From Methylomonas subterranea (GTDB lineage Bacteria; Pseudomonadota; Gammaproteobacteria; Methylococcales; Methylomonadaceae), in the NCBI RefSeq assembly GCF_024505185.1, contig NZ_JANIBJ010000025.1:1-64000 (forward strand): DNA of 64,000 nucleotides. Direction: 5' to 3'. This document shows, piece after piece, positions 1-64,000 of the stretch. Position numbers and translations under genes: made by a program. How positions within the stretch are numbered: the stretch's first letter is position 1; each line of letters starts with the position of its first letter. Below the pieces are notes generated by a model, which saw nothing but the letters and a program-made list of their open reading frames with translations, had not been told where the DNA came from and made no database searches.

Positions 1-32
1 GGCATGTCCGCCGCGCGCAAGCTTGGTGATGG

Positions 33-656
33 TCAATTTTCAAACACATCCACCCCCTTGGGCGGTTTGAAATCAAACATGTCGTTCCGCAGCACCGGAT
101 TCAATTTGATATTGGAAAAATAAATCCGGGTCAGTTGACCGAAGTTATCGCTCAACTCCATCCCGCCCAGCTGACCGTGGCTCAAGCCTATCAATATATA
201 TTTGAAGCCGCTTTCCTCGTTTTTCGGCGACAGTCTGATCCAGTTTAAGTCGTCCTCGTTGCCCTGCTCCTCCAGCACGAATTTTTCATCGATATCCACT
301 TGGCCGGTCAACAACAAGGCCGGGGTAGAACCCAGGGAGTCGTCCAGTTGCTTGACGGTCACTTGCTCGAGATCCGCATCGTAAAACCAGACCTTATCGG
401 AATTCGAAACGATTTCCTGCGCAAACGGCTTTTGGTAATTCCAGCGGAATTTACCCGGCCTGCTCAAGTAAAACTGCCCCAGACTGGGCTGACCGGCCTG
501 ACCGGCCTTGTTGTAACTGACCTGTTTGAAATCCGCCGACAAGGAGGCGCTGGATTTCAAAAATGCTTTCAGTTGCTTGATGGGCGCTTCCTCGGCCCGG
601 ACAGGGCTTTGCAAGCCGGCCGCCAGAATCAGTGATGTTACGATTTTTTTTAGCAT
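33..656 (-). CDS. lolA: Outer-membrane lipoprotein carrier protein LolA
   Basis: LolA is the periplasmic chaperone that takes lipoproteins from the LolCDE transporter and hands them to LolB at the outer membrane. The product is 207 residues, normal for the family. It starts with a typical signal peptide (MLKKIVTSLILAAGLQSPVRA) and continues with the LolA core, including the region reading LSADFKQV and later FRWNYQKPF and VWFYDADLEQV. The open frame extends 40 codons further upstream into mrcB, but the start at 656 is chosen because the signal peptide begins there and it leaves a 2-bp gap after the mrcB stop. It is probably translated with mrcB. Function from family similarity is secure. Confidence 0.92.
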   Translation of the reverse strand: MLKKIVTSLILAAGLQSPVRAEEAPIKQLKAFLKSSASLSADFKQVSYNKAGQAGQPSLGQFYLSRPGKFRWNYQKPFAQEIVSNSDKVWFYDADLEQVTVKQLDDSLGSTPALLLTGQVDIDEKFVLEEQGNEDDLNWIRLSPKNEESGFKYILIGLSHGQLGGMELSDNFGQLTRIYFSNIKLNPVLRNDMFDFKPPKGVDVFEN

Positions 657-658
657 GG

Positions 659-2998
659 TTAGAAAGGATTCAAGTGGTTGAGCCAGGATTCGGCGGCACT
701 CGGCGCCGAACCACAATCGGAGTATTCCGTGGGACCGGAGCCATCCACGAACGGATAAGCCACGGCGCCCGGACAATTTTCATCGGTCAGCCAGCCGGTC
801 TGGGGATCAATCCATTTCATCCCTACATTATCGGGCGCCACCAGATTTACCGACTGTTTGGCAACCTGACGCATAAAGTCGCCCCATATCTGCAAGGCCC
901 CGGTGGCACCGGTCAGGCCGGTGGGCTTGTTGTCGTCGCGCCCCACCCACACCACGGAAAGGTAATCGCCGCTGAAACCGGCAAACCAGCTGTCGCGCAT
1001 TTCATTGGTGGTACCGGTCTTGCCGGCCAGATTCATATCGCCCGGCAGGTAATTATAAGCGGAGCGCCCGGTGCCGATACGCATCACATTCTGCAAGATC
1101 GTATTGGTCAGATAAGTCGCCGCCGGGTCGATCACCTGCCGCACCGTGAAGGGATAACTTTGCAGGGCCTTGCCGTCGGCCGCGTTTACCGCCCGAATCG
1201 AACGCAAGGGGGTTGCGTAACCGTCGCCGGCCAGGGTTTGGTAAATCTGGGTGACTTCCAGCGGCGTCAGCGGCGAGGCGCCCAACAACAGGGATGGATA
1301 CAAATCCACCCGCCGGCTGACCCCCATGTTTTTCAGGTTATTGGCAACTCTGTTCAAGCCGATGTCCATGCCAATCCTGACCGTGGACATGTTGTAGGAA
1401 TTCGTCAACGCGGTATGTAAAGGCACTACGCCATGCTCGCGGTTGTCGTAATTGTCCGGCGACCAGGTTTTGCCGTTTCCGGCCGGAATTTGCAGGCGGG
1501 TATCGCTGATGGGCGTGACAATGGTATAGCGGTCGGGATATTCCAACGCGGTCAGATAAACCACCGGCTTTATCAAGGAACCGATGGGGCGCACGGCATC
1601 CAATGCCCGGTTGAAACCGATATCCCCGCCGTTGCGGGAACCGACCAAGGCCACTATTTCACCGCTGTCGCGGCGGGTCACGATGGCGGCAGCCTCCAGA
1701 TCGTTACTCTTGGGACTTTTTTCCAATTGCTTGAGTTTGCCGGCCATCGACTTTTCCAAGGCATCCTGCGCGCGGGTATCCAGGGTCGTGACGATGCGCA
1801 ACCCCTCCGAAGTCAAATCCTCTTCCTTATATTCCTGCTTGAGTTGGCGCTTGACCAGATCGATAAAATCGGGATAGCGGTTTGCGGAACGATGCGTGAC
1901 AGCGGCGACGCCCAACGGTTGTTTTTTGGCTTCCCCGGCCTGTACGGCGTCGATATATCCCTCGGCCAACATCGAATCCAGCACCAGATTGCGCCGATTC
2001 AAGGTATGTTCCGGCTTGCGGCGCGGATCGTATTCCGACGGACCGCGCACCAAGGCAACCAGAGTAGCCACTTGCGGTAAATTCAGGGTCTTCAGGGACT
2101 GGCCGAAATAAAATTCGCTGGCCAGCCCGAAGCCGTGCACGGCGCTACCGCCATCCTGTCCCAGAAAGATTTCGTTCAAATAGGCTTCCAGAATTTCGTT
2201 CTTCTGGTAGCGATATTCCAGAATCAGCGACATCAGCACTTCCTTGACCTTGCGCCGCAGGGTGCGCTTGGGATGCAGGAAAAAATTCTTCACCAGCTGC
2301 TGCGTGATGGTGCTACCGCCCTGCACCATACCGCCGGCTTTCAGATTCGACCACATGGCGCGCGCTATGCCTTTCGGCGAGATGCCGAAATGGTGGTAAA
2401 AATCGCGGTCTTCGGTGGATAGCAAACCCTGGATCAAGGTTTCCGGAGCGTCCTCCAACTTGATCAGCACCCTGTCCTCCTTGCGGGTGGGATAGAAACT
2501 GCCGATCTGAATGGGTTCCATGCGCACGATAGCCAAATCGCCGCCGCTGGCGACATCGATCAGACTGGTCAAGGCACCGCCGGCAAAGCCGATACTGATT
2601 TTTCGGCTTTCCTGCAATATGTCGCCGAAATTAAAGGCGCGGGTATTGACAATGACCTGGCTGCCCTTCATAACGTAAGAGCCCTCGCCTTTCAATTGCG
2701 GGTCCTGGCGATAATGCAATTGCAACAATATGTCTTCAAACTGCCTGCTGTCGTATTCCAAACCGACGTAAAGCTCCAACGGGCTGGCATAAACCCGGGC
2801 CGGAATCGACCAGCGCTTGCCTTCGAATTGTTCGCGCACGGTGTAATCGAGATAACCGATATACGATGCCAAGGCAAAACCGCCAACCAGCAGCAAGACT
2901 ATCGAGGCTCTCAAAAGCCACGATGGTTTCGATGGTTTTTTTCTGCGCCGTGCATAAGTGGAGTTGGAACGGTTACGGGGTCTGGGTCGTCGTGCCAT
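659..2998 (-). CDS. mrcB: Penicillin-binding protein 1B (bifunctional transglycosylase/transpeptidase)
   Basis: Class A PBP that polymerises lipid II into glycan strands and cross-links them in the periplasm. The 779-residue protein has a basic cytoplasmic tail, one membrane anchor at about residues 27-50, and a UB2H-like stretch. The GT51 transglycosylase follows, with the EDRDFYHHFG motif near residue 196 and GGSTITQQLVKN near 229. The transpeptidase carries SLIK (SxxK) near 471, SYN (SxN) and KTGTT near 657. This architecture is PBP1B rather than PBP1A. It lies directly upstream of lolA in the same direction, 2 bp apart, so the two are likely one transcript. Confidence 0.93.
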   Translation of the reverse strand: MARRPRPRNRSNSTYARRRKKPSKPSWLLRASIVLLLVGGFALASYIGYLDYTVREQFEGKRWSIPARVYASPLELYVGLEYDSRQFEDILLQLHYRQDPQLKGEGSYVMKGSQVIVNTRAFNFGDILQESRKISIGFAGGALTSLIDVASGGDLAIVRMEPIQIGSFYPTRKEDRVLIKLEDAPETLIQGLLSTEDRDFYHHFGISPKGIARAMWSNLKAGGMVQGGSTITQQLVKNFFLHPKRTLRRKVKEVLMSLILEYRYQKNEILEAYLNEIFLGQDGGSAVHGFGLASEFYFGQSLKTLNLPQVATLVALVRGPSEYDPRRKPEHTLNRRNLVLDSMLAEGYIDAVQAGEAKKQPLGVAAVTHRSANRYPDFIDLVKRQLKQEYKEEDLTSEGLRIVTTLDTRAQDALEKSMAGKLKQLEKSPKSNDLEAAAIVTRRDSGEIVALVGSRNGGDIGFNRALDAVRPIGSLIKPVVYLTALEYPDRYTIVTPISDTRLQIPAGNGKTWSPDNYDNREHGVVPLHTALTNSYNMSTVRIGMDIGLNRVANNLKNMGVSRRVDLYPSLLLGASPLTPLEVTQIYQTLAGDGYATPLRSIRAVNAADGKALQSYPFTVRQVIDPAATYLTNTILQNVMRIGTGRSAYNYLPGDMNLAGKTGTTNEMRDSWFAGFSGDYLSVVWVGRDDNKPTGLTGATGALQIWGDFMRQVAKQSVNLVAPDNVGMKWIDPQTGWLTDENCPGAVAYPFVDGSGPTEYSDCGSAPSAAESWLNHLNPF

Positions 2999-3311
2999 TT
3001 AAATAAGAAAGTGTCTGCAGTAAAAGCCGATAGAAAAATAGAATGCCGATCGGCTAAAGCCATCGCGCCGCGCTTATTATCCGCCAAACCTCATATTATC
3101 GCGATTTGGCCGCCGCTTTACCCGATAGATTTTCGCCAAAGACGGGAAAGCGGGTCCGGCGGGTTTGACAAACAGTGTTTTTTTCTTAACTATACAGGCA
3201 AATGTATTGTGAAGCGCGGCCTTGTTCGGACTATCCGGCCGGCCGACTTGGCAATCATAAATCAGCGGCATCCGGCTATCGGGCAGCTAATTCAATTTTA
3301 ATATTTCTCGA
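2999..3311. other. Intergenic region between mrcB and the PilZ gene
   Basis: A 313-bp divergent intergenic region. It should hold the mrcB promoter (leftward) and the PilZ gene promoter (rightward). A perfect -35-like TTGACA occurs at 3165-3170 on the plus strand with TATACA at 3191-3196. The 20-bp spacing is longer than ideal, so this is only a weak promoter candidate. No RNA gene or convincing small ORF was seen. Confidence 0.3.
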
Positions 3312-3587
3312 GTGAATGATTTGACCGATTCGGATCAGCGCAGGCATCCGCGACTTAAACACCGCGCCAAAATCAAGGTTACGCTCTCCCGTTCTTCCGG
3401 CTTGTTTTTCGCCGATATGCGCGATTTTTCCGAAAGCGGACTGTTTTTGCTCTGTTCGGGCGAACTGATCCCGGAGCTGAACACCATGGTGGAAGTACAA
3501 ACCACGGAATTCGAAGATGCGCCTGTCCGTAGCACGAAAGTCGTGCGCATAGAACCGGGCGTCGGTTTCGGGGTTGAATTTATTTAG
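3312..3587 (+). CDS. PilZ-domain protein (putative c-di-GMP binding)
   Basis: A small 91-residue single-domain PilZ protein. The c-di-GMP-binding signature is visible: an Arg-rich segment RRHPRLKHRAKI near residues 10-21 and the second motif DFSESG around residues 38-43. It begins with GTG, and no strong ribosome-binding site precedes it. The 3' end overlaps the convergent SprA-like gene by 4 bp. Stand-alone PilZ proteins relay c-di-GMP levels to motility, secretion or polysaccharide machinery. The partner here is unknown. A second PilZ protein (20512) and a GGDEF protein (44691) are also in the window. Confidence 0.8.
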   Translation: MNDLTDSDQRRHPRLKHRAKIKVTLSRSSGLFFADMRDFSESGLFLLCSGELIPELNTMVEVQTTEFEDAPVRSTKVVRIEPGVGFGVEFI

Positions 3588-4087
3588 GCCACCACGTCCA
3601 GCAGGGCGCCATGCGAACTTGCACCCCGCTGATGCGTTTTCAGCAACAATTCGGCGCTGGCTTTATTGGCCATGGCGGTGGCTTTACTCGCCACGCTTAA
3701 ATCCTGAGCGGACGGCTGCGCCGGCGCCAAGGCCGCCCGGCGAATGGTTTCCGCCTTGAGCAGAGTGGCTTGCGGGTCGTTGGGCACGGCCGAGGTATCG
3801 ATACCGACCTCGCCTCCCGTCGCATAACGCTGGCCATCCGGCCCGGTCACATATTGAAAATTAGCCCCACCCACCGCAAGGCCGCCGGCCGCGGCCAAAT
3901 GGGCCTGCTCATGCGCGCGGACCTCGCTGTCCCTGGCTTTCAAGGCTTGAACTTCGCGTTGCTGGCTTTCGTCGAGGCCGCCGGCATTTCGGCCGGGCAC
4001 ATCGACTTGCCGCCCATTGTCGGAGGCGACTGGATCCCGGCGCTGCATAATGCCGGCATTAACAAGGGAGGAACTGCTTATCTGCAT
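3584..4087 (-). CDS. SprA-related putative metalloprotease (PF12118-like)
   Basis: A 167-residue protein of the SprA-related / putative metalloprotease CJM1_0395 family. The family hallmark is clear: an EVRAHEQAHLAAAGG segment with an HEQAH zinc-protease-like motif, followed by a conserved block ending QYVTGPDGQRYATGGEVGID. The function of this family is not established; the HExxH-like motif suggests peptidase activity. The start at 4087 (MQISSSSLV) is preferred to the longer frame, which would run back over the uvrB promoter region. It is convergent with the PilZ gene (4-bp overlap) and divergent from uvrB. Confidence 0.75.
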   Translation of the reverse strand: MQISSSSLVNAGIMQRRDPVASDNGRQVDVPGRNAGGLDESQQREVQALKARDSEVRAHEQAHLAAAGGLAVGGANFQYVTGPDGQRYATGGEVGIDTSAVPNDPQATLLKAETIRRAALAPAQPSAQDLSVASKATAMANKASAELLLKTHQRGASSHGALLDVVA

Positions 4088-4188
4088 AGTGGCAACCCGA
4101 ATTTTCGCTGCAACGAGCCGAGGTGGACTATAACGCCAATGCAGAGCTTTGTACAATATCCCGCATTAGAACTCCAAAGGTGAAACCG

Positions 4189-6285
4189 ATGTCAGGCAAA
4201 CGGCGCATGGAAATCAGTCAATCAGCCATCACCGGCATCATTGCCGAACCGCCCGCCGCGTCGGTTTTATCCCAGCCCATGCAAAAACCTTTCAAAATAC
4301 AAAGCCGCTATCAACCTGCCGGCGACCAGCCCGCCGCCATCCGGGAACTGGTCGAAGGCCTTAAGCACGGCGAATTACACCAAACCCTGCTGGGCGTCAC
4401 GGGCTCCGGCAAGACTTTTACCATTGCCAACGTAGTCCAGCAAACCCAGCGGCCGGCCATGATCATGGCGCCCAACAAGACGCTGGCTGCCCAGCTATAC
4501 GGCGAAATGAAGGAATTTTTTCCAGAAAACAGCGTCGAGTATTTCGTTTCCTATTACGACTATTACCAGCCGGAAGCCTACATCCCGGCCTCGGACACCT
4601 TCATCGACAAAGACGCTTCGCTGAACGAGCACATCGAACAGATGCGGCTGTCCGCCACCAAGGCCTTGCTGGAACGGCGAGACACCATCGTGGTGGCGAC
4701 CGTTTCGGCGATTTACGGCCTGGGCGAGCCTGAATCCTACTTCCAGATGGTGCTGCACCTGGTGCGCGGCGACATGATCAAGCAGCGGGACATCCTGCGC
4801 CGCTTGGCCGAAATGCAATACATCCGCAACGACACCGAACTGCGCCGCGCCACTTATCGGGTGCGCGGCGAGGTGATAGACGTTTTCCCGGCCGAATCGG
4901 AAGAACAAGCCCTGCGCATCGAACTGTTCGACGACGAAATCGAACGCCTGTCCATGTTCGACCCCTTGACCGGCGAGATCCTGCACCGGTTGGCCCGCTT
5001 TACCCTGTACCCCAAAAGCCATTACGTCACCCCGCGCGAACAGTTGCTGGCGGCGGTGGAAAAAATCAAGCTCGAACTGGCCGAACGCCTGGAACAACTG
5101 CGCGATAACCACAAACTGGTGGAAGCCCAGCGTCTGGAGCAACGCACGCTGTTCGATATCGAAATGATCATGGAAGTGGGTTATTGCTCCGGCATCGAAA
5201 ACTATTCCCGCCATCTCTCCAACCGGGCCGACGGCGAATCGCCGCCCACCATGTTCGATTACCTGCCCAAGGATGCCTTGGTGATCATAGACGAAAGCCA
5301 CGTCACGGTACCGCAGATCGGCGCCATGTATAAGGGCGACCGCTCGCGCAAGGAAACCCTGGTCGAATACGGTTTCAGGTTGCCGTCGGCGCTGGATAAC
5401 CGGCCGCTCAGATTCGAAGAATTCGAAGCCATTTGCGGCCAGCGCATTTACGTCTCCGCCACGCCCGGCCCTTACGAAAAAGAGCACTCCGGCGCGGTGG
5501 TGGAACAGGTGGTGCGGCCGACCGGGCTGGTCGATCCGCTGGTGGAAGTCCGCCCGGCCACCACCCAGGTCGACGATCTGCTGTCGGAGTTGAACAAGCG
5601 CATCGCCGCCCGGGAGCGGGTATTGGTCACCACCCTGACCAAGCGCATGTCGGAAGATTTAACGGACTATCTGATGGAGCACGACATCAAGGTGCGCTAC
5701 CTGCATTCTGACATTCAAACCGTGGAACGGGTGGAAATCATCCGCGACCTGCGCCTGGGCGTATTCGACGTGCTGGTGGGCATCAATCTGCTGCGGGAAG
5801 GCCTGGACATTCCGGAAGTCTCGCTGGTGGCCATCCTGGATGCCGACAAGGAAGGTTTTCTGCGCTCCTTGACGTCATTGATCCAGACCATAGGCCGGGC
5901 CGCCCGCAACGCCAACGGCAAGGTGATTTTATACGGCGACAAGATTACCCGCTCCATGCAACAAGCCATCGACGAAACCGAACGCCGGCGGGCCAAGCAA
6001 ATCGCTTTCAACGCGGAACACAACATTACGCCCAAAACCATCTTCAAATCGGTCACCGACATTCTGGAGATCTCCATTCCAGGCGCCGGCGGCTCCATTT
6101 CCAGCGCCAAGGCCAAAGTCGCCGAACCGGCCCAGGAATACAAGGCCATGACGCCCAAGCAAGCCGCCAAAACCTTGAAACAACTGGAAGAAAAAATGTA
6201 CCGGCACGCCAAAAATCTGGAGTTCGAAGAGGCGGCCCAAGTCAGGGACCAGATCAAACTACTGCGGGCGGAGTTGGTGGTTTGA
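4189..6285 (+). CDS. uvrB: Excinuclease ABC subunit B
   Basis: UvrB is the helicase-like damage-verification subunit of nucleotide excision repair. It loads from UvrA2B and recruits UvrC. Visible motifs are Walker A GVTGSGKT (about residue 70), the DESHVT box (about 368), the QTIGRAARN motif VI (about 568), and a C-terminal UVR domain with [17 protein letters not shown]. The start at 4189 has a good ribosome-binding site (AAAGGTGA about 7 bp upstream) and gives 698 residues. A later ATG at 4279 would match the usual N-terminus (MQKPFKI) but has no visible ribosome-binding site. No LexA-type box was recognised upstream. Confidence 0.95.
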
Positions 6286-6477
6286 CGATGCGGGGGAAAC
6301 CCGCGGGCGTGTCCATTATCGCCCGGCCATAGATCGGGCTTTTGCTGATCGTTTCAGCTGATTCAGGCTAAAGAGGCTGCCTTAAAAGCCGATCAGTCCT
6401 TCTCCCGGCGGGAAAAGGTGCTTTTATGACAACCTCTTAAACTTTGATGCGTAAACTGCAAAACCTTCCGGCAGCCG

Positions 6478-7326
6478 TCAGGTTTTTTGCCGCGTCGCTG
6501 GCGGGCTGGCTAAATTGGCGGGGACGGGGTGTAGGGATTTGCCGTACCAAGCCAAAATTTGCTTGACGTAATTTTGAGTTTCGCGATACGGTGGAATACC
6601 GTGATAACGTTCCACGGCGCCTTCGCCGGCGTTATAAGCCGCCAACACCAAATCCACCTTGCCGTCAAAATGCCTCATCAACCAATGCAAATAGGCGGTA
6701 CCGCCCTTGATGTTCTGAATGGGGTCCCAGCTATCGGCCACGCCAAAACGCGCGGCGGTTTCCGGAATCAATTGCATCAAGCCCTGGGCGTTTTTATTGG
6801 AGACGGCGGAGGTGTTAAAACCGGACTCCGCCCGAATCACGGCCATTACCAGATCCGGATCGATACCGTATACCGGCGCAATCTGATTCACCCACTCAGC
6901 CACCACGCCCTTGGTCGGATTGGGGTCGGCGACCAACTTCAATTCCGGCTCAGCCGGTTTGCATGCGGCATCTTCCGCCGGCGTTAAATCGCTATAACGC
7001 GCCAGCATATTTTTGGCATGCGCATCGCCGGCATCGGCGGCCTGCTTAAACCAGCGCACGGCCAAACCCAGATCGCGCGGCTTACCCCGGCCATTGAAGT
7101 ACATAAAACCCATGTTGTACGCCGACTCCGTGTCGCCCTTTAAAGCCGCCCGACAATACAATTCGAAAGCTTGCAGATAATCCTGCTTGACACCATCCCT
7201 GCCGTGCTCGTAGCTGGCCGCCAAAACACGCATCGATTCGGGAGAATCGGGTATCTCGATGGCCCAGCCATTCCGCACCAAAATGCTCAACAAGCAGATT
7301 ACCAACGGTCGTTTCATTCGGCTCAT
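6478..7326 (-). CDS. Lytic transglycosylase with Sel1 repeats
   Basis: A 282-residue secreted peptidoglycan lytic transglycosylase. An N-terminal signal sequence (about 1-22) is followed by two Sel1-like repeats (SAYNMGFMYFNGRGKPRD and a neighbouring partial unit, about 60-115). A C-terminal SLT domain carries the catalytic Glu in RAESGFN (about 167), then AQGLMQLIP and the AYNAGEGAV motif. SLT enzymes cleave the MurNAc-GlcNAc bond to 1,6-anhydro products. The Sel1 repeats suggest a protein partner, perhaps in a secretion or surface assembly complex. A start three codons in (7317) is equally possible. Confidence 0.87.
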   Translation of the reverse strand: MSRMKRPLVICLLSILVRNGWAIEIPDSPESMRVLAASYEHGRDGVKQDYLQAFELYCRAALKGDTESAYNMGFMYFNGRGKPRDLGLAVRWFKQAADAGDAHAKNMLARYSDLTPAEDAACKPAEPELKLVADPNPTKGVVAEWVNQIAPVYGIDPDLVMAVIRAESGFNTSAVSNKNAQGLMQLIPETAARFGVADSWDPIQNIKGGTAYLHWLMRHFDGKVDLVLAAYNAGEGAVERYHGIPPYRETQNYVKQILAWYGKSLHPVPANLASPPATRQKT

Positions 7327-7629
7327 AATTTCTCGACTTTTCTTCCGGCGTTTAAACGGGGGTGGACACCAGGGTAAATAAGGTTTGATGCATTAGAACC
7401 CGAACAAAAACATAAAACACTGCCTAAAAGGACAATTAACAAACATTGCCGCGGTAAAGCACTGGAATAAGCGTAGCGGACGTCAAACGGGCCGTCCCGA
7501 TGACACTGTCGAAATAATTTACAACGGCTTTCTAGAAACCGCTGCTAATGTAATTCGCCGGCACACTCTGCAAAACGAGAAGCACATAGCGGCTTTCTGG
7601 GCACTGACTATCGTTTGTAGATCTGCTCT

Positions 7630-7830
7630 AAGGCCTATCGACCTATTCAAAGGGTTTATCGACATGTTCGAAACGCTTCTCCATTTGCTTGAAGCCTTCC
7701 TGCATTAGCTTCCCGCAGATATTTCAGCCCCTCTTACACGCATATTGACGTTCTGAGCCAACCAACGCAAGGCAATGCAGTCTCCGATAAGACTTGCTAT
7801 CTGTTCGATATCTTCTTTGGTCAAAGCCAT
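7630..7830 (-). pseudogene. Remnant of a small coiled-coil protein gene
   Basis: An ATG at 7830 opens a 41-codon frame (7705-7830) starting MALTKEDIEQIASLIGD, an N-terminus typical of short coiled-coil proteins common in proteobacteria. In the next frame downstream the sequence continues as a heptad-like tail (QEGFKQMEKRFEHVDK) and then meets further stops. The order of an N-terminal helix followed by a KRFE/VDK repeat tail indicates one gene broken by a frameshift and nonsense mutations. No function is assigned. The degenerate gene at 12316 belongs to a similar class of small coiled-coil proteins. Confidence 0.4.
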
Positions 7831-8183
7831 TTCAGGAGTCCAGTTCCATATCAATAGCGCGGCGAGGATACCATATTAATCCGAACGAACACTTAAACAA
7901 CTCTGCCCCCCGCACCATTTGTCAGAGAATTTTACACCCCCATATTTAAACCTCTGGCGGCATTACCCAACGCAACGCAACCATCTAGACGCGCAATTGT
8001 CGCCAGAGTAGTAATACAGAGGCTGTTTAATTTTGTAATGAAACAGCGGAAATTTCGGCACGATAAAGAAATCAGACCTCTTTTATCTCTATGTGTCGAC
8101 ATTCTTTACACCTCGTTTAAGCTCCAGACACAAAAACATCAATAGATTTCACATGTCATTGTTATAACGTTATTTTTAATAAC

Positions 8184-8199
8184 TGGCACGCTATTGGCT
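8184..8199 (+). promoter_or_regulatory. Sigma-54 (RpoN) type promoter of the PEP-CTERM gene
   Basis: The 16-bp sequence TGGCACGCTATTGGCT matches the sigma-54 consensus TGGCACG-N4-TTGCW at every fixed position except one (G for T at position 13). GG and GC have the right -24/-12 spacing. Transcription would start near 8210, 25 bp before the ATG at 8235 and just ahead of the ribosome-binding site GGAGG (8227). A direct repeat TTTCACATGT occurs at about 8147 and 8199. Sigma-54 control with the PrsK/PrsR two-component system is known for PEP-CTERM genes. Confidence 0.65.
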
Positions 8200-8234
8200 T
8201 TCACATGTAACGTAACTTTATAACTGGAGGATTT

Positions 8235-9215
8235 ATGAAACATTCAACACTGCAAACAACCATTAAAAGCATAATACTCGGCATCTCAATTGCCGGTACA
8301 GCACAAGCCGGATCGTTGGCAAGCGCGGTCGTTACAATCGACAACTTCACAATCAGCAGAAACGGCACAGCTGTAGATTACAACCAATTCAGTAGCCTAA
8401 ACTTTACCAGCAGCTCCGATGTATCCGCGACACTTGACGGTGTTAATTCAAACAATAGCGCTAGCAGCTCTAACGGCGGACTGATCGACCTTTATGCCTC
8501 ACAAGGCACACCAGGCCCTGCGAACAACTCCTTCCCCGAGCTCACTGCAGGCTCTGGCGTTCCGGGACCTATTGGTTCGAATTATGCTGTAGCCGATACC
8601 TATGAATTTGGCTCCCCTATATCAGGCCTCCCCTCTGGCACACCATTGTTCACAGATGACACTGGCGCTCAAGCCACTTTCTTAGGAGTTGCCTCTTACG
8701 TGTCCTTAACCGGAACCGGCGATGGTAGCGCACAGTCTAATAATTCATTACAAGCCTTGTTTTCATTTTCTCTTAACGAAGGCGGAGCACTGGATTTCAC
8801 ATTTGACGTAAATCCTTTTGTGGAAACATATTTAGAAACCGGTGGAAATGGCAGCGCCGATGCATCTTTTTCGGTTGTATTTAGCCTGCTTGATTTGGCG
8901 GGCAACTCCTTGCTGGACGCAAGCTCCGCACCTTTCTTCATCAACCCGATTACTGGTGAATTTGTTTTTGGTTCCACCAGATCATCAGGTGCTCCTGGTA
9001 CCGGCATCTCGAATCAGTTTGGCGCGGGCGGCCCAATAACGTTGTCGTTTTCAACTTTAAATCTGACAGCGGGCACACAGTATCAATTATCTGCCAGAAT
9101 GAACGCCACAGCTGACGCGGTATTCATTCCAGAACCTGAGACATTAGCTCTGCTAGGCATCGGCCTGCTGGGCATAGCCTTCAATATCCGTAAAAAAGCG
9201 CCGATTGCAGCTTAA
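8235..9215 (+). CDS. PEP-CTERM sorting domain-containing protein
   Basis: A 326-residue exported protein. It has an N-terminal signal peptide ending around ISIAGTAQAG (about residue 26), a Ser/Asn/Gly-rich beta-type body without a recognised enzyme domain, and a C-terminal sorting signal. The signal comprises PEPETLALLGIGLLGIAF (PEP motif, hydrophobic helix) and a basic tail (NIRKKAPIAA). Such proteins are cut by an exosortase and attached or released at the cell surface, usually with exopolysaccharide. No exosortase gene is in the window. Strong ribosome-binding site, sigma-54 promoter upstream and a good terminator downstream make it a single-gene unit. Confidence 0.88.
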   Translation: MKHSTLQTTIKSIILGISIAGTAQAGSLASAVVTIDNFTISRNGTAVDYNQFSSLNFTSSSDVSATLDGVNSNNSASSSNGGLIDLYASQGTPGPANNSFPELTAGSGVPGPIGSNYAVADTYEFGSPISGLPSGTPLFTDDTGAQATFLGVASYVSLTGTGDGSAQSNNSLQALFSFSLNEGGALDFTFDVNPFVETYLETGGNGSADASFSVVFSLLDLAGNSLLDASSAPFFINPITGEFVFGSTRSSGAPGTGISNQFGAGGPITLSFSTLNLTAGTQYQLSARMNATADAVFIPEPETLALLGIGLLGIAFNIRKKAPIAA

Positions 9216-9235
9216 AAATTAAGCTCATTCTAGCC

Positions 9236-9270
9236 AGCCACTGTTCTTGATTGAGAGCAGTGGCTGTTTT
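9236..9270 (+). terminator. Rho-independent terminator after the PEP-CTERM gene
   Basis: An 11-bp stem (9236-9246 with 9255-9265, one G-T pair) with an 8-nt loop, followed by GTTTTATT. It lies 20 bp after the PEP-CTERM stop codon and ends that transcription unit. Confidence 0.85.
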
Positions 9271-9402
9271 ATTAGCAGCATCTAGCGTCGCGTTTCTTAG
9301 GTTTATTTTCTCGTAAATTGAGATTAGATCAAAGGTTTTAAGCCCACCCAAATCCCAATTAATTTTTGATTTTGGCAACCTACCAAGAGCTTTTACTATC
9401 TC

Positions 9403-10281
9403 ATGCCCAGCAAAACCGTAATAAAAACCTTCTGCCGCGAACTGTTGACAAAACAGACAGCCACGCGAAAAACAGAACCGGACTTAGTCATGGACGATCC
9501 GGAAAAAGTCGCCGCCTATACTCGGGCTGGCCGAGAAGACGGTGTCATGGCCCCCGTTTACCTTTTTCACTGCGCACAAATCTGTGAAATCATTAAACCT
9601 GGAGATACGGTATTAGACCTTGGCTGCGGCCCAGCAACACAACTTGCAATGGTCGCCCGCCTGAATCCGGAAACACATTTTATCGGCATGGACTTGTCCA
9701 CCGAAATGCTCGATAAGGCACGAAACTACATAGCTCAACAACACTTATCCAACATTGAATTTCAGCAAGGCGATATCACGCACTTGTCTAATTTAGCGAA
9801 TAAGAGCATCGATGCGGTCATGAGCACAGTTGTGCTACATCACCTACCTAATCTCGACCAGCTGGAAAACACTTTTAGGGAAATCAGCCGCGTCTTAAAG
9901 CCTGACGGAGGCTTATATTTAGTAGATTTTGGGCATTTAAAATCCGAAAAATCCATTCATGATTTTGCTTACCAATACGCGGGGCGGCAAGCCGAGCTAT
10001 TTACCTTAGATTATCTGTATTCTTTGCAAGCTGCTTTTTGGCCCAAGGATTTTTATTCTCTATACCAAAAGCATTTATCACCTTTTGGAAAGTATTACCA
10101 AACTTTCATAATGCCTTATATGATGGTCGTTAAATCGCCATCCAGACGAAATATCGAGCCTGCTCTTACGAAACAATTGCGGACACTGAGATTTAGCATG
10201 CCAAAATATCACCAAACCGACTTAAAAGATTTGATATTATTTTTTAGGTTAGGGGGCTTACAGTCAAATTTCTTAAGCTAA
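9403..10281 (+). CDS. Class I SAM-dependent methyltransferase
   Basis: A 292-residue Rossmann-type methyltransferase. SAM-binding motif I is VLDLGCGPATQ (about residues 69-79), the acidic end of beta-2 is GMDLS (about 94-98), and motif II/III is visible as DAVMSTVVLHHLPN and the following LKPDGGLYLVDFG. The N-terminal segment with DDPEKVAAY is typical of small-molecule methyltransferases of the UbiE/COQ5-like group. The substrate is unknown. It is convergent with the nitroreductase-like gene, overlapping it by 4 bp, which suggests a compact gene cluster. The start at 9403 has only a weak ribosome-binding site; an ATG at 9490 is possible. Confidence 0.8.
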   Translation: MPSKTVIKTFCRELLTKQTATRKTEPDLVMDDPEKVAAYTRAGREDGVMAPVYLFHCAQICEIIKPGDTVLDLGCGPATQLAMVARLNPETHFIGMDLSTEMLDKARNYIAQQHLSNIEFQQGDITHLSNLANKSIDAVMSTVVLHHLPNLDQLENTFREISRVLKPDGGLYLVDFGHLKSEKSIHDFAYQYAGRQAELFTLDYLYSLQAAFWPKDFYSLYQKHLSPFGKYYQTFIMPYMMVVKSPSRRNIEPALTKQLRTLRFSMPKYHQTDLKDLILFFRLGGLQSNFLS

Positions 10282-11342
10282 GAATCAAATTCGACGACTT
10301 TCCTTAAAGTCTTTGTTTCCTGAGGCCGGCTAGAACCGATTCGAAATCCCACAATCAGAGTTTCTGACTTATCCATCCCCAAAAGATCAGCCAGCTTTTT
10401 TTGTGCCCGATCAATCTGACAACGATGTTTTTCGGAAAATTTATCCAAAGCATTCACTTTGGCTCGATATATCAATAATGGCAATCCAACAATGGGTTGA
10501 AACCCTAACCCCTGCCTTGCAGCCTCCAACCAAACTCGCTGCATCGCCCTGCCCGCCTGAATAAAACCATAACAGTCGGCATTTTTTACAACCAGTTGCC
10601 CAATCAATGAGACGTTTTGGCAGTTATACCAACATTTGACACCTATAATATGCGACAACCCCATATAATTGGCAAAATTGACAAACCACCAAAAGCGCAA
10701 AAAAGGGAAAAATAGCCTTTCAAAAGTATTTAAACCCAAAACGCCAACCGGCATACCATCCCGTGTTTCTAAAATTTGCTTTTTATTCCAGCGAATCTTG
10801 CTAAATAGAAAACCGTGAATATCTTTACGCTCAAATACCAATCGGTCATTTAGCGTCAGCACTTTTGCTAATTTTTTAATTGTTTTACGGTCATTTGCAA
10901 AATACGCTGAAACCCCCTCAATTGGTTTTATAGCCTCCACAAACTTCTGCAAATCCTCTACAAGCAATAAGTTATTTTGATAGTGTAACCGATTGGTCTC
11001 CCGGGCAAAAATAGCTGCATATAAGGAATTGTCGACGGGCTTCGCGGCGCCAAGCTCTATAGTAGCAACAAGATTCGCGTTATTTTGATCAGGAAATAAA
11101 TTGATTTTAACCGTGCACCCTAAATGCCCGGAAGCGATGACTATGTTCTCAATTAACGCTCCATGAGCAATATAAGAGGCTACTTGTTGGTAATTATAAT
11201 AGGAGTCATCCAGTTCTGGCCGGTTGTACAAATCTATTCGACAAAAATCATCGGAAACTTCAAATCGCCAAGGCTGAACATTATCACCAGAAGGAGCTTG
11301 CACGGCAGCTTCTAAAATTTTATTAATTAGTTGCTTATTCAT
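10278..11342 (-). CDS. Nitroreductase-family protein, similar to the C-terminal half of Rv1355c/MoeY
   Basis: A 354-residue protein of the FMN nitroreductase superfamily. The N-terminus carries the family's first conserved block (ILEAAVQAPSGDNVQPWRF, about residues 10-28), and the C-terminal half includes MQRVWLEAARQGLGFQPIVG, as in Rv1355c-type proteins. It lies 19 bp after the ThiF gene in the same direction. Together they have the domain order of the Rv1355c (MoeY) family, where an E1-like ThiF domain and a nitroreductase domain are fused. The reaction is unknown. Family assignment is fairly safe; the link to Rv1355c is from memory of domain order. Confidence 0.72.
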   Translation of the reverse strand: MNKQLINKILEAAVQAPSGDNVQPWRFEVSDDFCRIDLYNRPELDDSYYNYQQVASYIAHGALIENIVIASGHLGCTVKINLFPDQNNANLVATIELGAAKPVDNSLYAAIFARETNRLHYQNNLLLVEDLQKFVEAIKPIEGVSAYFANDRKTIKKLAKVLTLNDRLVFERKDIHGFLFSKIRWNKKQILETRDGMPVGVLGLNTFERLFFPFLRFWWFVNFANYMGLSHIIGVKCWYNCQNVSLIGQLVVKNADCYGFIQAGRAMQRVWLEAARQGLGFQPIVGLPLLIYRAKVNALDKFSEKHRCQIDRAQKKLADLLGMDKSETLIVGFRIGSSRPQETKTLRKVVEFDS

Positions 11343-11361
11343 ATAAATAATCTTTTTTTAT

Positions 11362-12234
11362 TTATTGGTCGCTCAGCATGCTCATAAACTGCTGCCTCGC
11401 CATATATACCCCTAACCGCTGAATCGGATTGCCATTACCTCTTGGCCGCCACGTTTTGATCATCTTATTGCAATAGGCATCAAACTGCATGCCCCAAGGC
11501 GCGGCAAGCACCTTGCCACGCTTCAGTAAAATCTTTAAAACTTGGGCACCGACCACGCCAGCACATAATTCACAAGCCATCGGCGTGGACGGCCCCTTAT
11601 GATGAATCAAATCGACCGCTGTTCGATCCATCAAATAACCGCGCTGCAACATTGCGGGAGACAAGCCCAATAAAAAGTGCAAAATTTTATCGGTTTCCGA
11701 TTTGCCGCTTAGTTGAAAGTATTGTTCAAAGGTCATCTTTCCCGGTAAAAAATTCAACAATGCCGTTCCCATGCCTAATGGAGCGGCAGTGACGGCCGGG
11801 ATAGCGTGCTCCGCGCAATAGGCAAACACCATTTCCCTGGCTTCAAAGGCAAAAAAATCCAGCGCATCCACATACAAATCGACACCTGTAAAAAATTCCG
11901 ACAGGTTATCGGCCGTAACACCCAACGGGAATTTTTGTATCTGTAACCCGGGGTTGATATCTTGCGCCATTTCGGCCAACACGTCGGTTTTCGGCCTACC
12001 CAAATGCGACACAGTAGCGCCGGCTTGCCGATTGAAGTTCGGCAGCTCGAATTTGTCGAAATCGGCAACATTGAAAGCGCCGATACCCAAACGGGTCAGA
12101 GTCAACAAATGACTACCACCCACCCCGCCCAGACCGGCAATGGCAATTCTTTTACTCTGTAAAATTGCCTGCTCTTCCGGGGTTACCCAGCCAATGTTGC
12201 GTGAAAACGCCTGCCGATAATCAAAGCCTGTCAT
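11362..12234 (-). CDS. ThiF/MoeB/E1-like adenylyltransferase
   Basis: A 290-residue E1-superfamily protein. The nucleotide-binding loop is IAGLGGVGGS (about residues 32-41), followed by DFDKFELPNFNRQ, which carries the conserved Asp and the Arg/Gln of the adenylylation site. A CELC pair stands near residue 230, but a second CxxC is not seen, so the usual zinc site may be incomplete. These enzymes adenylate a C-terminal carboxylate of a sulfur-carrier or ubiquitin-like protein. No such carrier protein is visible nearby. An ATG two codons earlier (12240) is possible, but GGGAG lies 7 bp before 12234. It is probably co-transcribed with the nitroreductase gene. Confidence 0.8.
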   Translation of the reverse strand: MTGFDYRQAFSRNIGWVTPEEQAILQSKRIAIAGLGGVGGSHLLTLTRLGIGAFNVADFDKFELPNFNRQAGATVSHLGRPKTDVLAEMAQDINPGLQIQKFPLGVTADNLSEFFTGVDLYVDALDFFAFEAREMVFAYCAEHAIPAVTAAPLGMGTALLNFLPGKMTFEQYFQLSGKSETDKILHFLLGLSPAMLQRGYLMDRTAVDLIHHKGPSTPMACELCAGVVGAQVLKILLKRGKVLAAPWGMQFDAYCNKMIKTWRPRGNGNPIQRLGVYMARQQFMSMLSDQ

Positions 12235-12279
12235 GCCCATACTCCCAATGGAATCCCGCTCAGGTTGTACTGTGTTCTT

Positions 12280-12288
12280 TGCTATACT
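12280..12288 (+). promoter_or_regulatory. Extended -10 promoter candidate
   Basis: TGC-TATACT forms an extended -10 element about 28 bp before the ATG at 12316. No well-spaced -35 box is seen, which is acceptable for extended -10 promoters. Confidence 0.4.
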
Positions 12289-12315
12289 GTCAACGTCATT
12301 TTACGAGTATGCGTT

Positions 12316-12714
12316 ATGAACGTCGCCTTACGATTGTACGAACAACTGACCGAAGCCGGCGAGGACTTAACCAACAAACGCGTCATTGCCGACGCGTTCG
12401 AACATCCGCAAAACCGCGAGTTGCCTACTCGGTGCCATGCTTGCACAGGCAAATTACGTGTCCGGATTGAGAATGTGCGACTGGAAGTCAAAGCCGTTGA
12501 CATCAAAATAGCCGAAATCGCGGCCGAACCGGCACGGCTGCTTGTTGGGGCCTTGATCTTGCCAACCAGTCCGATTAACGCCAACACGTTACGGGTTCCA
12601 CCCAAAATAACTTCAGTATTCTGTTCCCCCTCCCTCCGGGAGGGGGTTAGGGTGAGGGATATAACAAGGGAAGTTATTAGGGACGTAGCTCTAAAAACCG
12701 CCCATTCGATCTAA
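12316..12714 (+). CDS. Degenerate small coiled-coil protein with a repeat-derived C-terminus
   Basis: A 132-codon frame. The first part (NVALRLYEQLTEAGEDLTNK) and a later part (RIENVRLEVKAVDIKIAE) resemble short DUF1640-like coiled-coil proteins. The middle (residues about 36-50) does not fit the pattern and looks like a locally shifted frame. The expected C-terminal membrane helix is degraded (LVGALILPTSPINANTL). The last 40 residues are translated from a MITE-like repeat (12593-12683). The gene is therefore probably no longer functional although still open. Function unknown. Confidence 0.4.
   Translation: MNVALRLYEQLTEAGEDLTNKRVIADAFEHPQNRELPTRCHACTGKLRVRIENVRLEVKAVDIKIAEIAAEPARLLVGALILPTSPINANTLRVPPKITSVFCSPSLREGVRVRDITREVIRDVALKTAHSI
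12593..12683 (-). repeat. MITE-like palindromic repeat, copy A
   Basis: A ~91-bp element with inverted ends (ATAACTTC / GAAGTTAT) and a central palindrome around CCCTCCGGGAGGG. It is in inverse orientation to copies B (19142) and C (39417). Its outer arms (GGTTCC...) are more degraded than in the other copies. It forms the 3' part of the degenerate gene at 12316. Confidence 0.8.
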
Positions 12715-12732
12715 CGCTACCGCACCTCCGTC

Positions 12733-13869
12733 ATGAATTCAGTTGCCATACCGGTAGCCACCCAAATGCTGTTTCATAATCGTCCGCGCTTCATCATGAC
12801 GGTTGTGGGTATCGCCATTGCGTTCTTTCTGGCCGCGGCACAAATCGGCCTGCTGGTGGGCTGGATCAACACCAACAGTGCCATCATCAAGCACGCCGGA
12901 GTCGACATATGGGTGATGGCGCAGGAAACGCGCACTCTGGATTACGGCACCGCCATTCCTCGCCACCGCATTCAACAAGTCAGTAGCGTACAGGGTGTCG
13001 CCTGGGCGGAAGGCATGTTGGTCGGCTGGGTCAATTGGCAACATCCTGAAGGAAAACATATCACCGTTGAAGTGATCGGTCTGGACAAGGCTAACGCGGG
13101 CGGCCCTTGGCTGATGCCCGAGGGCAACATCAGCTCGATTCATTTACCCCAAACCGTTGTGGTGGACGAATTATCCAAACAAACCCTGGGCGTCCGGCAA
13201 ATTGGCGATGAAGCGGAAATGGAAGGCCGGCGGGTGATAATCGGCGGTTTTTCGCGCGGTGTTCGCACATTTACCGCTTCCCCCTTTGTTTTTACATCCA
13301 TCGATAACGCCCTGGATTATGTGGCTTATTATCAGGATGACGAAATATCCTATGTGCTGGTCAGAATCGATCCAGGTGCCGACGTTATGCAAGTCCGCGA
13401 TCGCATTGCCCGGGAAGTATCGCATGTCGAGGTTTTGACCACCGCCGAATTCGCCGAACGCTCGGTCAAATATTGGATGCTGGAAACGGGAGTCGGCATT
13501 ACTGTGATCATTACCGCCGCATTGGGCTTGCTGGTTGGCGCCGTCATCATGAGTCAGACGCTGTTTGCCATCACTCAGGACCATATAGCCAATTACGCCA
13601 CCCTGTTGGCCTTGGGCTTTCATCAGAAAACCCTACGCCAAATCGTGCTAACCCAAAGCTTGAGTCTTGGCGGGCTGGGCATCGTCGTTGGTTCGGTGTT
13701 GTTTTTCATAGCCTGTAATGCATCGGCGACCACACCCATACCACTCGAAACCACACCCATGGTATCCACAAGCCTGATCCTGTTCTCCCTATTATGCTGT
13801 ATCGCCTCGTCCTGGTTTTCGATTCGCGCCATATTTAAACTGGACCCGGTGATGGTGTTTCACGGATGA
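12733..13869 (+). CDS. ABC exporter permease, DevC-like (FtsX/MacB-type)
   Basis: A 378-residue inner-membrane permease. It has one N-terminal membrane helix (about 20-45), a large periplasmic domain (about 50-240), and three C-terminal helices (about 255-275, 305-330, 345-365). This is the FtsX/DevC arrangement. It is the first gene of a three-gene unit: its stop overlaps the ATPase start (ATGA), and an HlyD-like adaptor follows. DevBCA exporters move glycolipids or other amphiphiles together with TolC in cyanobacteria. The substrate here is unknown, though the sugar-transferase and PEP-CTERM genes nearby make a surface compound plausible. Confidence 0.83.
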   Translation: MNSVAIPVATQMLFHNRPRFIMTVVGIAIAFFLAAAQIGLLVGWINTNSAIIKHAGVDIWVMAQETRTLDYGTAIPRHRIQQVSSVQGVAWAEGMLVGWVNWQHPEGKHITVEVIGLDKANAGGPWLMPEGNISSIHLPQTVVVDELSKQTLGVRQIGDEAEMEGRRVIIGGFSRGVRTFTASPFVFTSIDNALDYVAYYQDDEISYVLVRIDPGADVMQVRDRIAREVSHVEVLTTAEFAERSVKYWMLETGVGITVIITAALGLLVGAVIMSQTLFAITQDHIANYATLLALGFHQKTLRQIVLTQSLSLGGLGIVVGSVLFFIACNASATTPIPLETTPMVSTSLILFSLLCCIASSWFSIRAIFKLDPVMVFHG

Positions 13870-14585
13870 AAAGCGTTATGGCCTGCCAAGGCATCAGCAA
13901 GAGCTACGGCGCCGGGGACATTCTCGAGCGCGTTTTAAAAAGGGTGGATTTGGAGCTTTTTGAAGGGCAGGCGTCGGTATTGGTCGGCCCCTCGGGCTCC
14001 GGGAAAACCACGCTGTTGTCGATTCTGGGTTGCTTATTAGCACCCAGCGAAGGTCAATTATTGATTGCGGATCAAACTGTAAATTTTTCCGACAAGAGCA
14101 GCCTGACCGAAGTCAGACGAAAAAAACTGGGCTTTATCTTTCAGCATGCCCAGTTACTGCCTTTTTTGACCATAGAGGAAAATCTGGCGATAGTGGGCCG
14201 CAACGCCGGCATGGAGGATATGGACATCAAACAGCGCCTGGATGGCTTGCTACAACGTCTCGAATTAAAGGTCATGCGCTATAAATACCCGGCGCAACTG
14301 AGCGGCGGCCAGCGTCAACGGGTCGCCATCGCCAGAGCCCTGTTGCATCGCCCGTCCATAGTACTGGCGGACGAACCCACGGCGGCCTTGGACTGGAACA
14401 CCGGCAAAACCGTGGTTGAGCTGTTACTGGAGCAGGCCCGTCTGGAAAAAGCGGTGCTGGTGGTAGTGACCCACGACACGCGCATGCTGCCCCTGTTCGA
14501 CCGCATCCTGACGATTGCCGACGGCCTGCTATCCGAGCAGCGACAGACAGCGGCGGTTGAAAATACCTTCTATACTCAGCCTTAA
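13866..14585 (+). CDS. ABC transporter ATP-binding protein, DevA-like
   Basis: A 239-residue LolD/MacB-type ATPase. It carries Walker A GPSGSGKTT (residues 41-49), Q-loop FIFQHAQLL, signature LSGGQRQRVAIARALL (about 140-155), Walker B VLADEPTAALD and the H-loop VVVTHD. The start overlaps the permease stop by 4 bp, indicating translational coupling. It energises the DevC-like permease and, with the downstream adaptor, an export path across the envelope. Confidence 0.9.
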   Translation: MKSVMACQGISKSYGAGDILERVLKRVDLELFEGQASVLVGPSGSGKTTLLSILGCLLAPSEGQLLIADQTVNFSDKSSLTEVRRKKLGFIFQHAQLLPFLTIEENLAIVGRNAGMEDMDIKQRLDGLLQRLELKVMRYKYPAQLSGGQRQRVAIARALLHRPSIVLADEPTAALDWNTGKTVVELLLEQARLEKAVLVVVTHDTRMLPLFDRILTIADGLLSEQRQTAAVENTFYTQP

Positions 14586-14609
14586 CCCATCATTTGTCCG
14601 GATATTAAG

Positions 14610-15584
14610 ATGCTACGCCTCGCTTACCTGTTTGTTTCATCGCTCATGCTTGCTTCCACCGCGGCTGCGGAACCACGCTGGATTCAGGGCATTGGTTATG
14701 TGGAGCCCACCAGCGAAATCCGCAGACTGGCATTCAAACATCCCGGTATCCTGGGCGAATACCACGTGCAACTGGGTCAGCAGGTCAAGGCCGGCGACAT
14801 TCTTGCCGCGCAACAAAATCGCGAAGAGCAAACCGCGGTTGCGGTGGCGGAAAGCCAATTGCTGGCGGCACGAGCGGAATTGGAAAAAGTTTTGGCGGGT
14901 GTCAATCCCTATGAAATCGAAGCCAAAAAACACGCTCAACACTTCTCCAGCCTGGATGCCGAATATGCCCGCCGCAAACTGGATCGCATAGAACACTTGC
15001 GGAATAATAAATACGCCTCCGAAGATGAGCGCGATTTAGCGGAAACCAGTGCCAAACTCAAGCAGGCGGAAAGCCGGCGCTTAAACGCGGAAACGCGCTA
15101 TTTGACGCATTTCGTGCGTGACGTCGACAAACAAGTGGCGCAAACCCAGGTTTCCGTTGCGGAAGCGCAACTACAGTCAGCCCAACGCCGCCTGGCGGAA
15201 ACCTACCTGACCGCGCCCATAGACGGCACGGTTTTGGAGACCATTCTGCGGGTTGGAGAATCGACATTTTCGGTGGGCAGTCCCGAGCCGGCCGTATTGC
15301 TGGGCAACATGGACCAATTGCGCGTCAGGGCCGAAATCGACGAAAATTACGCCTTGGCGCTAAAAGCAGGTCAAAAAGCGATTATCTTCGGCAGGGGGTT
15401 GGGTGACAGGGAAATACCCGCCCATGTCAGTCTGGTCAAGCAAATCATGGGGAAAAAAACCGTTTTTGCCAAGACGGCAACCGAGCGCAAGGATATAGAC
15501 GTAATTCAGATCTTTGTGGAACCGGATAGTGCGATCCAGGTTCCGGTCGGTCTGGAAGTCAACGTCAAAGTTGCGATCAATTGA
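14610..15584 (+). CDS. HlyD-family membrane fusion protein, DevB-like
   Basis: A 324-residue periplasmic adaptor. It has a signal peptide (LAYLFVSSLMLASTAAA, cleaved near residue 20), a biotinyl-lipoyl half-motif (PGILGEYHVQLGQQVKAGDILA), a long alpha-helical hairpin rich in Glu/Ala/Lys (about 70-185), and a second lipoyl half-motif (TAPIDGTVLETILRVGES). It would bridge the DevC-like permease to a TolC channel. It ends at 15584, immediately next to the convergent sugar-transferase stop, and starts 24 bp after the ATPase. Confidence 0.85.
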   Translation: MLRLAYLFVSSLMLASTAAAEPRWIQGIGYVEPTSEIRRLAFKHPGILGEYHVQLGQQVKAGDILAAQQNREEQTAVAVAESQLLAARAELEKVLAGVNPYEIEAKKHAQHFSSLDAEYARRKLDRIEHLRNNKYASEDERDLAETSAKLKQAESRRLNAETRYLTHFVRDVDKQVAQTQVSVAEAQLQSAQRRLAETYLTAPIDGTVLETILRVGESTFSVGSPEPAVLLGNMDQLRVRAEIDENYALALKAGQKAIIFGRGLGDREIPAHVSLVKQIMGKKTVFAKTATERKDIDVIQIFVEPDSAIQVPVGLEVNVKVAIN

Positions 15585-16973
15585 TCAGCGGGCGCCCTTG
15601 CCCCACAGCACCACTTCCACCGTGCTCATCATGATGGTCAAATCCAGGAACAGGCTGTAGTTTTTAACGTAATACAAATCGTATTCCAACTTATGCCAAG
15701 TATCCTGCTCGCTGGCGCCATAGGGATAGCACAACTGCGCCCAGCCGGTAATGCCGGGCTTCACCCTATGCCGTTCGGCGTAATAGGGTATGGTTTTCAC
15801 AAAGCCTTCCACAAACTCAGGCCGCTCCGGGCGCGGCCCGACGAAACTCATGTCCCCTTTAAACACATTGAACAATTGCGGCAGTTCATCGATTCTGACT
15901 TTGCGGATGAATTTACCGACCCGCGTCACCCGATTGTCGGCCGCACTGGCGAATTGCGCGCCGTTCTTTTCCGCATCCACCCGCATGCTGCGAAATTTAA
16001 TCACTTCAAAGGGTTTGTTACGGTAACCCACACGGGTCTGCCGATATAACACCGGGGCGCCAAAGCCGCTCTCCACGCTGATAGCCAGGGCGGTTATCAG
16101 CATCAACCACCAGCTCACACTCAACAACAGCAAGCTGGCAGTGACATCGAAACACCGTTTGACCACCGGACGCATGCCGTTGTTGACGAAGCCGTCGGAA
16201 AACACCAACCAACTCGGACTCAAGGCATCCAAAAACACCAAACGCTGTTCCCTTTCGTAAAATGTTTGTAAATCCATCACGATCACGCCCGACATTTTGA
16301 TATCCAGCAACTCGTCAACCGGCAGCCGTTTACGCCTGTCATCCACCGCAATAACGATTTCATCCACTTTATGTTGTTTGACGACATCGGCCAAGGTCAG
16401 GTCATCGCCAAGTCTGATGGGGTCGACAACAGCGACCACGTCCTCATCCAACGTGATATAGCCCACTATCTCGAAACCGCGATAGACAAAACTGGAATTG
16501 ACCACTTCCAGTTGTACGGCTTTTTCCCCGCTGCCAATCACCAACACCTTGCGTTTTAAGTTTTCCAGATTGATAAAGCGATAGAAGATGTACCGGGTCA
16601 ATAAAATACCGATAAAGGAAAATATGATGGCGGAAACCAAAACACTGCGCGCCAGCATCAATTCGGGAACGATGTAGTAAATCAAGACCAGCGAGAATAT
16701 CGCCACTACAAAACTGTAATTGATTCTTTCCAGCAGATTGTATTCTTCCCTGTCCAGGGTTTTCCGATACAAGCCAATCGACGAGCAACATAGCGTAAAA
16801 ACAACCGAATACACCAACGAAGCCCAAATCATATCTTCCCTGGAATACCACGAGGAAGTGTACAAAAACCTGACGGCGGCCCCCCAATGCATGGCCAGAT
16901 AAAACACAAACCATTCCACCAGCATTAACCATAGATAGGCTGTAGAAATATAATGCCGAAAAATTCTTATCAT
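15585..16973 (-). CDS. Polyprenyl-phosphate sugar-1-phosphate transferase, PEP-CTERM-associated type (EpsB-like)
   Basis: A 462-residue membrane enzyme that loads the first sugar phosphate onto undecaprenyl phosphate in exopolysaccharide synthesis. Four N-terminal membrane helices (about 10-135) are followed by a CoA-binding-like Rossmann region (KVLVIGSGEKA). Another helix stands near 280, and a C-terminal bacterial sugar transferase domain has KFRSMRVDAEKNG, RKVRIDELPQLFNVFKGDMS, VGPRPERPEF and RHRVKPGITGWAQ. The features fit the TIGR03013 family named for its association with exosortase/PEP-CTERM loci, consistent with the PEP-CTERM proteins at 8235 and 26487. Confidence 0.9.
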   Translation of the reverse strand: MIRIFRHYISTAYLWLMLVEWFVFYLAMHWGAAVRFLYTSSWYSREDMIWASLVYSVVFTLCCSSIGLYRKTLDREEYNLLERINYSFVVAIFSLVLIYYIVPELMLARSVLVSAIIFSFIGILLTRYIFYRFINLENLKRKVLVIGSGEKAVQLEVVNSSFVYRGFEIVGYITLDEDVVAVVDPIRLGDDLTLADVVKQHKVDEIVIAVDDRRKRLPVDELLDIKMSGVIVMDLQTFYEREQRLVFLDALSPSWLVFSDGFVNNGMRPVVKRCFDVTASLLLLSVSWWLMLITALAISVESGFGAPVLYRQTRVGYRNKPFEVIKFRSMRVDAEKNGAQFASAADNRVTRVGKFIRKVRIDELPQLFNVFKGDMSFVGPRPERPEFVEGFVKTIPYYAERHRVKPGITGWAQLCYPYGASEQDTWHKLEYDLYYVKNYSLFLDLTIMMSTVEVVLWGKGAR

Positions 16974-17006
16974 GCCGGAGTTCCCGTCTCAGTCCGCGTG
17001 GATGTT

Positions 17007-17780
17007 TTATTGAAGAGTTTTCTGATTCAAAAGCTGCTTGATATGTGCGGAGGGTATCGCATAGGAAATCCCGCTGGGGTTGCTGAGCGCATTCTCCTTG
17101 CTGCCTTGCACAAAGACTTTATTGATGATCCCCATCACTTTTCCGCTGTCTATGTCATACAAGGGGCTGCCGCTGTTACCCGGATAAGCCGTGGCATCCA
17201 ATTGAAACACGTCATAAGGGGTTTCCAATTTTTTTAACATGCCGGCATTTAATTGTCGGCTGGCCAGCACTGGAATCGCATTGGGCGATATGGCGGACAC
17301 AATGCAGCGGTGCGTGACGGGGTATAAACCCAATACCATACCGATCGGATATCCGGTAAAGGCAAACAATTCGCCCTCCCTGACTTGGCTGGAATCACCG
17401 ATTTCCAGCACCGGTAATTTGCCTTCCTGCAAACGTAACAGGGCTAAATCGTGTTCCTGATCGCTTACCGCCAGATCCGCCAACACCATGTGCTCGTTCC
17501 TATCCTGGCGATAAAATACGGCAAAACGTTCCAGGTGGTCCACATCCAGTTCCTTGGCAATCACATGCGCATTGGTCACTATTTGGCGCCCATCACCCAC
17601 GGCAAAGCCCGTCCCCAAAAAAACCGCGCGGGGATTTCGGGTCGGCATGAAGGTGCCCACCGCCACGATGGAGGGCTTGATATGCGGCACCACATCGGGC
17701 AAATTACCCTCGCCCCCCCAAACAGGTATATTGAACCCAATTGATATCCAGACTAAAAACAGTTTGTGGAGAGTTTTCAT
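17007..17780 (-). CDS. Trypsin-like serine protease (S1C type)
   Basis: A 257-residue exported protease with a signal peptide (about 1-22). The catalytic triad is visible: His72 in VTNAHV, Asp111 in EHDLALL and Ser203 in YPGNSGSP. No PDZ domain follows, so it is shorter than DegP-type proteases. It lies 33 bp upstream of the sugar-transferase gene in the same direction and may share its transcript. Targets are unknown; processing of surface proteins or polysaccharide machinery is a guess from context. Confidence 0.82.
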   Translation of the reverse strand: MKTLHKLFLVWISIGFNIPVWGGEGNLPDVVPHIKPSIVAVGTFMPTRNPRAVFLGTGFAVGDGRQIVTNAHVIAKELDVDHLERFAVFYRQDRNEHMVLADLAVSDQEHDLALLRLQEGKLPVLEIGDSSQVREGELFAFTGYPIGMVLGLYPVTHRCIVSAISPNAIPVLASRQLNAGMLKKLETPYDVFQLDATAYPGNSGSPLYDIDSGKVMGIINKVFVQGSKENALSNPSGISYAIPSAHIKQLLNQKTLQ

Positions 17781-17789
17781 TTTTCCCGT

Positions 17790-18209
17790 CGCTTACCGGT
17801 TTTCAATGTCATTATTCGGCCGCAAGTTCGCTCCGGCGGAAGAAAGAGCCCATGGGCGGCCGTTTGCCATGCCGAAGATATAATCGCCATTTTCGCCGTC
17901 GGCTCCATCTCGGAACAAGAACTGGTATCTACAATGCCGCCACCGGACACCAGTATAGGCAAACCGTGCGGTCTTGCCAGTTTTGCGGCATGGCGAACGT
18001 GGAAATATACCCGTGGACCGACACCGGCGAGGGGTATGGCGAGCGAGTTTCGCGCCCCATACCGCCACCTGGACTTGCGTTTTAAAAGACTCGTTTGGTC
18101 TGCATACGACACCCTCCAATCGCGGAAACCGCCCCCAATTACGCGCCCAAGACATCACCACAACAATTAAACTCGGCACTATCAAAGCCGCTAAACTGAA
18201 TTTTGCCAT
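17790..18209 (-). pseudogene. Frameshifted YdcF/SanA-like (DUF218) gene
   Basis: The ATG at 18209 opens a frame with an N-terminal hydrophobic segment (LAALIVPSLIVVVMSWA) and a fragment VAVWGAKLARHTP. The adjacent frame then continues GPRVYFHVRHAAKLARPHG and LPILVSGGG, which is the classic DUF218/YdcF motif (tyrosine/arginine helix then LPILVSGG). A Glu-Pro-Thr-Ala-Lys-Met segment follows where the family has a SEAE-type motif. The halves are in different frames, so the gene is broken. The 494-bp gap between the S1 protease and the next gene is mostly this remnant. Confidence 0.5.
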
Positions 18210-18274
18210 TCATGAATGGCATGGGCACTGCCAAATCGACGAATGTTTGAGTCACTACTGACCAACAACAAACA

Positions 18275-19270
18275 TCAGCGTTGCCGGATAAAAAACCTGA
18301 TTCCCTTGCCTGCGTATACCAACAGGATGATCGATAAGATTGCGGACAAAAAATTGTCGAGCGTCAGGTATTTCACTATCCGAAAAAAACTGCTTTGTCC
18401 CTCGAAGGTCTGCTTCATCAGCTCAGGATCGAGCGCCGGTTTCGCGTCGGCAGGAGAATCCTCCTCCATGCCTCGCCGGCTATCCATCCGCCCCAGCGAC
18501 GAAATAGCGTGGCTGTCGGACTCCACCACGCCCCAAGAGCTCAACCGGGCCATCAGTTGATCGTTTAAGCCCACGATAAGCGAATCCCGCGCAAACAGCC
18601 CGGACTGATCGATAGTGGCAACAAGCCAGCTTTCCAGTTGCTTGGCATCCTGATAGGTCCAAACCATTTCCGCATACATGTCTTCCCCTATCAAAGCGCG
18701 TAATTCCTCATTCAACTGATCGAACGCATCGCTCCCCGTTGGCGCATGCTGATTGTCTCGCCAAGCCAGCGCCCAAGCCGAGTTGTCATTGCCAACTCCC
18801 GGCCACTGCAGGGTGGTTAAGGTGGGGTTCTGGATCGGTAGAAATCTGTTGTTCGACTCGGCGGGTTTTACCGCCGCCGGGTAGGCCCGCGATGCCGACT
18901 TCTCGCTCAAAGCCGGGCGAGCCGGCTTGTTTTCCGATACAGCTTCTTTTGGCGCCGAGGGCAACTCGACCGGCGCGGCGGCGGGCAGAGGAATCGGCAG
19001 CGGACTGCCGGGTATTTCCGCTGCTTTTTTTACAGGCAAGTCATCCAGCTCGCTCGGCGGCCCATCGGCGGAATTAACGATGTCTTGGGAAAAAGACAGT
19101 TTGAAGTCATCCGCCCAACTCAAGCCGATGCAAGCGCTTAGGATTCCGACCCTAATAACTTCCCTATTTATACCCCTCACCCTAACCCTCTCCCGGAGGG
19201 AGAGGGAACAGAATGCGGAAGTTATTTTGGGCGGAATCCTTAACATCATCAAACCAACGCGGATTCTCAT
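18275..19270 (-). CDS. Unknown membrane-anchored protein with a repeat read through its N-terminus
   Basis: A 331-residue protein with no recognised domain. Residues about 10-40 (PPKITSAFCSLSLRERVRVR and flanks) are translated from a MITE-like repeat (copy B). Just after it comes a short hydrophobic stretch ending in GLSWADD that looks like the end of a signal peptide. A Pro/Ala/Ser-rich linker (about 80-140) and a folded-looking acidic region (about 165-255) follow. The C-terminal membrane helix is AILSIILLVYAG with a basic tail (KGIRFFIRQR). The repeat may have interrupted the original signal peptide while keeping the frame. Whether it is still exported is unclear. Confidence 0.55.
   Translation of the reverse strand: MRIRVGLMMLRIPPKITSAFCSLSLRERVRVRGINREVIRVGILSACIGLSWADDFKLSFSQDIVNSADGPPSELDDLPVKKAAEIPGSPLPIPLPAAAPVELPSAPKEAVSENKPARPALSEKSASRAYPAAVKPAESNNRFLPIQNPTLTTLQWPGVGNDNSAWALAWRDNQHAPTGSDAFDQLNEELRALIGEDMYAEMVWTYQDAKQLESWLVATIDQSGLFARDSLIVGLNDQLMARLSSWGVVESDSHAISSLGRMDSRRGMEEDSPADAKPALDPELMKQTFEGQSSFFRIVKYLTLDNFLSAILSIILLVYAGKGIRFFIRQR
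19142..19240 (+). repeat. MITE-like palindromic repeat, copy B
   Basis: A 99-bp element with outer arms GGATTCCG (19142-19149) and CGGAATCC (19233-19240), inner arms AATAACTTCC and GGAAGTTATT, and a central palindrome CTCCCGGAGGGAG. It lies inside the 5' part of the gene at 18275-19270 without closing its reading frame. Confidence 0.85.
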
Positions 19271-19293
19271 GACTGCTCCAGGTGGGAATAATG

Positions 19294-20310
19294 TTAACCG
19301 GCCGTTATCGGTGCGATTCCCACCGCCTCGCGCAACTGCTTAATGAAGGGCCCGCTGATGGCCCGAGCTTTTTCGGCACCCAGCCGTAATTGGGTCTCGA
19401 TATGCTCCGGCGCTTGCAACAAGGCTTCGTAGCGCTCGCGGGCCGGCGCGATTTCATCGTTGATTTTTTCGAATAACACCTGCTTCATTTCCCCCCAGGC
19501 GATACCTTCCGCGTAGCGCGCGCGAATCGCATTGACTTCGTGCGGGTTGGCGAATGCCTGATAAATCCCGAATAAAGTGCAACCTTCGGTATCCTTCGGT
19601 TCGCCCGGCTCCAGCGAATTGGTTTTGATCTTGTTGATCAACTTGCGCAGCTTTTTCTCCGGCTCGAACAAGGGAATGGTGTTGTTATAGCTCTTGCTCA
19701 TTTTGCGCCCATCCAGCCCCAACAAGGTGGCGGCGTTGTCGGCCAACACGGCTTCCGGCAACACAAAATGTTCGCCGTAGATATGGTTGAAGCGGCTGGC
19801 GATATCGCGGGCCATTTCGATATGCTGTATCTGATCCTTGCCCACCGGTACTTTATTGGCGTTGAACATCAGGATGTCCGCCGCCATCAGCACCGGGTAA
19901 CTGAACAAACCCATGGTAATGCCCTTGTCCGGATCGCTGCCTTCGGCTTCCCCGTTTTCCGCCACGGCCGCCTTGTAGGCATGCGCCCGGTTCATCAAGC
20001 CTTTCGCGGTCACGCAGGTCAACATCCAGGTCAGCTCCAGAATTTCCGGTACATCGGATTGCCGATAAAACACCGCATTCTCGGTATCCAAACCCAAGGC
20101 CAGCCAAGTGGCGGCAATTTCCAGACTGGATTGCTTGACTCTGGCGGGCTCGTTGCATTTGATCAGGGCATGGTAATCGGCCAGAAAATAAAACGGCCTG
20201 ACCTGTTCATCCTTGCTGGCGTTGATCGCCGGACGTATGGCGCCGGCATAATTTCCCAAATGCGGGGTACCGGTGGTGGTAATGCCGGTCAGAACGATGG
20301 ATTTACTCAT
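19294..20310 (-). CDS. trpS: Tryptophanyl-tRNA synthetase
   Basis: A 338-residue class I aminoacyl-tRNA synthetase that charges tRNA-Trp. The HIGH-like motif is TPHLGNY (about residues 15-21), and the KMSKS loop is [10 protein letters not shown] (about 197). Other TrpRS blocks such as [15 protein letters not shown] and [11 protein letters not shown] are present. The start at 20310 (MSKSIVLTG) gives the normal length and N-terminus; the frame extends 10 codons upstream. The gene downstream (18275) begins 23 bp after its stop. Confidence 0.94.
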
Positions 20311-20511
20311 AAATTTTAACTGTTTACCTGATATTGCCATTTATCGAAAACAGGATTCTACACAATTCATGCCTGATCGTCAGACAATAAAACCGCCAAT
20401 CGCCACATCAAAACCATGCTTGTGATCGGATAACCGGGCGCTTGGTTTTTATAGTAAACTCCCGCCCGTAATTTTTTGTTCAAAACCTGATTTTTAAATC
20501 GGAGGAAGCTG

Positions 20512-20811
20512 ATGCTGGCACACGATGAAAAGCGCGACTACATCCGCATGGAAGTGGATTGCGACATTACCTATAAACTCGCCAACTCGCAGGAGATAAA
20601 AACAGGCCGTTGCACGACCTTGAGCGGTGCCGGGGTGTCCTTTCTGGCCGACAGCTCCTTCGAAGCCGGCTTGGCAATGGAAGTCAGCATCATCCCCAAA
20701 ACCTCCATCACGCCGCCGATGACGGCTTTCATCGAAGTGGTGCGTAGCGTCAAGCGGGATGAAAATCAATATGAAATCGCCGCCTCCATCAAAAGCATCA
20801 AGGGCAGTTAA
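20512..20811 (+). CDS. PilZ-domain protein
   Basis: A 99-residue single-domain protein. RDYIRMEVDCDITY (about residues 8-21) carries the RxxxR c-di-GMP signature and LSGAGVSF (about 38-45) the second motif, with Leu/Ser instead of the usual Asn/Asp-x-Ser. A strong ribosome-binding site (GGAGG at about 20502) precedes the ATG. It is followed 34 bp later by queD in the same direction, so the two could be co-transcribed. The partner protein is unknown. Confidence 0.72.
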   Translation: MLAHDEKRDYIRMEVDCDITYKLANSQEIKTGRCTTLSGAGVSFLADSSFEAGLAMEVSIIPKTSITPPMTAFIEVVRSVKRDENQYEIAASIKSIKGS

Positions 20812-20845
20812 TGCCGAATTCGCCGACACAAGGACGCGTTAAATC

Positions 20846-21250
20846 ATGTTCATAATCACCAAAGAAGTTTATTTCTGTTACGGCCACCGGCTGATGAATC
20901 ATCCCGGTAAATGCCGCAATCTGCACGGACACAGTGTAAAAGCCGCCATTGCCATCAAAAGCGAACAACTGGACCAGCAAGGCATGGTGTGCGACTTCTC
21001 CGAGGTGCGCGATGCGGTCGAGTCCTTCGTCGACCAGTACCTGGACCACAATTTCCTGCTGCACAGGGACGACCCCATCATTCCGGCCCTGATTGCCAAC
21101 AACGAGCGTTTTCTGGCCCTGGACGAACATCCGACCGCCGAAGTGCTGAGCAAAATGATCTACCGGCACCTCAAACAGGAGGGTTTAAACGTCGATCAGG
21201 TGGTGCTATGGGAAACCGCCAGTGCCCACGCCTGTTACCGGGAAGACTGA
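20846..21250 (+). CDS. queD: 6-carboxy-tetrahydropterin synthase family protein
   Basis: A 134-residue member of the PTPS/QueD family. Zinc ligands are H14 (YGHRL), H27 and H29 (HGHS). The catalytic Cys is C23 in GKCRNLHGH, and the catalytic Asp/His region is DHNFLLHRDDP. QueD converts dihydroneopterin triphosphate to 6-carboxytetrahydropterin in queuosine synthesis. The folE gene at 56574 makes the precursor, but other que genes are not in the window, so another pterin role cannot be excluded. It is followed by a DUF1249 gene 1 bp later. Confidence 0.83.
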   Translation: MFIITKEVYFCYGHRLMNHPGKCRNLHGHSVKAAIAIKSEQLDQQGMVCDFSEVRDAVESFVDQYLDHNFLLHRDDPIIPALIANNERFLALDEHPTAEVLSKMIYRHLKQEGLNVDQVVLWETASAHACYRED

Positions 21251-21251
21251 C

Positions 21252-21698
21252 ATGAGCCGGCTCAGGCCCATCAATACCTCGCTGTGTCTGGAAAAAATCT
21301 GCGAGACCAATTATCAAAAACTGTTTCGCCTGATACCCAATTTATGCGCACTGGATAAAACCTCGGTAGGCCGCACCGACAACCAACCGGCCCTGCATCT
21401 GGACATACTGGAACGCAATCCCTACACGCTGACCATTGAGCTCAGCCATTGCTTCAAACAGCAACTGTCCGAGCTCATGGCGCCCGCCGTGAAAATCCGC
21501 ATTTATCTGGACGCGCAATTGGCGGAAGTAATACGCGACCATGACCGACCGGCGGTAGACCGGGTCTACCAAAATCCGGGACGGGCCCTGGAAATTCAAG
21601 AATATAAATGGCGGCTGAATTATTTTTTACAAAAATGGCTGGACCACTGTTTAAAAAACCGCTACGAATTTTCCAGCGCCAACCATTTCGTCACCTGA
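21252..21698 (+). CDS. DUF1249 family protein (YqiB-like)
   Basis: A 148-residue soluble protein of the DUF1249 family (E. coli YqiB type). It has the typical N-terminus with [14 protein letters not shown] and the conserved later block [21 protein letters not shown]. The biochemical role of the family is not known. The start at 21252 lies 1 bp after the queD stop. The 3' end overlaps convergent recQ by 8 bp. Confidence 0.78.
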
Positions 21699-23862
21699 GC
21701 CGGCGTTGCAAGGCCGCCCTGACGCAACGCAACACGCCATAACCATACGCCCCGCCCAATTCCTCGAACACCGGTTTTAGGGCGTTGCGTTGCGCCTCCG
21801 GCAGCGCCAGCATGACCGCTTCGATATCGGCCACTTCTTGCGCCGACAAATCCAACACCTCCGCCAATCTCACCTCACCGGCCTCCAAACCCTTGGCCAG
21901 ATGGGTATAGACCGTATCCGCTTTCAAGCCGCGCTGGCGGGCTACCTGTTCAATACCGTAACCCAAGCGGAATAAATCCAGGGATTCGCTAACGCTATCG
22001 TTGGCCGCGCCCTCATGCTCATCCCCGCCGAATTCCGCCAGCACCGCCAAAAATTGCTCCCCATACAAAGCCAGTTTGCGTTCGCCTATGCCGGAAATCG
22101 ACCCCAGTTGCGCATGGGTGCGTGGCCGGCTTTCCACCATGGCCATCAGGGTGGCATCGTGAAAGATCACATACGGCGGCACATCCTGCTCATCCGCCAA
22201 CTGGCGGCGTTTAGCCCGCAAGGCGTTCCACAAGTCGTTATCCGCGCCGCCGGGCTGGCGTTTTTCGTAACCGCCTCGGCCGGTTTTGGCGACTTGCACA
22301 TCCTTGCGCAGCATCAAGGTCTGTTCTCCGCGCAATACCGGTCGGCAGGCATCGGTCAGTTTTAAACTGCCGTGTCCTTCAAAATCAACCTCCACCAGGG
22401 ATTTGGCCACCAGTTGCCGGAACACCGAACGCCATTGTTTTTCGTCCAGCGCCTTGCCGATGCCGAAGGTGGATTGTTTGTCGTGGCCGAATTGCCGAAT
22501 ACGTTCGTCGTCTTTACCCCGCAACACATCGATCAAATACGACACGCCGAACCGCTGGCCGGTACGGTAGATACAGGACAATGCCTGTTGCGCGGCCACG
22601 CTGCCGTCCCAGGTTTCCACCGGCTCCAGACAGGTATCGCAATTACCGCAGCCGGTGCCCCCAGCGTCGGTCGCTTCGCCCGCAGCACTAGCACTTCCCT
22701 GTGCGTCGCCGAAGTAAGCCAGCAGGGCGTGGCGGCGGCAGCCTACCATTTCGCACAAGGCCAGCATGGCATCCAGTTTATGGTATTCGATGCGTTTGTG
22801 CGCCTCGTCGGCATTGGATGAAGCCAGCATCTGCCGCAAGGTCAGCACATCTTGCAAACCGTAGGCCATCCAGGCATTGGCCGGCAAACCGTCCCGGCCG
22901 GCGCGACCGGTTTCCTGGTAATAGGATTCCACGCTTTTCGGTAAATCCAGATGAGCGACGAAACGCACATTCGGCTTGTCTATGCCCATGCCGAAGGCAA
23001 TGGTGGCGACGATGACCAGACCGTCTTCCATCAGAAACTGGTGCTGATTTTTCTGCCGCAATTCGTGGCTCATGCCGGCATGGTAGGGCAAGGCGCGGAC
23101 GCCTTTTTGCCGGAGCCATTCGGCGGTGTCTTCCACTTTTTTGCGGGACAGACAATAGACGATGCCGGTATCGCCCGCGTGTTCCGCCCGAATGAAACTC
23201 AACAGCTGCTGGCGGGCATTGTCTTTCTGCACGATGCGATAGCGGATGTTGGGCCGGTCGAAACCGCTGACAAATACCCGGGCATTTTCCAGTCCCAGGC
23301 GGCTAATGATTTCCTGGCGGGTACGTTCGTCGGCGGTGGCGGTCAAGGCGATGCGCGGCACACGGGGGAATTGTTCGTGCAACACCGACAGCAACAGGTA
23401 ATCGGCCCGGAAATCGTGCCCCCACTGCGATACGCAGTGCGCTTCGTCAATCGCAAACAAGGCGATATTGCAACGGGCGAACAAGGCCTGGGTACGACTG
23501 TTGCTGAGGCGTTCCGGGGCGATATACAGCAAGTCCAGCTCACCGTCCAGCAAGCGCCGTTCAATATCCCTGACCTGCTCCAGCGACAGCGTCGAATTCA
23601 AAAACGCCGCTTTGACGCCCAATTGGTGCAAGGCGCTGACCTGGTCCTGCATCAAGGCAATCAAGGGCGAAATCACAATGCCCACCCCAGCCATCACCAG
23701 GGCCGGAATCTGGTAACACAGGGATTTGCCGCCGCCGGTCGGCATCAAGACCAGGGCATCGCCGCCATCTATCAGCTGTTGAATGACCGCCTGCTGCTGA
23801 CCGCGAAAACTGTCGTAACCGAATACCGAACGTAAAACCTGCAACGCAGCCGAGGGCGCCGG
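21691..23862 (-). CDS. recQ: ATP-dependent DNA helicase RecQ
   Basis: A 723-residue RecQ helicase acting in recombination and fork repair. Visible are motif 0/I ([27 protein letters not shown] near residue 40), DEAH box [14 protein letters not shown], and motif [14 protein letters not shown]. The RQC zinc site contains [10 protein letters not shown] (near 405), followed by a winged helix. A C-terminal HRDC domain carries [20 protein letters not shown]. The start at 23862 ([11 protein letters not shown]) gives the usual N-terminus; the frame extends 21 codons upstream. It is divergent from gshA. Confidence 0.94.
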
Positions 23863-24002
23863 CATGACTGTCGGGACATTGGGAGCGGCATCGTCGCAAA
23901 AGGGAGTGGGATAATTTTTCTGCAATGGGGGTTCGAGCCTTTATAATGGCCCGGATTATACCAGCACCCACCCGCTGCTCACGCTCTATCCGCACCCCAT
24001 TC

Positions 24003-25589
24003 ATGATCATTCAATACGCCAACCTACCCAAACGCCTGCAATATCTGATCGACAACAACCTGTACCATCTGCTGCAGTTGGGTCTAAAGGGCGTGGAAAA
24101 GGAAAGCCTGCGCATCAACCGGCGCGGGGTGATTTCGCAGACGCCGCATCCCAAGGCCTTGGGTTCCGCCCTCACCCACCCCTACATCACCACCGATTAT
24201 TCCGAAGCCCTACTGGAATTCATCACTCCGCCGTTTGCCGACATCAAGCAGACTCTGGGCTACATGCATCAGATTCACCAGTTCGTTTATTCGCACTTGG
24301 GCGAGGAAATGCTGCTGGCCACCAGCATGCCCTGCGGCATAGACGGCGATTTGAGCGTACCGATAGCCGAGTACGGCAGCTCCAATGTCGGCAAAATGAA
24401 ACATGTCTACCGCAAGGGCCTTTGGCACCGTTACGGCCGCACCATGCAGGCCATTGCCGGCATCCACTTCAATTACTCGGTTCCACAAGCCCTGTGGCCC
24501 ATGCTGCATCGGCAAGCCGGTAACCTGGGGTCGCTGCAAAATTTTATCGCCGACGGCTATTTCGGCTTGATACGCAATTTTCAGCGTAAGGGCTGGTTGA
24601 TGCTCTATTTATTCGGCGCCTCGCCGGCGATTTGCAAAAGTTTCTTCAAAAGCCGTCCGCACTTAATGAACGAATTCGAAGAGTTCGATGCCCACACCCT
24701 GTATCACCCTTACGCCACTTCCCTGCGCATGAGCGATATCGGTTATAAAAGCAAGAATCAGGCGGGGCTGAAAATCGATTACAACTCGCTGGACGGCTAT
24801 GTCGAAAGCCTGGGCGCCGCCATCAACACGCCGTACCCGGAATACGAAAAAATCGGCATCAAGGTCGACGGCGAATATCAACAGCTGAACGCCAATATTC
24901 TGCAGATCGAAAACGAGTTCTACAGTACCATGCGGCCCAAGCAAATCGCTGAATCCGGCGAAAAACCCACGCTGGCCCTAAAACGCCGCGGGGTAATGTA
25001 TGTGGAAATGCGCTCGCTGGATTTGAATCTGTTCAACCCCATCGGCATCGATGAAAGCAGCGCGCGTTTCATTGAGGCGTTTTTGTTGAGCTGCCTGCTG
25101 CAAGACAGTCCGCCGCAAGCCCCGGAAGAACTTGAAATCAACAACCGCAACCAGTTGTTGGTCGCCAATCAGGGCCGCAAACCGGGGCTGGTGCTGAGTA
25201 AAAACGGCCAGGACATCGGCCTGCGGGAATGGGCTCACCAGATTTTGGACAACATGCAGCCGATATGCGCCTTGTTGGACCTGGGTAGCCTGGACAAACC
25301 CTACCAACTGGCCCTGCAACAACAACAGGCCATGGTGGACAACCCCTCGCTGACCCCATCCGCCCACATCCTGGCCTGCATGACCCACAACAGCCAGGAA
25401 TTCGGTTGTTTCGCCAGCAACACTTCGGCCCTGCACAAGCATTACTTCACCTCGCAGCCGCTGGATTCCCAGGTGCAGCAACAATTTGACGACATGGCCG
25501 CCACTTCCCTGCGCAAGCAGGCGGATATCGAAGCGTCCGACACCTTGTCCTTCGAGGATTTTCTGACCCGTTATTTTTCGCAATCATGA
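24003..25589 (+). CDS. gshA: Glutamate-cysteine ligase
   Basis: A 528-residue gammaproteobacterial-type GshA that makes gamma-glutamylcysteine, the first step of glutathione synthesis. Typical blocks are [12 protein letters not shown] near the N-terminus, [16 protein letters not shown], and the region [21 protein letters not shown], followed by [17 protein letters not shown]. The start at 24003 (MIIQYANL) matches the family N-terminus. It overlaps cysH by 4 bp (ATGA), so cysteine supply and glutathione synthesis appear coupled in one transcript. Confidence 0.93.
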
Positions 25590-26308
25590 CCGCATTCGAC
25601 TTAAACCAAGCCCAAACCGACCTGCAAGGCAAAAACCCGCGCGCCATTTTAAAAGCCGCGCTGGCCGGCTTCGACAACATCGCCATTTCCTTCAGCGGCG
25701 CCGAAGACGTGGTATTGATAGACATGGCCTTGCAAATTCGCAAGGATATTCAGGTATTTTCACTGGATACCGGCCGCCTGCATCCGGAAACCTACCGCTT
25801 CATCGAACAGGTCCGCAAGCATTACGGCCTGGAAATCGAACTGCTGACTCCGGACCGCGAGGTATTGGACCGCTTGGTAAAATCCAAGGGCCTGTTCAGT
25901 TTCTACGAAGACGGCCACACCGAATGCTGCGGCATTCGCAAGGTAGAACCCTTGCGCCGCAAGCTGGCCACCCTGGACGCCTGGATTACCGGCCAGCGCA
26001 AGGATCAAAGCCTGGATACCCGTGGGGACATTCCGGAAGTACAGGAAGACGCCGGTTTCTCCGGAGCGGGCAAACGCTTGATCAAGTTCAACCCCTTGCT
26101 GAACTGGTCTTCGGCGCAAGTATGGGACTACATTGAAGCCTATCAGGTACCCTTTAACGACTTGCATCGCCACGGCTATATCAGCATAGGTTGCGAGCCG
26201 TGTACCCGGCCGGTATTACCGAATCAACACGAGCGGGCGGGACGTTGGTGGTGGGAGGACGCGGCCAAGAAAGAATGCGGGCTGCATGCGGGAAATATCA
26301 ACAAATAA
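25586..26308 (+). CDS. cysH: Assimilatory adenylyl-sulfate reductase (CysH family, [4Fe-4S] type)
   Basis: A 240-residue thioredoxin- or glutathione-dependent reductase of sulfate assimilation. The [11 protein letters not shown]-loop-like motif (about 35-44), [10 protein letters not shown], and the C-terminal ECGLH active-site Cys (231) are present. The paired Cys 114-115 (ECCGIRK) and Cys 203/206 (GCEPC) are the ligands of a [4Fe-4S] cluster. This marks the enzyme as the APS-using type rather than the cluster-free PAPS reductase of E. coli. It is coupled to gshA upstream by a 4-bp overlap. Confidence 0.92.
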
Positions 26309-26309
26309 A

Positions 26310-26460
26310 AACCGTCATGCGGGCAGGGCATCGTCCCGGCACATGAGAGGCTGCCCGCCGGGAGCGAGATATAGTCTGGAAATGGCCAAGCGAATCGCGA
26401 CTATCTGTCGCTCCCGCCACGACCTTCAGAGTAAGCGCCCCGCGGACGCGGGGAGACATT
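26310..26460. repeat. Structured inverted-repeat cluster after cysH
   Basis: Three adjacent hairpins. The first is GCGGGCAG paired with CTGCCCGC (about 26320-26358). The second is a long stem at 26360-26415 (GGGAGCGA...TCGCTCCC, with further pairing ATAGTC/GACTAT). The third is CCCCGC/GCGGGG near 26438-26453. The segment GGGCATCGTCCCGG and a TTCAGAGTAA-type motif recur at 61590-61650, so this belongs to a repeat family. It may act as a transcript end or stabiliser for gshA-cysH. Confidence 0.6.
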
Positions 26461-26486
26461 CTCCGATTCCGCGGGGACTGGCGAAT

Positions 26487-27077
26487 TTAAGCGGCTCTCT
26501 TGGCGCGCCCCATGACCAACATTCCGGCCAAGGCTGAACCCAACAGCCAAAATGCGCCCGGCACGGGCACTTGCGAAGGATTGCCGACACCGGAAATGGC
26601 ATAAACCATGTAATGCGAAAGGCCTTGCGGGGTATTGGTGGCCCAGGTTCCGGCGCTGGCAAATTGTTCCAGTTCGAAGATCGCCCAATCCGGGGATTTT
26701 TGTGCATTACCGACTTTCAAACCGATGGCAATGCGCGAATACGTATTCCAGACGCTGCCGTCCAGAATGGAAAAACCACCCGAAGCGACCCCCATTCCCG
26801 ATACCTGAAAAATATCGGTGGCATATCCGGCACTGCTGCCGTCAACAATCACCGACCAACCGGCGGGGATATTGCCGTTCTTGGCATTACCGCTGATATT
26901 GCCGTCGCCGTAAGCCACCAGGGCATCGGCATCATCGTCGGCACCGGCGAAAAAAGCGCTGGAATCGAAAGAAAATACCCTGGTCGCACCCGCGATGTCG
27001 GTATTGTATGCAAAAGCAAAACCACTGAACGGCACTGCCGCCACCAAGGTAATAATCTGCAAATATTTGATTTTCAT
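26487..27077 (-). CDS. VPxP-CTERM (PEP-CTERM variant) surface protein
   Basis: A 196-residue exported protein. It has a signal peptide (MKIKYLQIITLVAAVPFSGFA), a beta-rich body typical of PEP-CTERM proteins (SVWNTYSRIAIGLKVGN, WAIFELEQF), and a C-terminal signal VPVPGAFWLLGSALAGMLV with a basic tail RAKRAA. This is the VPLPA-type variant of the PEP-CTERM signal, processed by an exosortase-type enzyme. The start at 27077 is chosen by the signal peptide. Function unknown. No sigma-54 site was found upstream, unlike the gene at 8235. Confidence 0.82.
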   Translation of the reverse strand: MKIKYLQIITLVAAVPFSGFAFAYNTDIAGATRVFSFDSSAFFAGADDDADALVAYGDGNISGNAKNGNIPAGWSVIVDGSSAGYATDIFQVSGMGVASGGFSILDGSVWNTYSRIAIGLKVGNAQKSPDWAIFELEQFASAGTWATNTPQGLSHYMVYAISGVGNPSQVPVPGAFWLLGSALAGMLVMGRAKRAA

Positions 27078-27183
27078 ACGCTCTCGTAAGAAATTGGAAA
27101 TTAGGAGCATAGATGATAAACGGCCGCCGACCACCCCACTATTGCACCAATGTACGATACCGTCGACAGGGCCGGAGTTTATA

Positions 27184-27816
27184 TCAATCGTTCTCCCCGA
27201 CCGGATTAAACCGGCAGGAGCAATCCTGCTTGGCCATGCAATGAGTCTGCCGGATCGGCTTTTCCAGCAAGGTGCTGATCAAGGCCTGATCGAAATGGCA
27301 TAGTTCCGGGTGTTTTTGCGCCAAATCGTGATAGACGCAATTAACCGCCTTGATAATGGGCAGACCATCCTGTTGCTCCAATTCGGCGTGATAGCCGAGA
27401 CTTTGCATTAACTCGACCAAGACCTCCAGCTTTTGCCGAGAGTCTTTCTGGGCAAATTGCGGCGCCAGCGAATGCGCCAATTTCACGCCCATATTCCACA
27501 TCATTTTTTCCAACGCTTCGGTCGTTAACTCCGCCGCCAAATCGTCGAGCAACAGGTTGCAAAACCAAGCGTATTGCTTGGGAAAACGGTTCAGGCCTGC
27601 TTCCGTCAAACTATAGCTGCGCGCCGGCCGGCCGCCGGTGCTGGTCAAAGCCGCTTCCTTGACCCATTGCAGTTTTTCCAGCCCCACCAAGTGCTGCTTG
27701 ACCGCATTCCGGGAAATAGCCATTTGCGCCGCCATTTCATCAATGCTCATGCCTCCCGCCGAATTCAGCAGCAAAGTCATGATCTGTTCTTGTCGTGAAC
27801 CGATAGGATTGGTCAT
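27184..27816 (-). CDS. HTH transcriptional regulator with a C-terminal cysteine cluster (SufR-like)
   Basis: A 210-residue regulator. The N-terminal winged helix-turn-helix (about 8-75) includes MSIDEMAAQMAISRNAVKQH and the wing TGGRPARSYSLTEAG. The C-terminal domain ends in a cysteine-rich segment: C160-X12-C173-X19-C193-X5-C199-X-C201. The arrangement is reminiscent of SufR-type Fe-S regulators, so an Fe-S cluster sensor is likely, though exact ligands cannot be set from sequence. It is divergent from the haemoglobin-reductase pair, which it probably controls. Candidate signals are nitric oxide, oxygen or iron-sulfur status. Confidence 0.68.
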   Translation of the reverse strand: MTNPIGSRQEQIMTLLLNSAGGMSIDEMAAQMAISRNAVKQHLVGLEKLQWVKEAALTSTGGRPARSYSLTEAGLNRFPKQYAWFCNLLLDDLAAELTTEALEKMMWNMGVKLAHSLAPQFAQKDSRQKLEVLVELMQSLGYHAELEQQDGLPIIKAVNCVYHDLAQKHPELCHFDQALISTLLEKPIRQTHCMAKQDCSCRFNPVGEND

Positions 27817-28017
27817 AAGCGCGCAAATAGTCAGGCAGCGGAAAAATACAAAGATGTGCTTGCCGGCAATTTTAGCATAGGCAAGCCCTATCCCCTCTCA
27901 ATACATAATATAAAATACTTTTATAATAAAAAAGTTGCATAAGTGGATTTTTTTTCTTACCCTATGCGCCGAGTTCAACCACTCACCCTAATTTTTCACA
28001 CAACCAGGAATCCGATC
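27817..28017. promoter_or_regulatory. Divergent promoter region of the regulator and haemoglobin genes
   Basis: An AT-rich 200-bp region between the SufR-like regulator and the haemoglobin gene. A perfect -10 box TATAAT stands at 27922-27927 on the plus strand; no good -35 is seen, as might be expected for an activated promoter. No clear palindromic operator was identified by eye. Confidence 0.4.
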
Positions 28018-28398
28018 ATGACCGAAACCACCACTTCCCTGTACGAGCAGCTAGGCGGCGAAGCCGCTGTTAACGCCGCGGTCGATATTTTTTACCGTAA
28101 AGTTCTAAGCGACCACCGCATCAACCGTTTTTTCGATAATACCGATATCGAAAAACAAGCCGCCAAACAAAAATCGTTCCTGACCATGGCCTTCGGCGGC
28201 CCTAACAACTATAACGGCGCCGACATGCGTCAAGCCCATGCGCATCTGGTCAAAAAGCTCGGCTTGGACGACTCCCACTTCGATGCGGTCATGGAACACC
28301 TGACAAGTACCTTGGTTGAACTGAGCGTACCGCAAAATCTAATCGATCAGGTTGCCGCCATCGCGGAAAGTACCCGCAACGACGTATTGAATCGCTGA
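28018..28398 (+). CDS. Group 1 truncated haemoglobin
   Basis: A 126-residue TrHb1 (GlbN-like) haem protein. It begins SLYEQLGGEAAVNAAVDIFYRKVL, as in the family, has FF at the CD corner (INRFFDNTD), and the proximal His in the segment MRQAHAHL (about residue 72). TrHb1 proteins bind O2 and NO and often act as NO dioxygenases with a reductase partner. The next gene, 14 bp downstream, encodes a ferredoxin-type reductase that would supply electrons. The start at 28018 is favoured by length and family N-terminus. Confidence 0.9.
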   Translation: MTETTTSLYEQLGGEAAVNAAVDIFYRKVLSDHRINRFFDNTDIEKQAAKQKSFLTMAFGGPNNYNGADMRQAHAHLVKKLGLDDSHFDAVMEHLTSTLVELSVPQNLIDQVAAIAESTRNDVLNR

Positions 28399-28412
28399 TA
28401 GGAGCCAACGGG

Positions 28413-29399
28413 ATGTCGATGAGAAAAATTACTTTGGATAATCATGAAGTGGTTTGCCAAAGCGGTGAAACGGTTCTCGATGCCTTGCTGCGAGAACATC
28501 TCGACATCCCGCACGCCTGCCGGGAGGGCGCCTGCCAAAGCTGCATGATGCGCAACTTGAGCGGCCCGCCTCCGAGCGCCGCGCAAAACGGCCTGAAGGA
28601 TGTGCTCCGGCATCAAAACCACTTTTTGGCCTGTTTATGCCATCCGCATGAGGATATGGTTATCAGCCTGACCCCCCCGGCGGACTTTTTCACCGAAGCC
28701 AGCGTCACCGGCAAGCAGCTATTAAATGCGGAAACCCTGTTGCTAACCTTGCACTGCGAGGAAGCACTGGATTACTACGCCGGCCAGTTCGTGAATTTAA
28801 GGCGCGCCGACGGCCTGACTCGCAGTTACTCAATTGCCAACAACCGCATCCATAGCCACAAGCTGAGTTTTCACATCCGCCGGCTGGCCGGCGGACGCTT
28901 CAGCGAATGGGCGCACCGGGAGCTGAATATCGGCGACACGCTGCAGGTCTCCGATCCGCAAGGCCTGTGCTACTACCTGCCCAACCAAGCCGAACAAAAC
29001 ATGCTGCTGATCGGTACCGGTAGCGGCTTGGCGCCGTTGGCGGGCATCATCAGCGAAGCCCTGCACCACGGCCACGGCGGCGACATTCACTTATTCCACG
29101 GCAGCCGCGAAGTCGACGGCCTGTACTGGATAGACGAAATGCGGCAACTGGCCCGGCAATACCCCAATTTTCACTACACCCCTTGCGTATCCAAGGGCGA
29201 CGCACCGGCAGGATTCGCGGCCGGCCGCGCCAACGACGTGGCGATATCCCGGCTCCCCAACCTGAAAGGCTGGCGGGTGTATCTGTGCGGCCACCCGGAC
29301 ATGGTCAACCAGACAAAACGCCAAACCTATTTGCACGGCGCGCAATTACAAGACATATATTCCGACGCCTTCCATGTGGCATCCAGTACGCTGGACTAG
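28413..29399 (+). CDS. 2Fe-2S ferredoxin / FAD / NAD(P)H oxidoreductase
   Basis: A 328-residue electron-transfer protein of the MmoC/phenol-hydroxylase-reductase type. The N-terminal plant-type [2Fe-2S] ferredoxin has C36-X4-C41-X2-C44-X29-C74. The FAD-binding barrel has RSYSIAN (137-143). The NAD(P) domain has LLIGTGSGLAPL (about 196-207) and ends with VYLCGHPDMV. It follows the truncated haemoglobin by 14 bp and most likely reduces it, giving a two-component equivalent of flavohaemoglobin. No monooxygenase gene is adjacent. Confidence 0.87.
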   Translation: MSMRKITLDNHEVVCQSGETVLDALLREHLDIPHACREGACQSCMMRNLSGPPPSAAQNGLKDVLRHQNHFLACLCHPHEDMVISLTPPADFFTEASVTGKQLLNAETLLLTLHCEEALDYYAGQFVNLRRADGLTRSYSIANNRIHSHKLSFHIRRLAGGRFSEWAHRELNIGDTLQVSDPQGLCYYLPNQAEQNMLLIGTGSGLAPLAGIISEALHHGHGGDIHLFHGSREVDGLYWIDEMRQLARQYPNFHYTPCVSKGDAPAGFAAGRANDVAISRLPNLKGWRVYLCGHPDMVNQTKRQTYLHGAQLQDIYSDAFHVASSTLD

Positions 29400-29454
29400 T
29401 GATTGCCATTGTTAAGTGTAGCGGCCCGATTACATCAATCGCGGGAACCGATTA

Positions 29455-29541
29455 CATCCGTTTTTCGAGACCACATTAGCCGAGAATATCGGTGCGCGCC
29501 GGCCCGTACAAAAAGAGAATGAACCCACTTTAATTGAGAAC
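29455..29541 (+). repeat. Left 87-bp terminal inverted repeat
   Basis: Begins CATCCGTTTTTCGAGAC and contains three spaced motif copies: ACATTAGCCGAGAAT, the variant GTACAAAAAGAGAATG, and ACTTTAATTGAGAAC. It pairs with 33023-33109 at about 81 of 87 positions. Confidence 0.85.
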
Positions 29542-29550
29542 GGCGGAAAC

Positions 29551-29827
29551 ATGTCGGCGCTTCCGGCCGTGGAGGTATATGTTATGAGCAAACCTGAGCC
29601 TATAGACGATTTAAGCGACGACGAGCGCAAACTGCTGATTGACGGCATTATGTCGGGAGCGTGGTTAGGCGTGGAATCAGGCCTGTGATGCTGCTGATGC
29701 GAATGGAAAGCGCCGACCTTCCTTGCGTCAGTTCGGTACCGATGACATTAAACGACTTGCTTGGCGAATTGGTGGTAGAACTGCCCATACTCACTGGCTT
29801 GAAGAGTACCGGCAAGTCGTTTTCTGA
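29551..29827 (+). pseudogene. Broken small gene just inside the left repeat
   Basis: An ATG at 29551 (or 29584, with GGAGG upstream) opens a frame through EPIDDLSDDERKLLIDGIMSG and stops at 29688. From about 29671 the next frame reads WNQACDAADANGKRRPSLRQ and then GTDDIKRLAWRIGGRTAHTH before a stop at 29827. The two look like halves of one small protein separated by a frameshift. No family was recognised. Confidence 0.4.
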
Positions 29828-30207
29828 ACGGTCCGACATACTCATCAAAAAATAAGTAAATCGAACGTAGTTTTATAGAACCAGTATTCTGTACTGAAAA
29901 TAGGCCAATTTCGATGGAAAATGACCGCACTGCCGACGTTCAAAAAAACCAGCGTTTTATCGAACCAAGTCGGCGGTGCACATAGCTGCAAAAACGCCAG
30001 GCATTACGATCGCAAAGCGACCACCGGTTTTTCCGATACAAACCCAGCCAGATTTTGAACGCCTTGGATCGGCCAAAAGCGGTCAATTCAAACCTCGATT
30101 TGAATGACCGGTTTAAACCCTATAGCCCCTAATGACGCTTTACATCATCGGCAGTAAAAGCATAGAGAGGAACGGGCGGAGCTTTTACTGTCCAAGCGTA
30201 TGGGGTG

Positions 30208-30954
30208 TTATGTGCTTTTATTTTCAATTTCTTTTGTGAAATTTGTTGTTGCCTCGATAACATGAAACTTCTGTAAATGGCCTTCTATAAAAGTCTGACC
30301 ATGTTCTATTAGTAGATTAATGCTTTGGTTTAGTATCTTAATATCAGCATTAAGCTCTAACAGAAAATTGTGCGCGGTATCTATGATATTGGCTAAGCGC
30401 TTGTCAACTGCTTTGATTAAAATTCCTTTAGCTACTTCATTTTCCGCAAAATCTTGATATATTCTTAGTAGATCATCTGCCGCTTCATTTATAGCTTGAT
30501 CCTGCAATGCTTTGTATTTAATTGTTTTATCATAAACTAACTGCTGTGCTTTTTCCCTTAATTCAAGTTGCATATTTCCAATAGCGTTAATAGCATTTAC
30601 ATTTAGCTTGGTTAATTCCTGTTGATATTTCATGACCGCCTCTGATACAGCAATCATTCTCTGCAACTCTTTGTCTTTTCTAAATTCTTCAATTTCCACA
30701 AAAATTCTTTGTATTTCCGTTTCTCTTTTTATGGAAAGATTAGTTTCAAGTTCCTTTTCTTTTGCCTTTATAGCTGATTCAGCTTCCATTTCCCTGATTC
30801 TATTTTTAGATTCTGCATTCAGCAGTTCTCGATCTCTTTCAACCCCTCTTTCATGATCCCATTTTCTTAAAGGCTCCTTCCCCCAGTCTGCTATAAGCTC
30901 TATTGGCTTCATAACAATATCACCGAGTTTTCCTAACTTTGAAAGTAAGCTCAT
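30208..30954 (-). CDS. Unknown coiled-coil protein of the island
   Basis: A 248-residue protein without a recognised domain. The N-terminal 30 residues (LLSKLGKLGDIVMKPIELIA) could form an amphipathic, membrane-seeking helix. Residues about 35-125 are strongly charged, Glu/Lys/Arg-rich heptad-like helix, and residues 125-240 are also helical. It has a strong ribosome-binding site (AGGAG, 7 bp spacing) and its start abuts the stop of the upstream gene (30954). It is the last of four co-oriented, AT-rich genes. AT-rich codon use sets it apart from the surrounding genome. A structural or scaffold role is possible, but no function can be assigned. Confidence 0.65.
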   Translation of the reverse strand: MSLLSKLGKLGDIVMKPIELIADWGKEPLRKWDHERGVERDRELLNAESKNRIREMEAESAIKAKEKELETNLSIKRETEIQRIFVEIEEFRKDKELQRMIAVSEAVMKYQQELTKLNVNAINAIGNMQLELREKAQQLVYDKTIKYKALQDQAINEAADDLLRIYQDFAENEVAKGILIKAVDKRLANIIDTAHNFLLELNADIKILNQSINLLIEHGQTFIEGHLQKFHVIEATTNFTKEIENKST

Positions 30955-31424
30955 TATAATTCTCCTTTTAACCGAATAATTTCTCTTTTAAATAATGCCC
31001 TATCTTTCTCATACTCCATTAATAATGCATTATAATTTTCGCTATCCTTAACCCCTGTCTCGATTATCTTATCCAGCAAGTCAATCTTTGATAGAATTAA
31101 ATTAGAAAAGAAGTCATTGTTATTTTGTGAGATTTCATCTATACCAGTCACAATATCTTTTGCGAGTTTTCTTACAGCTGTAAAATATAAAATTTCTGAT
31201 TTAAATTCAGGATATTGATTCCATATTTTAAAATGATAATTAACCCATGATGTAAAGTAGCTTTCAATTGCCAAGCACATTAACACAGAATCATTTTCAT
31301 ATTTATACATGGGAAAATAAATATCTTGCTCCTTGTTCTTAAAATCAGAAACTAGCCGCATTCTTGCGGATTTCAAAATATCTAAAATTGCAACTATTGA
31401 TCTTAATGACCCGTTCTTATCCAT
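30954..31424 (-). CDS. Unknown helical protein of the island
   Basis: A 156-residue soluble, predicted mostly helical protein with no recognised family. Features are an N-terminal helix SIVAILDILKSARMRLVSDF, an aromatic-rich middle (SYFTSWVNYHFKIWNQYPEF, about 55-75) and a charged C-terminal helix (EYEKDRALFKREIIRLKGEL). It overlaps the upstream gene by 8 bp and touches the downstream gene, indicating tight translational coupling. It is likely part of one complex with its neighbours. Confidence 0.62.
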   Translation of the reverse strand: MDKNGSLRSIVAILDILKSARMRLVSDFKNKEQDIYFPMYKYENDSVLMCLAIESYFTSWVNYHFKIWNQYPEFKSEILYFTAVRKLAKDIVTGIDEISQNNNDFFSNLILSKIDLLDKIIETGVKDSENYNALLMEYEKDRALFKREIIRLKGEL

Positions 31425-31917
31425 TCTTTTCTTTTACTTCCCTAGCTTCTTTTTTTGCGTCTTGCCTTATCTCTCCAATCATATCAAGAGTATGTTCTTC
31501 AATTAATCCACTCGAAAGATCTAGACTTTTAGTGTAGCTATCTACTAATTCTTTAATCCAAATAGATGCTACCTTAGAATCAACTTGAGATTCTTTTAAT
31601 GTAATAGATACCTCTTTTAGAGCCTCAGAAAAAAATTTCGTCCTTTCTTTCCTTAGATCTTCTTGAAGAGTAGCAGCGAACTTAATTTCTTCTTTATATT
31701 CCTTTATCAGTTCAAGATAATTCTTTTCATATTCATATAAAATCCTAAGTCTCTCTTGTAGCGTTAGCAATGACACTGTATTATTAACTTCTAGGTGTAT
31801 AGCCTTAATTATCGCTTTTTTTACGTTGGCGTCGATTTCGATACTTGAAAAAATCTCCTCAAGTCCTTTGACAAAATTATTCATTGTCATATCTTCTGTA
31901 GGTTGATTTATTGCCAT
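31417..31917 (-). CDS. Unknown coiled-coil protein of the island
   Basis: A 166-residue protein, helical and highly charged. An N-terminal globular-looking part (about 12-55) is followed by a long helix with ILYEYEKNYLELIKEYKEEI, and the C-terminus is rich in Lys/Glu (KKEAREVKEKNG). No family was recognised. The start at 31917 has a GAGAG ribosome-binding site. The 3' end overlaps the next gene by 8 bp, so three of the island genes form a tight unit, preceded at 47 bp by the DUF4238-like gene. Confidence 0.62.
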   Translation of the reverse strand: MAINQPTEDMTMNNFVKGLEEIFSSIEIDANVKKAIIKAIHLEVNNTVSLLTLQERLRILYEYEKNYLELIKEYKEEIKFAATLQEDLRKERTKFFSEALKEVSITLKESQVDSKVASIWIKELVDSYTKSLDLSSGLIEEHTLDMIGEIRQDAKKEAREVKEKNG

Positions 31918-31964
31918 ATTAATTCTCTCACTTCCTATTCTTAACGTTTTTGTTCGGCGGATTC

Positions 31965-32702
31965 TTATGCTGATGTATAGCTTCTGTTGCTTAAGAACTC
32001 GATCTTATCAAGGCTTCGGCAAAACACAAATGAGGAAGCTGAACTCATTATTTTTGTGTTTAGAAAAGCCACTTTTTCCTTTGTTAAATTAGCAGAGCCC
32101 CTGTCACGTTGAAGATAAATTGACGGACTCACCGGAACTAATTTTATCCTGTGATAGCAATCGGAAACCAAAAATTCAGTGTCAATGGCAGAGCGAATCA
32201 AGCCCCACCGCAGCTCTACTCTATTAGCTTGAGAGATGGCTAACCTTTGCGCTAGTCCTCTAACTGCTCTATCAAGTTGCGAGTCATCGCCAAAAAAAAT
32301 GCCTTGGCGCTCCAATTTTTCTTTTGTCTCTACGGCATAGCCTGACGGGTGAATATCTGTAACCGCATTTATTCCATCAAAGACATGATCTTTAGCGAGG
32401 CTCCGCTGACTTAGCAAACAATAGAACTGTTCAATTATCAACAGTTGAGACTCATCAAATGACTTGAGTCCATTGCAAATACAGGTTACTAGCTTCTGAA
32501 AGGCCGTCTCAATCGTTGAAGCCTCTCGCTCGATCTGTTCGTCCCATTTTCTTCGCGCCACGAAGCATTTATTGTCTGCTTTCGCAAAAAAGCTCTTCCC
32601 TTCCTTGAGGCGGACTACACTTACATCACCTCGATTTCCATCGTAGAATCTTTCGATTGATTTACGAGGAAGTATGTGTTGTTTTTTTATTACCCCTTGC
32701 AC
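31965..32702 (-). CDS. DUF4238-like protein of the island
   Basis: A 245-residue protein. It starts with KKQHILPRKSIERFYDGN, which resembles the N-terminal QHxxPxxxLxxF motif of DUF4238 proteins. The following layout also fits that family, with CFVARRKWDEQIEREASTIE and a long alpha-helical C-terminal part. DUF4238 is of unknown function and is often seen near mobile or defence genes. The start is GTG at 32702 with GAGG 9 bp upstream. It is the first gene of the four-gene leftward set. Family membership is tentative. Confidence 0.6.
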   Translation of the reverse strand: MQGVIKKQHILPRKSIERFYDGNRGDVSVVRLKEGKSFFAKADNKCFVARRKWDEQIEREASTIETAFQKLVTCICNGLKSFDESQLLIIEQFYCLLSQRSLAKDHVFDGINAVTDIHPSGYAVETKEKLERQGIFFGDDSQLDRAVRGLAQRLAISQANRVELRWGLIRSAIDTEFLVSDCYHRIKLVPVSPSIYLQRDRGSANLTKEKVAFLNTKIMSSASSFVFCRSLDKIEFLSNRSYTSA

Positions 32703-33198
32703 CTTTGTAAACCTCGCCAGGCATACGTTAATCTCAGCCTGAAATCCTTATAGTTCTAAACGCGATAACATACATTTTCCCCATGATAATCTGGTCAAAA
32801 TAAATTTGACAAACTAACTGATGGTCTTGAAATTCCTCAAAACGTTTTCAATGTCTGCTTTTTAGCCTTCTAGCGACATTCAGAAAATTTTTCGACAGAC
32901 GGCTCAGGGTCGATTGCGACAATTCGCCACTTCCAAAAGACGTCATTCACTAATGGCGTAATCGTATCGGAATGGGTAAGCCATTCTCAGTTAATGTGGT
33001 TCCTACCCGATGTTATCGGACTGTTCTCAATTAAAGTGGGCTCATTCTCTTTTAATGTGGGCCGGCGCGCACCGATATTCTCGGCTAATGTAGTCTCGAA
33101 AAACGGATGCAGTTAAGCGCCGCCAGACAAACCCGTTCACTAATGCGTTCTCCGTAACTCGGCGTTTAAACCGGGTAAGTTTAAACGCCGAATCGGAT
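32703..33198. other. Right part of the AT-rich element and its junction
   Basis: A 496-bp stretch without a gene. It should contain the leftward promoter for the island genes (32703-32800, AT-rich). An extra copy of the end motif, TTCTCAGTTAATGTGG, begins near 32984, followed by the right terminal repeat (33023-33109) and about 90 bp of ordinary sequence before the efflux operon. Confidence 0.5.
33023..33109 (-). repeat. Right 87-bp terminal inverted repeat
   Basis: Three spaced copies of the motif read TTCTCAATTAAAGTGG, TTCTCTTTTAATGTGG and TTCTCGGCTAATGTAG, and the repeat ends CGAAAAACGGATG. It is the inverse of 29455-29541, with a fourth motif copy lying outside this block at about 32984. 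Confidence 0.85.
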
Positions 33199-34356
33199 TC
33201 ACGGTTTATTGGCGGCGATAATCCGTCGCAGATGCGGCTCCACGCCGTCCAACTCGTGAGAATAGATGTCGGTTCGATAGGCGTCGCCGCCGATATTGAC
33301 GTTGGACAGCAACACGGGTTCTCCGGGTTCGCCAGTGTTGATGCGAGTCACCGTCGAAAGCCCCGGTTGCAGCGGATTATCCGATAGCTCCTGGCGATTA
33401 AACCCTATCCGTACCTGCACCCGCTCGGCCACATGAATAAAGTTGCCGGTGGCATTGTCGGTCGGCAACAAGGCAAAAGTGCTGCCGGTGCCGGGTGCAA
33501 TGCCTTGCACGATGCCGTGATATATCCTGGCATCGCCATACGCGTCGACTTTTATTTCCGCCGCTTGCCCCGGGCGAATAGCGGACACCTGGGTCTCCAA
33601 AAAGTTGGCATTTACCCACAGATCGTCCAGCGGTACTATCGCCAACAACGGCGCGCCGGCCTTAACATAGTCGCCCACTTGAACCTTGCGCTTGGCGACA
33701 TATCCCGACACCGGCGCAACGATATTACGGCGGTGGAAGTCCAAATAGGCCGCACGCACCCGGCTTTTGGCCTTTTCAACCATGGGATGCCGCTCGAGCG
33801 CGATTCCGTTTACCTGAGCCTCCAGACTGATTTTTTCCGCCCGGCTTTCCCGTATGCCGGCTTCCAGCTCACGAATTTTGTCCCTGGCGTTTTGCACCTG
33901 CTGATCGGATACCGCGCCGTCGCGCGCCGCCGCCTTAAAACGTTCGAAATCGTGGCGGACCTGATCCAGAGTCGCCTCTCGGGCGACAATACGCTGTTCC
34001 AGGGTATCGACTTTGGCAGCCATGCTGACCAAATTGCGGACGATTTCGCCTAATTCGGCCTCGGCCTGTTGCAGGGCGAGTTCCGCGTGCGCGCCGTCCA
34101 GGCTTACCAACACCTGGCCCTTTTGCACGTGCAGGGTGTTTTCGGTGGAAATTTCCACCACTATGCCTTCCGTCTGCGCTTTCAACTGAATCAGATGCCC
34201 CGCTACAAAAGCATCGTCGGTACTCACATGGTTGCGGTTGAACACCCACCAATAGCCGGTGGCGCCCAAGCCCGCCAATACGAAGGCGAGCGTCAGGTAT
34301 TTCATACGCCGGTTACGCTGCCGGAGAATTTCCCTGGGACGGATTTTAGTGTGCAT
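33199..34356 (-). CDS. HlyD/EmrA-family membrane fusion protein
   Basis: A 385-residue periplasmic adaptor with one N-terminal membrane helix (YLTLAFVLAGLGATGYWWVF). The typical EmrA block NHVSTDDAFVAGHLIQL follows, then a lipoyl half-motif, a long coiled-coil hairpin (about 95-200) and the second half-motif (NIVAPVSGYVAKRKVQVGDY). It works with the MFS pump and TolC-like channel encoded upstream. The start at 34356 overlaps the TolC gene by 11 bp; the frame could begin at 34401. It is the last gene of the efflux operon. Confidence 0.88.
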   Translation of the reverse strand: MHTKIRPREILRQRNRRMKYLTLAFVLAGLGATGYWWVFNRNHVSTDDAFVAGHLIQLKAQTEGIVVEISTENTLHVQKGQVLVSLDGAHAELALQQAEAELGEIVRNLVSMAAKVDTLEQRIVAREATLDQVRHDFERFKAAARDGAVSDQQVQNARDKIRELEAGIRESRAEKISLEAQVNGIALERHPMVEKAKSRVRAAYLDFHRRNIVAPVSGYVAKRKVQVGDYVKAGAPLLAIVPLDDLWVNANFLETQVSAIRPGQAAEIKVDAYGDARIYHGIVQGIAPGTGSTFALLPTDNATGNFIHVAERVQVRIGFNRQELSDNPLQPGLSTVTRINTGEPGEPVLLSNVNIGGDAYRTDIYSHELDGVEPHLRRIIAANKP

Positions 34357-35818
34357 GGCTGTCTTTTTGATCCTTGGTCTTCGTTTCGTTAAAGCCGCCA
34401 CCCAACGCCTTGATTACTTGCACCGCAACTTTGAAATGCCGGCCTTGCAATGCCGTCAAGCGCAAACGTTGTTGCTGTTCCTCCAGGCAGGCCAGCGTTA
34501 AATCCGTATTATTGTTAAGCCCGCTGCGAATAAGGCTGACCGCCAAGTCTTTGGCCCGAACCGCTTCGGCAACACTCTGCGTCTGCTCGGCAATGCGCTT
34601 ATCGATTTCCCGCCAGCGGGCCAGAGCGTCGGCCACCTCCTGAACGGCGCGCAACAGGCTGCCGTTATAAACCTCCACGGCGGTGTCATAAGCGGCTTCC
34701 CGGTAACTCAAATTGGCCCGCAAGCGCCCTCCCTCGAAGATTGGAAACTCTATCGACGGGCCCACCGCATAGGCCAGACTGGCGCCCTGCAACAACACAT
34801 CGGTCATGCTGACGCTGTGCAAGCCCGTAAAGGCAATCAGATTGACATCGGGGTAGAAGGCGGTTTCCGCGACTTTGATCTGCCGCGCGGCGGCTTGCGC
34901 ATGCAGGCGCGCGGCGGCCACATCTGGCCGGTGCGCCAAAAGCCGTAACGGTAGGTCAACGGGTACGGCGAATGACTTCGGCCGAACACCGCCCGCCATC
35001 GCAATACCGTGCCCCCAATCCGGACCTTGCCCGGCCAGAGTAGCCAACAGATTCCTTTGCAATGCCGCTTCGGCACGCAAACCCGCTGCCTGTTGTCTGG
35101 CAGCCTGCAACGCCATTCGGGCTTGCAATACCGGTGCTTCGGTCGCCAAGCCGGCCGCCAGGCGCGCCTGATGCAGCTTGAGCAAAGTTTCGCTCTCCGT
35201 GGCGATACGTTCCGCAATCAGCAGTTTTTCGCCGGTCGTCAGCAAATCGAAATAGCCGGCCGCGACCGCGGAGGCTAGCAACAATTTGGCATCGGCCAAT
35301 TCGGCATCCACGGCCAGCGACCTGCCCACGGCGGCTTCCAATGCGGCTTGGTCGCGTCCCCAAAAATCCAGGTGATACCGTAAGATCAAGGGATTGATCA
35401 GTAGTTGGCGAAAATTTTCGCCGGCGAATCTGACTTGAGTGCTATTGGCCGAAAAGCGCTGCGCGCTGAAGCTGACGTTGGCGTCAACCGTGGGATAAAG
35501 CTCAGCTGCCTGCGCATCAACCATGGCTTGCGATTGCCGCAAACGCGCCGCCGCCGCCTGCAAATCGGGATTGCCCGCCAAAGCCGTTGTAATCAACCGA
35601 GTCAATTCAGGACTATTGAAACTCTCCCACCAATGGGCTTGCGGCCACGCGGCATCGGCGAATACCCGCGAACCGGCGTCGGCCAGCGTCAGCGACATGG
35701 CCGGCATCGTCATCATCTCCGCCCGCCGGGTCTCATCTCCGAACCAGGCGCAACCCGATGCCGCGATTGCCACGAGTAGCGAAAATAGTCGCGCCGGAAC
35801 GCGCGCGGCCCAGGCCAT
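34346..35818 (-). CDS. TolC/NodT-family outer-membrane efflux lipoprotein
   Basis: A 490-residue RND/MFS-type outer-membrane factor. The N-terminus has a lipoprotein signal with lipobox AASGC (about residue 23), then the paired outer-membrane efflux repeats: WWESFNSPELTRLITTAL, NPDLQAAAARLRQSQ and the later duplicate with PDVAAARLHAQAAARQIKVA. The NodT-like lipoprotein form is indicated. Its ATG overlaps the MFS stop (TAATG), so it is translationally coupled to the pump. Confidence 0.87.
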   Translation of the reverse strand: MAWAARVPARLFSLLVAIAASGCAWFGDETRRAEMMTMPAMSLTLADAGSRVFADAAWPQAHWWESFNSPELTRLITTALAGNPDLQAAAARLRQSQAMVDAQAAELYPTVDANVSFSAQRFSANSTQVRFAGENFRQLLINPLILRYHLDFWGRDQAALEAAVGRSLAVDAELADAKLLLASAVAAGYFDLLTTGEKLLIAERIATESETLLKLHQARLAAGLATEAPVLQARMALQAARQQAAGLRAEAALQRNLLATLAGQGPDWGHGIAMAGGVRPKSFAVPVDLPLRLLAHRPDVAAARLHAQAAARQIKVAETAFYPDVNLIAFTGLHSVSMTDVLLQGASLAYAVGPSIEFPIFEGGRLRANLSYREAAYDTAVEVYNGSLLRAVQEVADALARWREIDKRIAEQTQSVAEAVRAKDLAVSLIRSGLNNNTDLTLACLEEQQQRLRLTALQGRHFKVAVQVIKALGGGFNETKTKDQKDSHAH

Positions 35819-37413
35819 TACGGTTCTTCTATCAGCATTTCTTGGGTTTCCAGGCGTTGCTGTTGTTTTAGCGTGCGTTGCGCGGACAACTTGGTGGGCT
35901 TGGCAAACCAAACCAGCACCGCCAAGCCCATAAACAGGCAACTCGCCAACCAAAACGCATCGTTCATGGCCTGAATTACCGCGTTCCGGCCCGCCAGCCT
36001 GGCCAGTTTGGCGATGGCGGCCGTCTCGTCAAAGCCCGCCGAAACCAGGCTATCCAGGGTTTGATCGAGTCTCGAGTCGAAGATCGTGTGGGATTCGGCG
36101 AAATGCGTCATATGCATGGGCGCGCGCCGGTAAATAACGATGCCTTGCAGGGCAATGCCCATGGCGCCGGCGGCGATACGCAACAGACTGGCCAACTCCA
36201 CCGCGCGCCAGGTCCGTTCCGGCGGTAAGCCGTGCAGGAACAAAGCGGTCACGGGTACAAAAAAGCTGCCCAGGCAGGCGCCTTCCAAAACCTTGGGCCA
36301 GAACAATTGCGCAAAAGCGTCGTGGCCGTCGAACAGGCTCAGCCAATAATAGACCGCTGCAAAGCCCAGGCAATTAAGCGAGACCAGCAAGCGCGCATCG
36401 AAGTATTTAACGACTTCGTGGAACACGCTGGCGACCGGCTTGGCAAAAATCGCCATCGGTAGAAACACCAAGCCCGCCAATAAGGATGAATAGCCCATAG
36501 CCAATTGCAATTGCACAATTAACATCGACAACAAGCCTTGGAACATCAAAAAGCCCAGAAATAAAATGACCACGCCTATCGTGAAATTGCGCTGGGTAAA
36601 TAAGCCGATGTCCAGAAAAGGCCGGCGCTGGCCGAGTTCCCAGACCACCCAATAACTCAAGGTCACCACAACCGATACCAGCAGGCCGTCGAGATAAAAA
36701 GAGTGAGTCCAATTCCAGTCGTTACCTTGATTCAGCAAGGTTTGTACTCCGAACAAAGCCAGTGTAATCAGCACGAAACCCAAGGCATCAAACCGCTGCC
36801 TAATGCGCGCGCTGCCGCGGCGATAAAGCAAGGCGCCGACGATACCGCCAATCAGCAGCGCGGCGGGAATATTGAGCCAGAATAACCAACGCCAGCCCAG
36901 TGTGTCGGCTATCCAGCCGCCCAGCGGTTGGGCAAAGGTGAATGGTGTCAGGGTAAACACGCTCCAAACCCCCATGCCTATGGATTTTCGTCGGTCCGGG
37001 TATTCCTTGATCAGCAGGGATTGCCCCAAGGGCAAGGTCAAACCGCCGGCGAACCCCAACACGATACGCCCGGCCAAATACGCGTAAAACGAGGTAACCC
37101 ACGCGCAAATAACCGAGGCCAGCGCGAACGCAAAACACGCAGCCACAAACGGACGGTATTCGCCCAGCCGCCGGGACAGCCAGCCTCCCACCGGAAACGC
37201 CAATGCCAGCCCTATCATGTAATCCGTCTGGGTCCAGGTAGCGAAGCTGGGGGGAATGCCAAGACCGGCCGCGACACGCGGCAACATGGCGATATAGGCG
37301 CCGGCATTGAATGTCACCAGTGCATGGCTCAAGCCCAAGCACAGATTGAATAGCAAAAAATGCCATCCTTGCAGCTTTTGCGCCTCGCCGGTAGCTGGAG
37401 TCAAGGCCTTCAT
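35818..37413 (-). CDS. MFS multidrug efflux pump, DHA2/EmrB type
   Basis: A 531-residue, 14-helix major facilitator transporter. The first helix LLFNLCLGLSHALVTFNAG, the motif-A-like loop with GWLSRRLGEYRPF, and GRIVLGFAGGLTLPLGQSLL place it in the EmrB/DHA2 group. With the HlyD protein and the TolC channel it forms a tripartite pump for toxic organic compounds; the substrate is unknown. A start at 37461 is possible and would overlap the lipoprotein gene by 23 bp; 37413 was preferred for spacing before the first membrane helix. Confidence 0.88.
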   Translation of the reverse strand: MKALTPATGEAQKLQGWHFLLFNLCLGLSHALVTFNAGAYIAMLPRVAAGLGIPPSFATWTQTDYMIGLALAFPVGGWLSRRLGEYRPFVAACFAFALASVICAWVTSFYAYLAGRIVLGFAGGLTLPLGQSLLIKEYPDRRKSIGMGVWSVFTLTPFTFAQPLGGWIADTLGWRWLFWLNIPAALLIGGIVGALLYRRGSARIRQRFDALGFVLITLALFGVQTLLNQGNDWNWTHSFYLDGLLVSVVVTLSYWVVWELGQRRPFLDIGLFTQRNFTIGVVILFLGFLMFQGLLSMLIVQLQLAMGYSSLLAGLVFLPMAIFAKPVASVFHEVVKYFDARLLVSLNCLGFAAVYYWLSLFDGHDAFAQLFWPKVLEGACLGSFFVPVTALFLHGLPPERTWRAVELASLLRIAAGAMGIALQGIVIYRRAPMHMTHFAESHTIFDSRLDQTLDSLVSAGFDETAAIAKLARLAGRNAVIQAMNDAFWLASCLFMGLAVLVWFAKPTKLSAQRTLKQQQRLETQEMLIEEP

Positions 37414-37438
37414 ACGCGGGCCCTGTTTACCCGGTTTT

Positions 37439-38305
37439 TCAAAGCGGCCAGCCGAATTCATGCAGGCCTTGCGTTAACAGCCGCGAACTCATCAGCGCCA
37501 AACGCTGTTTAAAAACCTCGCTGTCCCGGTTAAGCGTGTTTTCGCCAACTGGCTCGGTGGTAAAGGCATCCGCGCGAGTGCGGGCAATCACCCGTCCGCT
37601 CTGGGGGTCTATCAACTTCATCAGCACCTGCAGCGACATCTGCCCGGCGAAAATCCGATAGCTGCCCAAGCCCAGTTCCAATACCGCGTCAATATCGGCA
37701 TGGCGCCGATAATCGGCAGCGGCCGTATCGCGTCCGTACCAAGTCAAAGTGGCATCGTGCCAATGGCTCAGCTGCGCGTTTCTATCGGTATCCGCCATCG
37801 GCAGACCGTAATAATCGCGGCTCAAGCTTGCCTTGATCTTGTGCTCGCCCAATTTCCGCAGGGCCTGCCGTGCCAGTAGCAAGGTCGGCGTCCAGCTTGG
37901 CGCGGAACCGATTGCCTGGCGCGGCGGCATTGGCTCATCCTGAATGGCCACTTCGTCGGCATCGTCGCCCGGACTGACTAAGCCGGCCACGACGACATCA
38001 CCCGATGTCATATACAGTTTTTGCCGCAGCGGAAAATCGATGGCCATATTGAGGTAATGCGCGTAAGCGGGAACGCGGGCCGCAATCGGGTCGGGACTGA
38101 TTTCCAGCGGGGGCGATTCGACCGGGACGATCAGGATGCTGTTGAGCTTGGCGACGGCGGAAATTGGCGGTTTGATGGCGGGCGCCCAGCAGCCGCCGAC
38201 CGCAAGGGCCAACGCAACGATAAGAGCGGGCTTTATTTTGCAGGCCTTAAAAACACCCCGGCGGTTTGTATTCACACGGATGTCGAACGACGTTTTCATA
38301 CGCAT
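37439..38305 (-). CDS. Putative lipoprotein, first gene of the efflux operon
   Basis: A 288-residue protein with no recognised enzyme domain. After a basic N-terminus it has a hydrophobic segment and lipobox (LALAVGGCWAP, about residues 31-41). The remainder looks like a periplasmic beta/alpha fold with an internal segment VLELGLGSYRIFAGQMSLQV, reminiscent of outer-membrane assembly-type lipoproteins. It is 25 bp upstream of the MFS gene start used here. It may assist the efflux complex or be an unrelated surface lipoprotein. Confidence 0.65.
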   Translation of the reverse strand: MRMKTSFDIRVNTNRRGVFKACKIKPALIVALALAVGGCWAPAIKPPISAVAKLNSILIVPVESPPLEISPDPIAARVPAYAHYLNMAIDFPLRQKLYMTSGDVVVAGLVSPGDDADEVAIQDEPMPPRQAIGSAPSWTPTLLLARQALRKLGEHKIKASLSRDYYGLPMADTDRNAQLSHWHDATLTWYGRDTAAADYRRHADIDAVLELGLGSYRIFAGQMSLQVLMKLIDPQSGRVIARTRADAFTTEPVGENTLNRDSEVFKQRLALMSSRLLTQGLHEFGWPL

Positions 38306-38442
38306 GGACTCCTATAAAAAGTTGCACATTGCTAGCGGACGAATTCGTGATTCGTGGCTGGTGACAACTATAGGAAGTCAATTTATATAAGACAAACGAT
38401 TTTTATTGGACTTTAATATCGACAAATCCGATACTAAGAGCC

Positions 38443-39303
38443 ATGGACATCGAGCAGATCAAGACCTTTTTAAGCGTCGCCGCCAACGGCAGCTTTCTGG
38501 AAGCCGCCGCCAGGCTGTATGTCACGCAATCGACGGTCAGTACCCGCATACAACGTTTGGAAGCCTATATGGGCGTTACCTTGTTCGTGCGCAATCGTGC
38601 CGGCGCTACCTTGACGCTGCCGGGGCGGCGCTTTTTGCGTCACGCCAAAACGCTGTTAATCACCCTGGAACAAGCACGCCACGACATCGGCCTGCCCAGC
38701 CGCTATCGAGCCAGTATTACCCTCGGTGCGCGCATCGCCCTGTGGGAATCCTTACTACCGGAATGGCTAGGCATCATCCGCGGCCAAGTAGCGGATGTTT
38801 CAATACGCAGTGAAATCGGATTTGAAGAAGATCTGATGCGCGGCGTCATCGAAGGTTCGATGGATATAGGCATGATGTATACGCCGCAACACAACCCCGG
38901 CCTCAAGGTCGAGCATTTATTCGATGAAACCCTGGTGTTGTTAACCTCTGACCCGGCAAAACCCTGGCCTAACGACGATTACATCTACGTCGACTGGGGT
39001 CCGGGGTTTTACGCCCAACACAGCAATGCCTATCCCAATCTGGAGCGTCCGCCCCAGGTCGTCAATATCGGCTGGCTGGCCGTGCAATTAGTGGTATGCA
39101 ATGGCGGCTCGTGCTTTTTACCCATTCGCATCGCCGCGCCGCTGATAAAAGAACGCAAACTGTTTCAGGTACCCGGCAGCCTGCAATTCAAATTACCGGC
39201 CTATATGGTATCATCACTTGATAGCGATTCAATCATATTGCAGCAGATACTGGATAACTTAAGGTCACTGGCCGCGATCGAGCGGCGGAAAAGCTACGGC
39301 TAA
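38443..39303 (+). CDS. LysR-family transcriptional regulator
   Basis: A 286-residue LTTR. The N-terminal winged HTH (MDIEQIKTFLSVAANGSFLEAAARLYVTQSTVSTRIQRLE region, about 1-45) is followed by a ligand-binding domain (about 88-280). It is divergent from the efflux operon with a 137-bp shared region, the classic layout in which the regulator controls the neighbouring operon. The shared region is AT-rich, with an imperfect palindrome near 38377-38393 (GTC...TTATATAA...GAC). Confidence 0.88.
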   Translation: MDIEQIKTFLSVAANGSFLEAAARLYVTQSTVSTRIQRLEAYMGVTLFVRNRAGATLTLPGRRFLRHAKTLLITLEQARHDIGLPSRYRASITLGARIALWESLLPEWLGIIRGQVADVSIRSEIGFEEDLMRGVIEGSMDIGMMYTPQHNPGLKVEHLFDETLVLLTSDPAKPWPNDDYIYVDWGPGFYAQHSNAYPNLERPPQVVNIGWLAVQLVVCNGGSCFLPIRIAAPLIKERKLFQVPGSLQFKLPAYMVSSLDSDSIILQQILDNLRSLAAIERRKSYG

Positions 39304-39360
39304 AGCCGGGTCTGCGGCGGACATATCCGCAACAAGCGGACGACGTTTTTACAGATAAAA

Positions 39361-39382
39361 AAGCCCCTTTTTAGAGGGGCTT
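39361..39382 (-). terminator. Terminator for ssb (minus strand)
   Basis: AAGCCCCT (39361-39368) pairs with AGGGGCTT (39375-39382) over a 6-nt loop. Read on the minus strand, the stem is followed by a T-run (complement of the A-run at 39355-39360), so it mainly ends the ssb transcript. It may also work weakly for the LysR gene. Confidence 0.7.
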
Positions 39383-39416
39383 ATGTTCACATACTTTACA
39401 GAACAGTCTCAGGTAA

Positions 39417-39514
39417 GGATTCCGCCCCAAATAACTTCCCTATTTATATCCCTCACCCTAGCCCTCTCCCGGAGGGAGAGGGAACAGAATGCGGAAGTTA
39501 TAGGGGCGGAATCT
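39417..39514 (+). repeat. MITE-like palindromic repeat, copy C
   Basis: The best-preserved copy. Outer arms are GATTCCGCCCC and GGGGCGGAATC, inner arms ATAACTTCC and GGAAGTTAT, with a central palindrome CTCCCGGAGGGAG. It lies between the ssb stop and its terminator. Nearly the same as copy B over its whole length. Confidence 0.88.
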
Positions 39515-39522
39515 TATGTCGG

Positions 39523-39981
39523 TCAAAACGGAATATCGTCGTCGAAATCGTCGTAACTGGCCGGAGCGGGTTGCGAGGGCATGGACGAAGCCGGGCGGCT
39601 GTCATAATTGCCGGCGGGCGGTGCGTTGTCGGCATAGTTGGCGGTACCGCCGCTACGGCTGTCCAGCATGTGCATGTTATCGGCAACGATTTCGGTGGTG
39701 TATCTATCCTGACCGTCCTGGCCTTGCCATTTCTGGGTGCGAATGCGGCCTTCGACATAACACTGGCTGCCTTTCTTCAAATATTCGCCGGCGATTTTCG
39801 CCAAACCGCTGAAAAACACCACTCTATGCCATTCAGTGTCTTCCTTGCGCTCACCGGTATTACGGTCTTTCCAGCGGCGGCTGGTAGCCAGTCGAATGGT
39901 GGTGATGGCGTCGCCATTCGGCATATAGCGCACTTCCGGGTCGGCCCCCAGGCGGCCGATCAGCATGACTTTGTTCAACAT
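39523..39981 (-). CDS. ssb: Single-stranded DNA-binding protein
   Basis: A 152-residue SSB. The OB fold starts [22 protein letters not shown], continues with [20 protein letters not shown] and [11 protein letters not shown], and a Gly/Pro/Ser-rich linker leads to the acidic tip DDFDDDIPF, the partner-binding tail. It protects single-stranded DNA in replication and repair. It is followed by repeat copy C and preceded by an MFS gene 35 bp upstream in the same direction. The ssb-MFS-uvrA arrangement, with uvrA divergent, is common in gammaproteobacteria. Confidence 0.95.
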
Positions 39982-40016
39982 GATTGTCTCCCTATAAAAA
40001 ACTTAACCGCAACGGC

Positions 40017-41402
40017 TTATTGCCACTGCTTTAAAAAAATATTCAATTCGTTTTTGTTCAGCCGCTGGCTATCGACTTTCAGATAGGCGGTATTTTCCTC
40101 GAAATGCAAACGCACCTCCTCGACACCGTTGATGGCCAGCAACTGCCTGGAAAATTCCGTGCCCCGTTCCGGTTTGACGGCTTGCAGCGACAGCAGCAGA
40201 TTGGCCAGATAACGCGGCGGCGACATGAATAAGGCGATCAGCGCCCAGCTGGCGGCAATGGCGGCGGAAAATATAAACACCGAGGTCGGACCGTATTCGC
40301 CGTATAGCCAACCACCGCTGGCACCGCCTAAAAATGCGCCGACGAATTGGGCGCTGGAGTAAATACCCATGGCGGTGCCCTTCAAATCGCCCGGCGCGGT
40401 TTTGGAAATCAATGACGGCAAGGTGGCTTCCAACAAGTTAAACCCGCAGAAAAACACCCACAGGCAGGCAATCAAACCGACCAACTGACCATGCAGCAAG
40501 GTGAAACCCAGATTGGCCAACACCAGCGAAACAATGGCGCCGACGAAGACGGTCTTCATGCGGCGTTTCTTCTCGGCGATGATCACGAACGTAATGATGG
40601 CGGCCATCGAAGTAACCAGTACCGGTAGGTAGACCAGCCAATGTTTGCCGGCCAGCAGCCCGGCATCCCGCATCAATAGCGGCACCACCACGAAGCTGGC
40701 CATCAGGATCAGATGCAGCGCAAAAATACCGTAATTGAGCCGCAGCAAGTCGGCGTTTTTGATCACCGAACTCAATTCGGACGGAATGTATTCGGCGTCG
40801 CGATGCACGCTGATTTTTTGCGGATTCGGCACGATGAACAAGACCACCGGCACCGCCAGCGAAGCCAGCAAGGCAATCAGCCAGAATATGCCGCTGATGC
40901 CGAAATGATGCGCAATCACCGGCCCCAAAGTCATCGCCACCCCGAAGGAAACCCCAATGCTGGCACCTATGGTCGCCATGGCCTTGGTGCGGTTGACTTC
41001 CTGCGTCAGGTCGGCCAACAAGGCCATCACCGCCGCCGAGACGGCTCCGCAACCCTGCAGGGCGCGGCCTATCAAAATGCCGTAAATGTCCGTGGCCAAC
41101 GCGGCCACCACGCTGCCGGCCAAAAACAGCAACAAACCGATGACGATAATCGCCTTGCGGCTGAAACGATCCGACAACAATCCGAACGGAATTTGCAGCA
41201 CGGCCTGGGTCAAGCCGTAAATGCCCATGGTCAAGCCGACCAGTTTGGGCGTCGAGCCCGGCATTTGTTCGGTAAACAGCGACAATACCGGCAATAACAT
41301 GAACAAACCCAGCATTCTGAGCGAATAAATACCGGCCAGCGAAACCGTTGCCCGCTTTTCCATGCGCGTCATTGCACCCGAAACATCCTGAACCTGTGTC
41401 AA
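40017..41402 (-). CDS. MFS transporter with C-terminal YAM-like domain (YajR type)
   Basis: A 461-residue, 12-helix MFS protein. The motif A loop GLLSDRFSRKAIIVIG and helices up to about residue 390 are followed by a soluble C-terminal domain (about 400-461, GVEEVRLHFEENTAYLKVDS). This matches the small ferredoxin-like YAM domain of E. coli YajR. The start is TTG at 41402 because GAGGAG lies 7 bp upstream. The substrate is unknown. It is divergent from uvrA and upstream of ssb. Confidence 0.83.
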   Translation of the reverse strand: MTQVQDVSGAMTRMEKRATVSLAGIYSLRMLGLFMLLPVLSLFTEQMPGSTPKLVGLTMGIYGLTQAVLQIPFGLLSDRFSRKAIIVIGLLLFLAGSVVAALATDIYGILIGRALQGCGAVSAAVMALLADLTQEVNRTKAMATIGASIGVSFGVAMTLGPVIAHHFGISGIFWLIALLASLAVPVVLFIVPNPQKISVHRDAEYIPSELSSVIKNADLLRLNYGIFALHLILMASFVVVPLLMRDAGLLAGKHWLVYLPVLVTSMAAIITFVIIAEKKRRMKTVFVGAIVSLVLANLGFTLLHGQLVGLIACLWVFFCGFNLLEATLPSLISKTAPGDLKGTAMGIYSSAQFVGAFLGGASGGWLYGEYGPTSVFIFSAAIAASWALIALFMSPPRYLANLLLSLQAVKPERGTEFSRQLLAINGVEEVRLHFEENTAYLKVDSQRLNKNELNIFLKQWQ

Positions 41403-41478
41403 ACCCCAACTCCTCTTTGCCTTGCGTCGTGAAAGGCACGTATAGTATCAGGTTCTTTAAATTGCAGGAATCGACACA

Positions 41479-44295
41479 GTGGACACCATCAGCATACGCG
41501 GCGCCCGCACCCATAACCTGAAAAACATTGACCTGGACCTGCCCCGGGACAGCCTGATCGTCATTACCGGGCTGTCCGGTTCCGGCAAATCGTCGCTGGC
41601 CTTCGATACCATTTACGCCGAAGGCCAGCGACGCTACGTGGAGTCCTTGTCCGCCTACGCCCGGCAGTTCTTGTCGATGATGGAAAAACCCGATGTCGAT
41701 CATATCGAAGGCCTGTCGCCGGCCATTTCCATCGAGCAGAAGTCCACCTCGCACAATCCACGCTCGACGGTCGGCACCATTACCGAGATTTACGACTATC
41801 TGCGCCTGCTGTATGCCAGGGTCGGTATTCCACGTTGTCCGGAACACGGCGGTTCGCTGGAGGCGCAAACCGTCAGCCAGATGGTGGACCAGGTATTGGC
41901 GCAGCCGGAAGGCGAACGTTGGATGCTGCTGGCGCCGGTGGTCAACGATCGCAAGGGCGAACACGTGCTGCTGCTGGAAGACCTGAAGGCCCAGGGTTTT
42001 CTGCGCGCCCGCATCGACGGCGAAGTCTACGAACTGGACGAGCCTCCGGCGCTGGATTTAAAGAAAAAACACACCATAGAAGTCATCGTCGACCGCTTCA
42101 AAATACGCGACGACATTGCCTTGCGGCTGGCGGAATCGTTCGAAACCGCGCTACGCCTGTCCGACGGCCTGGCGATGGCCGTTTCCATGGAAACCGAACA
42201 AACCCTGCTGTTTTCCGAACGCTACGCCTGCCCGCATTGCGGTTACAGCTTGAGCGAACTGGAACCGCGCATCTTTTCCTTCAACAACCCCAAGGGCGCC
42301 TGCCCCAGCTGCGACGGTCTGGGGGTGCGCCAGCATTTCGATCCGCAACTGGTGGTGCACAATCCGGACATCAGTCTGGCCGGCGGCGCGGTGCGCGGCT
42401 GGGACCGGCGCAACGCCTACTATTACCAAATCATTTGCGCGCTGGCCGAACGTTACGGCTTCGATCCGGAAATGCCGTTCTCGAAAATTCCCAAACAAAT
42501 ACAGGCGGTGATTCTGTACGGTAGCGGCGAAGACAGCATCACCTTTCAATTCCAGATGGGCCAGGGCAAACCCAAGATCAGTCGCCATCCTTTCGAGGGC
42601 ATCATTCCCAACATGGAACGCCGCTATCACGAAAGCGATTCGCAGATGGTGCGCGACGAGCTATCCAAATATCTGGCCCAACAAACCTGCGAGGTCTGCG
42701 ACGGCGCCCGTTTGAACCTGGGCGCGCGCAATGTGTTCGTGGCCGACCAGCCTTTGCACCACGTCACCCGCCAGCCTATCAAGCAGACGCTGAGCTTTTT
42801 TCAGCAATTGTCCATACCCGGCCACCGCGGCGAAATCGCCGCCAAGATCAATAAAGAAATACAGGAAAGGCTGGAATTTTTGGTCAACGTCGGCCTGGAC
42901 TATCTGACCCTGGACCGCAGCGCCGACACCTTGTCCGGCGGCGAAGCCCAGCGCATACGCCTGGCCAGCCAGATCGGCGCCGGCCTGGTAGGGGTAATGT
43001 ACGTGTTGGACGAGCCGTCTATTGGTTTGCATCAGCGCGACAACCAGCGGCTGTTGAATACGCTATTCAGATTGCGCGACTTGGGCAACACCGTCATCGT
43101 GGTCGAACACGACGAGGACGCCATTCGCGCCGCAGACCACATCGTCGATATCGGTCCCGGCGCCGGCGTGCACGGCGGCCAAATCGTCTCGCAAGGCTCG
43201 CCCGCGCATATTCTGGCGGACGCCGCTTCGTTGACCGGCCAATACCTTTCCGGCGCGCAAACCATAGATGTGCCGAAGCAAACCACAGCCAACGACGCGG
43301 CCCGTCAATTGACCATCCGCAACGCCCGAGGCAACAACTTACAGAACGTCACCGTGAATTTTCCGGTAGGCTTGTTGACCTGCGTCACCGGCGTGTCCGG
43401 TTCCGGCAAGTCCACCCTGATCAACGACACCCTCTACAGCCATGCGGCACGCATCATCAACGGCGCCAGCTGCATTCCGGCACCCTGCGACGCCGTCGAG
43501 GGCCTGGAACAGTTCGACAAGGTGGTGGACATCGACCAAAGCCCGATCGGCCGCACGCCGCGCTCCAACCCGGCAACCTACACCGGCATTTTCACGCCGG
43601 TGCGGGAGCTGTTCTCGGCCACGCCGGAAGCCCGTTCGCGCGGCTATACGCCGGGCCGCTTCAGCTTCAACGTCAAGGGTGGGCGCTGCGAGGCCTGCTC
43701 CGGCGACGGCGTCATCAAGGTGGAAATGCATTTTCTGCCGGACATTTTCGTGCCTTGCGATATCTGCCACGGCAAGCGCTACAACCGGGAAACCCTGGAA
43801 ATCCGTTATAAAGGCAAGACCATCCACGAGGTGCTGGAGATGACGGTGGAGGACGCCGCGCAGTTTTTCTCCGCGGTACCCAGTCTGGCCCGCAAGCTGC
43901 ATACGCTGATAGAGGTTGGCTTGAGCTATATCACGCTGGGTCAAAACGCCACCACCTTGTCCGGCGGCGAAGCGCAGCGGGTCAAACTGGCCAAGGAATT
44001 ATCCAAACGCGATACCGGCAAAACGCTGTATATTTTGGACGAACCCACCACCGGTCTGCATTTTCACGACATCAAGCAATTGCTGTCCGTGCTGCACACG
44101 CTGCGCGACCATGGCAACACCGTCATCATCATCGAGCATAATCTGGACGTGATTAAAACGGCGGACTGGATTGTGGATATGGGGCCGGAAGGCGGCAATG
44201 GCGGCGGCAGGCTGGTGGCCGAAGGTACGCCGAGACAGATTGCCCAACATGCCGAATCGCATACCGGGGTTTATCTGCGGCGCTTTTTCGATTGA
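41479..44295 (+). CDS. uvrA: Excinuclease ABC subunit A
   Basis: A 938-residue damage-recognition ATPase of nucleotide excision repair. It has two ABC units: Walker [11 protein letters not shown] (about 31) and [10 protein letters not shown] (about 640), and signature [12 protein letters not shown] and [12 protein letters not shown]. The zinc modules are [19 protein letters not shown]...CPSC and [19 protein letters not shown]...CDIC. It begins with GTG at 41479, matching the conserved N-terminus [18 protein letters not shown]. Full length for the family. Confidence 0.96.
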
Positions 44296-44299
44296 AATC

Positions 44300-44375
44300 T
44301 GGTGGGTGCTGAGGGGTTCGAACCCCCGACCCTCGCCTTGTAAGGGCGATGCTCTCCCAGCTGAGCTAAGCACCC
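44300..44375 (-). tRNA. tRNA-Val (anticodon UAC)
   Basis: A complete 76-nt cloverleaf on the minus strand. The acceptor stem GGGTGCT pairs with AGCACCC. The D-arm contains AGCTCAGCTGGGAGAGC, the anticodon loop CTTACAA has anticodon TAC, the T-arm is GGGGGTTCGAACCCC, and CCA is encoded. It lies 4 bp beyond the convergent uvrA stop. Confidence 0.95.
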
Positions 44376-44690
44376 GACTGCAACCGGCGGGCATTCTATC
44401 CAAATTGCCCGGCAATGCAAGACGTTTTTTAGCGCCGGTTAAAAAATCTCTACAAACCTTCCCATAAAAACGTGAAATCCGGCACGGAACAAATATCGTT
44501 TTGCCTATAGTTGTAAAAAATCATACTTAGCATATCTTTATGTAATTAGACGCTTACACTTTGAAGCAGTTATCTGTCCCAATGTCGGAAGCGCGAGCTG
44601 TTGGAAATATCCGGCTAGCTCGTCAAGCAAGGGACTCCCCGACTGGCGCACCTGAAAAATCAATATTGCAGCCCAATCAAATACAAAGAT
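44376..44690. other. Leader region before the GGDEF gene
   Basis: A 315-bp stretch between the tRNA and the GGDEF gene. It contains the tRNA promoter area (leftward) and, at 44584-44643, a potentially structured RNA: GTCGG/CCGAC closes a region with a long hairpin CGAGCT...AGCTCG (44594-44622) and a small GGG-ACT-CCC hairpin. It does not match the c-di-GMP riboswitch consensus as far as can be seen. No promoter was assigned. Confidence 0.3.
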
Positions 44691-45725
44691 ATGACCAACA
44701 GCACAGCACTATTACCGATTTACGATTTTTCCCATGCCCTGAACGCCAACTACCTGAACAAAATCATTCCGCTGTTGACTCAGCATCAAATTGCCGCCAA
44801 TCCAATCAATTACGCCATTTTTTACGATTACGTCAGCGAGCTGAATCCGGCCTTGAACTCGGCCGTCAGCCGCCTGCTGAGCCAAAATGCGGCATTCGAT
44901 TGCGAGACCAGCCTTGGGCTGTACGGCAACTTTATCAGCAACGCGCCTTTAAAATCCTTCGACACCATTCAACAAAAAATCCATAAGGTGATACGTCAGG
45001 CAACCGATGCCATCAACGACACCTGCCACAAGGCCGAACAGACTAACGACAGTTTCCGCAAAAAATCGGCGATATTGGAGAAAAAACCGGAAATTGCCAC
45101 CACCCAATCGATTTTGCAGGAAATCATCCTGGAAACAAAATCGCTCGCCGCCACCAGCTATGCGATGCAGATGCAGCTAAATCAGGCTAAATCGGAAATG
45201 GAGGAATTGCGCAACGAGTTGATCCAGGTCAGGCAAATGGCGGTCACCGACGGCCTGACCGGCTTGTTGAACCGGCGGGCATTCGATCAGACTTTACACG
45301 AAATTATCGAACAGCCGATCGGCGAATCCACCTGCCTGTCCTTGCTGGACATCGATCACTTCAAGCGTATCAACGATACCTTCGGCCATACCATAGGCGA
45401 TAACGTGATCAAGTTTGTGGCGTCCTTATTGAAGAAACATGCCGAGCAACATCATCATGTGGCGCGCTACGGCGGCGAGGAACTGGCCATCATCATGCCC
45501 AATACGCCCAAGCGCAAGGCTATCGAGATCGCCGAAAACATTCGCCTGGACATGGAAAATAGCCGCTTGAAACGCAAAACCGATAACGCAACCCTGGGCC
45601 AAATCACACTTTCGGTCGGTATCGCCGAACTGCAAGCCGACGATAACCCGGAAAGCTTCATAACCCGCGCCGATACCGCCCTTTATCAAGCCAAGGAATC
45701 GGGCCGCAACCGGGTCATGCATTAA
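44691..45725 (+). CDS. GGDEF diguanylate cyclase
   Basis: A 344-residue cytoplasmic protein. The N-terminal half (about 1-175) is helical without a membrane segment and resembles the N-terminal regions of soluble GGDEF proteins. A coiled-coil linker with EMEELRNELIQVRQMAVTDG leads into the GGDEF domain (about 183-344). The active site is RYGGEELAII near residue 257, an accepted GGEEF-type variant, and LTGLLNRRAFD and DIDHFKRINDTFGH are intact. It should make c-di-GMP, which the two PilZ proteins could sense. No RxxD inhibitory site was clearly seen. Confidence 0.87.
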   Translation: MTNSTALLPIYDFSHALNANYLNKIIPLLTQHQIAANPINYAIFYDYVSELNPALNSAVSRLLSQNAAFDCETSLGLYGNFISNAPLKSFDTIQQKIHKVIRQATDAINDTCHKAEQTNDSFRKKSAILEKKPEIATTQSILQEIILETKSLAATSYAMQMQLNQAKSEMEELRNELIQVRQMAVTDGLTGLLNRRAFDQTLHEIIEQPIGESTCLSLLDIDHFKRINDTFGHTIGDNVIKFVASLLKKHAEQHHHVARYGGEELAIIMPNTPKRKAIEIAENIRLDMENSRLKRKTDNATLGQITLSVGIAELQADDNPESFITRADTALYQAKESGRNRVMH

Positions 45726-45811
45726 CTCATCGAGGTAGGGCATCGGCAGCAAATAAAAGGCTGTCGCGATTGTCGCCCTCATCATGGCAACGAGAGCGTA
45801 GCTGCCAATGA

Positions 45812-45997
45812 CCTTCAGCGTAACGTTCATGAAGGCCTGGCGATCGCCCCGGCAAATGAAAGTAGTGCAGCTGGGTACGGTTCCTCGCCGGACAGGACGC
45901 CGTAAATACGTCCGTGTAGGCTCGACGGCAGCATCCTTGCTGCCGACGCCTGTCCAACAAGCAACCGTACCCGCCCGATTTTTTACTTTCAGAGTAA
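45812..45997 (+). repeat. ~186-bp intergenic repeat, copy 1
   Basis: Bounded by imperfect direct repeats of CTTTCAGAGTAA (here CCTTCAGCGTAA at the start and a perfect copy at the end). The body includes GTAACGTTCATGAAGG, GCAAATGAAAGTAGTGCAGC, CTCGACGGCAGCATCCTTGC and GTCCAACAAGCAACCGTACC. It is nearly identical to 61641-61825 and to the inverse of 58290-58467. Confidence 0.88.
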
Positions 45998-46000
45998 AAA

Positions 46001-46030
46001 AACCGGCGTCAGCCGAAGTTGACACCGGTT
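46001..46030 (-). terminator. Terminator of the fab operon
   Basis: AACCGG-c-GTCA pairs with TGAC-a-CCGGTT (a 10-bp stem with one internal mismatch). On the minus strand it is followed by a T7-run. It lies 28 bp beyond the fabG stop, showing that fabG is the last gene of this operon. Confidence 0.8.
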
Positions 46031-46057
46031 TTCGGCAAACCATCCGTTTGCCGATCC

Positions 46058-46804
46058 TCAGGGCATATACATGCCGCCGTTCACATGCAAGGTCTCCCCG
46101 GTTATATAAGAAGCCTGTTCGGAAGCCAGGAAAGATACCGCATGGGCGATTTCTTCCGGCCGGCCCAGCCGGCCCAAGGCGATGGAACCCAGCAGCGCGG
46201 TTTTAATCTCTTCCGACAATTCCTTGGTCATGTCGGTATCGATAAAGCCCGGCGCCACGGTATTGACGGTAATGCCGCGCGAACCGACTTCCTTGGCCAT
46301 CGATTTGGCGAAACCGACCATGCCGGCCTTGGCCGCTGCATAATTGGTTTGACCGGCATTACCGGTGGAACCGACCACCGACGAGATATTGATGATACGG
46401 CCGTAACGCACTTTCATCATGCCGCGCAACACAGCCTTGCTCATGCGGAATACCGAAGTCAGATTGGTGGCGATGATATCGTCCCATTCTTCATCCTTCA
46501 TGCGCATCAACAAATTATCGCGGGTAATGCCGGCGTTGTTAACCAATACCGCCGGAGTGCCGTGCGCATCGCCGGTAATTTTGATGAAGTTTTCGATATC
46601 GGCGGCATCGGCCACGTTCAATTTATAGCCCTTGCCGTTTTCGCCCAGATAGACGGAAATTGCTTCGGCCCCGCTATCGGAGGTGGCGGTGCCGAGCACA
46701 AAGAAGCCGTCGGCCGCCAGTTTTTCCGCAATGGCGCGGCCTATGCCCCGGCTGGCGCCGGTCACAATGGCCAGTTTTTTATTAATGTCCTTGAGGGTAT
46801 CCAT
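46058..46804 (-). CDS. fabG: 3-oxoacyl-[ACP] reductase
   Basis: A 248-residue short-chain dehydrogenase that reduces 3-oxoacyl-ACP with NADPH in fatty-acid elongation. The nucleotide motif is TGASRGIGRAIAEKL (about 15-29), NNAG is present, and catalytic Ser and the Tyr-Ala-Ala-Ala-Lys motif are in INISSVVGSTGNAGQTNYAAAKAG. The start at 46804 has GGAG 7 bp upstream and overlaps the fabD end by 23 bp. Confidence 0.94.
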   Translation of the reverse strand: MDTLKDINKKLAIVTGASRGIGRAIAEKLAADGFFVLGTATSDSGAEAISVYLGENGKGYKLNVADAADIENFIKITGDAHGTPAVLVNNAGITRDNLLMRMKDEEWDDIIATNLTSVFRMSKAVLRGMMKVRYGRIINISSVVGSTGNAGQTNYAAAKAGMVGFAKSMAKEVGSRGITVNTVAPGFIDTDMTKELSEEIKTALLGSIALGRLGRPEEIAHAVSFLASEQASYITGETLHVNGGMYMP

Positions 46805-47747
46805 GCAATTGCTCCAACACACTATTTAACGAATCCGGGTCGAACATCGTGAAATGCGCCGCATCGGGCGCGATACGCTTATTCAACCCCATCAACACCT
46901 TGCCCGGCCCGCACTCGACGAACTCGGACACGCCTTGCTCGTGCATGAATTTGACTATTTCCACCCAGCGTACCGGGTTGAACAGTTGTTCCTTCAAGGC
47001 ATTGCGAATCACTTCGGGCGAACCGTGCGATTTGACATCGGCGTTGTGAATCAGGGTCACAACCGGCATCTCCACATTGATACCCTGCAAGACCTCGTTC
47101 AACTTGTCGGCGGCCGCTTCCATCAACAGGCAATGCGACGGCACGCTGACCGGCAATTTCAAGGCCCGCTTCGCTCCCAAGGCTTTCAGCGCGTCGATGG
47201 CTCTATCGACGGCGGCTGTATCGCCGGCGATGACCACCTGGCCGGGAGCATTGAAATTAGCCGCGGCAACCACCTCGCCTTGCGCCACCTCGAGACAGGT
47301 GTTGACCACTTGATGATCCTGCAAACCCAGAATCGCCGCCATGGAGCCCACGCCGACCGGCACGGCGCTTTGCATGAGTTTGCCGCGGGTCGCCACCAGC
47401 TTGACCGCATCCTCGAAGCCGATGGCTTCCGAGCAAACCAACGCCGTGTATTCGCCCAGGCTATGTCCAGCCATCCAGGAGGGACGAATGTCGGTTTTAT
47501 CGCACCAGACTCGCCAAAATGCCACCCCGGCGGCCAGCATGGCCGGTTGGGTGTTTTCGGTTTGATTCAAATCCGCTTCCGGGCCGTTTTCAACCAGATT
47601 CCACAGATCAAGCCCCAAGGCATCGGAGGCCTGTTCGAAGGTCTGCCGCACTTGCGGAAATGCCGCCGCCATGGCGGATACCATGCCAACCGATTGCGAA
47701 CCCTGCCCCGGGAACACAAAAGCCAAATTATAATTTTGTTCGCTCAT
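46782..47747 (-). CDS. fabD: Malonyl-CoA:ACP transacylase
   Basis: A 321-residue enzyme that loads malonyl groups onto acyl carrier protein. It begins with the FPGQGSQSVGM block, has the catalytic Ser in AGHSLGEYTALV and the His in LPVSVPSHCLLM. It lies in the order plsX-fabH-fabD-fabG, all leftward. The gap to fabH is 8 bp, and the end overlaps fabG. Confidence 0.95.
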   Translation of the reverse strand: MSEQNYNLAFVFPGQGSQSVGMVSAMAAAFPQVRQTFEQASDALGLDLWNLVENGPEADLNQTENTQPAMLAAGVAFWRVWCDKTDIRPSWMAGHSLGEYTALVCSEAIGFEDAVKLVATRGKLMQSAVPVGVGSMAAILGLQDHQVVNTCLEVAQGEVVAAANFNAPGQVVIAGDTAAVDRAIDALKALGAKRALKLPVSVPSHCLLMEAAADKLNEVLQGINVEMPVVTLIHNADVKSHGSPEVIRNALKEQLFNPVRWVEIVKFMHEQGVSEFVECGPGKVLMGLNKRIAPDAAHFTMFDPDSLNSVLEQLHGYPQGH

Positions 47748-47755
47748 AGCCGTAT

Positions 47756-48724
47756 TTAGTATTTGATTAACGCTGAACCCCAGGTAAACCCTGCCCCAAA
47801 CGCTTCCATCAGAACCATCTGACCTTTTTTTATTCTACCGTCGCGCACGCCTTCGTTGAAGGCCAACAAACAAGATGCCGACGAGGTGTTGCCTTGGGTT
47901 TCCAAGGTCAATATTACCTGATCCATATCCATGCCCAACTTTTTCGCCGTCGCCGCGATGATGCGCGTGTTGGCTTGATGCGGCACCAACCAGTCTATAT
48001 CGCTTTGCCGCAAATCGTTGGCTTCCAGGGTTTCATCCACGATACGCCCCAATGTATTGACTGCAACCTTAAATACTTCGTTGCCGCGCATACTAATATA
48101 ACCGGGCTCGTCTTGCTTGGCGGCCGCGGCAACTTGCGGATTGGGACAGTAGAGCAAATCCTCGTAGCCGCCGTCCGAATGGATATGGGTGGACAAAATG
48201 CCGGGCTGATCGGAAGCGGCCAATAATACCGCTCCGGCGCCGTCGCCAAACAGAATGCAGGTGCCTCTATCCGTCCAGTCCACGATACGCGAACATACTT
48301 CGCTGCCGACCACCAGCACCGTTCGGCAGAATCCGGTTTTGATATATTGATCGGCAATACTCAGGGCGAATACGGAACCCGAGCAGGCGGCCTGCACGTC
48401 AAAAGCCACGCAGTGCTTGATGCCCAAACGTTCCTGCAAAAGGCAGGCCGTGCTGGGGTAGACTCTGTCGGGGGTGCCGGTGGCCACCACAATCAGGTCA
48501 ATTTCATTCGCGTCGATACCCGCCATGTCGAGAGCCTGCCGCGCGGCAATTTCGGCCATGCTGGACGATGTTTCGTCGGGCCCGGCGATGCGCCGGCTTT
48601 TTATGCCCGTGCGTTCGTAAATCCAGCTATCCGAAGTATCCACCGTGGCGGAGATATCGTCGTTGGTGCGAATAGTGGCGGGCAGGTAGCCGCCGGTGCC
48701 GATCACATTACTCCAGCGGCTCAT
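47756..48724 (-). CDS. fabH: 3-oxoacyl-[ACP] synthase III
   Basis: A 322-residue KAS III that starts fatty-acid chains from acetyl-CoA and malonyl-ACP. The catalytic triad is visible: Cys114 in QAACSGSV, His in VPHQANTRI and Asn in QGNTSSAS. The start overlaps the plsX stop by 4 bp, indicating translational coupling of phospholipid and fatty-acid initiation functions. Confidence 0.95.
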
Positions 48725-49749
48725 TCTGCTTCCTTCCGGGCAAGTGCGATTTCCAGCTTTTCGCCGATTTTACGAATAACATCTTTCTCAACCTCAAGTT
48801 CCGCCAAGCGGATGGCTGTTTCAAAGGCCAGGGCATCGGCGCCGCCATGACTTTTGATAACCAAGCCACGCAGTCCGATAAAACTGGCTCCATTATATAG
48901 TCGCGGATCGATGCTATCTTTAAATAATTTTAGTACCGGGTATGCCAGCAAACCGGCAAGTTTTGTCAGAATATTTCGGGAAAAGTTTTCCTTCAGCTTG
49001 ACGGCAATCATTTTTGCCGCGCCTTCAATCGATTTAAGCGCGACATTGCCCACAAAGCCATCGGTAACGATCAAGTCGACCTTGACGCTGCCGGCATTGA
49101 TGGAATTGCCTTCCACATAACCGATATAGTTCAAGCCTGAATTTTCCAACAGCTTGGCGGCCGCCTTGACTTGTTCGTTACCTTTCATGTCTTCTTCGCC
49201 GATATTCAGCAAGCCAACCCGCGGACGCTCGATATTTTCGACCGCCTTGACCACTTCCTCGCCCATCACGGCAAATTGGTACAAGTGCTCGGCGCTGGAA
49301 TCAACATTCGCCCCTAAATCCAGCACATGGGTATGACCAAAGGTCGACGGCAGGGTCGAGATGATGGCCGGGCGCTCGATGCCGGGAATCATTTTCAACA
49401 CGAAGCGCGCGGTCGCCATCAAGGCTCCGGTGTTGCCCGCGCTGACACAAGCGTCGGCCCGGCCTTCCTTGACCAGATTGATCGCCACCCGCATTGAAGA
49501 ATCTTTTTTATTTTTCAAGGCTTTTTGCGGCGGCTCGTCCATTTCCACCACTTGCGTGGCATGTTGAATACTGATTCGATCCTTGAACTCCAGCAAGGCG
49601 TCGGACAACATGTCCCGAAGCACGGCCTCATCGCCGACCATGATCAATTTTAATTGGGGATTTTTTCTCAAACAGGCCAGTGACGCCGGAACTGTCACTT
49701 GGGGACCGAAATCCCCGCCCATGGCATCAATCGATAGAGTTGAGCTCAC
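48721..49749 (-). CDS. plsX: Phosphate acyltransferase
   Basis: A 342-residue PlsX, which converts acyl-ACP to acyl-phosphate for phospholipid synthesis. It begins [18 protein letters not shown], the diagnostic N-terminus, and contains [16 protein letters not shown] and [15 protein letters not shown]. It is the first gene of the fab block. A terminator between it and rpmF suggests an own promoter in the 49750-49860 interval. Confidence 0.95.
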
Positions 49750-49866
49750 GCTTAGGACCTAACCCTTGAAGTTGAAAGGAGGAGACACGCCTAATCGAAC
49801 GTGCCGTCTTTGAAAATGAGCAAATCCGCCCTCGCCTCGAAAACCATGTTCAAGCAGGGCTGAAAA

Positions 49867-49899
49867 AGCGAAAAGCCGGTTTGACCCGGTCTTTTCGCT
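49867..49899 (-). terminator. Terminator between rpmF and plsX (minus strand)
   Basis: AGCGAAAAGCCGG pairs with CCGG-t-CTTTTCGCT (one bulge) around a 6-nt loop. On the minus strand it is followed by TTTTTC. It ends the yceD-rpmF transcript before plsX. Confidence 0.8.
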
Positions 49900-49949
49900 A
49901 AAAAATCAGCCGCGCGACCAAATCATCGGCCACGGGCGGACGACGATTG

Positions 49950-50135
49950 TTACTCTTCGTCGATGTTGCCGGCAATGATTTGGCGGCCCTTGAAAAAGCC
50001 GTCGGGCGTCATGTGGTGACGCAAATGCACTTCGCCCGTCAAGGGATCATTGGCCAGGGTTTTGGCTGTTAATGCGTCGTGCGAACGACGTTGACCGCGT
50101 CTTGAGCGCGATACTTTGCTCTTTTGTACTGCCAT
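49950..50135 (-). CDS. rpmF: 50S ribosomal protein L32
   Basis: A 61-residue basic protein with the L32 N-terminus [20 protein letters not shown] and the later [16 protein letters not shown]. It has no CxxC zinc pair, as in other gammaproteobacteria. It follows yceD by 2 bp and is ended by the terminator at 49867. Confidence 0.95.
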
Positions 50136-50137
50136 TT

Positions 50138-50656
50138 TTACTCTCCAGTTTTTTTAAGTTTGGCTAAAACAGAAAAAGGGTTATTCGTTTGGGTTTGGCT
50201 GTTATCGTCAAAACCGGGGTCTTTCGACTGCTGCCGCGCAATACAGTCATATCCATGCTTGGGATAGTCGGGTATGGCCAGCAATATTTCGTCTTCTATC
50301 AAGTCGTTCAACGAGACTTTTTCGCCATCCAACAACAATGGCTCGCAATCAAGCTCGAGCTGATCCGCCTCTTGCAGCGAAGACACAACCGCCAGCTTGA
50401 ATGAAAGCTCAATCGGCCATGCCAAGATCTGCAAACAGGATTGGCATTCCAGTTCCAGCAGGGTTTTGATCGAACCTGAAACCACTGCTCGCTTACCTTG
50501 CTTGGCAAACCGAACATCGACCTCGATATCAGCCTCGGTGTTCGCGACCATGCCGGACAAACGTTCAAGCGTACTTATTTTTAAGCTACCCGCCAGGATG
50601 CTCCGCCTTTCGGCGAACAATAACGGATCAATAAGATTGGGAAGTTTGTCTGACAT
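50138..50656 (-). CDS. yceD: YceD family protein (DUF177, 23S rRNA accumulation protein)
   Basis: A 172-residue DUF177 protein, co-transcribed with rpmF. The family-typical CQSCL motif ([19 protein letters not shown], about residue 65-83) and an acidic tail region with [17 protein letters not shown] are present. It is implicated in 23S rRNA accumulation in E. coli. The start at 50656 is used because the longer frame would overlap the divergent maf gene start. Confidence 0.87.
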
Positions 50657-50723
50657 AACTGTACAATCATACAGATAACTCACTGTTGCGTCAAACCGAC
50701 AACTTTCCCCGCTCACTAAAGAC

Positions 50724-51302
50724 ATGCAAAATCTTGTTCTGGCCTCGAGTTCGAAATACCGCGGCCAAATTCTGGAAAAACTGCAACTGACGTTTCATTG
50801 TTGCGGCAGCGACGTGGACGAAACCCCATTTCCCGGCGAAGCGCCGGCCGATCTAGCCCTAAGATTGGCGACGGCAAAGGCGCAAGCGGTGGCGAAAACC
50901 TACCCCCAGCATTTGATCATAGGCTCGGATCAGGTGGCGGATTGCGACGGCGGCATATTGGGCAAACCCGGCAACAGAGAACGGGCGCTGCGGCAGTTGC
51001 AACTTCAGGCGGGCAAGGAAACGACTTTTTATACCGGCCTTTGCCTGCTCGATAGCAATACCGGAAATCTCAAAACCGATCTCGACATTTGTCGGGTCCA
51101 TTTTAGAGATCTCGGCGACGAGCAATTGAAGCGCTACCTGGACAGGGAACAACCCTACCAATGCGCCGGCAGCTTTAAATCGGAGGGCTACGGAATTGTG
51201 TTGTTCGACAAAATTGCGGGCGAAGACCCTAATGCCTTGGTCGGCTTGCCGTTAATCAAATTGATCGGCTTACTGCATCAATTCGGTGTGCACATCCCTT
51301 GA
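50724..51302 (+). CDS. Maf-family nucleotide pyrophosphatase (YceF-like)
   Basis: A 192-residue Maf/HAM1-type house-cleaning enzyme that hydrolyses modified nucleoside triphosphates, probably 7-methyl-GTP (YceF subgroup). It begins LVLASSSKYRGQILEKL and has DETPFPGEAP, IGSDQVADCDGGILGKP with the catalytic Asp, and FKSEGYGIVLFDKIAGEDPN. It is divergent from yceD. The stop lies 8 bp before the convergent HDOD gene. Confidence 0.88.
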   Translation: MQNLVLASSSKYRGQILEKLQLTFHCCGSDVDETPFPGEAPADLALRLATAKAQAVAKTYPQHLIIGSDQVADCDGGILGKPGNRERALRQLQLQAGKETTFYTGLCLLDSNTGNLKTDLDICRVHFRDLGDEQLKRYLDREQPYQCAGSFKSEGYGIVLFDKIAGEDPNALVGLPLIKLIGLLHQFGVHIP

Positions 51303-51310
51303 GACAGGGA

Positions 51311-52168
51311 TTATCTCGGCAACAGCTGTTCGAAAACGTCGAGAAACTCGACGGCGGCCTGCTGCATAACCTGCTCGATCTGCTCCCGACTCAAGCGCAT
51401 CAGAGCCAGAGTCTGGTCCGATATTTCGACCAGGGTTTGCTCGATAGGCCTGCCGAACTCCCTGTCGTCGATCAGACGGGCGGCCAACCACAACAGTTGC
51501 GCGTCCAGTTTATACGTCACAACAGACTCGGGATTCAAAACGCCGCCAACAACCTCGTGCAACGACTCCGGCAACGCCCAGGACTTAAGCAACTCGCGCG
51601 CCACATCGGCATGGGTAAAGCCGATGATCTCATGCTCAAACCCAGCCAACAGCCGCCTGTCCTGCCGGATCGACAGCAGGACCTGGGAGGCCTGCTCGGG
51701 CATGACCTGATAAATGACCAACGAACCCAGATCGTGCAGCAAGCCGGCCAAAAACAGGCGTTCGGTATTCAACGGCATGCACTGCTTACCCAACAACTTG
51801 GTCACCACGCCGCAATGAACGCTACGCATCCAAAATGCCGTCATGTCGACCAAATCGCAAGGAATTTTGCTGAAACGGTCGACCACGCAAGTCGCCACCA
51901 CCAAGTTATATAAATCGTCGATGCCGACAATGGCAACCGCGCGTGAAATTGTGTCTATCCGGGATTGAAATCCGTAAAAAGAGCTGTTCACCAAACGTAA
52001 CAGACGGGCGGACAGAGCCGGATCCTTGCTTATTACCCCCCCCATGTCAGCCATGGAGTAGCGGGGATCCCGCACCATCTCATTCAGCTGAAAATAAATA
52101 TCCGGCAAGGAAAACAAGCCCCCCACTTCCGCAACAACCGCTTGCGCGTTAGCAAATTTCATCATCAA
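51311..52168 (-). CDS. HDOD-domain signalling protein
   Basis: A 285-residue single HDOD-domain protein (about 15-215), related to but lacking the complete catalytic HD site of phosphohydrolases. Conserved blocks are ISKDPALSARLLRLVNSSFYG and FLAGLLHDLGSLVIYQ, then EIIGFTHADVARELLKSWALP. HDOD proteins are signalling scaffolds, often linked with c-di-GMP networks. It overlaps the upstream lytic transglycosylase gene by 4 bp. Confidence 0.84.
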   Translation of the reverse strand: MMMKFANAQAVVAEVGGLFSLPDIYFQLNEMVRDPRYSMADMGGVISKDPALSARLLRLVNSSFYGFQSRIDTISRAVAIVGIDDLYNLVVATCVVDRFSKIPCDLVDMTAFWMRSVHCGVVTKLLGKQCMPLNTERLFLAGLLHDLGSLVIYQVMPEQASQVLLSIRQDRRLLAGFEHEIIGFTHADVARELLKSWALPESLHEVVGGVLNPESVVTYKLDAQLLWLAARLIDDREFGRPIEQTLVEISDQTLALMRLSREQIEQVMQQAAVEFLDVFEQLLPR

Positions 52169-52740
52169 CTTTTTCCATAAAGACTGAGCACGTGTTGCAC
52201 GTAATTCTGGGTTTCCCGATAAGGCGGCACGGTGTAATTGTATTTCATGACAGCCCCCTCTCCGGCGTTGTAACCAGCGACGGCCAATTTCAGATTGGAA
52301 TTGAACATGGCCAATAAATCCTTCAGATAACGCGTTCCGCCATCGACATTCTGTTCGGCGTCATGCCTGTCGGTCACTCCATAGCGTCGCGCCGTATCGG
52401 GCATCAGCTGCATCAAGCCGACCGCGCCGGCGGATGACACCGCGTGGGGATTGTACGCGGACTCTGCTTGAATCACGGCATGCAGCAGCTTGGGATCCAT
52501 TTGGTGCTTGGCCGCCGCCTTGGCAATCAAATCCTGATACTTAAGCCTGTTAACCGACATGAACTTAACATCGTGGGTATAGGTTTTGGGCCGGGTTCGA
52601 ATAATCAAGCGATAGTTAAAGCCTTTTTTGGGTTGATCGGTGTAATACACCCGGCCGTCGGGCGCCACGAATTTATAAATATCGGCGGAGGCAAACGATG
52701 AAATGCTCAGCAAGACTATAAAAACTTTAAGCGATTTCAA
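52165..52740 (-). CDS. Lytic transglycosylase with DUF4124 domain
   Basis: A 191-residue secreted enzyme. A signal peptide (about 1-19) is followed by a DUF4124-like beta segment (IYKFVAPDGRVYYTDQPKKG) and an SLT domain with the catalytic Glu in IQAESAYNPHAVSSAGAVGL, MQLMPDTARRYGV and AGYNAGEGAVMKYN. It cleaves peptidoglycan glycan chains. It is translationally coupled to the HDOD gene (4-bp overlap). Confidence 0.87.
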   Translation of the reverse strand: MKSLKVFIVLLSISSFASADIYKFVAPDGRVYYTDQPKKGFNYRLIIRTRPKTYTHDVKFMSVNRLKYQDLIAKAAAKHQMDPKLLHAVIQAESAYNPHAVSSAGAVGLMQLMPDTARRYGVTDRHDAEQNVDGGTRYLKDLLAMFNSNLKLAVAGYNAGEGAVMKYNYTVPPYRETQNYVQHVLSLYGKS

Positions 52741-52762
52741 CGTTTTCCCCTTATTCGCTAAA

Positions 52763-53968
52763 TTAACCCGCTTCGACGACCCTGATCGAATTTGCCGCCG
52801 ACACGGCTTTCGCCCTGGCTTCGTCCACGCTATCGGCGGTTGCCAAAGCCACGCCCATGCGCCGCGCCACGAAAGCTTCCGGCTTGCCGAACAGGCGAAT
52901 CTCGCTATCCGGCACGGCCAGGGCGCGATTCAAGCCTTGATAGGCCACGGCCTTGGCATCGATGCCGCCCAGAATCACCGCGCTGGCCCCGGTTTTGCCC
53001 AGCGCCGTGTTGACCGGCAAACCCAAAATGGCGCGAGCATGCAGGTCGAATTCGTTTTGCACCTGACTGACCATGGTCACCATGCCGGTGTCGTGCGGAC
53101 GCGGACTGACTTCGCTGAACCAGACGTCGTCGCCCTTGACAAACAACTCCACCCCGAACAAACCCAGCCCGCCCAAGGCTTCCGTCACTTTAGCGGCAAT
53201 CCGTTGGGATAATTGAACGGCTTTTTCGCTCATGGGCTGCGGCTGCCAGCTTTCCCGATAATCGCCATTCTCCTGCACATGGCCGATGGGCTGGCAGAAA
53301 TGAGTGCCGACCTGGCCTTCGGCGTCCATGGCCCGCACGGTCAACAGCGTAATTTCAAAATCGAACTCTATTTTGGCCTCGACGATCACCTTGCCGGTAG
53401 CGGCGCGACCGGCGGCTTGGGCATAATCCCAGGCGGCCTGTAACTGGTCGGCGCTTTTAACCATGGACTGGCCCTTGCCGGAAGACGACATGGTCGGCTT
53501 GATGAAACAAGGATAACCGATACCCGCGTCAACCGCCGCCTCCAGTTGCGCGTAGGTTTCTGCAAAGGCGTATTTTGAAGTCGGCAAGCCCAATTCCTCG
53601 GCGGCCAGCTGGCGGATGCCCTCGCGGTTCATGGTCAGCTGGATGGCCCGCGCATTGGGCACTATTTTTACATCTCCCGCCGCTTCGATTTCAGCCAACG
53701 CGGCGGTGGCAATGGCCTCGATTTCCGGCACCACCCAGTCGGGCTTTTCGGCGGCAATCAGCGTTTTGACCGCATCGGCATCGGTCATATCGATGACGTG
53801 GCTGCGATGCGCCACCTGCATGGCGGGCGCATGGGGGTAACGGTCCACGGCAATGACTTCGACACCGTAGCGTTGCAGGGAAATGGCGACCTCTTTACCG
53901 AGTTCGCCGCTACCTAACAACAACGCCTTGGTTGCGCTCGCACTGCCGGGGGTACCTATTTTCATCAT
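52763..53968 (-). CDS. purT: Formate-dependent phosphoribosylglycinamide formyltransferase
   Basis: A 401-residue ATP-grasp enzyme that makes formyl-GAR from formate, ATP and GAR in purine synthesis. It has [20 protein letters not shown] near the N-terminus, [13 protein letters not shown] in the ATP-grasp region, and [30 protein letters not shown] formate-using enzyme suits a one-carbon metabolism. Two ATGs in tandem (53968/53965) overlap the stop of the MutS-like gene. Confidence 0.94.
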
Positions 53969-55560
53969 GATTTGGCCAAATAATTTTCGATATCCTGCTT
54001 GGAAAAGCCGATTTTCTTCGCCACCCGGTCGGCATGGCTGACTCTGGAAATGCCCGGCACCAATCTGAAGGTCGGTAACTCGTCGGCGAATTCCACTTGT
54101 TTCGGCGTGGCAATGCCTCGCTTGACAAACACATCGACCAGTTGGTGGTTATGGGTAATCAGAATGGTACTGTTGCCCTTGCGGTAAAACCCGTCCAGCA
54201 CGTCGATGGACGACTGCATTTTCTCTTCAAAGGTAGTGCCTTCCGCCATTTCGTCAAGCACCAGCAAGCTTTTTGCCGTGGTGGCCAGAAATATATCCCG
54301 GGTGCGTTTCAACTCGGTACCGAAACGGCCCTCGCCGTCGTCCAGATGACTGATCTCCGGCGCCTGATAGAAAATTTTATCGGCCACGCTCAAGCGGGCC
54401 GCGCTGGCGGGCACATAACAGCCGATTTGCGCCAGCAGCTGGATCTGGGTCACGGTCTTGCAGAACGCGGTCTTGCCGCCGCTGTTCGGCCCGGTCACGC
54501 ACACCAGCCGCTCGTCGCCCATGGCAAAATCGTTGGCGACGTAAACCGGATTCTTATGCCCCAGCACCGGATTTTTGGCGCCCTCCAGTTGTATCGCATG
54601 CCGTTCGGTGGCCCGCATCTCCGGCAGTACGGTATCGCTGCCGTAGGCCTCGGCGTATTTGATGAAGGACAGCAACTCATCCAGTTCGCCCAGACCGTCC
54701 AGCATCTCGCCCAGAGCCGCCGAGTTGCGAAAAATATTGCGCAACGGAATGATGCAATTATCCCTGTCGTAGCCGCCTATCACCGGAATGTAAGCCAGCA
54801 TCAACGGCAGGAAAAACACCGATGCCACCGAAATGCCGTCCTTGGAAAACTGGAACATATCGGTGGGGAAAATCGTTACCACGCCCCAAATCGCGGCCAG
54901 CAGCAAACCGATCAGCAGCGGCTTGAACAGCGTGGGCCGAAAAATCGTGGCCGGCGCGAAGGAGTTCTTGCGCTCTTCCTTGCTTTGCAGGCCTTTTTCG
55001 CTGTTGTAAACCGGCCCGACCATCAGCGAATAATCGTTACTTTGGGCAAATCCGCCGATCTTGTTGAACACGCTTTGCAGATAAGGCGTTTGCGGCGTGC
55101 CGGAATTGTGGATGGCCGCCACCAAATTCAGCGCCGCGTTGATACCGCGCCGATATTGTTTGTAGCCGTAGCCTTCGATTTGATTGTCTTCCCGCGCGGT
55201 ACCGAAACCGCCCAGAAACTCGCCGAACAACAGCAGATACAAACGATTTTCGCTGGCCGCCGCATTGGCGACGATGTTTTCCACATTGGCCCGCACATCT
55301 GGGTTATCGCGTATCTCCCGAACCGCATCCTGTTTGGCGGCAATGGCTTCCAGGTCGGCCAGCGGCCGGGTCAGGGAACGGTATAGCACGGACTGGCCGG
55401 CAATGCTGACGGCGTAATTGACCGTATCGAACAATTCGTCGACTTCTATGCTGTTGAAGGCGCCTTGGTCCAGCACGCCCTCGCCGGTCGGCAGCGGTCG
55501 GCTTTTACGCACCACCGGCCATGCATCGTCGCTCCAGCTTTGTAATATATTTTGTTGCAT
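53965..55560 (-). CDS. MutS-family ATPase with membrane segments
   Basis: A 531-residue MutS-like protein lacking the mismatch-binding N-terminal domain. A helical core (about 40-200) is followed by two hydrophobic segments ([17 protein letters not shown] and [20 protein letters not shown], about 210-270), then lever-like helices. The C-terminal ATPase has Walker [11 protein letters not shown] (near 353), Walker [13 protein letters not shown] and the H-loop ILITHNH. The start at 55560 has a GGGGGAG ribosome-binding site. It is unlikely to do canonical mismatch repair; the role is unknown. Located between hemH and purT, overlapping purT. Confidence 0.8.
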
Positions 55561-55589
55561 GCTGACTCCCCCGCTTATTTTTGCCCCGC

Positions 55590-56567
55590 TCAGGTGGCGG
55601 ATTTTATTAATTCGGCCATCAGCTCGACATGGGCGTCGCAATCGTTCAAGGCCGGAATGTAACGATAACTCTTGCCGCCCGCCGCCATGAAAATCTCTTT
55701 ATTGGTCATGGCAATCTCTTCCAGGGTTTCCAGGCAATCCACCGCAAACCCCGGACACACTACGTCCACCTGCTTGATATCCTGCTTGGGCAAATCCTGT
55801 AACACCTCGACGCAATAAGGTTTCAGCCATTCGGCGCGGCCGAAGCGGGATTGAAACACCAACTGCCAATGCTTGTCGTGCAGACCCAGTTCATCGGCCA
55901 ACAAGCGGGCCGTGGTCCGGCAATGATTGAAATACGGATCGCCCCACTCGGTCAACTTGGCCGGCAAACCGTGAAAGGACATCACCAACACGGCGGCTTG
56001 ACCGTGATTGAGCCAATGCTGACGAATCGAATCCGCCACCGCCTTGATATAGGCGGGCTTGTGGTAATAATCGCTGACGAAGCGCAGGGACGGCATATGC
56101 CGCCAGGACATGAACTCAGCGGCCACCACATCGAAAATCGACGCGGTGGTGGTGGACGAGTATTGCGGATACAGCGGCAGGATGACGATATCTTCCACCC
56201 CCTGTTTTTTGAACTCGCGCAATTTTTCCCGCAAGGCCGGCTTGCCGTAGCGCATCGCGCAATCGACCAGCAGATTCTCGCTACCGTAACGCTTGGCCAG
56301 TTTAGCGCTCAGTTGCTGAGTGAAGACGATCAGCGGCGAACCTTTTTCGGTCCAGATAGCTTTATAGGCATGCGCCGATTTGCGCGGACGAAACGGCAGG
56401 ATAAACAGATTCAGAATCAGCCACCACAAGGGCCGGGGCAGATTGACCACCCGCGGATCGCCGAGAAATTCACCCAAAAACGCCCGGACATCCCGCGTAT
56501 CGGTACTGGCCGGCGAACCCAAATTGACCAGCAAAACGCCGGTTTTCTTCTCCAGGTTTTCGAACAT
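55590..56567 (-). CDS. hemH: Ferrochelatase
   Basis: A 325-residue enzyme that inserts Fe2+ into protoporphyrin IX. It has the N-terminal VLLVNLGSPAST block, LPLYPQYSSTTTASIFD, and the metal-site His in VLVMSFHGLPAKL. SRFGRAEWLKPYCVEVL and VDVVCPGFAVDCLETLEEI with the catalytic Glu region follow. It lies 6 bp downstream of folE and 29 bp upstream of the MutS-like gene. Confidence 0.94.
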   Translation of the reverse strand: MFENLEKKTGVLLVNLGSPASTDTRDVRAFLGEFLGDPRVVNLPRPLWWLILNLFILPFRPRKSAHAYKAIWTEKGSPLIVFTQQLSAKLAKRYGSENLLVDCAMRYGKPALREKLREFKKQGVEDIVILPLYPQYSSTTTASIFDVVAAEFMSWRHMPSLRFVSDYYHKPAYIKAVADSIRQHWLNHGQAAVLVMSFHGLPAKLTEWGDPYFNHCRTTARLLADELGLHDKHWQLVFQSRFGRAEWLKPYCVEVLQDLPKQDIKQVDVVCPGFAVDCLETLEEIAMTNKEIFMAAGGKSYRYIPALNDCDAHVELMAELIKSAT

Positions 56568-56573
56568 GGCGGC

Positions 56574-57119
56574 TTATTTACGATTTATCAGATTCAAAAA
56601 TTCGGAACGGGTGCTGATCTCCTCGCGAAAAATACCCAACATTACCGAAGTCGTCATCACCGAGTTTTGCTTTTCCACCCCGCGCATCATCATGCACAAA
56701 TGCTTGGCTTCGATCACCACCGCCACGCCGCGAGCGTCGATGGCGGTTTCCACCGCCGTGGCGATCTGGCGGGTCAATTGCTCCTGGATCTGCAAGCGGC
56801 GGCCGTACATATCCACGATCCGCGCCAGCTTGGACAAACCCAGCACCTTGCCCTGCGGCAGGTAACCGATATGGCATTTGCCGATAAAAGGCAACAAATG
56901 GTGTTCGCACAGGGAATACAACTCAATGTCCTTGACGATGACCATGTCCTCGGTATCGGCCTGAAAAATCGCCCCGTTCAGCACTTCGTCCAGGGTTTTC
57001 TCGTAACCGTTATTCAGAAATTTAAAGGCCTTGGCCGCCCGTTTCGGCGTATCGCGCAAGCCCTCGCGATTGACGTCTTCACCTATTGCTTGAATGATTT
57101 TGGAGAAATATTCTTCCAT
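56574..57119 (-). CDS. folE: GTP cyclohydrolase I
   Basis: A 181-residue GCH-I that converts GTP to dihydroneopterin triphosphate for folate, and here possibly for the QueD pathway. Zinc ligands are in [20 protein letters not shown] and in [10 protein letters not shown], as Cys and His. [14 protein letters not shown] and [13 protein letters not shown] follow. It lies 6 bp upstream of hemH in the same direction. Confidence 0.95.
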
Positions 57120-57158
57120 CGCCGACCCCGGGTAAAAAAATGTTGTGAGTATACAGTA

Positions 57159-58136
57159 TCAATCCGTAAATTCTAAGGCGCGCAACAGCACCTGTTCGTC
57201 CGCGCCGGGTTTATTGGCGTTCTCGCTGATATGCCGGCGCCAGGCCCTTGCCCCCGCCACGCCGTGAAACAATCCCAGCATATGCCGGGTAATATCGTGC
57301 AGGCGCGTGCCTTGCCGCAACTGTTGCCGAACATAGGGCAGCAGGGCCAAAACCAGCTCCCGCCGGGTTCTCGGCGGGCGGCTATCGCCATACAAGCAAC
57401 TATCCACCTCGCTGAGCAGATACGGGTTGTGATACACCTCGCGCCCCAACATCACCCCGTCGACATGCGTCAACAAGTCGCGCGCCGCATCCAGGCTATT
57501 AATGCCACCGTTGATGATAATGTCCAACTCCGGAAAATCCTGTTTCAACTGAAACACCATATCGTAACGCAGGGGCGGAATGTCTCTGTTTTGCTTGGGC
57601 GACAGGCCGGACAGCCAGGCCTTGCGGGCATGCACGACAAAGATATCGCAACCGCCGGCCGCCACGACGCTAATGAACCGCGCCAACTCTTCATAGGAAT
57701 CCCTGTCGTCGATACCTATACGCGACTTTATAGTGACCGGTATCGAAACCGCTTGCCGCATGGCGGCCACGCATGCCGCCACCAACTCGGGTTCCGCCAT
57801 CAGACAGGCGCCGAAGCGACCGTTTTGTACCCGGTCGCTCGGGCAGCCGACATTCAGGTTCACTTCCGCGTAACCGTAGTGCTGGGCGATTTCGGCGCAA
57901 CGGGCCAAATCGGCGGGATTGCTGCCGCCCAATTGCAAAGCCACTGGATGCTCTTCCGGGTTGAATTGCAAATGCCGTTGCGGGTTGCCATGCAAAATGG
58001 CGCCGGTCGTCACCATTTCGGTATAAAGCAAGGCATGCCTGGACATTAGACGATAAAAATACCGGCAATGCCGGTCGGTCCAATCCAGCATGGGGGCTAC
58101 GCTGAATAAATGATTGTTTTCTTTATGTTTATACAT
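57159..58136 (-). CDS. dusA: tRNA-dihydrouridine(20/20a) synthase DusA
   Basis: A 325-residue FMN-dependent tRNA dihydrouridine synthase. The N-terminus FSVAPMLDWTDRHCRYFYRL is characteristic of DusA. The catalytic Cys is in NVGCPSDRVQNGRFGACLM, followed by VTIKSRIGIDDRDSYEEL, FVVHARKAWLSGLSPKQNR and INGGINSLD. It reduces U20/U20a in the D-loop. First gene of the leftward run down to 51311. Confidence 0.94.
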   Translation of the reverse strand: MYKHKENNHLFSVAPMLDWTDRHCRYFYRLMSRHALLYTEMVTTGAILHGNPQRHLQFNPEEHPVALQLGGSNPADLARCAEIAQHYGYAEVNLNVGCPSDRVQNGRFGACLMAEPELVAACVAAMRQAVSIPVTIKSRIGIDDRDSYEELARFISVVAAGGCDIFVVHARKAWLSGLSPKQNRDIPPLRYDMVFQLKQDFPELDIIINGGINSLDAARDLLTHVDGVMLGREVYHNPYLLSEVDSCLYGDSRPPRTRRELVLALLPYVRQQLRQGTRLHDITRHMLGLFHGVAGARAWRRHISENANKPGADEQVLLRALEFTD

Positions 58137-58289
58137 ATTGCAAGATGCTTATTTTTCTTGATTTGGGTTTTAGTGCGGACCTCTCCACAATCCGTACTTA
58201 CGCATTAATACTCATGAAGGCGGCCGAAATACATGGTATCTAAATTACGGTTGGCAACCACTAATGGTAAAAAGCCCACCCCATCATCG

Positions 58290-58467
58290 TTACTCTGAAA
58301 GTAAAAAATCGAGCGGGTACGGTTGCTTGTTGGACAGGCGTCGGCAGCAAGGATACTGCCGTCGAGCCTACACGGACGTATTTACGGTGTCCTGTCCGGC
58401 GAGGAACCGTGCCCAACTGCACTACTTTCATTTGCCGGGGCGATCGCTCGGCCTTCATGAACGTTAC
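58290..58467 (-). repeat. ~186-bp intergenic repeat, copy 2 (inverse)
   Basis: Same element as 45812-45997 in opposite orientation. It starts TTACTCTGAAAG at 58290 and ends CATGAACGTTAC at 58467. The last few bases of the far-end CTTTCAGAGTAA repeat are replaced by the inverted repeat that follows. Confidence 0.87.
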
Positions 58468-58514
58468 ATTGTAAGTGGTATGGAAACAGCTTTTATTTTA
58501 GCGCCACTTACAAT
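58468..58514. repeat. 11-bp perfect inverted repeat beside copy 2
   Basis: ATTGTAAGTGG (58468-58478) pairs exactly with CCACTTACAAT (58504-58514) over a 25-nt loop. It could be a remnant of a small insertion or an RNA hairpin at the junction of the repeat. Confidence 0.6.
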
Positions 58515-58765
58515 TGCCCAAGCCCTAATGCGATTGCGCGATCGTTTGACAGCAAATTTGCGAGAATGACGTATGTAGCCGGTGACCGCTACAATCTCAC
58601 TTAATATGCGCCATACGGGGCAATGGTTTGAGGTTGCCTCCGACTTGACAAGTGATCGATGTTTAAAAGAAATTAAAGAAAACGAGATTTTTATACCCTA
58701 GCAAAGACTACTTCGACCTTTATACCGCGCGCAATCGCCGATACCGCCACCCAGGAGAGCCGGGA

Positions 58766-60343
58766 ATGAGTTGGTTTACCAATCTGAAAATCAGCCGCAA
58801 AATCATGCTGTCCACCAGTTTGCTGATGGTGTTGATCGCCTTGACCGGCGGCGTTGCCTTATATGGCTACAACAACATGCGCGCGGCGCTACGTAGCGTT
58901 TATGCCGAAAGAATGGTGCCGTCAATCGATCTGGCCGAAATCAGAAATCTGATGAACAGCAATTTGCGGGAAATTTTGCTCGCCGTGCAGCACGATCCCA
59001 TTCTTCCGATTGCCAAGGTGCATGAGAGCACACATCACATCAGCAGGCACACAGACACGGTTAAAACCAATATCGGTAAAATCGATAAGCTCTGGCAAAC
59101 ATATACGGCAAACGAACTAACAAGCGAGGAAAAAGCGCTGGCAACCGATTTCGAAACCAAGCGGAAGGCGTTCGTGCGGGAAGGTTTGCTGGTTGCGATT
59201 CGCTATCTGGAGGCTGGGGAATACGAAGCCGCCGCCTTGCATACCGTCAAAAACACCTTGCCGCTGTTTCATGCGGCAACGGCGGCCCAGGACAAATTGC
59301 TTGAATTTCATAAACAGGCTGCCGAGGCGGAAATGAAGCATGCCGCCGAGATGAACGAACAGTTTATCGAACTGATGATTTTGGTTGGCATTTTCACCGT
59401 CCTGGGTTTGCTCGGCGTCCTGTGGATAGCCCGCCGGATAACCGGACCGCTTCAGGAACTGGTGGAAGCGCTTGGCCGCATCGCCGACGGCGATTTGAGC
59501 GTAGCCGTCGAGGTGCAAAGCCTGGATGAGGTCGGCCAATTGAGCCAATCGCTGCAGGACATGTTGACGCGTCTGAACGACGTGGTATATCGGGTCCGGG
59601 CCAATTCGGACAATCTGTCCAGCGCCTCGCAACAAGTCAGCGCCACCGCGCAGTCGATGAGCCAGATGGCTACCGAGCAGGCCGCCAGCGTGGAGGAAAC
59701 CACCTCGTCCATCGAACAATTGAATGCCTCGGTGCAACAAAACACCGAAAATGCCCATGTCACCGAGCAGATGGCCACCCGCTCGGCCGGCGAAGCCAAG
59801 GACGGCGGCAGCGCGGTTGACGAAACCGTACTCGCGATGAAACACATTGCCAAAAAAATCGGCCAGATAGAGGACATCGCCTACAAGACCAATCTGCTGT
59901 CGCTGAACGCGGCCATTGAAGCGGCATCGGCCGGCGAACACGGCAAGGGGTTCGCGGTAGTGGCGGCGGAGGTGCGCAAACTGGCGGAAAGCAGCCGCCT
60001 GACCGCCGAGGAAATCAACGAATTGGCCGGCAACAGCGTGGCGATTGCCGAAAAAGCCGGCCGCCTGATTGCCTCCGTGGTACCCAATATCGTCAAGACC
60101 TCCGATCTGGTGCAGGAGATCAATGCTGCGTCAAGGGAACAATCCAGCGGCATCAATCAAATCAACGACGCCATGCGGCAACTGGATAAAGCCACCCAGC
60201 AAAATGCGGCCAGCGCGGAGCAATTGGCCGCCACAGCGGAGGAATTGAGCGGACAGGCCATTCAACTGCAACAGGCGGTGGCCTTCTTCAAACTCGACGA
60301 ACACAAGGCCCAAGCCCCGCGCGATCGGCGCGGCCGGATGTAA
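58766..60343 (+). CDS. Methyl-accepting chemotaxis protein
   Basis: A 525-residue membrane receptor. TM1 (about 11-31), a periplasmic four-helix-bundle sensor (about 35-185, 4HB_MCP type), TM2 with [20 protein letters not shown] (about 198-219) and a HAMP domain (about 220-272) are followed by the cytoplasmic signalling domain. Its hairpin tip includes [20 protein letters not shown] and [18 protein letters not shown]. It controls CheA activity; the ligand is unknown. A ribosome-binding site GGAGAG precedes the ATG. Confidence 0.9.
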
Positions 60344-60489
60344 TCCCGCCAAGCCGGACCGAGGGCAAAAGCGAACGGCGGGCCGGAATGCATGCGCTGG
60401 AGCGATTGCCAACCCGGCTCGATCACGGGGACTGTTTACGGCAGCCTTTTACAAGCCGCTTGAGATCGGCGGAGAGGGTGAATCATTGC

Positions 60490-61467
60490 TCAAGCCCCCA
60501 AGCCCGCGTCCCGGCATTCCCGGCCCGCACACACATTCACTTCAACGGTGATGTGATTGAGATGCGCGAAATCCGCCAACAAATTTTTGTAGTAAGCCGG
60601 CGACTTGGGCGACTGCGTCACCAAACCGATAATCGCCGCGTAATGCGACGGGCTGACGCGCCAAATATGAATATCGCTGACCCGGCAGTCGCCGTCTTCT
60701 TCCAGGGTATCCTGAATCGCCCGCAGGTAGTGCCCGTCTATACCCTGATCCAACAACACCGGGCTGGTTTCCTTGATCAAGCCCCAGGCCCATAGCAAAA
60801 TCACCACCGCTCCGACAAAACCCATAACGGCGTCCAGCCAACTCCAGCCGTAATATTTACCGGCCAAAAGAGCCACGATGGCCAACACCGAAGTCATGGC
60901 ATCCGCCATCACATGCAGGTAAGCCGCGCGCAAATTATGGTCGTGGTGATGGTGGCCGTGATGATCGTGGTCCGCATCAGGGTGATGGTGTTCGTGATGA
61001 TGATCATGATGGTGGTGGTCGCTCAACAACAAGGCGCTCAGCAAATTGATCACCAAGCCGGCGACCGCCACCCAGATGGCCTCGTCAAACTGAATGGTCT
61101 GCGGCGAGACCAAGCGCTCGGCCGACTCGGCCACCATCATCATCGCCACCATGGCCAGCGCCACCGAACTGGCAAACCCGCCCAACACACCGACCTTGGC
61201 GGGGCTGAAGGCAAAAGTCTGATCCTGTTCGTGAATGCGGCTGTAGCGGTAGGCAAATATCGCAATCATAAAGGCCATCACATGGGTAGCCATATGCCAG
61301 CCGTCAGCCAGCAAAGCCATGGAATGAAACCGCATGCCGGCCACGATTTCCACCAACATGGTGGTAAAGGTCAACAACAGCACCCATTTGGTGCGCCGCT
61401 CGCCCTTACGGTTGATGCGGGCAAAATTATGCGAGTGTTGCCAGTTACTCAATTGATGTTCGTGCAT
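60490..61467 (-). CDS. Cation diffusion facilitator (DmeF-like Co/Zn/Ni efflux)
   Basis: A 325-residue, six-helix CDF exporter. The metal-binding motif HMATH in LLADGWHMATHVMAF (helix II) and HVMADAMTSVLA (helix V) are visible. The long His/Asp-rich loop (about 150-180, HHHHDHHHEHHH-type) lies between them, and a cytoplasmic metallochaperone-like C-terminal domain follows. The H-x3-D/H-x3-D pattern and His loop fit DmeF-type exporters of cobalt, nickel or zinc. It has its own promoter area on the right. Confidence 0.87.
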   Translation of the reverse strand: MHEHQLSNWQHSHNFARINRKGERRTKWVLLLTFTTMLVEIVAGMRFHSMALLADGWHMATHVMAFMIAIFAYRYSRIHEQDQTFAFSPAKVGVLGGFASSVALAMVAMMMVAESAERLVSPQTIQFDEAIWVAVAGLVINLLSALLLSDHHHHDHHHEHHHPDADHDHHGHHHHDHNLRAAYLHVMADAMTSVLAIVALLAGKYYGWSWLDAVMGFVGAVVILLWAWGLIKETSPVLLDQGIDGHYLRAIQDTLEEDGDCRVSDIHIWRVSPSHYAAIIGLVTQSPKSPAYYKNLLADFAHLNHITVEVNVCAGRECRDAGLGA

Positions 61468-61860
61468 GGTGCTCCTGTTATCCGGGTCATTGCGCGGTAG
61501 CCGTGGAGATTTTAACCCAAGCCGCGGCTTCAGCGGACAGCAATCTGAAATCGCGCCGCAAGGGTTATCGAGCCAGCGTAACGTTCATGAAAGCGGGCAT
61601 CGTCCCGGCCCGCGAACGGCAGGCGTCGCTCCTAGCATGACTTTCAGAGTAACGTTCATGAAGGCCGGGCGATCGCCCCGGCAAATGAAAGTAGTGCAGC
61701 TGGGCACGGTTCCTCGCCGGACAGGACGCCGTAAATACGTCCGTGTAGGCTCGACGGCAGCATCCTTGCTGCCGACGCCTGTCCAACAAGCAACCGTACC
61801 CGCCCGATTTTTACTTTCAGAGTAAAATAAGCCTCTTTAAAATATTAACGAGTAACGAAA
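61468..61860. other. Intergenic region made mostly of repeats
   Basis: A 393-bp divergent interval. About 61570-61640 contains a partial unit starting CAGCGTAACGTTCATGAA with GGGCATCGTCCCGG, as found after cysH. A complete ~186-bp repeat copy follows at 61641-61825. Little room is left for promoters of the two flanking genes except at the edges. Confidence 0.6.
61641..61825 (+). repeat. ~186-bp intergenic repeat, copy 3
   Basis: Starts with CTTTCAGAGTAA and ends with an exact copy of the same 12-mer. The body is nearly identical to copy 1 at 45812. A truncated related 5' end precedes it at about 61572. Confidence 0.88.
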
Positions 61861-62292
61861 TTGCAAAACTTCACTCCCGTGTCCGCCCTGCTGGGCGGTG
61901 CGTTGATAGGCCTGAGCGCATTCATATTACTCCGGCTTAACGGCCGTATCGCCGGCATCAGCAGCATCATGAGCGGCGTATTCACGGCCTCCGGCCCAAA
62001 CCGGCATTGGCGCCTGGCTTTTCTGGCCGGTTTAGTCATGGGCGCGGCGATTTGGCGTGCGTTGGCGGCCGAGCCTTTCGCGCTTCGGCAAGACCATCCG
62101 CTATTTCTGCTGGCCGCCGGCGGATTTCTGGTGGGATTCGGCACCCGCATCGGCAACGGCTGTACCAGCGGCCACGGCATCTGCGGCCTGGCCTTGCTGT
62201 CTCCCCGCTCCATCGCCGCCACCCTGACCTTCATGGCCAGCGGCATGGCCACCGTCTATCTGCTACGGCACGTGTTGCGGGTCGGCGTATGA
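61861..62292 (+). CDS. YeeE/YedE family membrane protein
   Basis: A 143-residue four-helix membrane protein of the YeeE/YedE (sulfur-compound transport) family. It has GGALIGLSAFILLRLNGRIAG near the N-terminus and the signature GTRIGNGCTSGHGICGLA with its conserved Cys (TSGHGICG). It starts with TTG at 61861; no ATG is available upstream in frame. It overlaps the next gene by 4 bp (ATGA), and together the two half-size proteins make up one YeeE-like unit. Thiosulfate or similar sulfur import is likely from the family. Confidence 0.84.
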   Translation: MQNFTPVSALLGGALIGLSAFILLRLNGRIAGISSIMSGVFTASGPNRHWRLAFLAGLVMGAAIWRALAAEPFALRQDHPLFLLAAGGFLVGFGTRIGNGCTSGHGICGLALLSPRSIAATLTFMASGMATVYLLRHVLRVGV

Positions 62293-62705
62293 CTAAAACG
62301 ATTTCCGCCTTGCTTGCCGGCACGGTTTTCGGCCTGGGTCTGGCTGTCTCGCAAATGCTCGATCCGAATAAAGTACTGGCGTTCCTGGATATCGCCGGCG
62401 CCTGGGACCCCAGCTTGGCACTGGTGATGGCCGGCGCGCTGGCGGTGGCGGCGAGCGGATTCCGCTGGACGCTCACACACGAAAAACCCGTTCTGGGCAG
62501 CCGCTTTCACCTTAGCCGGAAAACCGCCCTGGACAAACCCCTGCTGGCCGGCGCGGCCCTGTTCGGCGTGGGCTGGGGCATGACGGGATATTGTCCCGGC
62601 CCGGCCTTCGCCAGCTTGGCCCTGGGCAACCGGGAAGCCGTCCCGATGCTGATCGGCATTTATGCCGGCTTTCTGGCCGCCGGCCTGCTGCAAGACAAAA
62701 ATTAG
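62289..62705 (+). CDS. DUF6691/YeeE-YedE family membrane protein
   Basis: A 138-residue membrane protein, partner of the preceding gene. The first helix ALLAGTVFGLGLAVSQMLDP and the conserved segment GVGWGMTGYCPGPAFASLA (Cys in GYCPGP) are diagnostic. The ATG overlaps the upstream stop by 4 bp. It is followed 3 bp later by xseA, which probably shares the transcript. Confidence 0.85.
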   Translation: MTKTISALLAGTVFGLGLAVSQMLDPNKVLAFLDIAGAWDPSLALVMAGALAVAASGFRWTLTHEKPVLGSRFHLSRKTALDKPLLAGAALFGVGWGMTGYCPGPAFASLALGNREAVPMLIGIYAGFLAAGLLQDKN

Positions 62706-62708
62706 TTT

Positions 62709-64000
62709 ATGAGCACGGCGGAATCCGTCTACAGCGTTTCCCAACTGAATCGCGAAGCCAAACGCCTGCTGGCCGCCCACTTCATGACCGTGCGGGTGGA
62801 GGGCGAAGTCTCCAACTTCAGCGCGCCTTCTTCCGGTCATTGGTATTTCAGTCTAAAGGACGCGCGGGCGCAGATTCGCTGCGCCATGTTTCGCGGCCAG
62901 CAGCAAGGCCTGGGCTTTAAACCGGGTAACGGCGATCTGGTGGTGGTGAGCGCGCAAGTCAGCCTGTACGAACCGCGCGGCGACTATCAACTGGTGGTCG
63001 AACATATGGAGCGGGCCGGCGACGGCGCCTTGCGGCAGGCTTTCGAACGCCTGAAAAACAAACTGCTGGCGGAGGGTCTGTTCGACGACAGCCGCAAGCG
63101 GGAAATTCCGCTGATCCCCAGGCAAATCGGCGTCATCACCTCGGCCGGCGGGGCCGCCATCCACGATATTCTAACGGTGTTGCGGCGGCGTTTTCCAGCC
63201 GTGCCGGTGCTGATTTACCCGGTAGCCGTGCAAGGCGATGCGGCCCGGTTCGAAATCAGCGCCGCGCTGGAGCAGGCAAATCGACGCGCCGAAGCGGACG
63301 TGCTGATTCTGGCCAGGGGCGGCGGCTCCCTGGAAGACTTGTGGGCCTTCAACGAAGAAATGGTGGCTCGGGCCATTGCCGCCAGCCGCATACCGGTAAT
63401 CAGCGGCATCGGCCATGAAGTGGATTTCAGTATCGCCGACTTTGTGGCGGATTTGCGCGCGCCTACCCCGTCGGCGGCGGCCGAACATGCTGTACCCAAC
63501 CAAACCGAATGGCTGAGCGGGTTTCAGTTCATGGAAAATCAGCTGCTCGAAAAACTGCGCGGCCAATTGGCGCAACAGCGGCAACGCCTGAGCTGGCTGG
63601 ATAAATCCCTGCAACGGCAACATCCCGGCGAAAAACTGCAACGCAACGCGCAACGGCTGGACGAACTGGAGTTGCGCCTGCAAAAATCCGCCCGGCGGAC
63701 CTTGCTGCAAGCTGAACAGCAATTGGCCCTGAACAGCCAAAAGCTGATGCAATTTCAACCCACGGCCAACATTTTTCAACACCGGCGCACGCTGGATTTT
63801 TACCGTCAGCGCCTGGAAAAAGCCATGTCGGCAAAACTTTCCAGCTTGAGACAGCGACAGAGCGGCATCGGCCAGACCCTGCACGCCGTCAGCCCGCTAG
63901 CGACACTTGAGCGCGGCTATGCCATCGTGAAGCAACAAAGCAGCGGCCGGATCGTCAAATCGGCCGCCGACATCGCCGAAAACGAACTGCTGGAGACCCG
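62709..64000 (+). CDS. xseA: Exodeoxyribonuclease VII large subunit (partial, runs off the window)
   Basis: The first 430 codons of XseA, cut by the window end. The N-terminal OB fold (VYSVSQLNREAKRLLAAHF and GHWYFSLKDARAQIRCAMF), the catalytic block (IGVITSAGGAAIHDILTVLRRRFP, LILARGGGSLEDLWAFNEE, SGIGHEVDFSIADFVADLRA-PTPSAAAE), and the long coiled coil are present. The final conserved LERGYAIV stands near residue 400, so only about 30 residues should be missing. The complex degrades single-stranded DNA to oligonucleotides. Confidence 0.93.
   Translation, partial: MSTAESVYSVSQLNREAKRLLAAHFMTVRVEGEVSNFSAPSSGHWYFSLKDARAQIRCAMFRGQQQGLGFKPGNGDLVVVSAQVSLYEPRGDYQLVVEHMERAGDGALRQAFERLKNKLLAEGLFDDSRKREIPLIPRQIGVITSAGGAAIHDILTVLRRRFPAVPVLIYPVAVQGDAARFEISAALEQANRRAEADVLILARGGGSLEDLWAFNEEMVARAIAASRIPVISGIGHEVDFSIADFVADLRAPTPSAAAEHAVPNQTEWLSGFQFMENQLLEKLRGQLAQQRQRLSWLDKSLQRQHPGEKLQRNAQRLDELELRLQKSARRTLLQAEQQLALNSQKLMQFQPTANIFQHRRTLDFYRQRLEKAMSAKLSSLRQRQSGIGQTLHAVSPLATLERGYAIVKQQSSGRIVKSAADIAENELLET

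What the first reader, a model, noticed from the sequence alone, without database searches (positions are those of the whole stretch)
29455..33109. Transposon-like shell with 87-bp motif-rich inverted repeats but no transposase
Manual alignment shows the two ends match at about 81 of 87 positions in inverse orientation. Each end holds several copies of TTCTC-N3-TAATGTGG, an arrangement typical of transposase-binding sites in multi-site elements (IS21, Mu or Tn7 type). The interior is AT-rich and gene-bearing, yet contains no transposase or integrase. This suggests a non-autonomous unit that carries cargo and is moved in trans, or one that has lost its transposase.
Basis: partly seen in the sequence, partly recalled or inferred. 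Interest (0 to 1): 0.75.

Follow-up and report, generated by a model that had tools for sequence, protein, structure and literature searches.

The report
Disabled transposon carrying possible defence genes
A stretch of DNA in a methane-eating bacterium is a jumping-gene relic that kept its ends but lost the enzymes that would move it, and it carries four genes of unknown function that may protect against viruses; intact relatives of the element exist in other bacteria.

Summary
The 87-bp inverted repeat (81/87) and six good motif copies are real. Comparison with other genomes moves the borders out to 29417-33111, flanked by a 6-bp direct repeat GTTAAG (29411-29416, 33112-33117). The same ends bound complete transposons elsewhere: Methylomicrobium sp. 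RS1 (serine resolvase, DDE transposase, AAA ATPase; duplication GTTAGG) and a Methylomonas EFPC1 plasmid (18.4 kb, metal cargo; CTTATT), and a 661-bp transposase-less element in Chitinimonas (CCTACT). The window element keeps the DNA upstream of the resolvase gene (a likely res site, 29838-29969, 79-84% identity) but none of the three transposition genes. Its cargo occupies the passenger position: a DUF4238-like gene and a three-gene operon also seen on ColE1-type plasmids, a viral contig and other Methylococcales. The right end lacks 36 bp of the conserved tip, so the copy is probably immobile now. Related transposase genes found in this genome are fragments of divergent branches. No empty site was found. 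Whether the transposition genes were lost before or after insertion, and what the cargo does, is unproven.

The parts
29411..29416 (.). left copy of the 6-bp target duplication GTTAAG
   Evidence: identical to 33112-33117; relatives have 6-bp duplications at the same distance from the tip
29417..29541 (-). left end with complete tip TGTAGCGGCCC; sites at 29471-29486 and 29525-29540, a decayed site at 29504-29519
   Evidence: profile hit 29560-29416; 75-86% identity to about 125-130 bp of most fetched ends; sites
29542..29837 (.). 296 bp between left end and res-like segment; stands where resolvase, tniA and tniB stand in relatives; two short overlapping reading frames
   Evidence: no blastn match among the fetched loci; sequence
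29838..29969 (+). likely res (resolvase binding) site left from an autonomous ancestor
   Evidence: 81% to L016, 84% to L107, 79% to L112, in each just upstream of the resolvase gene and in the same orientation
30208..30954 (-). cargo gene C, 248 aa, helical, unknown function
30954..31424 (-). cargo gene B, 156 aa, unknown function
31417..31917 (-). cargo gene A, 166 aa, helical, unknown function
31965..32702 (-). cargo gene, 245 aa, DUF4238-like (below cut-off)
   Evidence: PF14022 E 0.015; relatives in 206 plasmid records, all under 60% identity; in none of 36 congeners
32981..33111 (+). right end with four sites (32984, 33024, 33045, 33078); 36 bp of the conserved tip missing between 33109 and 33110, terminal CA present
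33112..33117 (.). right copy of the 6-bp target duplication GTTAAG

Best explanation
29417-33111 is a non-autonomous derivative of a transposon whose complete relatives encode a serine resolvase, a DDE transposase (TniA-like) and an AAA ATPase (TniB-like) between multi-site inverted repeats of about 165 bp. Shown: shared ends, a 6-bp target duplication, a retained resolvase-upstream segment, absence of the three genes, cargo in the passenger position, and absence of 36 bp of the right tip. Inferred: transposase bound the site arrays, paired the ends and joined the CA-ended tips to a 6-bp staggered target with central TA, leaving GTTAAG on both sides. The resolvase-tniA-tniB block was lost before this (the element was then moved in trans) or after it. 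With its right tip incomplete the element is probably fixed now. The cargo (DUF4238-like gene plus operon A-B-C, one strand) is an accessory module carried as passenger, plausibly anti-phage.
For: Same ends with flanking 6-bp duplications in L016, L015, L112 and L106; transposase, ATPase and resolvase between them in L112, L107 and L016; transposase-less L106; GTTAAG on both sides of the window element; resolvase-upstream segment at 29838-29969; 14 of 16 tips not drawn with the scan pattern are followed by NNTA; gene C in none of the congeners searched and the DUF4238-like gene in none of 36.
Against: No empty site. In L107 the flanking 6-mers differ at one of six positions. Two of the 16 tips lack the central TA. 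Many fetched ends stand alone without a partner or transposase in the stretch read, so the profile also marks relics. The window's right end has no full tip. A defence role of the cargo has no direct support: no PADLOC match and a weak neighbourhood test.
Confidence: 0.85

Rival explanations
1. The element inserted as a complete autonomous transposon and decayed in place: the resolvase-tniA-tniB block and the right tip were lost by deletion, so this copy was never moved in trans.
For: The retained resolvase-upstream segment shows an autonomous ancestor; the right tip is damaged; decayed copies occur, such as L015 with transposase and ATPase split over several frames.
Against: No blastn trace of the three genes remains; 296 bp of other DNA stand in their place. 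Transposase-less copies with exact duplications occur (L106).
Confidence: 0.4
2. The element transposed with its present short right end: CGGATGCA served as the terminus, so the 36 bp were already absent at insertion and the copy may still be mobile in trans.
For: CA stands directly at the duplication.
Against: The fetched ends that keep the outer part end in the long tip; no other short end next to a duplication was seen. L010 also stops short, but no duplication was shown for it.
Confidence: 0.1
3. Two independent solitary ends that happen to flank ordinary genes.
For: Solitary ends are common in the fetched loci.
Against: Inverted orientation, 93% identical arms, GTTAAG on both sides, and the resolvase-upstream segment inside.
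Confidence: 0.03
4. A fixed ancestral locus whose ends are regulatory repeats.
For: It lies between two convergent chromosomal genes.
Against: The same ends bound unrelated DNA in unrelated bacteria; the DUF4238-like gene is in 0 of 36 congeners.
Confidence: 0.01

Closest known systems
Transposons annotated by NCBI as 'IS481 family transposase' plus 'ExeA family protein' or 'AAA family ATPase'
   Same: Transposase relatives in 787 plasmid records; the order resolvase, transposase, ATPase in L150, L151 and L152 as in L112; for L151 and L153 boxes with TAATGTGAG or a close form and a TACA tip follow the ATPase gene
   Different: The window element has none of the three genes; the box sequences of these members differ from the window's
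Tn552 (recalled: transposase, ATPase, resolvase, long inverted repeats)
   Same: Same organisation in complete relatives; arrays of transposase sites at the ends are stated for Tn552 in PMC8649781 (section 6)
   Different: Its sequence was not compared here
Tn5053/Tn402 family
   Same: DDE transposase, AAA ATPase, serine resolvase, site arrays at both ends
   Different: No TniQ among the genes scanned of L112; only remote similarity of the transposase to a Tn5053-type TniA; duplication of 6 bp, not 5 (5 recalled)
Miniature and non-autonomous cassettes (MITE, mobile insertion cassette)
   Same: Ends of an autonomous family without its transposase; L106 is a 661-bp case
   Different: The window element carries four genes and a res-like segment, and one tip is incomplete
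DUF4238 and three-gene anti-phage systems of P2-like phages (PMC9122126, one passage seen)
   Same: The cargo also combines a DUF4238-like gene with a three-gene operon without known domains
   Different: Homology to those systems is not shown; none of the four cargo proteins matches PADLOC

Membership tests
Transposon family of L112/L016 | Shared terminal sequence with site array | tested here: met
   Profile hits at both ends; right tip lacks 36 bp
Transposon family of L112/L016 | 6-bp duplication with central TA | tested here: met
   GTTAAG on both sides
Transposon family of L112/L016 | Own transposase, ATPase and resolvase | tested here: not met
   No tblastn match inside the window element for the L016 transposase and ATPase or for the resolvases used; hence non-autonomous derivative
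Tn5053/Tn402 | TniQ | tested here: not met
   Not among the matches of the four L112 proteins scanned with Pfam nor of the L016 transposase and ATPase; PF06527 absent from the window's genome
Tn5053/Tn402 | TniA homology | tested here: inconclusive
   hhalign probability 24.5, E 8e-4 over 94 columns
Tn552 | Sequence relation to its transposase | not tested
   Its sequence was not at hand and was not typed
IS481 | Transposase over the curated cut-off; single gene (recalled) | tested here: not met
   L112 transposase 77.5 bits against 224; ATPase and resolvase are present in relatives
IS21 | IstA over the curated cut-off | tested here: not met
   L016 transposase 20.4 bits against 160
Non-autonomous element (MITE or cassette type) | Ends of a known autonomous element, no transposase | tested here: met
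Known anti-phage system (cargo) | Match to a PADLOC model | tested here: not met
   0 families at E<=1 for 4 of 4 proteins; among 11 A-gene members two weak single-member matches

The most novel reading that the evidence does not exclude
A family of TniQ-less transposase/ATPase/resolvase transposons, for which I found no name, has non-autonomous forms that ferry a new three-gene anti-phage operon (A-B-C, also on ColE1-type plasmids and a viral contig) between distant bacteria.
Probability: 0.2. Interest if true: 0.65.

Novelty: new variant of a known kind. Interest (0 to 1): 0.45.

Why it matters
The borders of this transposon family can be read from DNA alone (tip, box array, 6-bp duplication), including copies without transposase that surveys starting from transposase genes miss. 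It also points to a conserved, uncharacterised three-gene module carried by several kinds of mobile DNA, which can be tested for phage defence in laboratory E. coli.

Tried and rejected
IS21 and IS481 membership: the transposase of complete relatives scores far below the curated cut-offs. Mu was not tested apart from a weak Pfam match to a Mu C-terminal domain. Empty site: 37 genomes of the genus were searched with each flank. Matches to the left flank end at or before query position 987 of 1004 (apart from the window itself), those to the right flank begin at position 95 or later, so the DNA at the insertion point has no counterpart to compare; in some genomes, G027 for example, the two genes lie about 5 kb apart. 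The junctions were not read base by base. Transposase in the same genome: a TniA-like fragment at the end of contig C39, and on C42 a C-terminal piece with an ATPase gene whose boxes read TAATGTGAGAA. Viral contigs: 0 matches to the tip pattern; gene C not found there by its peptide patterns, although the contig fetched with gene A carries it; gene C not found in phage records. Structures: genes C and A gave helical models of low confidence (pTM 0.34 and 0.35), so no fold search was made. Defence neighbourhood: 51 of 129 selected neighbouring ORFs gave 8 PADLOC families, each in 1 to 3 members; of 10 ORFs scanned singly one matched, weakly. This is not support for defence. Solved structures: two marginal matches for the transposase (E 0.065 and 0.069, retroviral integrase core) and none for the ATPase. 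PHROGs: only weak matches of unknown function for gene A, none for the other three window cargo proteins. Literature: nine searches listed no paper that I recognised as describing this family. I saw listings, passages of PMC8649781 and its section 6, passages of PMC6350997 and one of PMC9122126. My notebook gives the missing tip as 37 bp; the recount is 36.
Full report
OBSERVATION. The two arms (29455-29541 and 33023-33109) match at 81 of 87 positions. The motif TTCTC-N3-TAATGTGG with at most one mismatch occurs six times in the 64 kb, all six in the two ends, against 0.06 expected from base composition. With up to three mismatches it is no more frequent than in shuffles. In the window's own genome the right-end sequence matches only these two places at E<=0.001.

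TRUE BORDERS. The right end was found in 9 of 101 genomes, the window's own included, and the left end in 9 plasmid records. Lined up, most of these ends stay alike for 38 bp beyond the 87-bp repeat, to a tip GGGCCGCTACA or close to it (L010 stops short, and L007, L014 and L015 are shifted by a few bases). The window's left end has this tip (element start 29417). The right end goes from CGGATG straight to CA (33111), so 36 of the 38 bp are missing. Directly outside both borders stands GTTAAG (29411-29416 and 33112-33117).

TARGET DUPLICATIONS. In other loci with both ends: L016 CTTATT/CTTATT, L015 CATAGG/CATAGG, L112 GTTAGG/GTTAGG, L106 CCTACT/CCTACT, and L107 GTTAGC/TTTAGC with one difference. 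Two contigs of G058 break off inside the same end and have GTTAGC outside, in opposite orientations; they probably hold the two sides of one copy. Of 16 distinct tips that the script recognised and that did not come from the pattern scan, 14 have TA at flank positions 3-4; L130 and L131 do not. Five rows without a recognised tip were left out of that count: the window's right end, L008, L010, L129 and the left end of L106 (a scan locus).

COMPLETE RELATIVES. A scan of the genome-contig collection with the tip pattern gave 23 loci. The end profile marks an end in 22 of 23; L115 only weakly (E 0.35, at a contig edge), L117 not at all. Transposase or ATPase of this family lies in 4 of 23 (L107, L108, L112, L119). 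L112 (Methylomicrobium sp. RS1) spans 187-4683 with ATPase, transposase, serine resolvase and, as passenger, a PIN-domain gene with a Phd/YefM-like partner (the partner below cut-off). L016 (Methylomonas sp. EFPC1 plasmid) spans 30138-48501 with ATPase, transposase, chromate and heavy-metal efflux genes; a resolvase match lies at 33578-33159 but is not in the gene table. L107 has the same order. L015 (P. syringae plasmid) has both ends and matches to all three genes, but transposase and ATPase are split over several frames and the resolvase match is in two pieces. L106 (Chitinimonas) is a 661-bp element with both ends and no match to the transposase or ATPase.

RES SEGMENT AND ORDER. Window 29838-29969 is 79% (L112), 84% (L107) and 81% (L016) identical to the DNA just upstream of the resolvase gene, in the same orientation, and it holds a GTTC...GAAC dyad; calling it a res site is an inference. 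In these relatives the order is end, tniB, tniA, resolvase, res segment, passenger, end. In the window it is end, 296 bp without a blastn match among the fetched loci, res segment, cargo, end. So the cargo stands in the passenger position and the three transposition genes are missing.

THE HOST GENOME. It holds a TniA-like fragment at the end of contig C39 (54% identity over 402 residues) and, on C42, a C-terminal TniA piece (35% over 149) with an ATPase gene (41% over 324), followed by boxes of another sequence (TAATGTGAGAA) and a CTACA tip. No complete transposase of this kind was found; the assembly has 104 contigs, so one could hide in a gap.

CARGO. Four genes on the minus strand: a 245-aa protein with weak DUF4238 similarity (E 0.015, below cut-off) and A, B, C (166, 156, 248 aa). 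A, B and C lie together in order A-B-C in L048-L055, eight of the nine other genomes of the order in which C was found, all from other genera of the same family; in the ninth (L056) only a C fragment was seen. They also lie together in the E. coli and Salmonella small plasmids read (L045, L046) and, as C-A-B with a very weak B (19%), on an Azospirillum plasmid (L047). In all, C matches 17 and A 19 plasmid records. An IMG/VR contig (L120) has A, B and C behind phage replication and HNH genes. No Pfam, NCBIfam or PADLOC family passes a cut-off for A, B or C; the nearest is Pfam OSCP for A, 21.7 bits against 22.3. The DUF4238-like gene was found in 1 of 37 genomes of the genus, the window's own. 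One passage of PMC9122126 reports that a DUF4238 protein protects against T7 and a three-gene system without clear domains against P1; homology of our genes to either is not shown.

FAMILY. The transposases share D161, D241 and E284; reading these as the DDE triad is my inference. The transposase best matches the IS481 model, below its cut-off. A TniA next to TniB, TniQ and a resolvase in G013 (L148; TniQ by profile, the others named by order) is only remotely alike (probability 24.5, E 8e-4). No TniQ was matched among the L112 proteins scanned. PMC8649781 (section 6 read) describes arrays of about 20-bp transposase sites at both ends of Tn7, Tn5090, Tn5053 and Tn552. I therefore say that the family works like a Tn552/Tn5053-type transposon and do not file it as a Tn5053 member.

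MECHANISM. Shown: ends, duplication, res segment, missing genes, incomplete right tip. Inferred: transposase bound the arrays and joined the tips to a 6-bp staggered target; the transposition genes were lost before (movement in trans) or after insertion. The data do not separate these two orders. I lean slightly to the first, because no trace of the genes was detected and because L106 shows that transposase-less forms insert. The incomplete right tip makes the present copy probably immobile.

LIMITS. No empty site was found. The function of the cargo is unknown; defence is a guess from the company it keeps on mobile DNA, and the neighbourhood test did not support it.

Noticed in passing
L151 1-5999 and L150 1-5996 (Pseudomonas plasmids): Genes annotated TniQ and recombinase (with a mer operon in L151) stand directly upstream of the resolvase of this family, as if a Tn5053-type transposon had inserted near its res site.
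   Followed up: no
L045 3424-5367, L046 3138-5069, L120 4881-6816: The three-gene module A-B-C of the window cargo is also on small ColE1-type plasmids and on a viral contig.
   Followed up: partly
L020 1-2500 (own genome, contig C42): Relic of a related transposon: resolvase, C-terminal TniA piece, ATPase, boxes TAATGTGAGAA and a CTACA tip followed by ACTAGA, on a contig with plasmid-like genes.
   Followed up: partly
L019 8713-11374 (own genome, end of contig C39): Another related fragment: resolvase and a truncated TniA beside efflux genes and a 47%-identical homologue of a passenger gene of L016.
   Followed up: partly
window 30034-30078: Short dispersed repeat with three other matches in the own genome.
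   Followed up: partly
window 33160-33190: Perfect 12-bp hairpin CGGCGTTTAAAC/GTTTAAACGCCG between the element and the convergent HlyD gene, perhaps a terminator.
   Followed up: no
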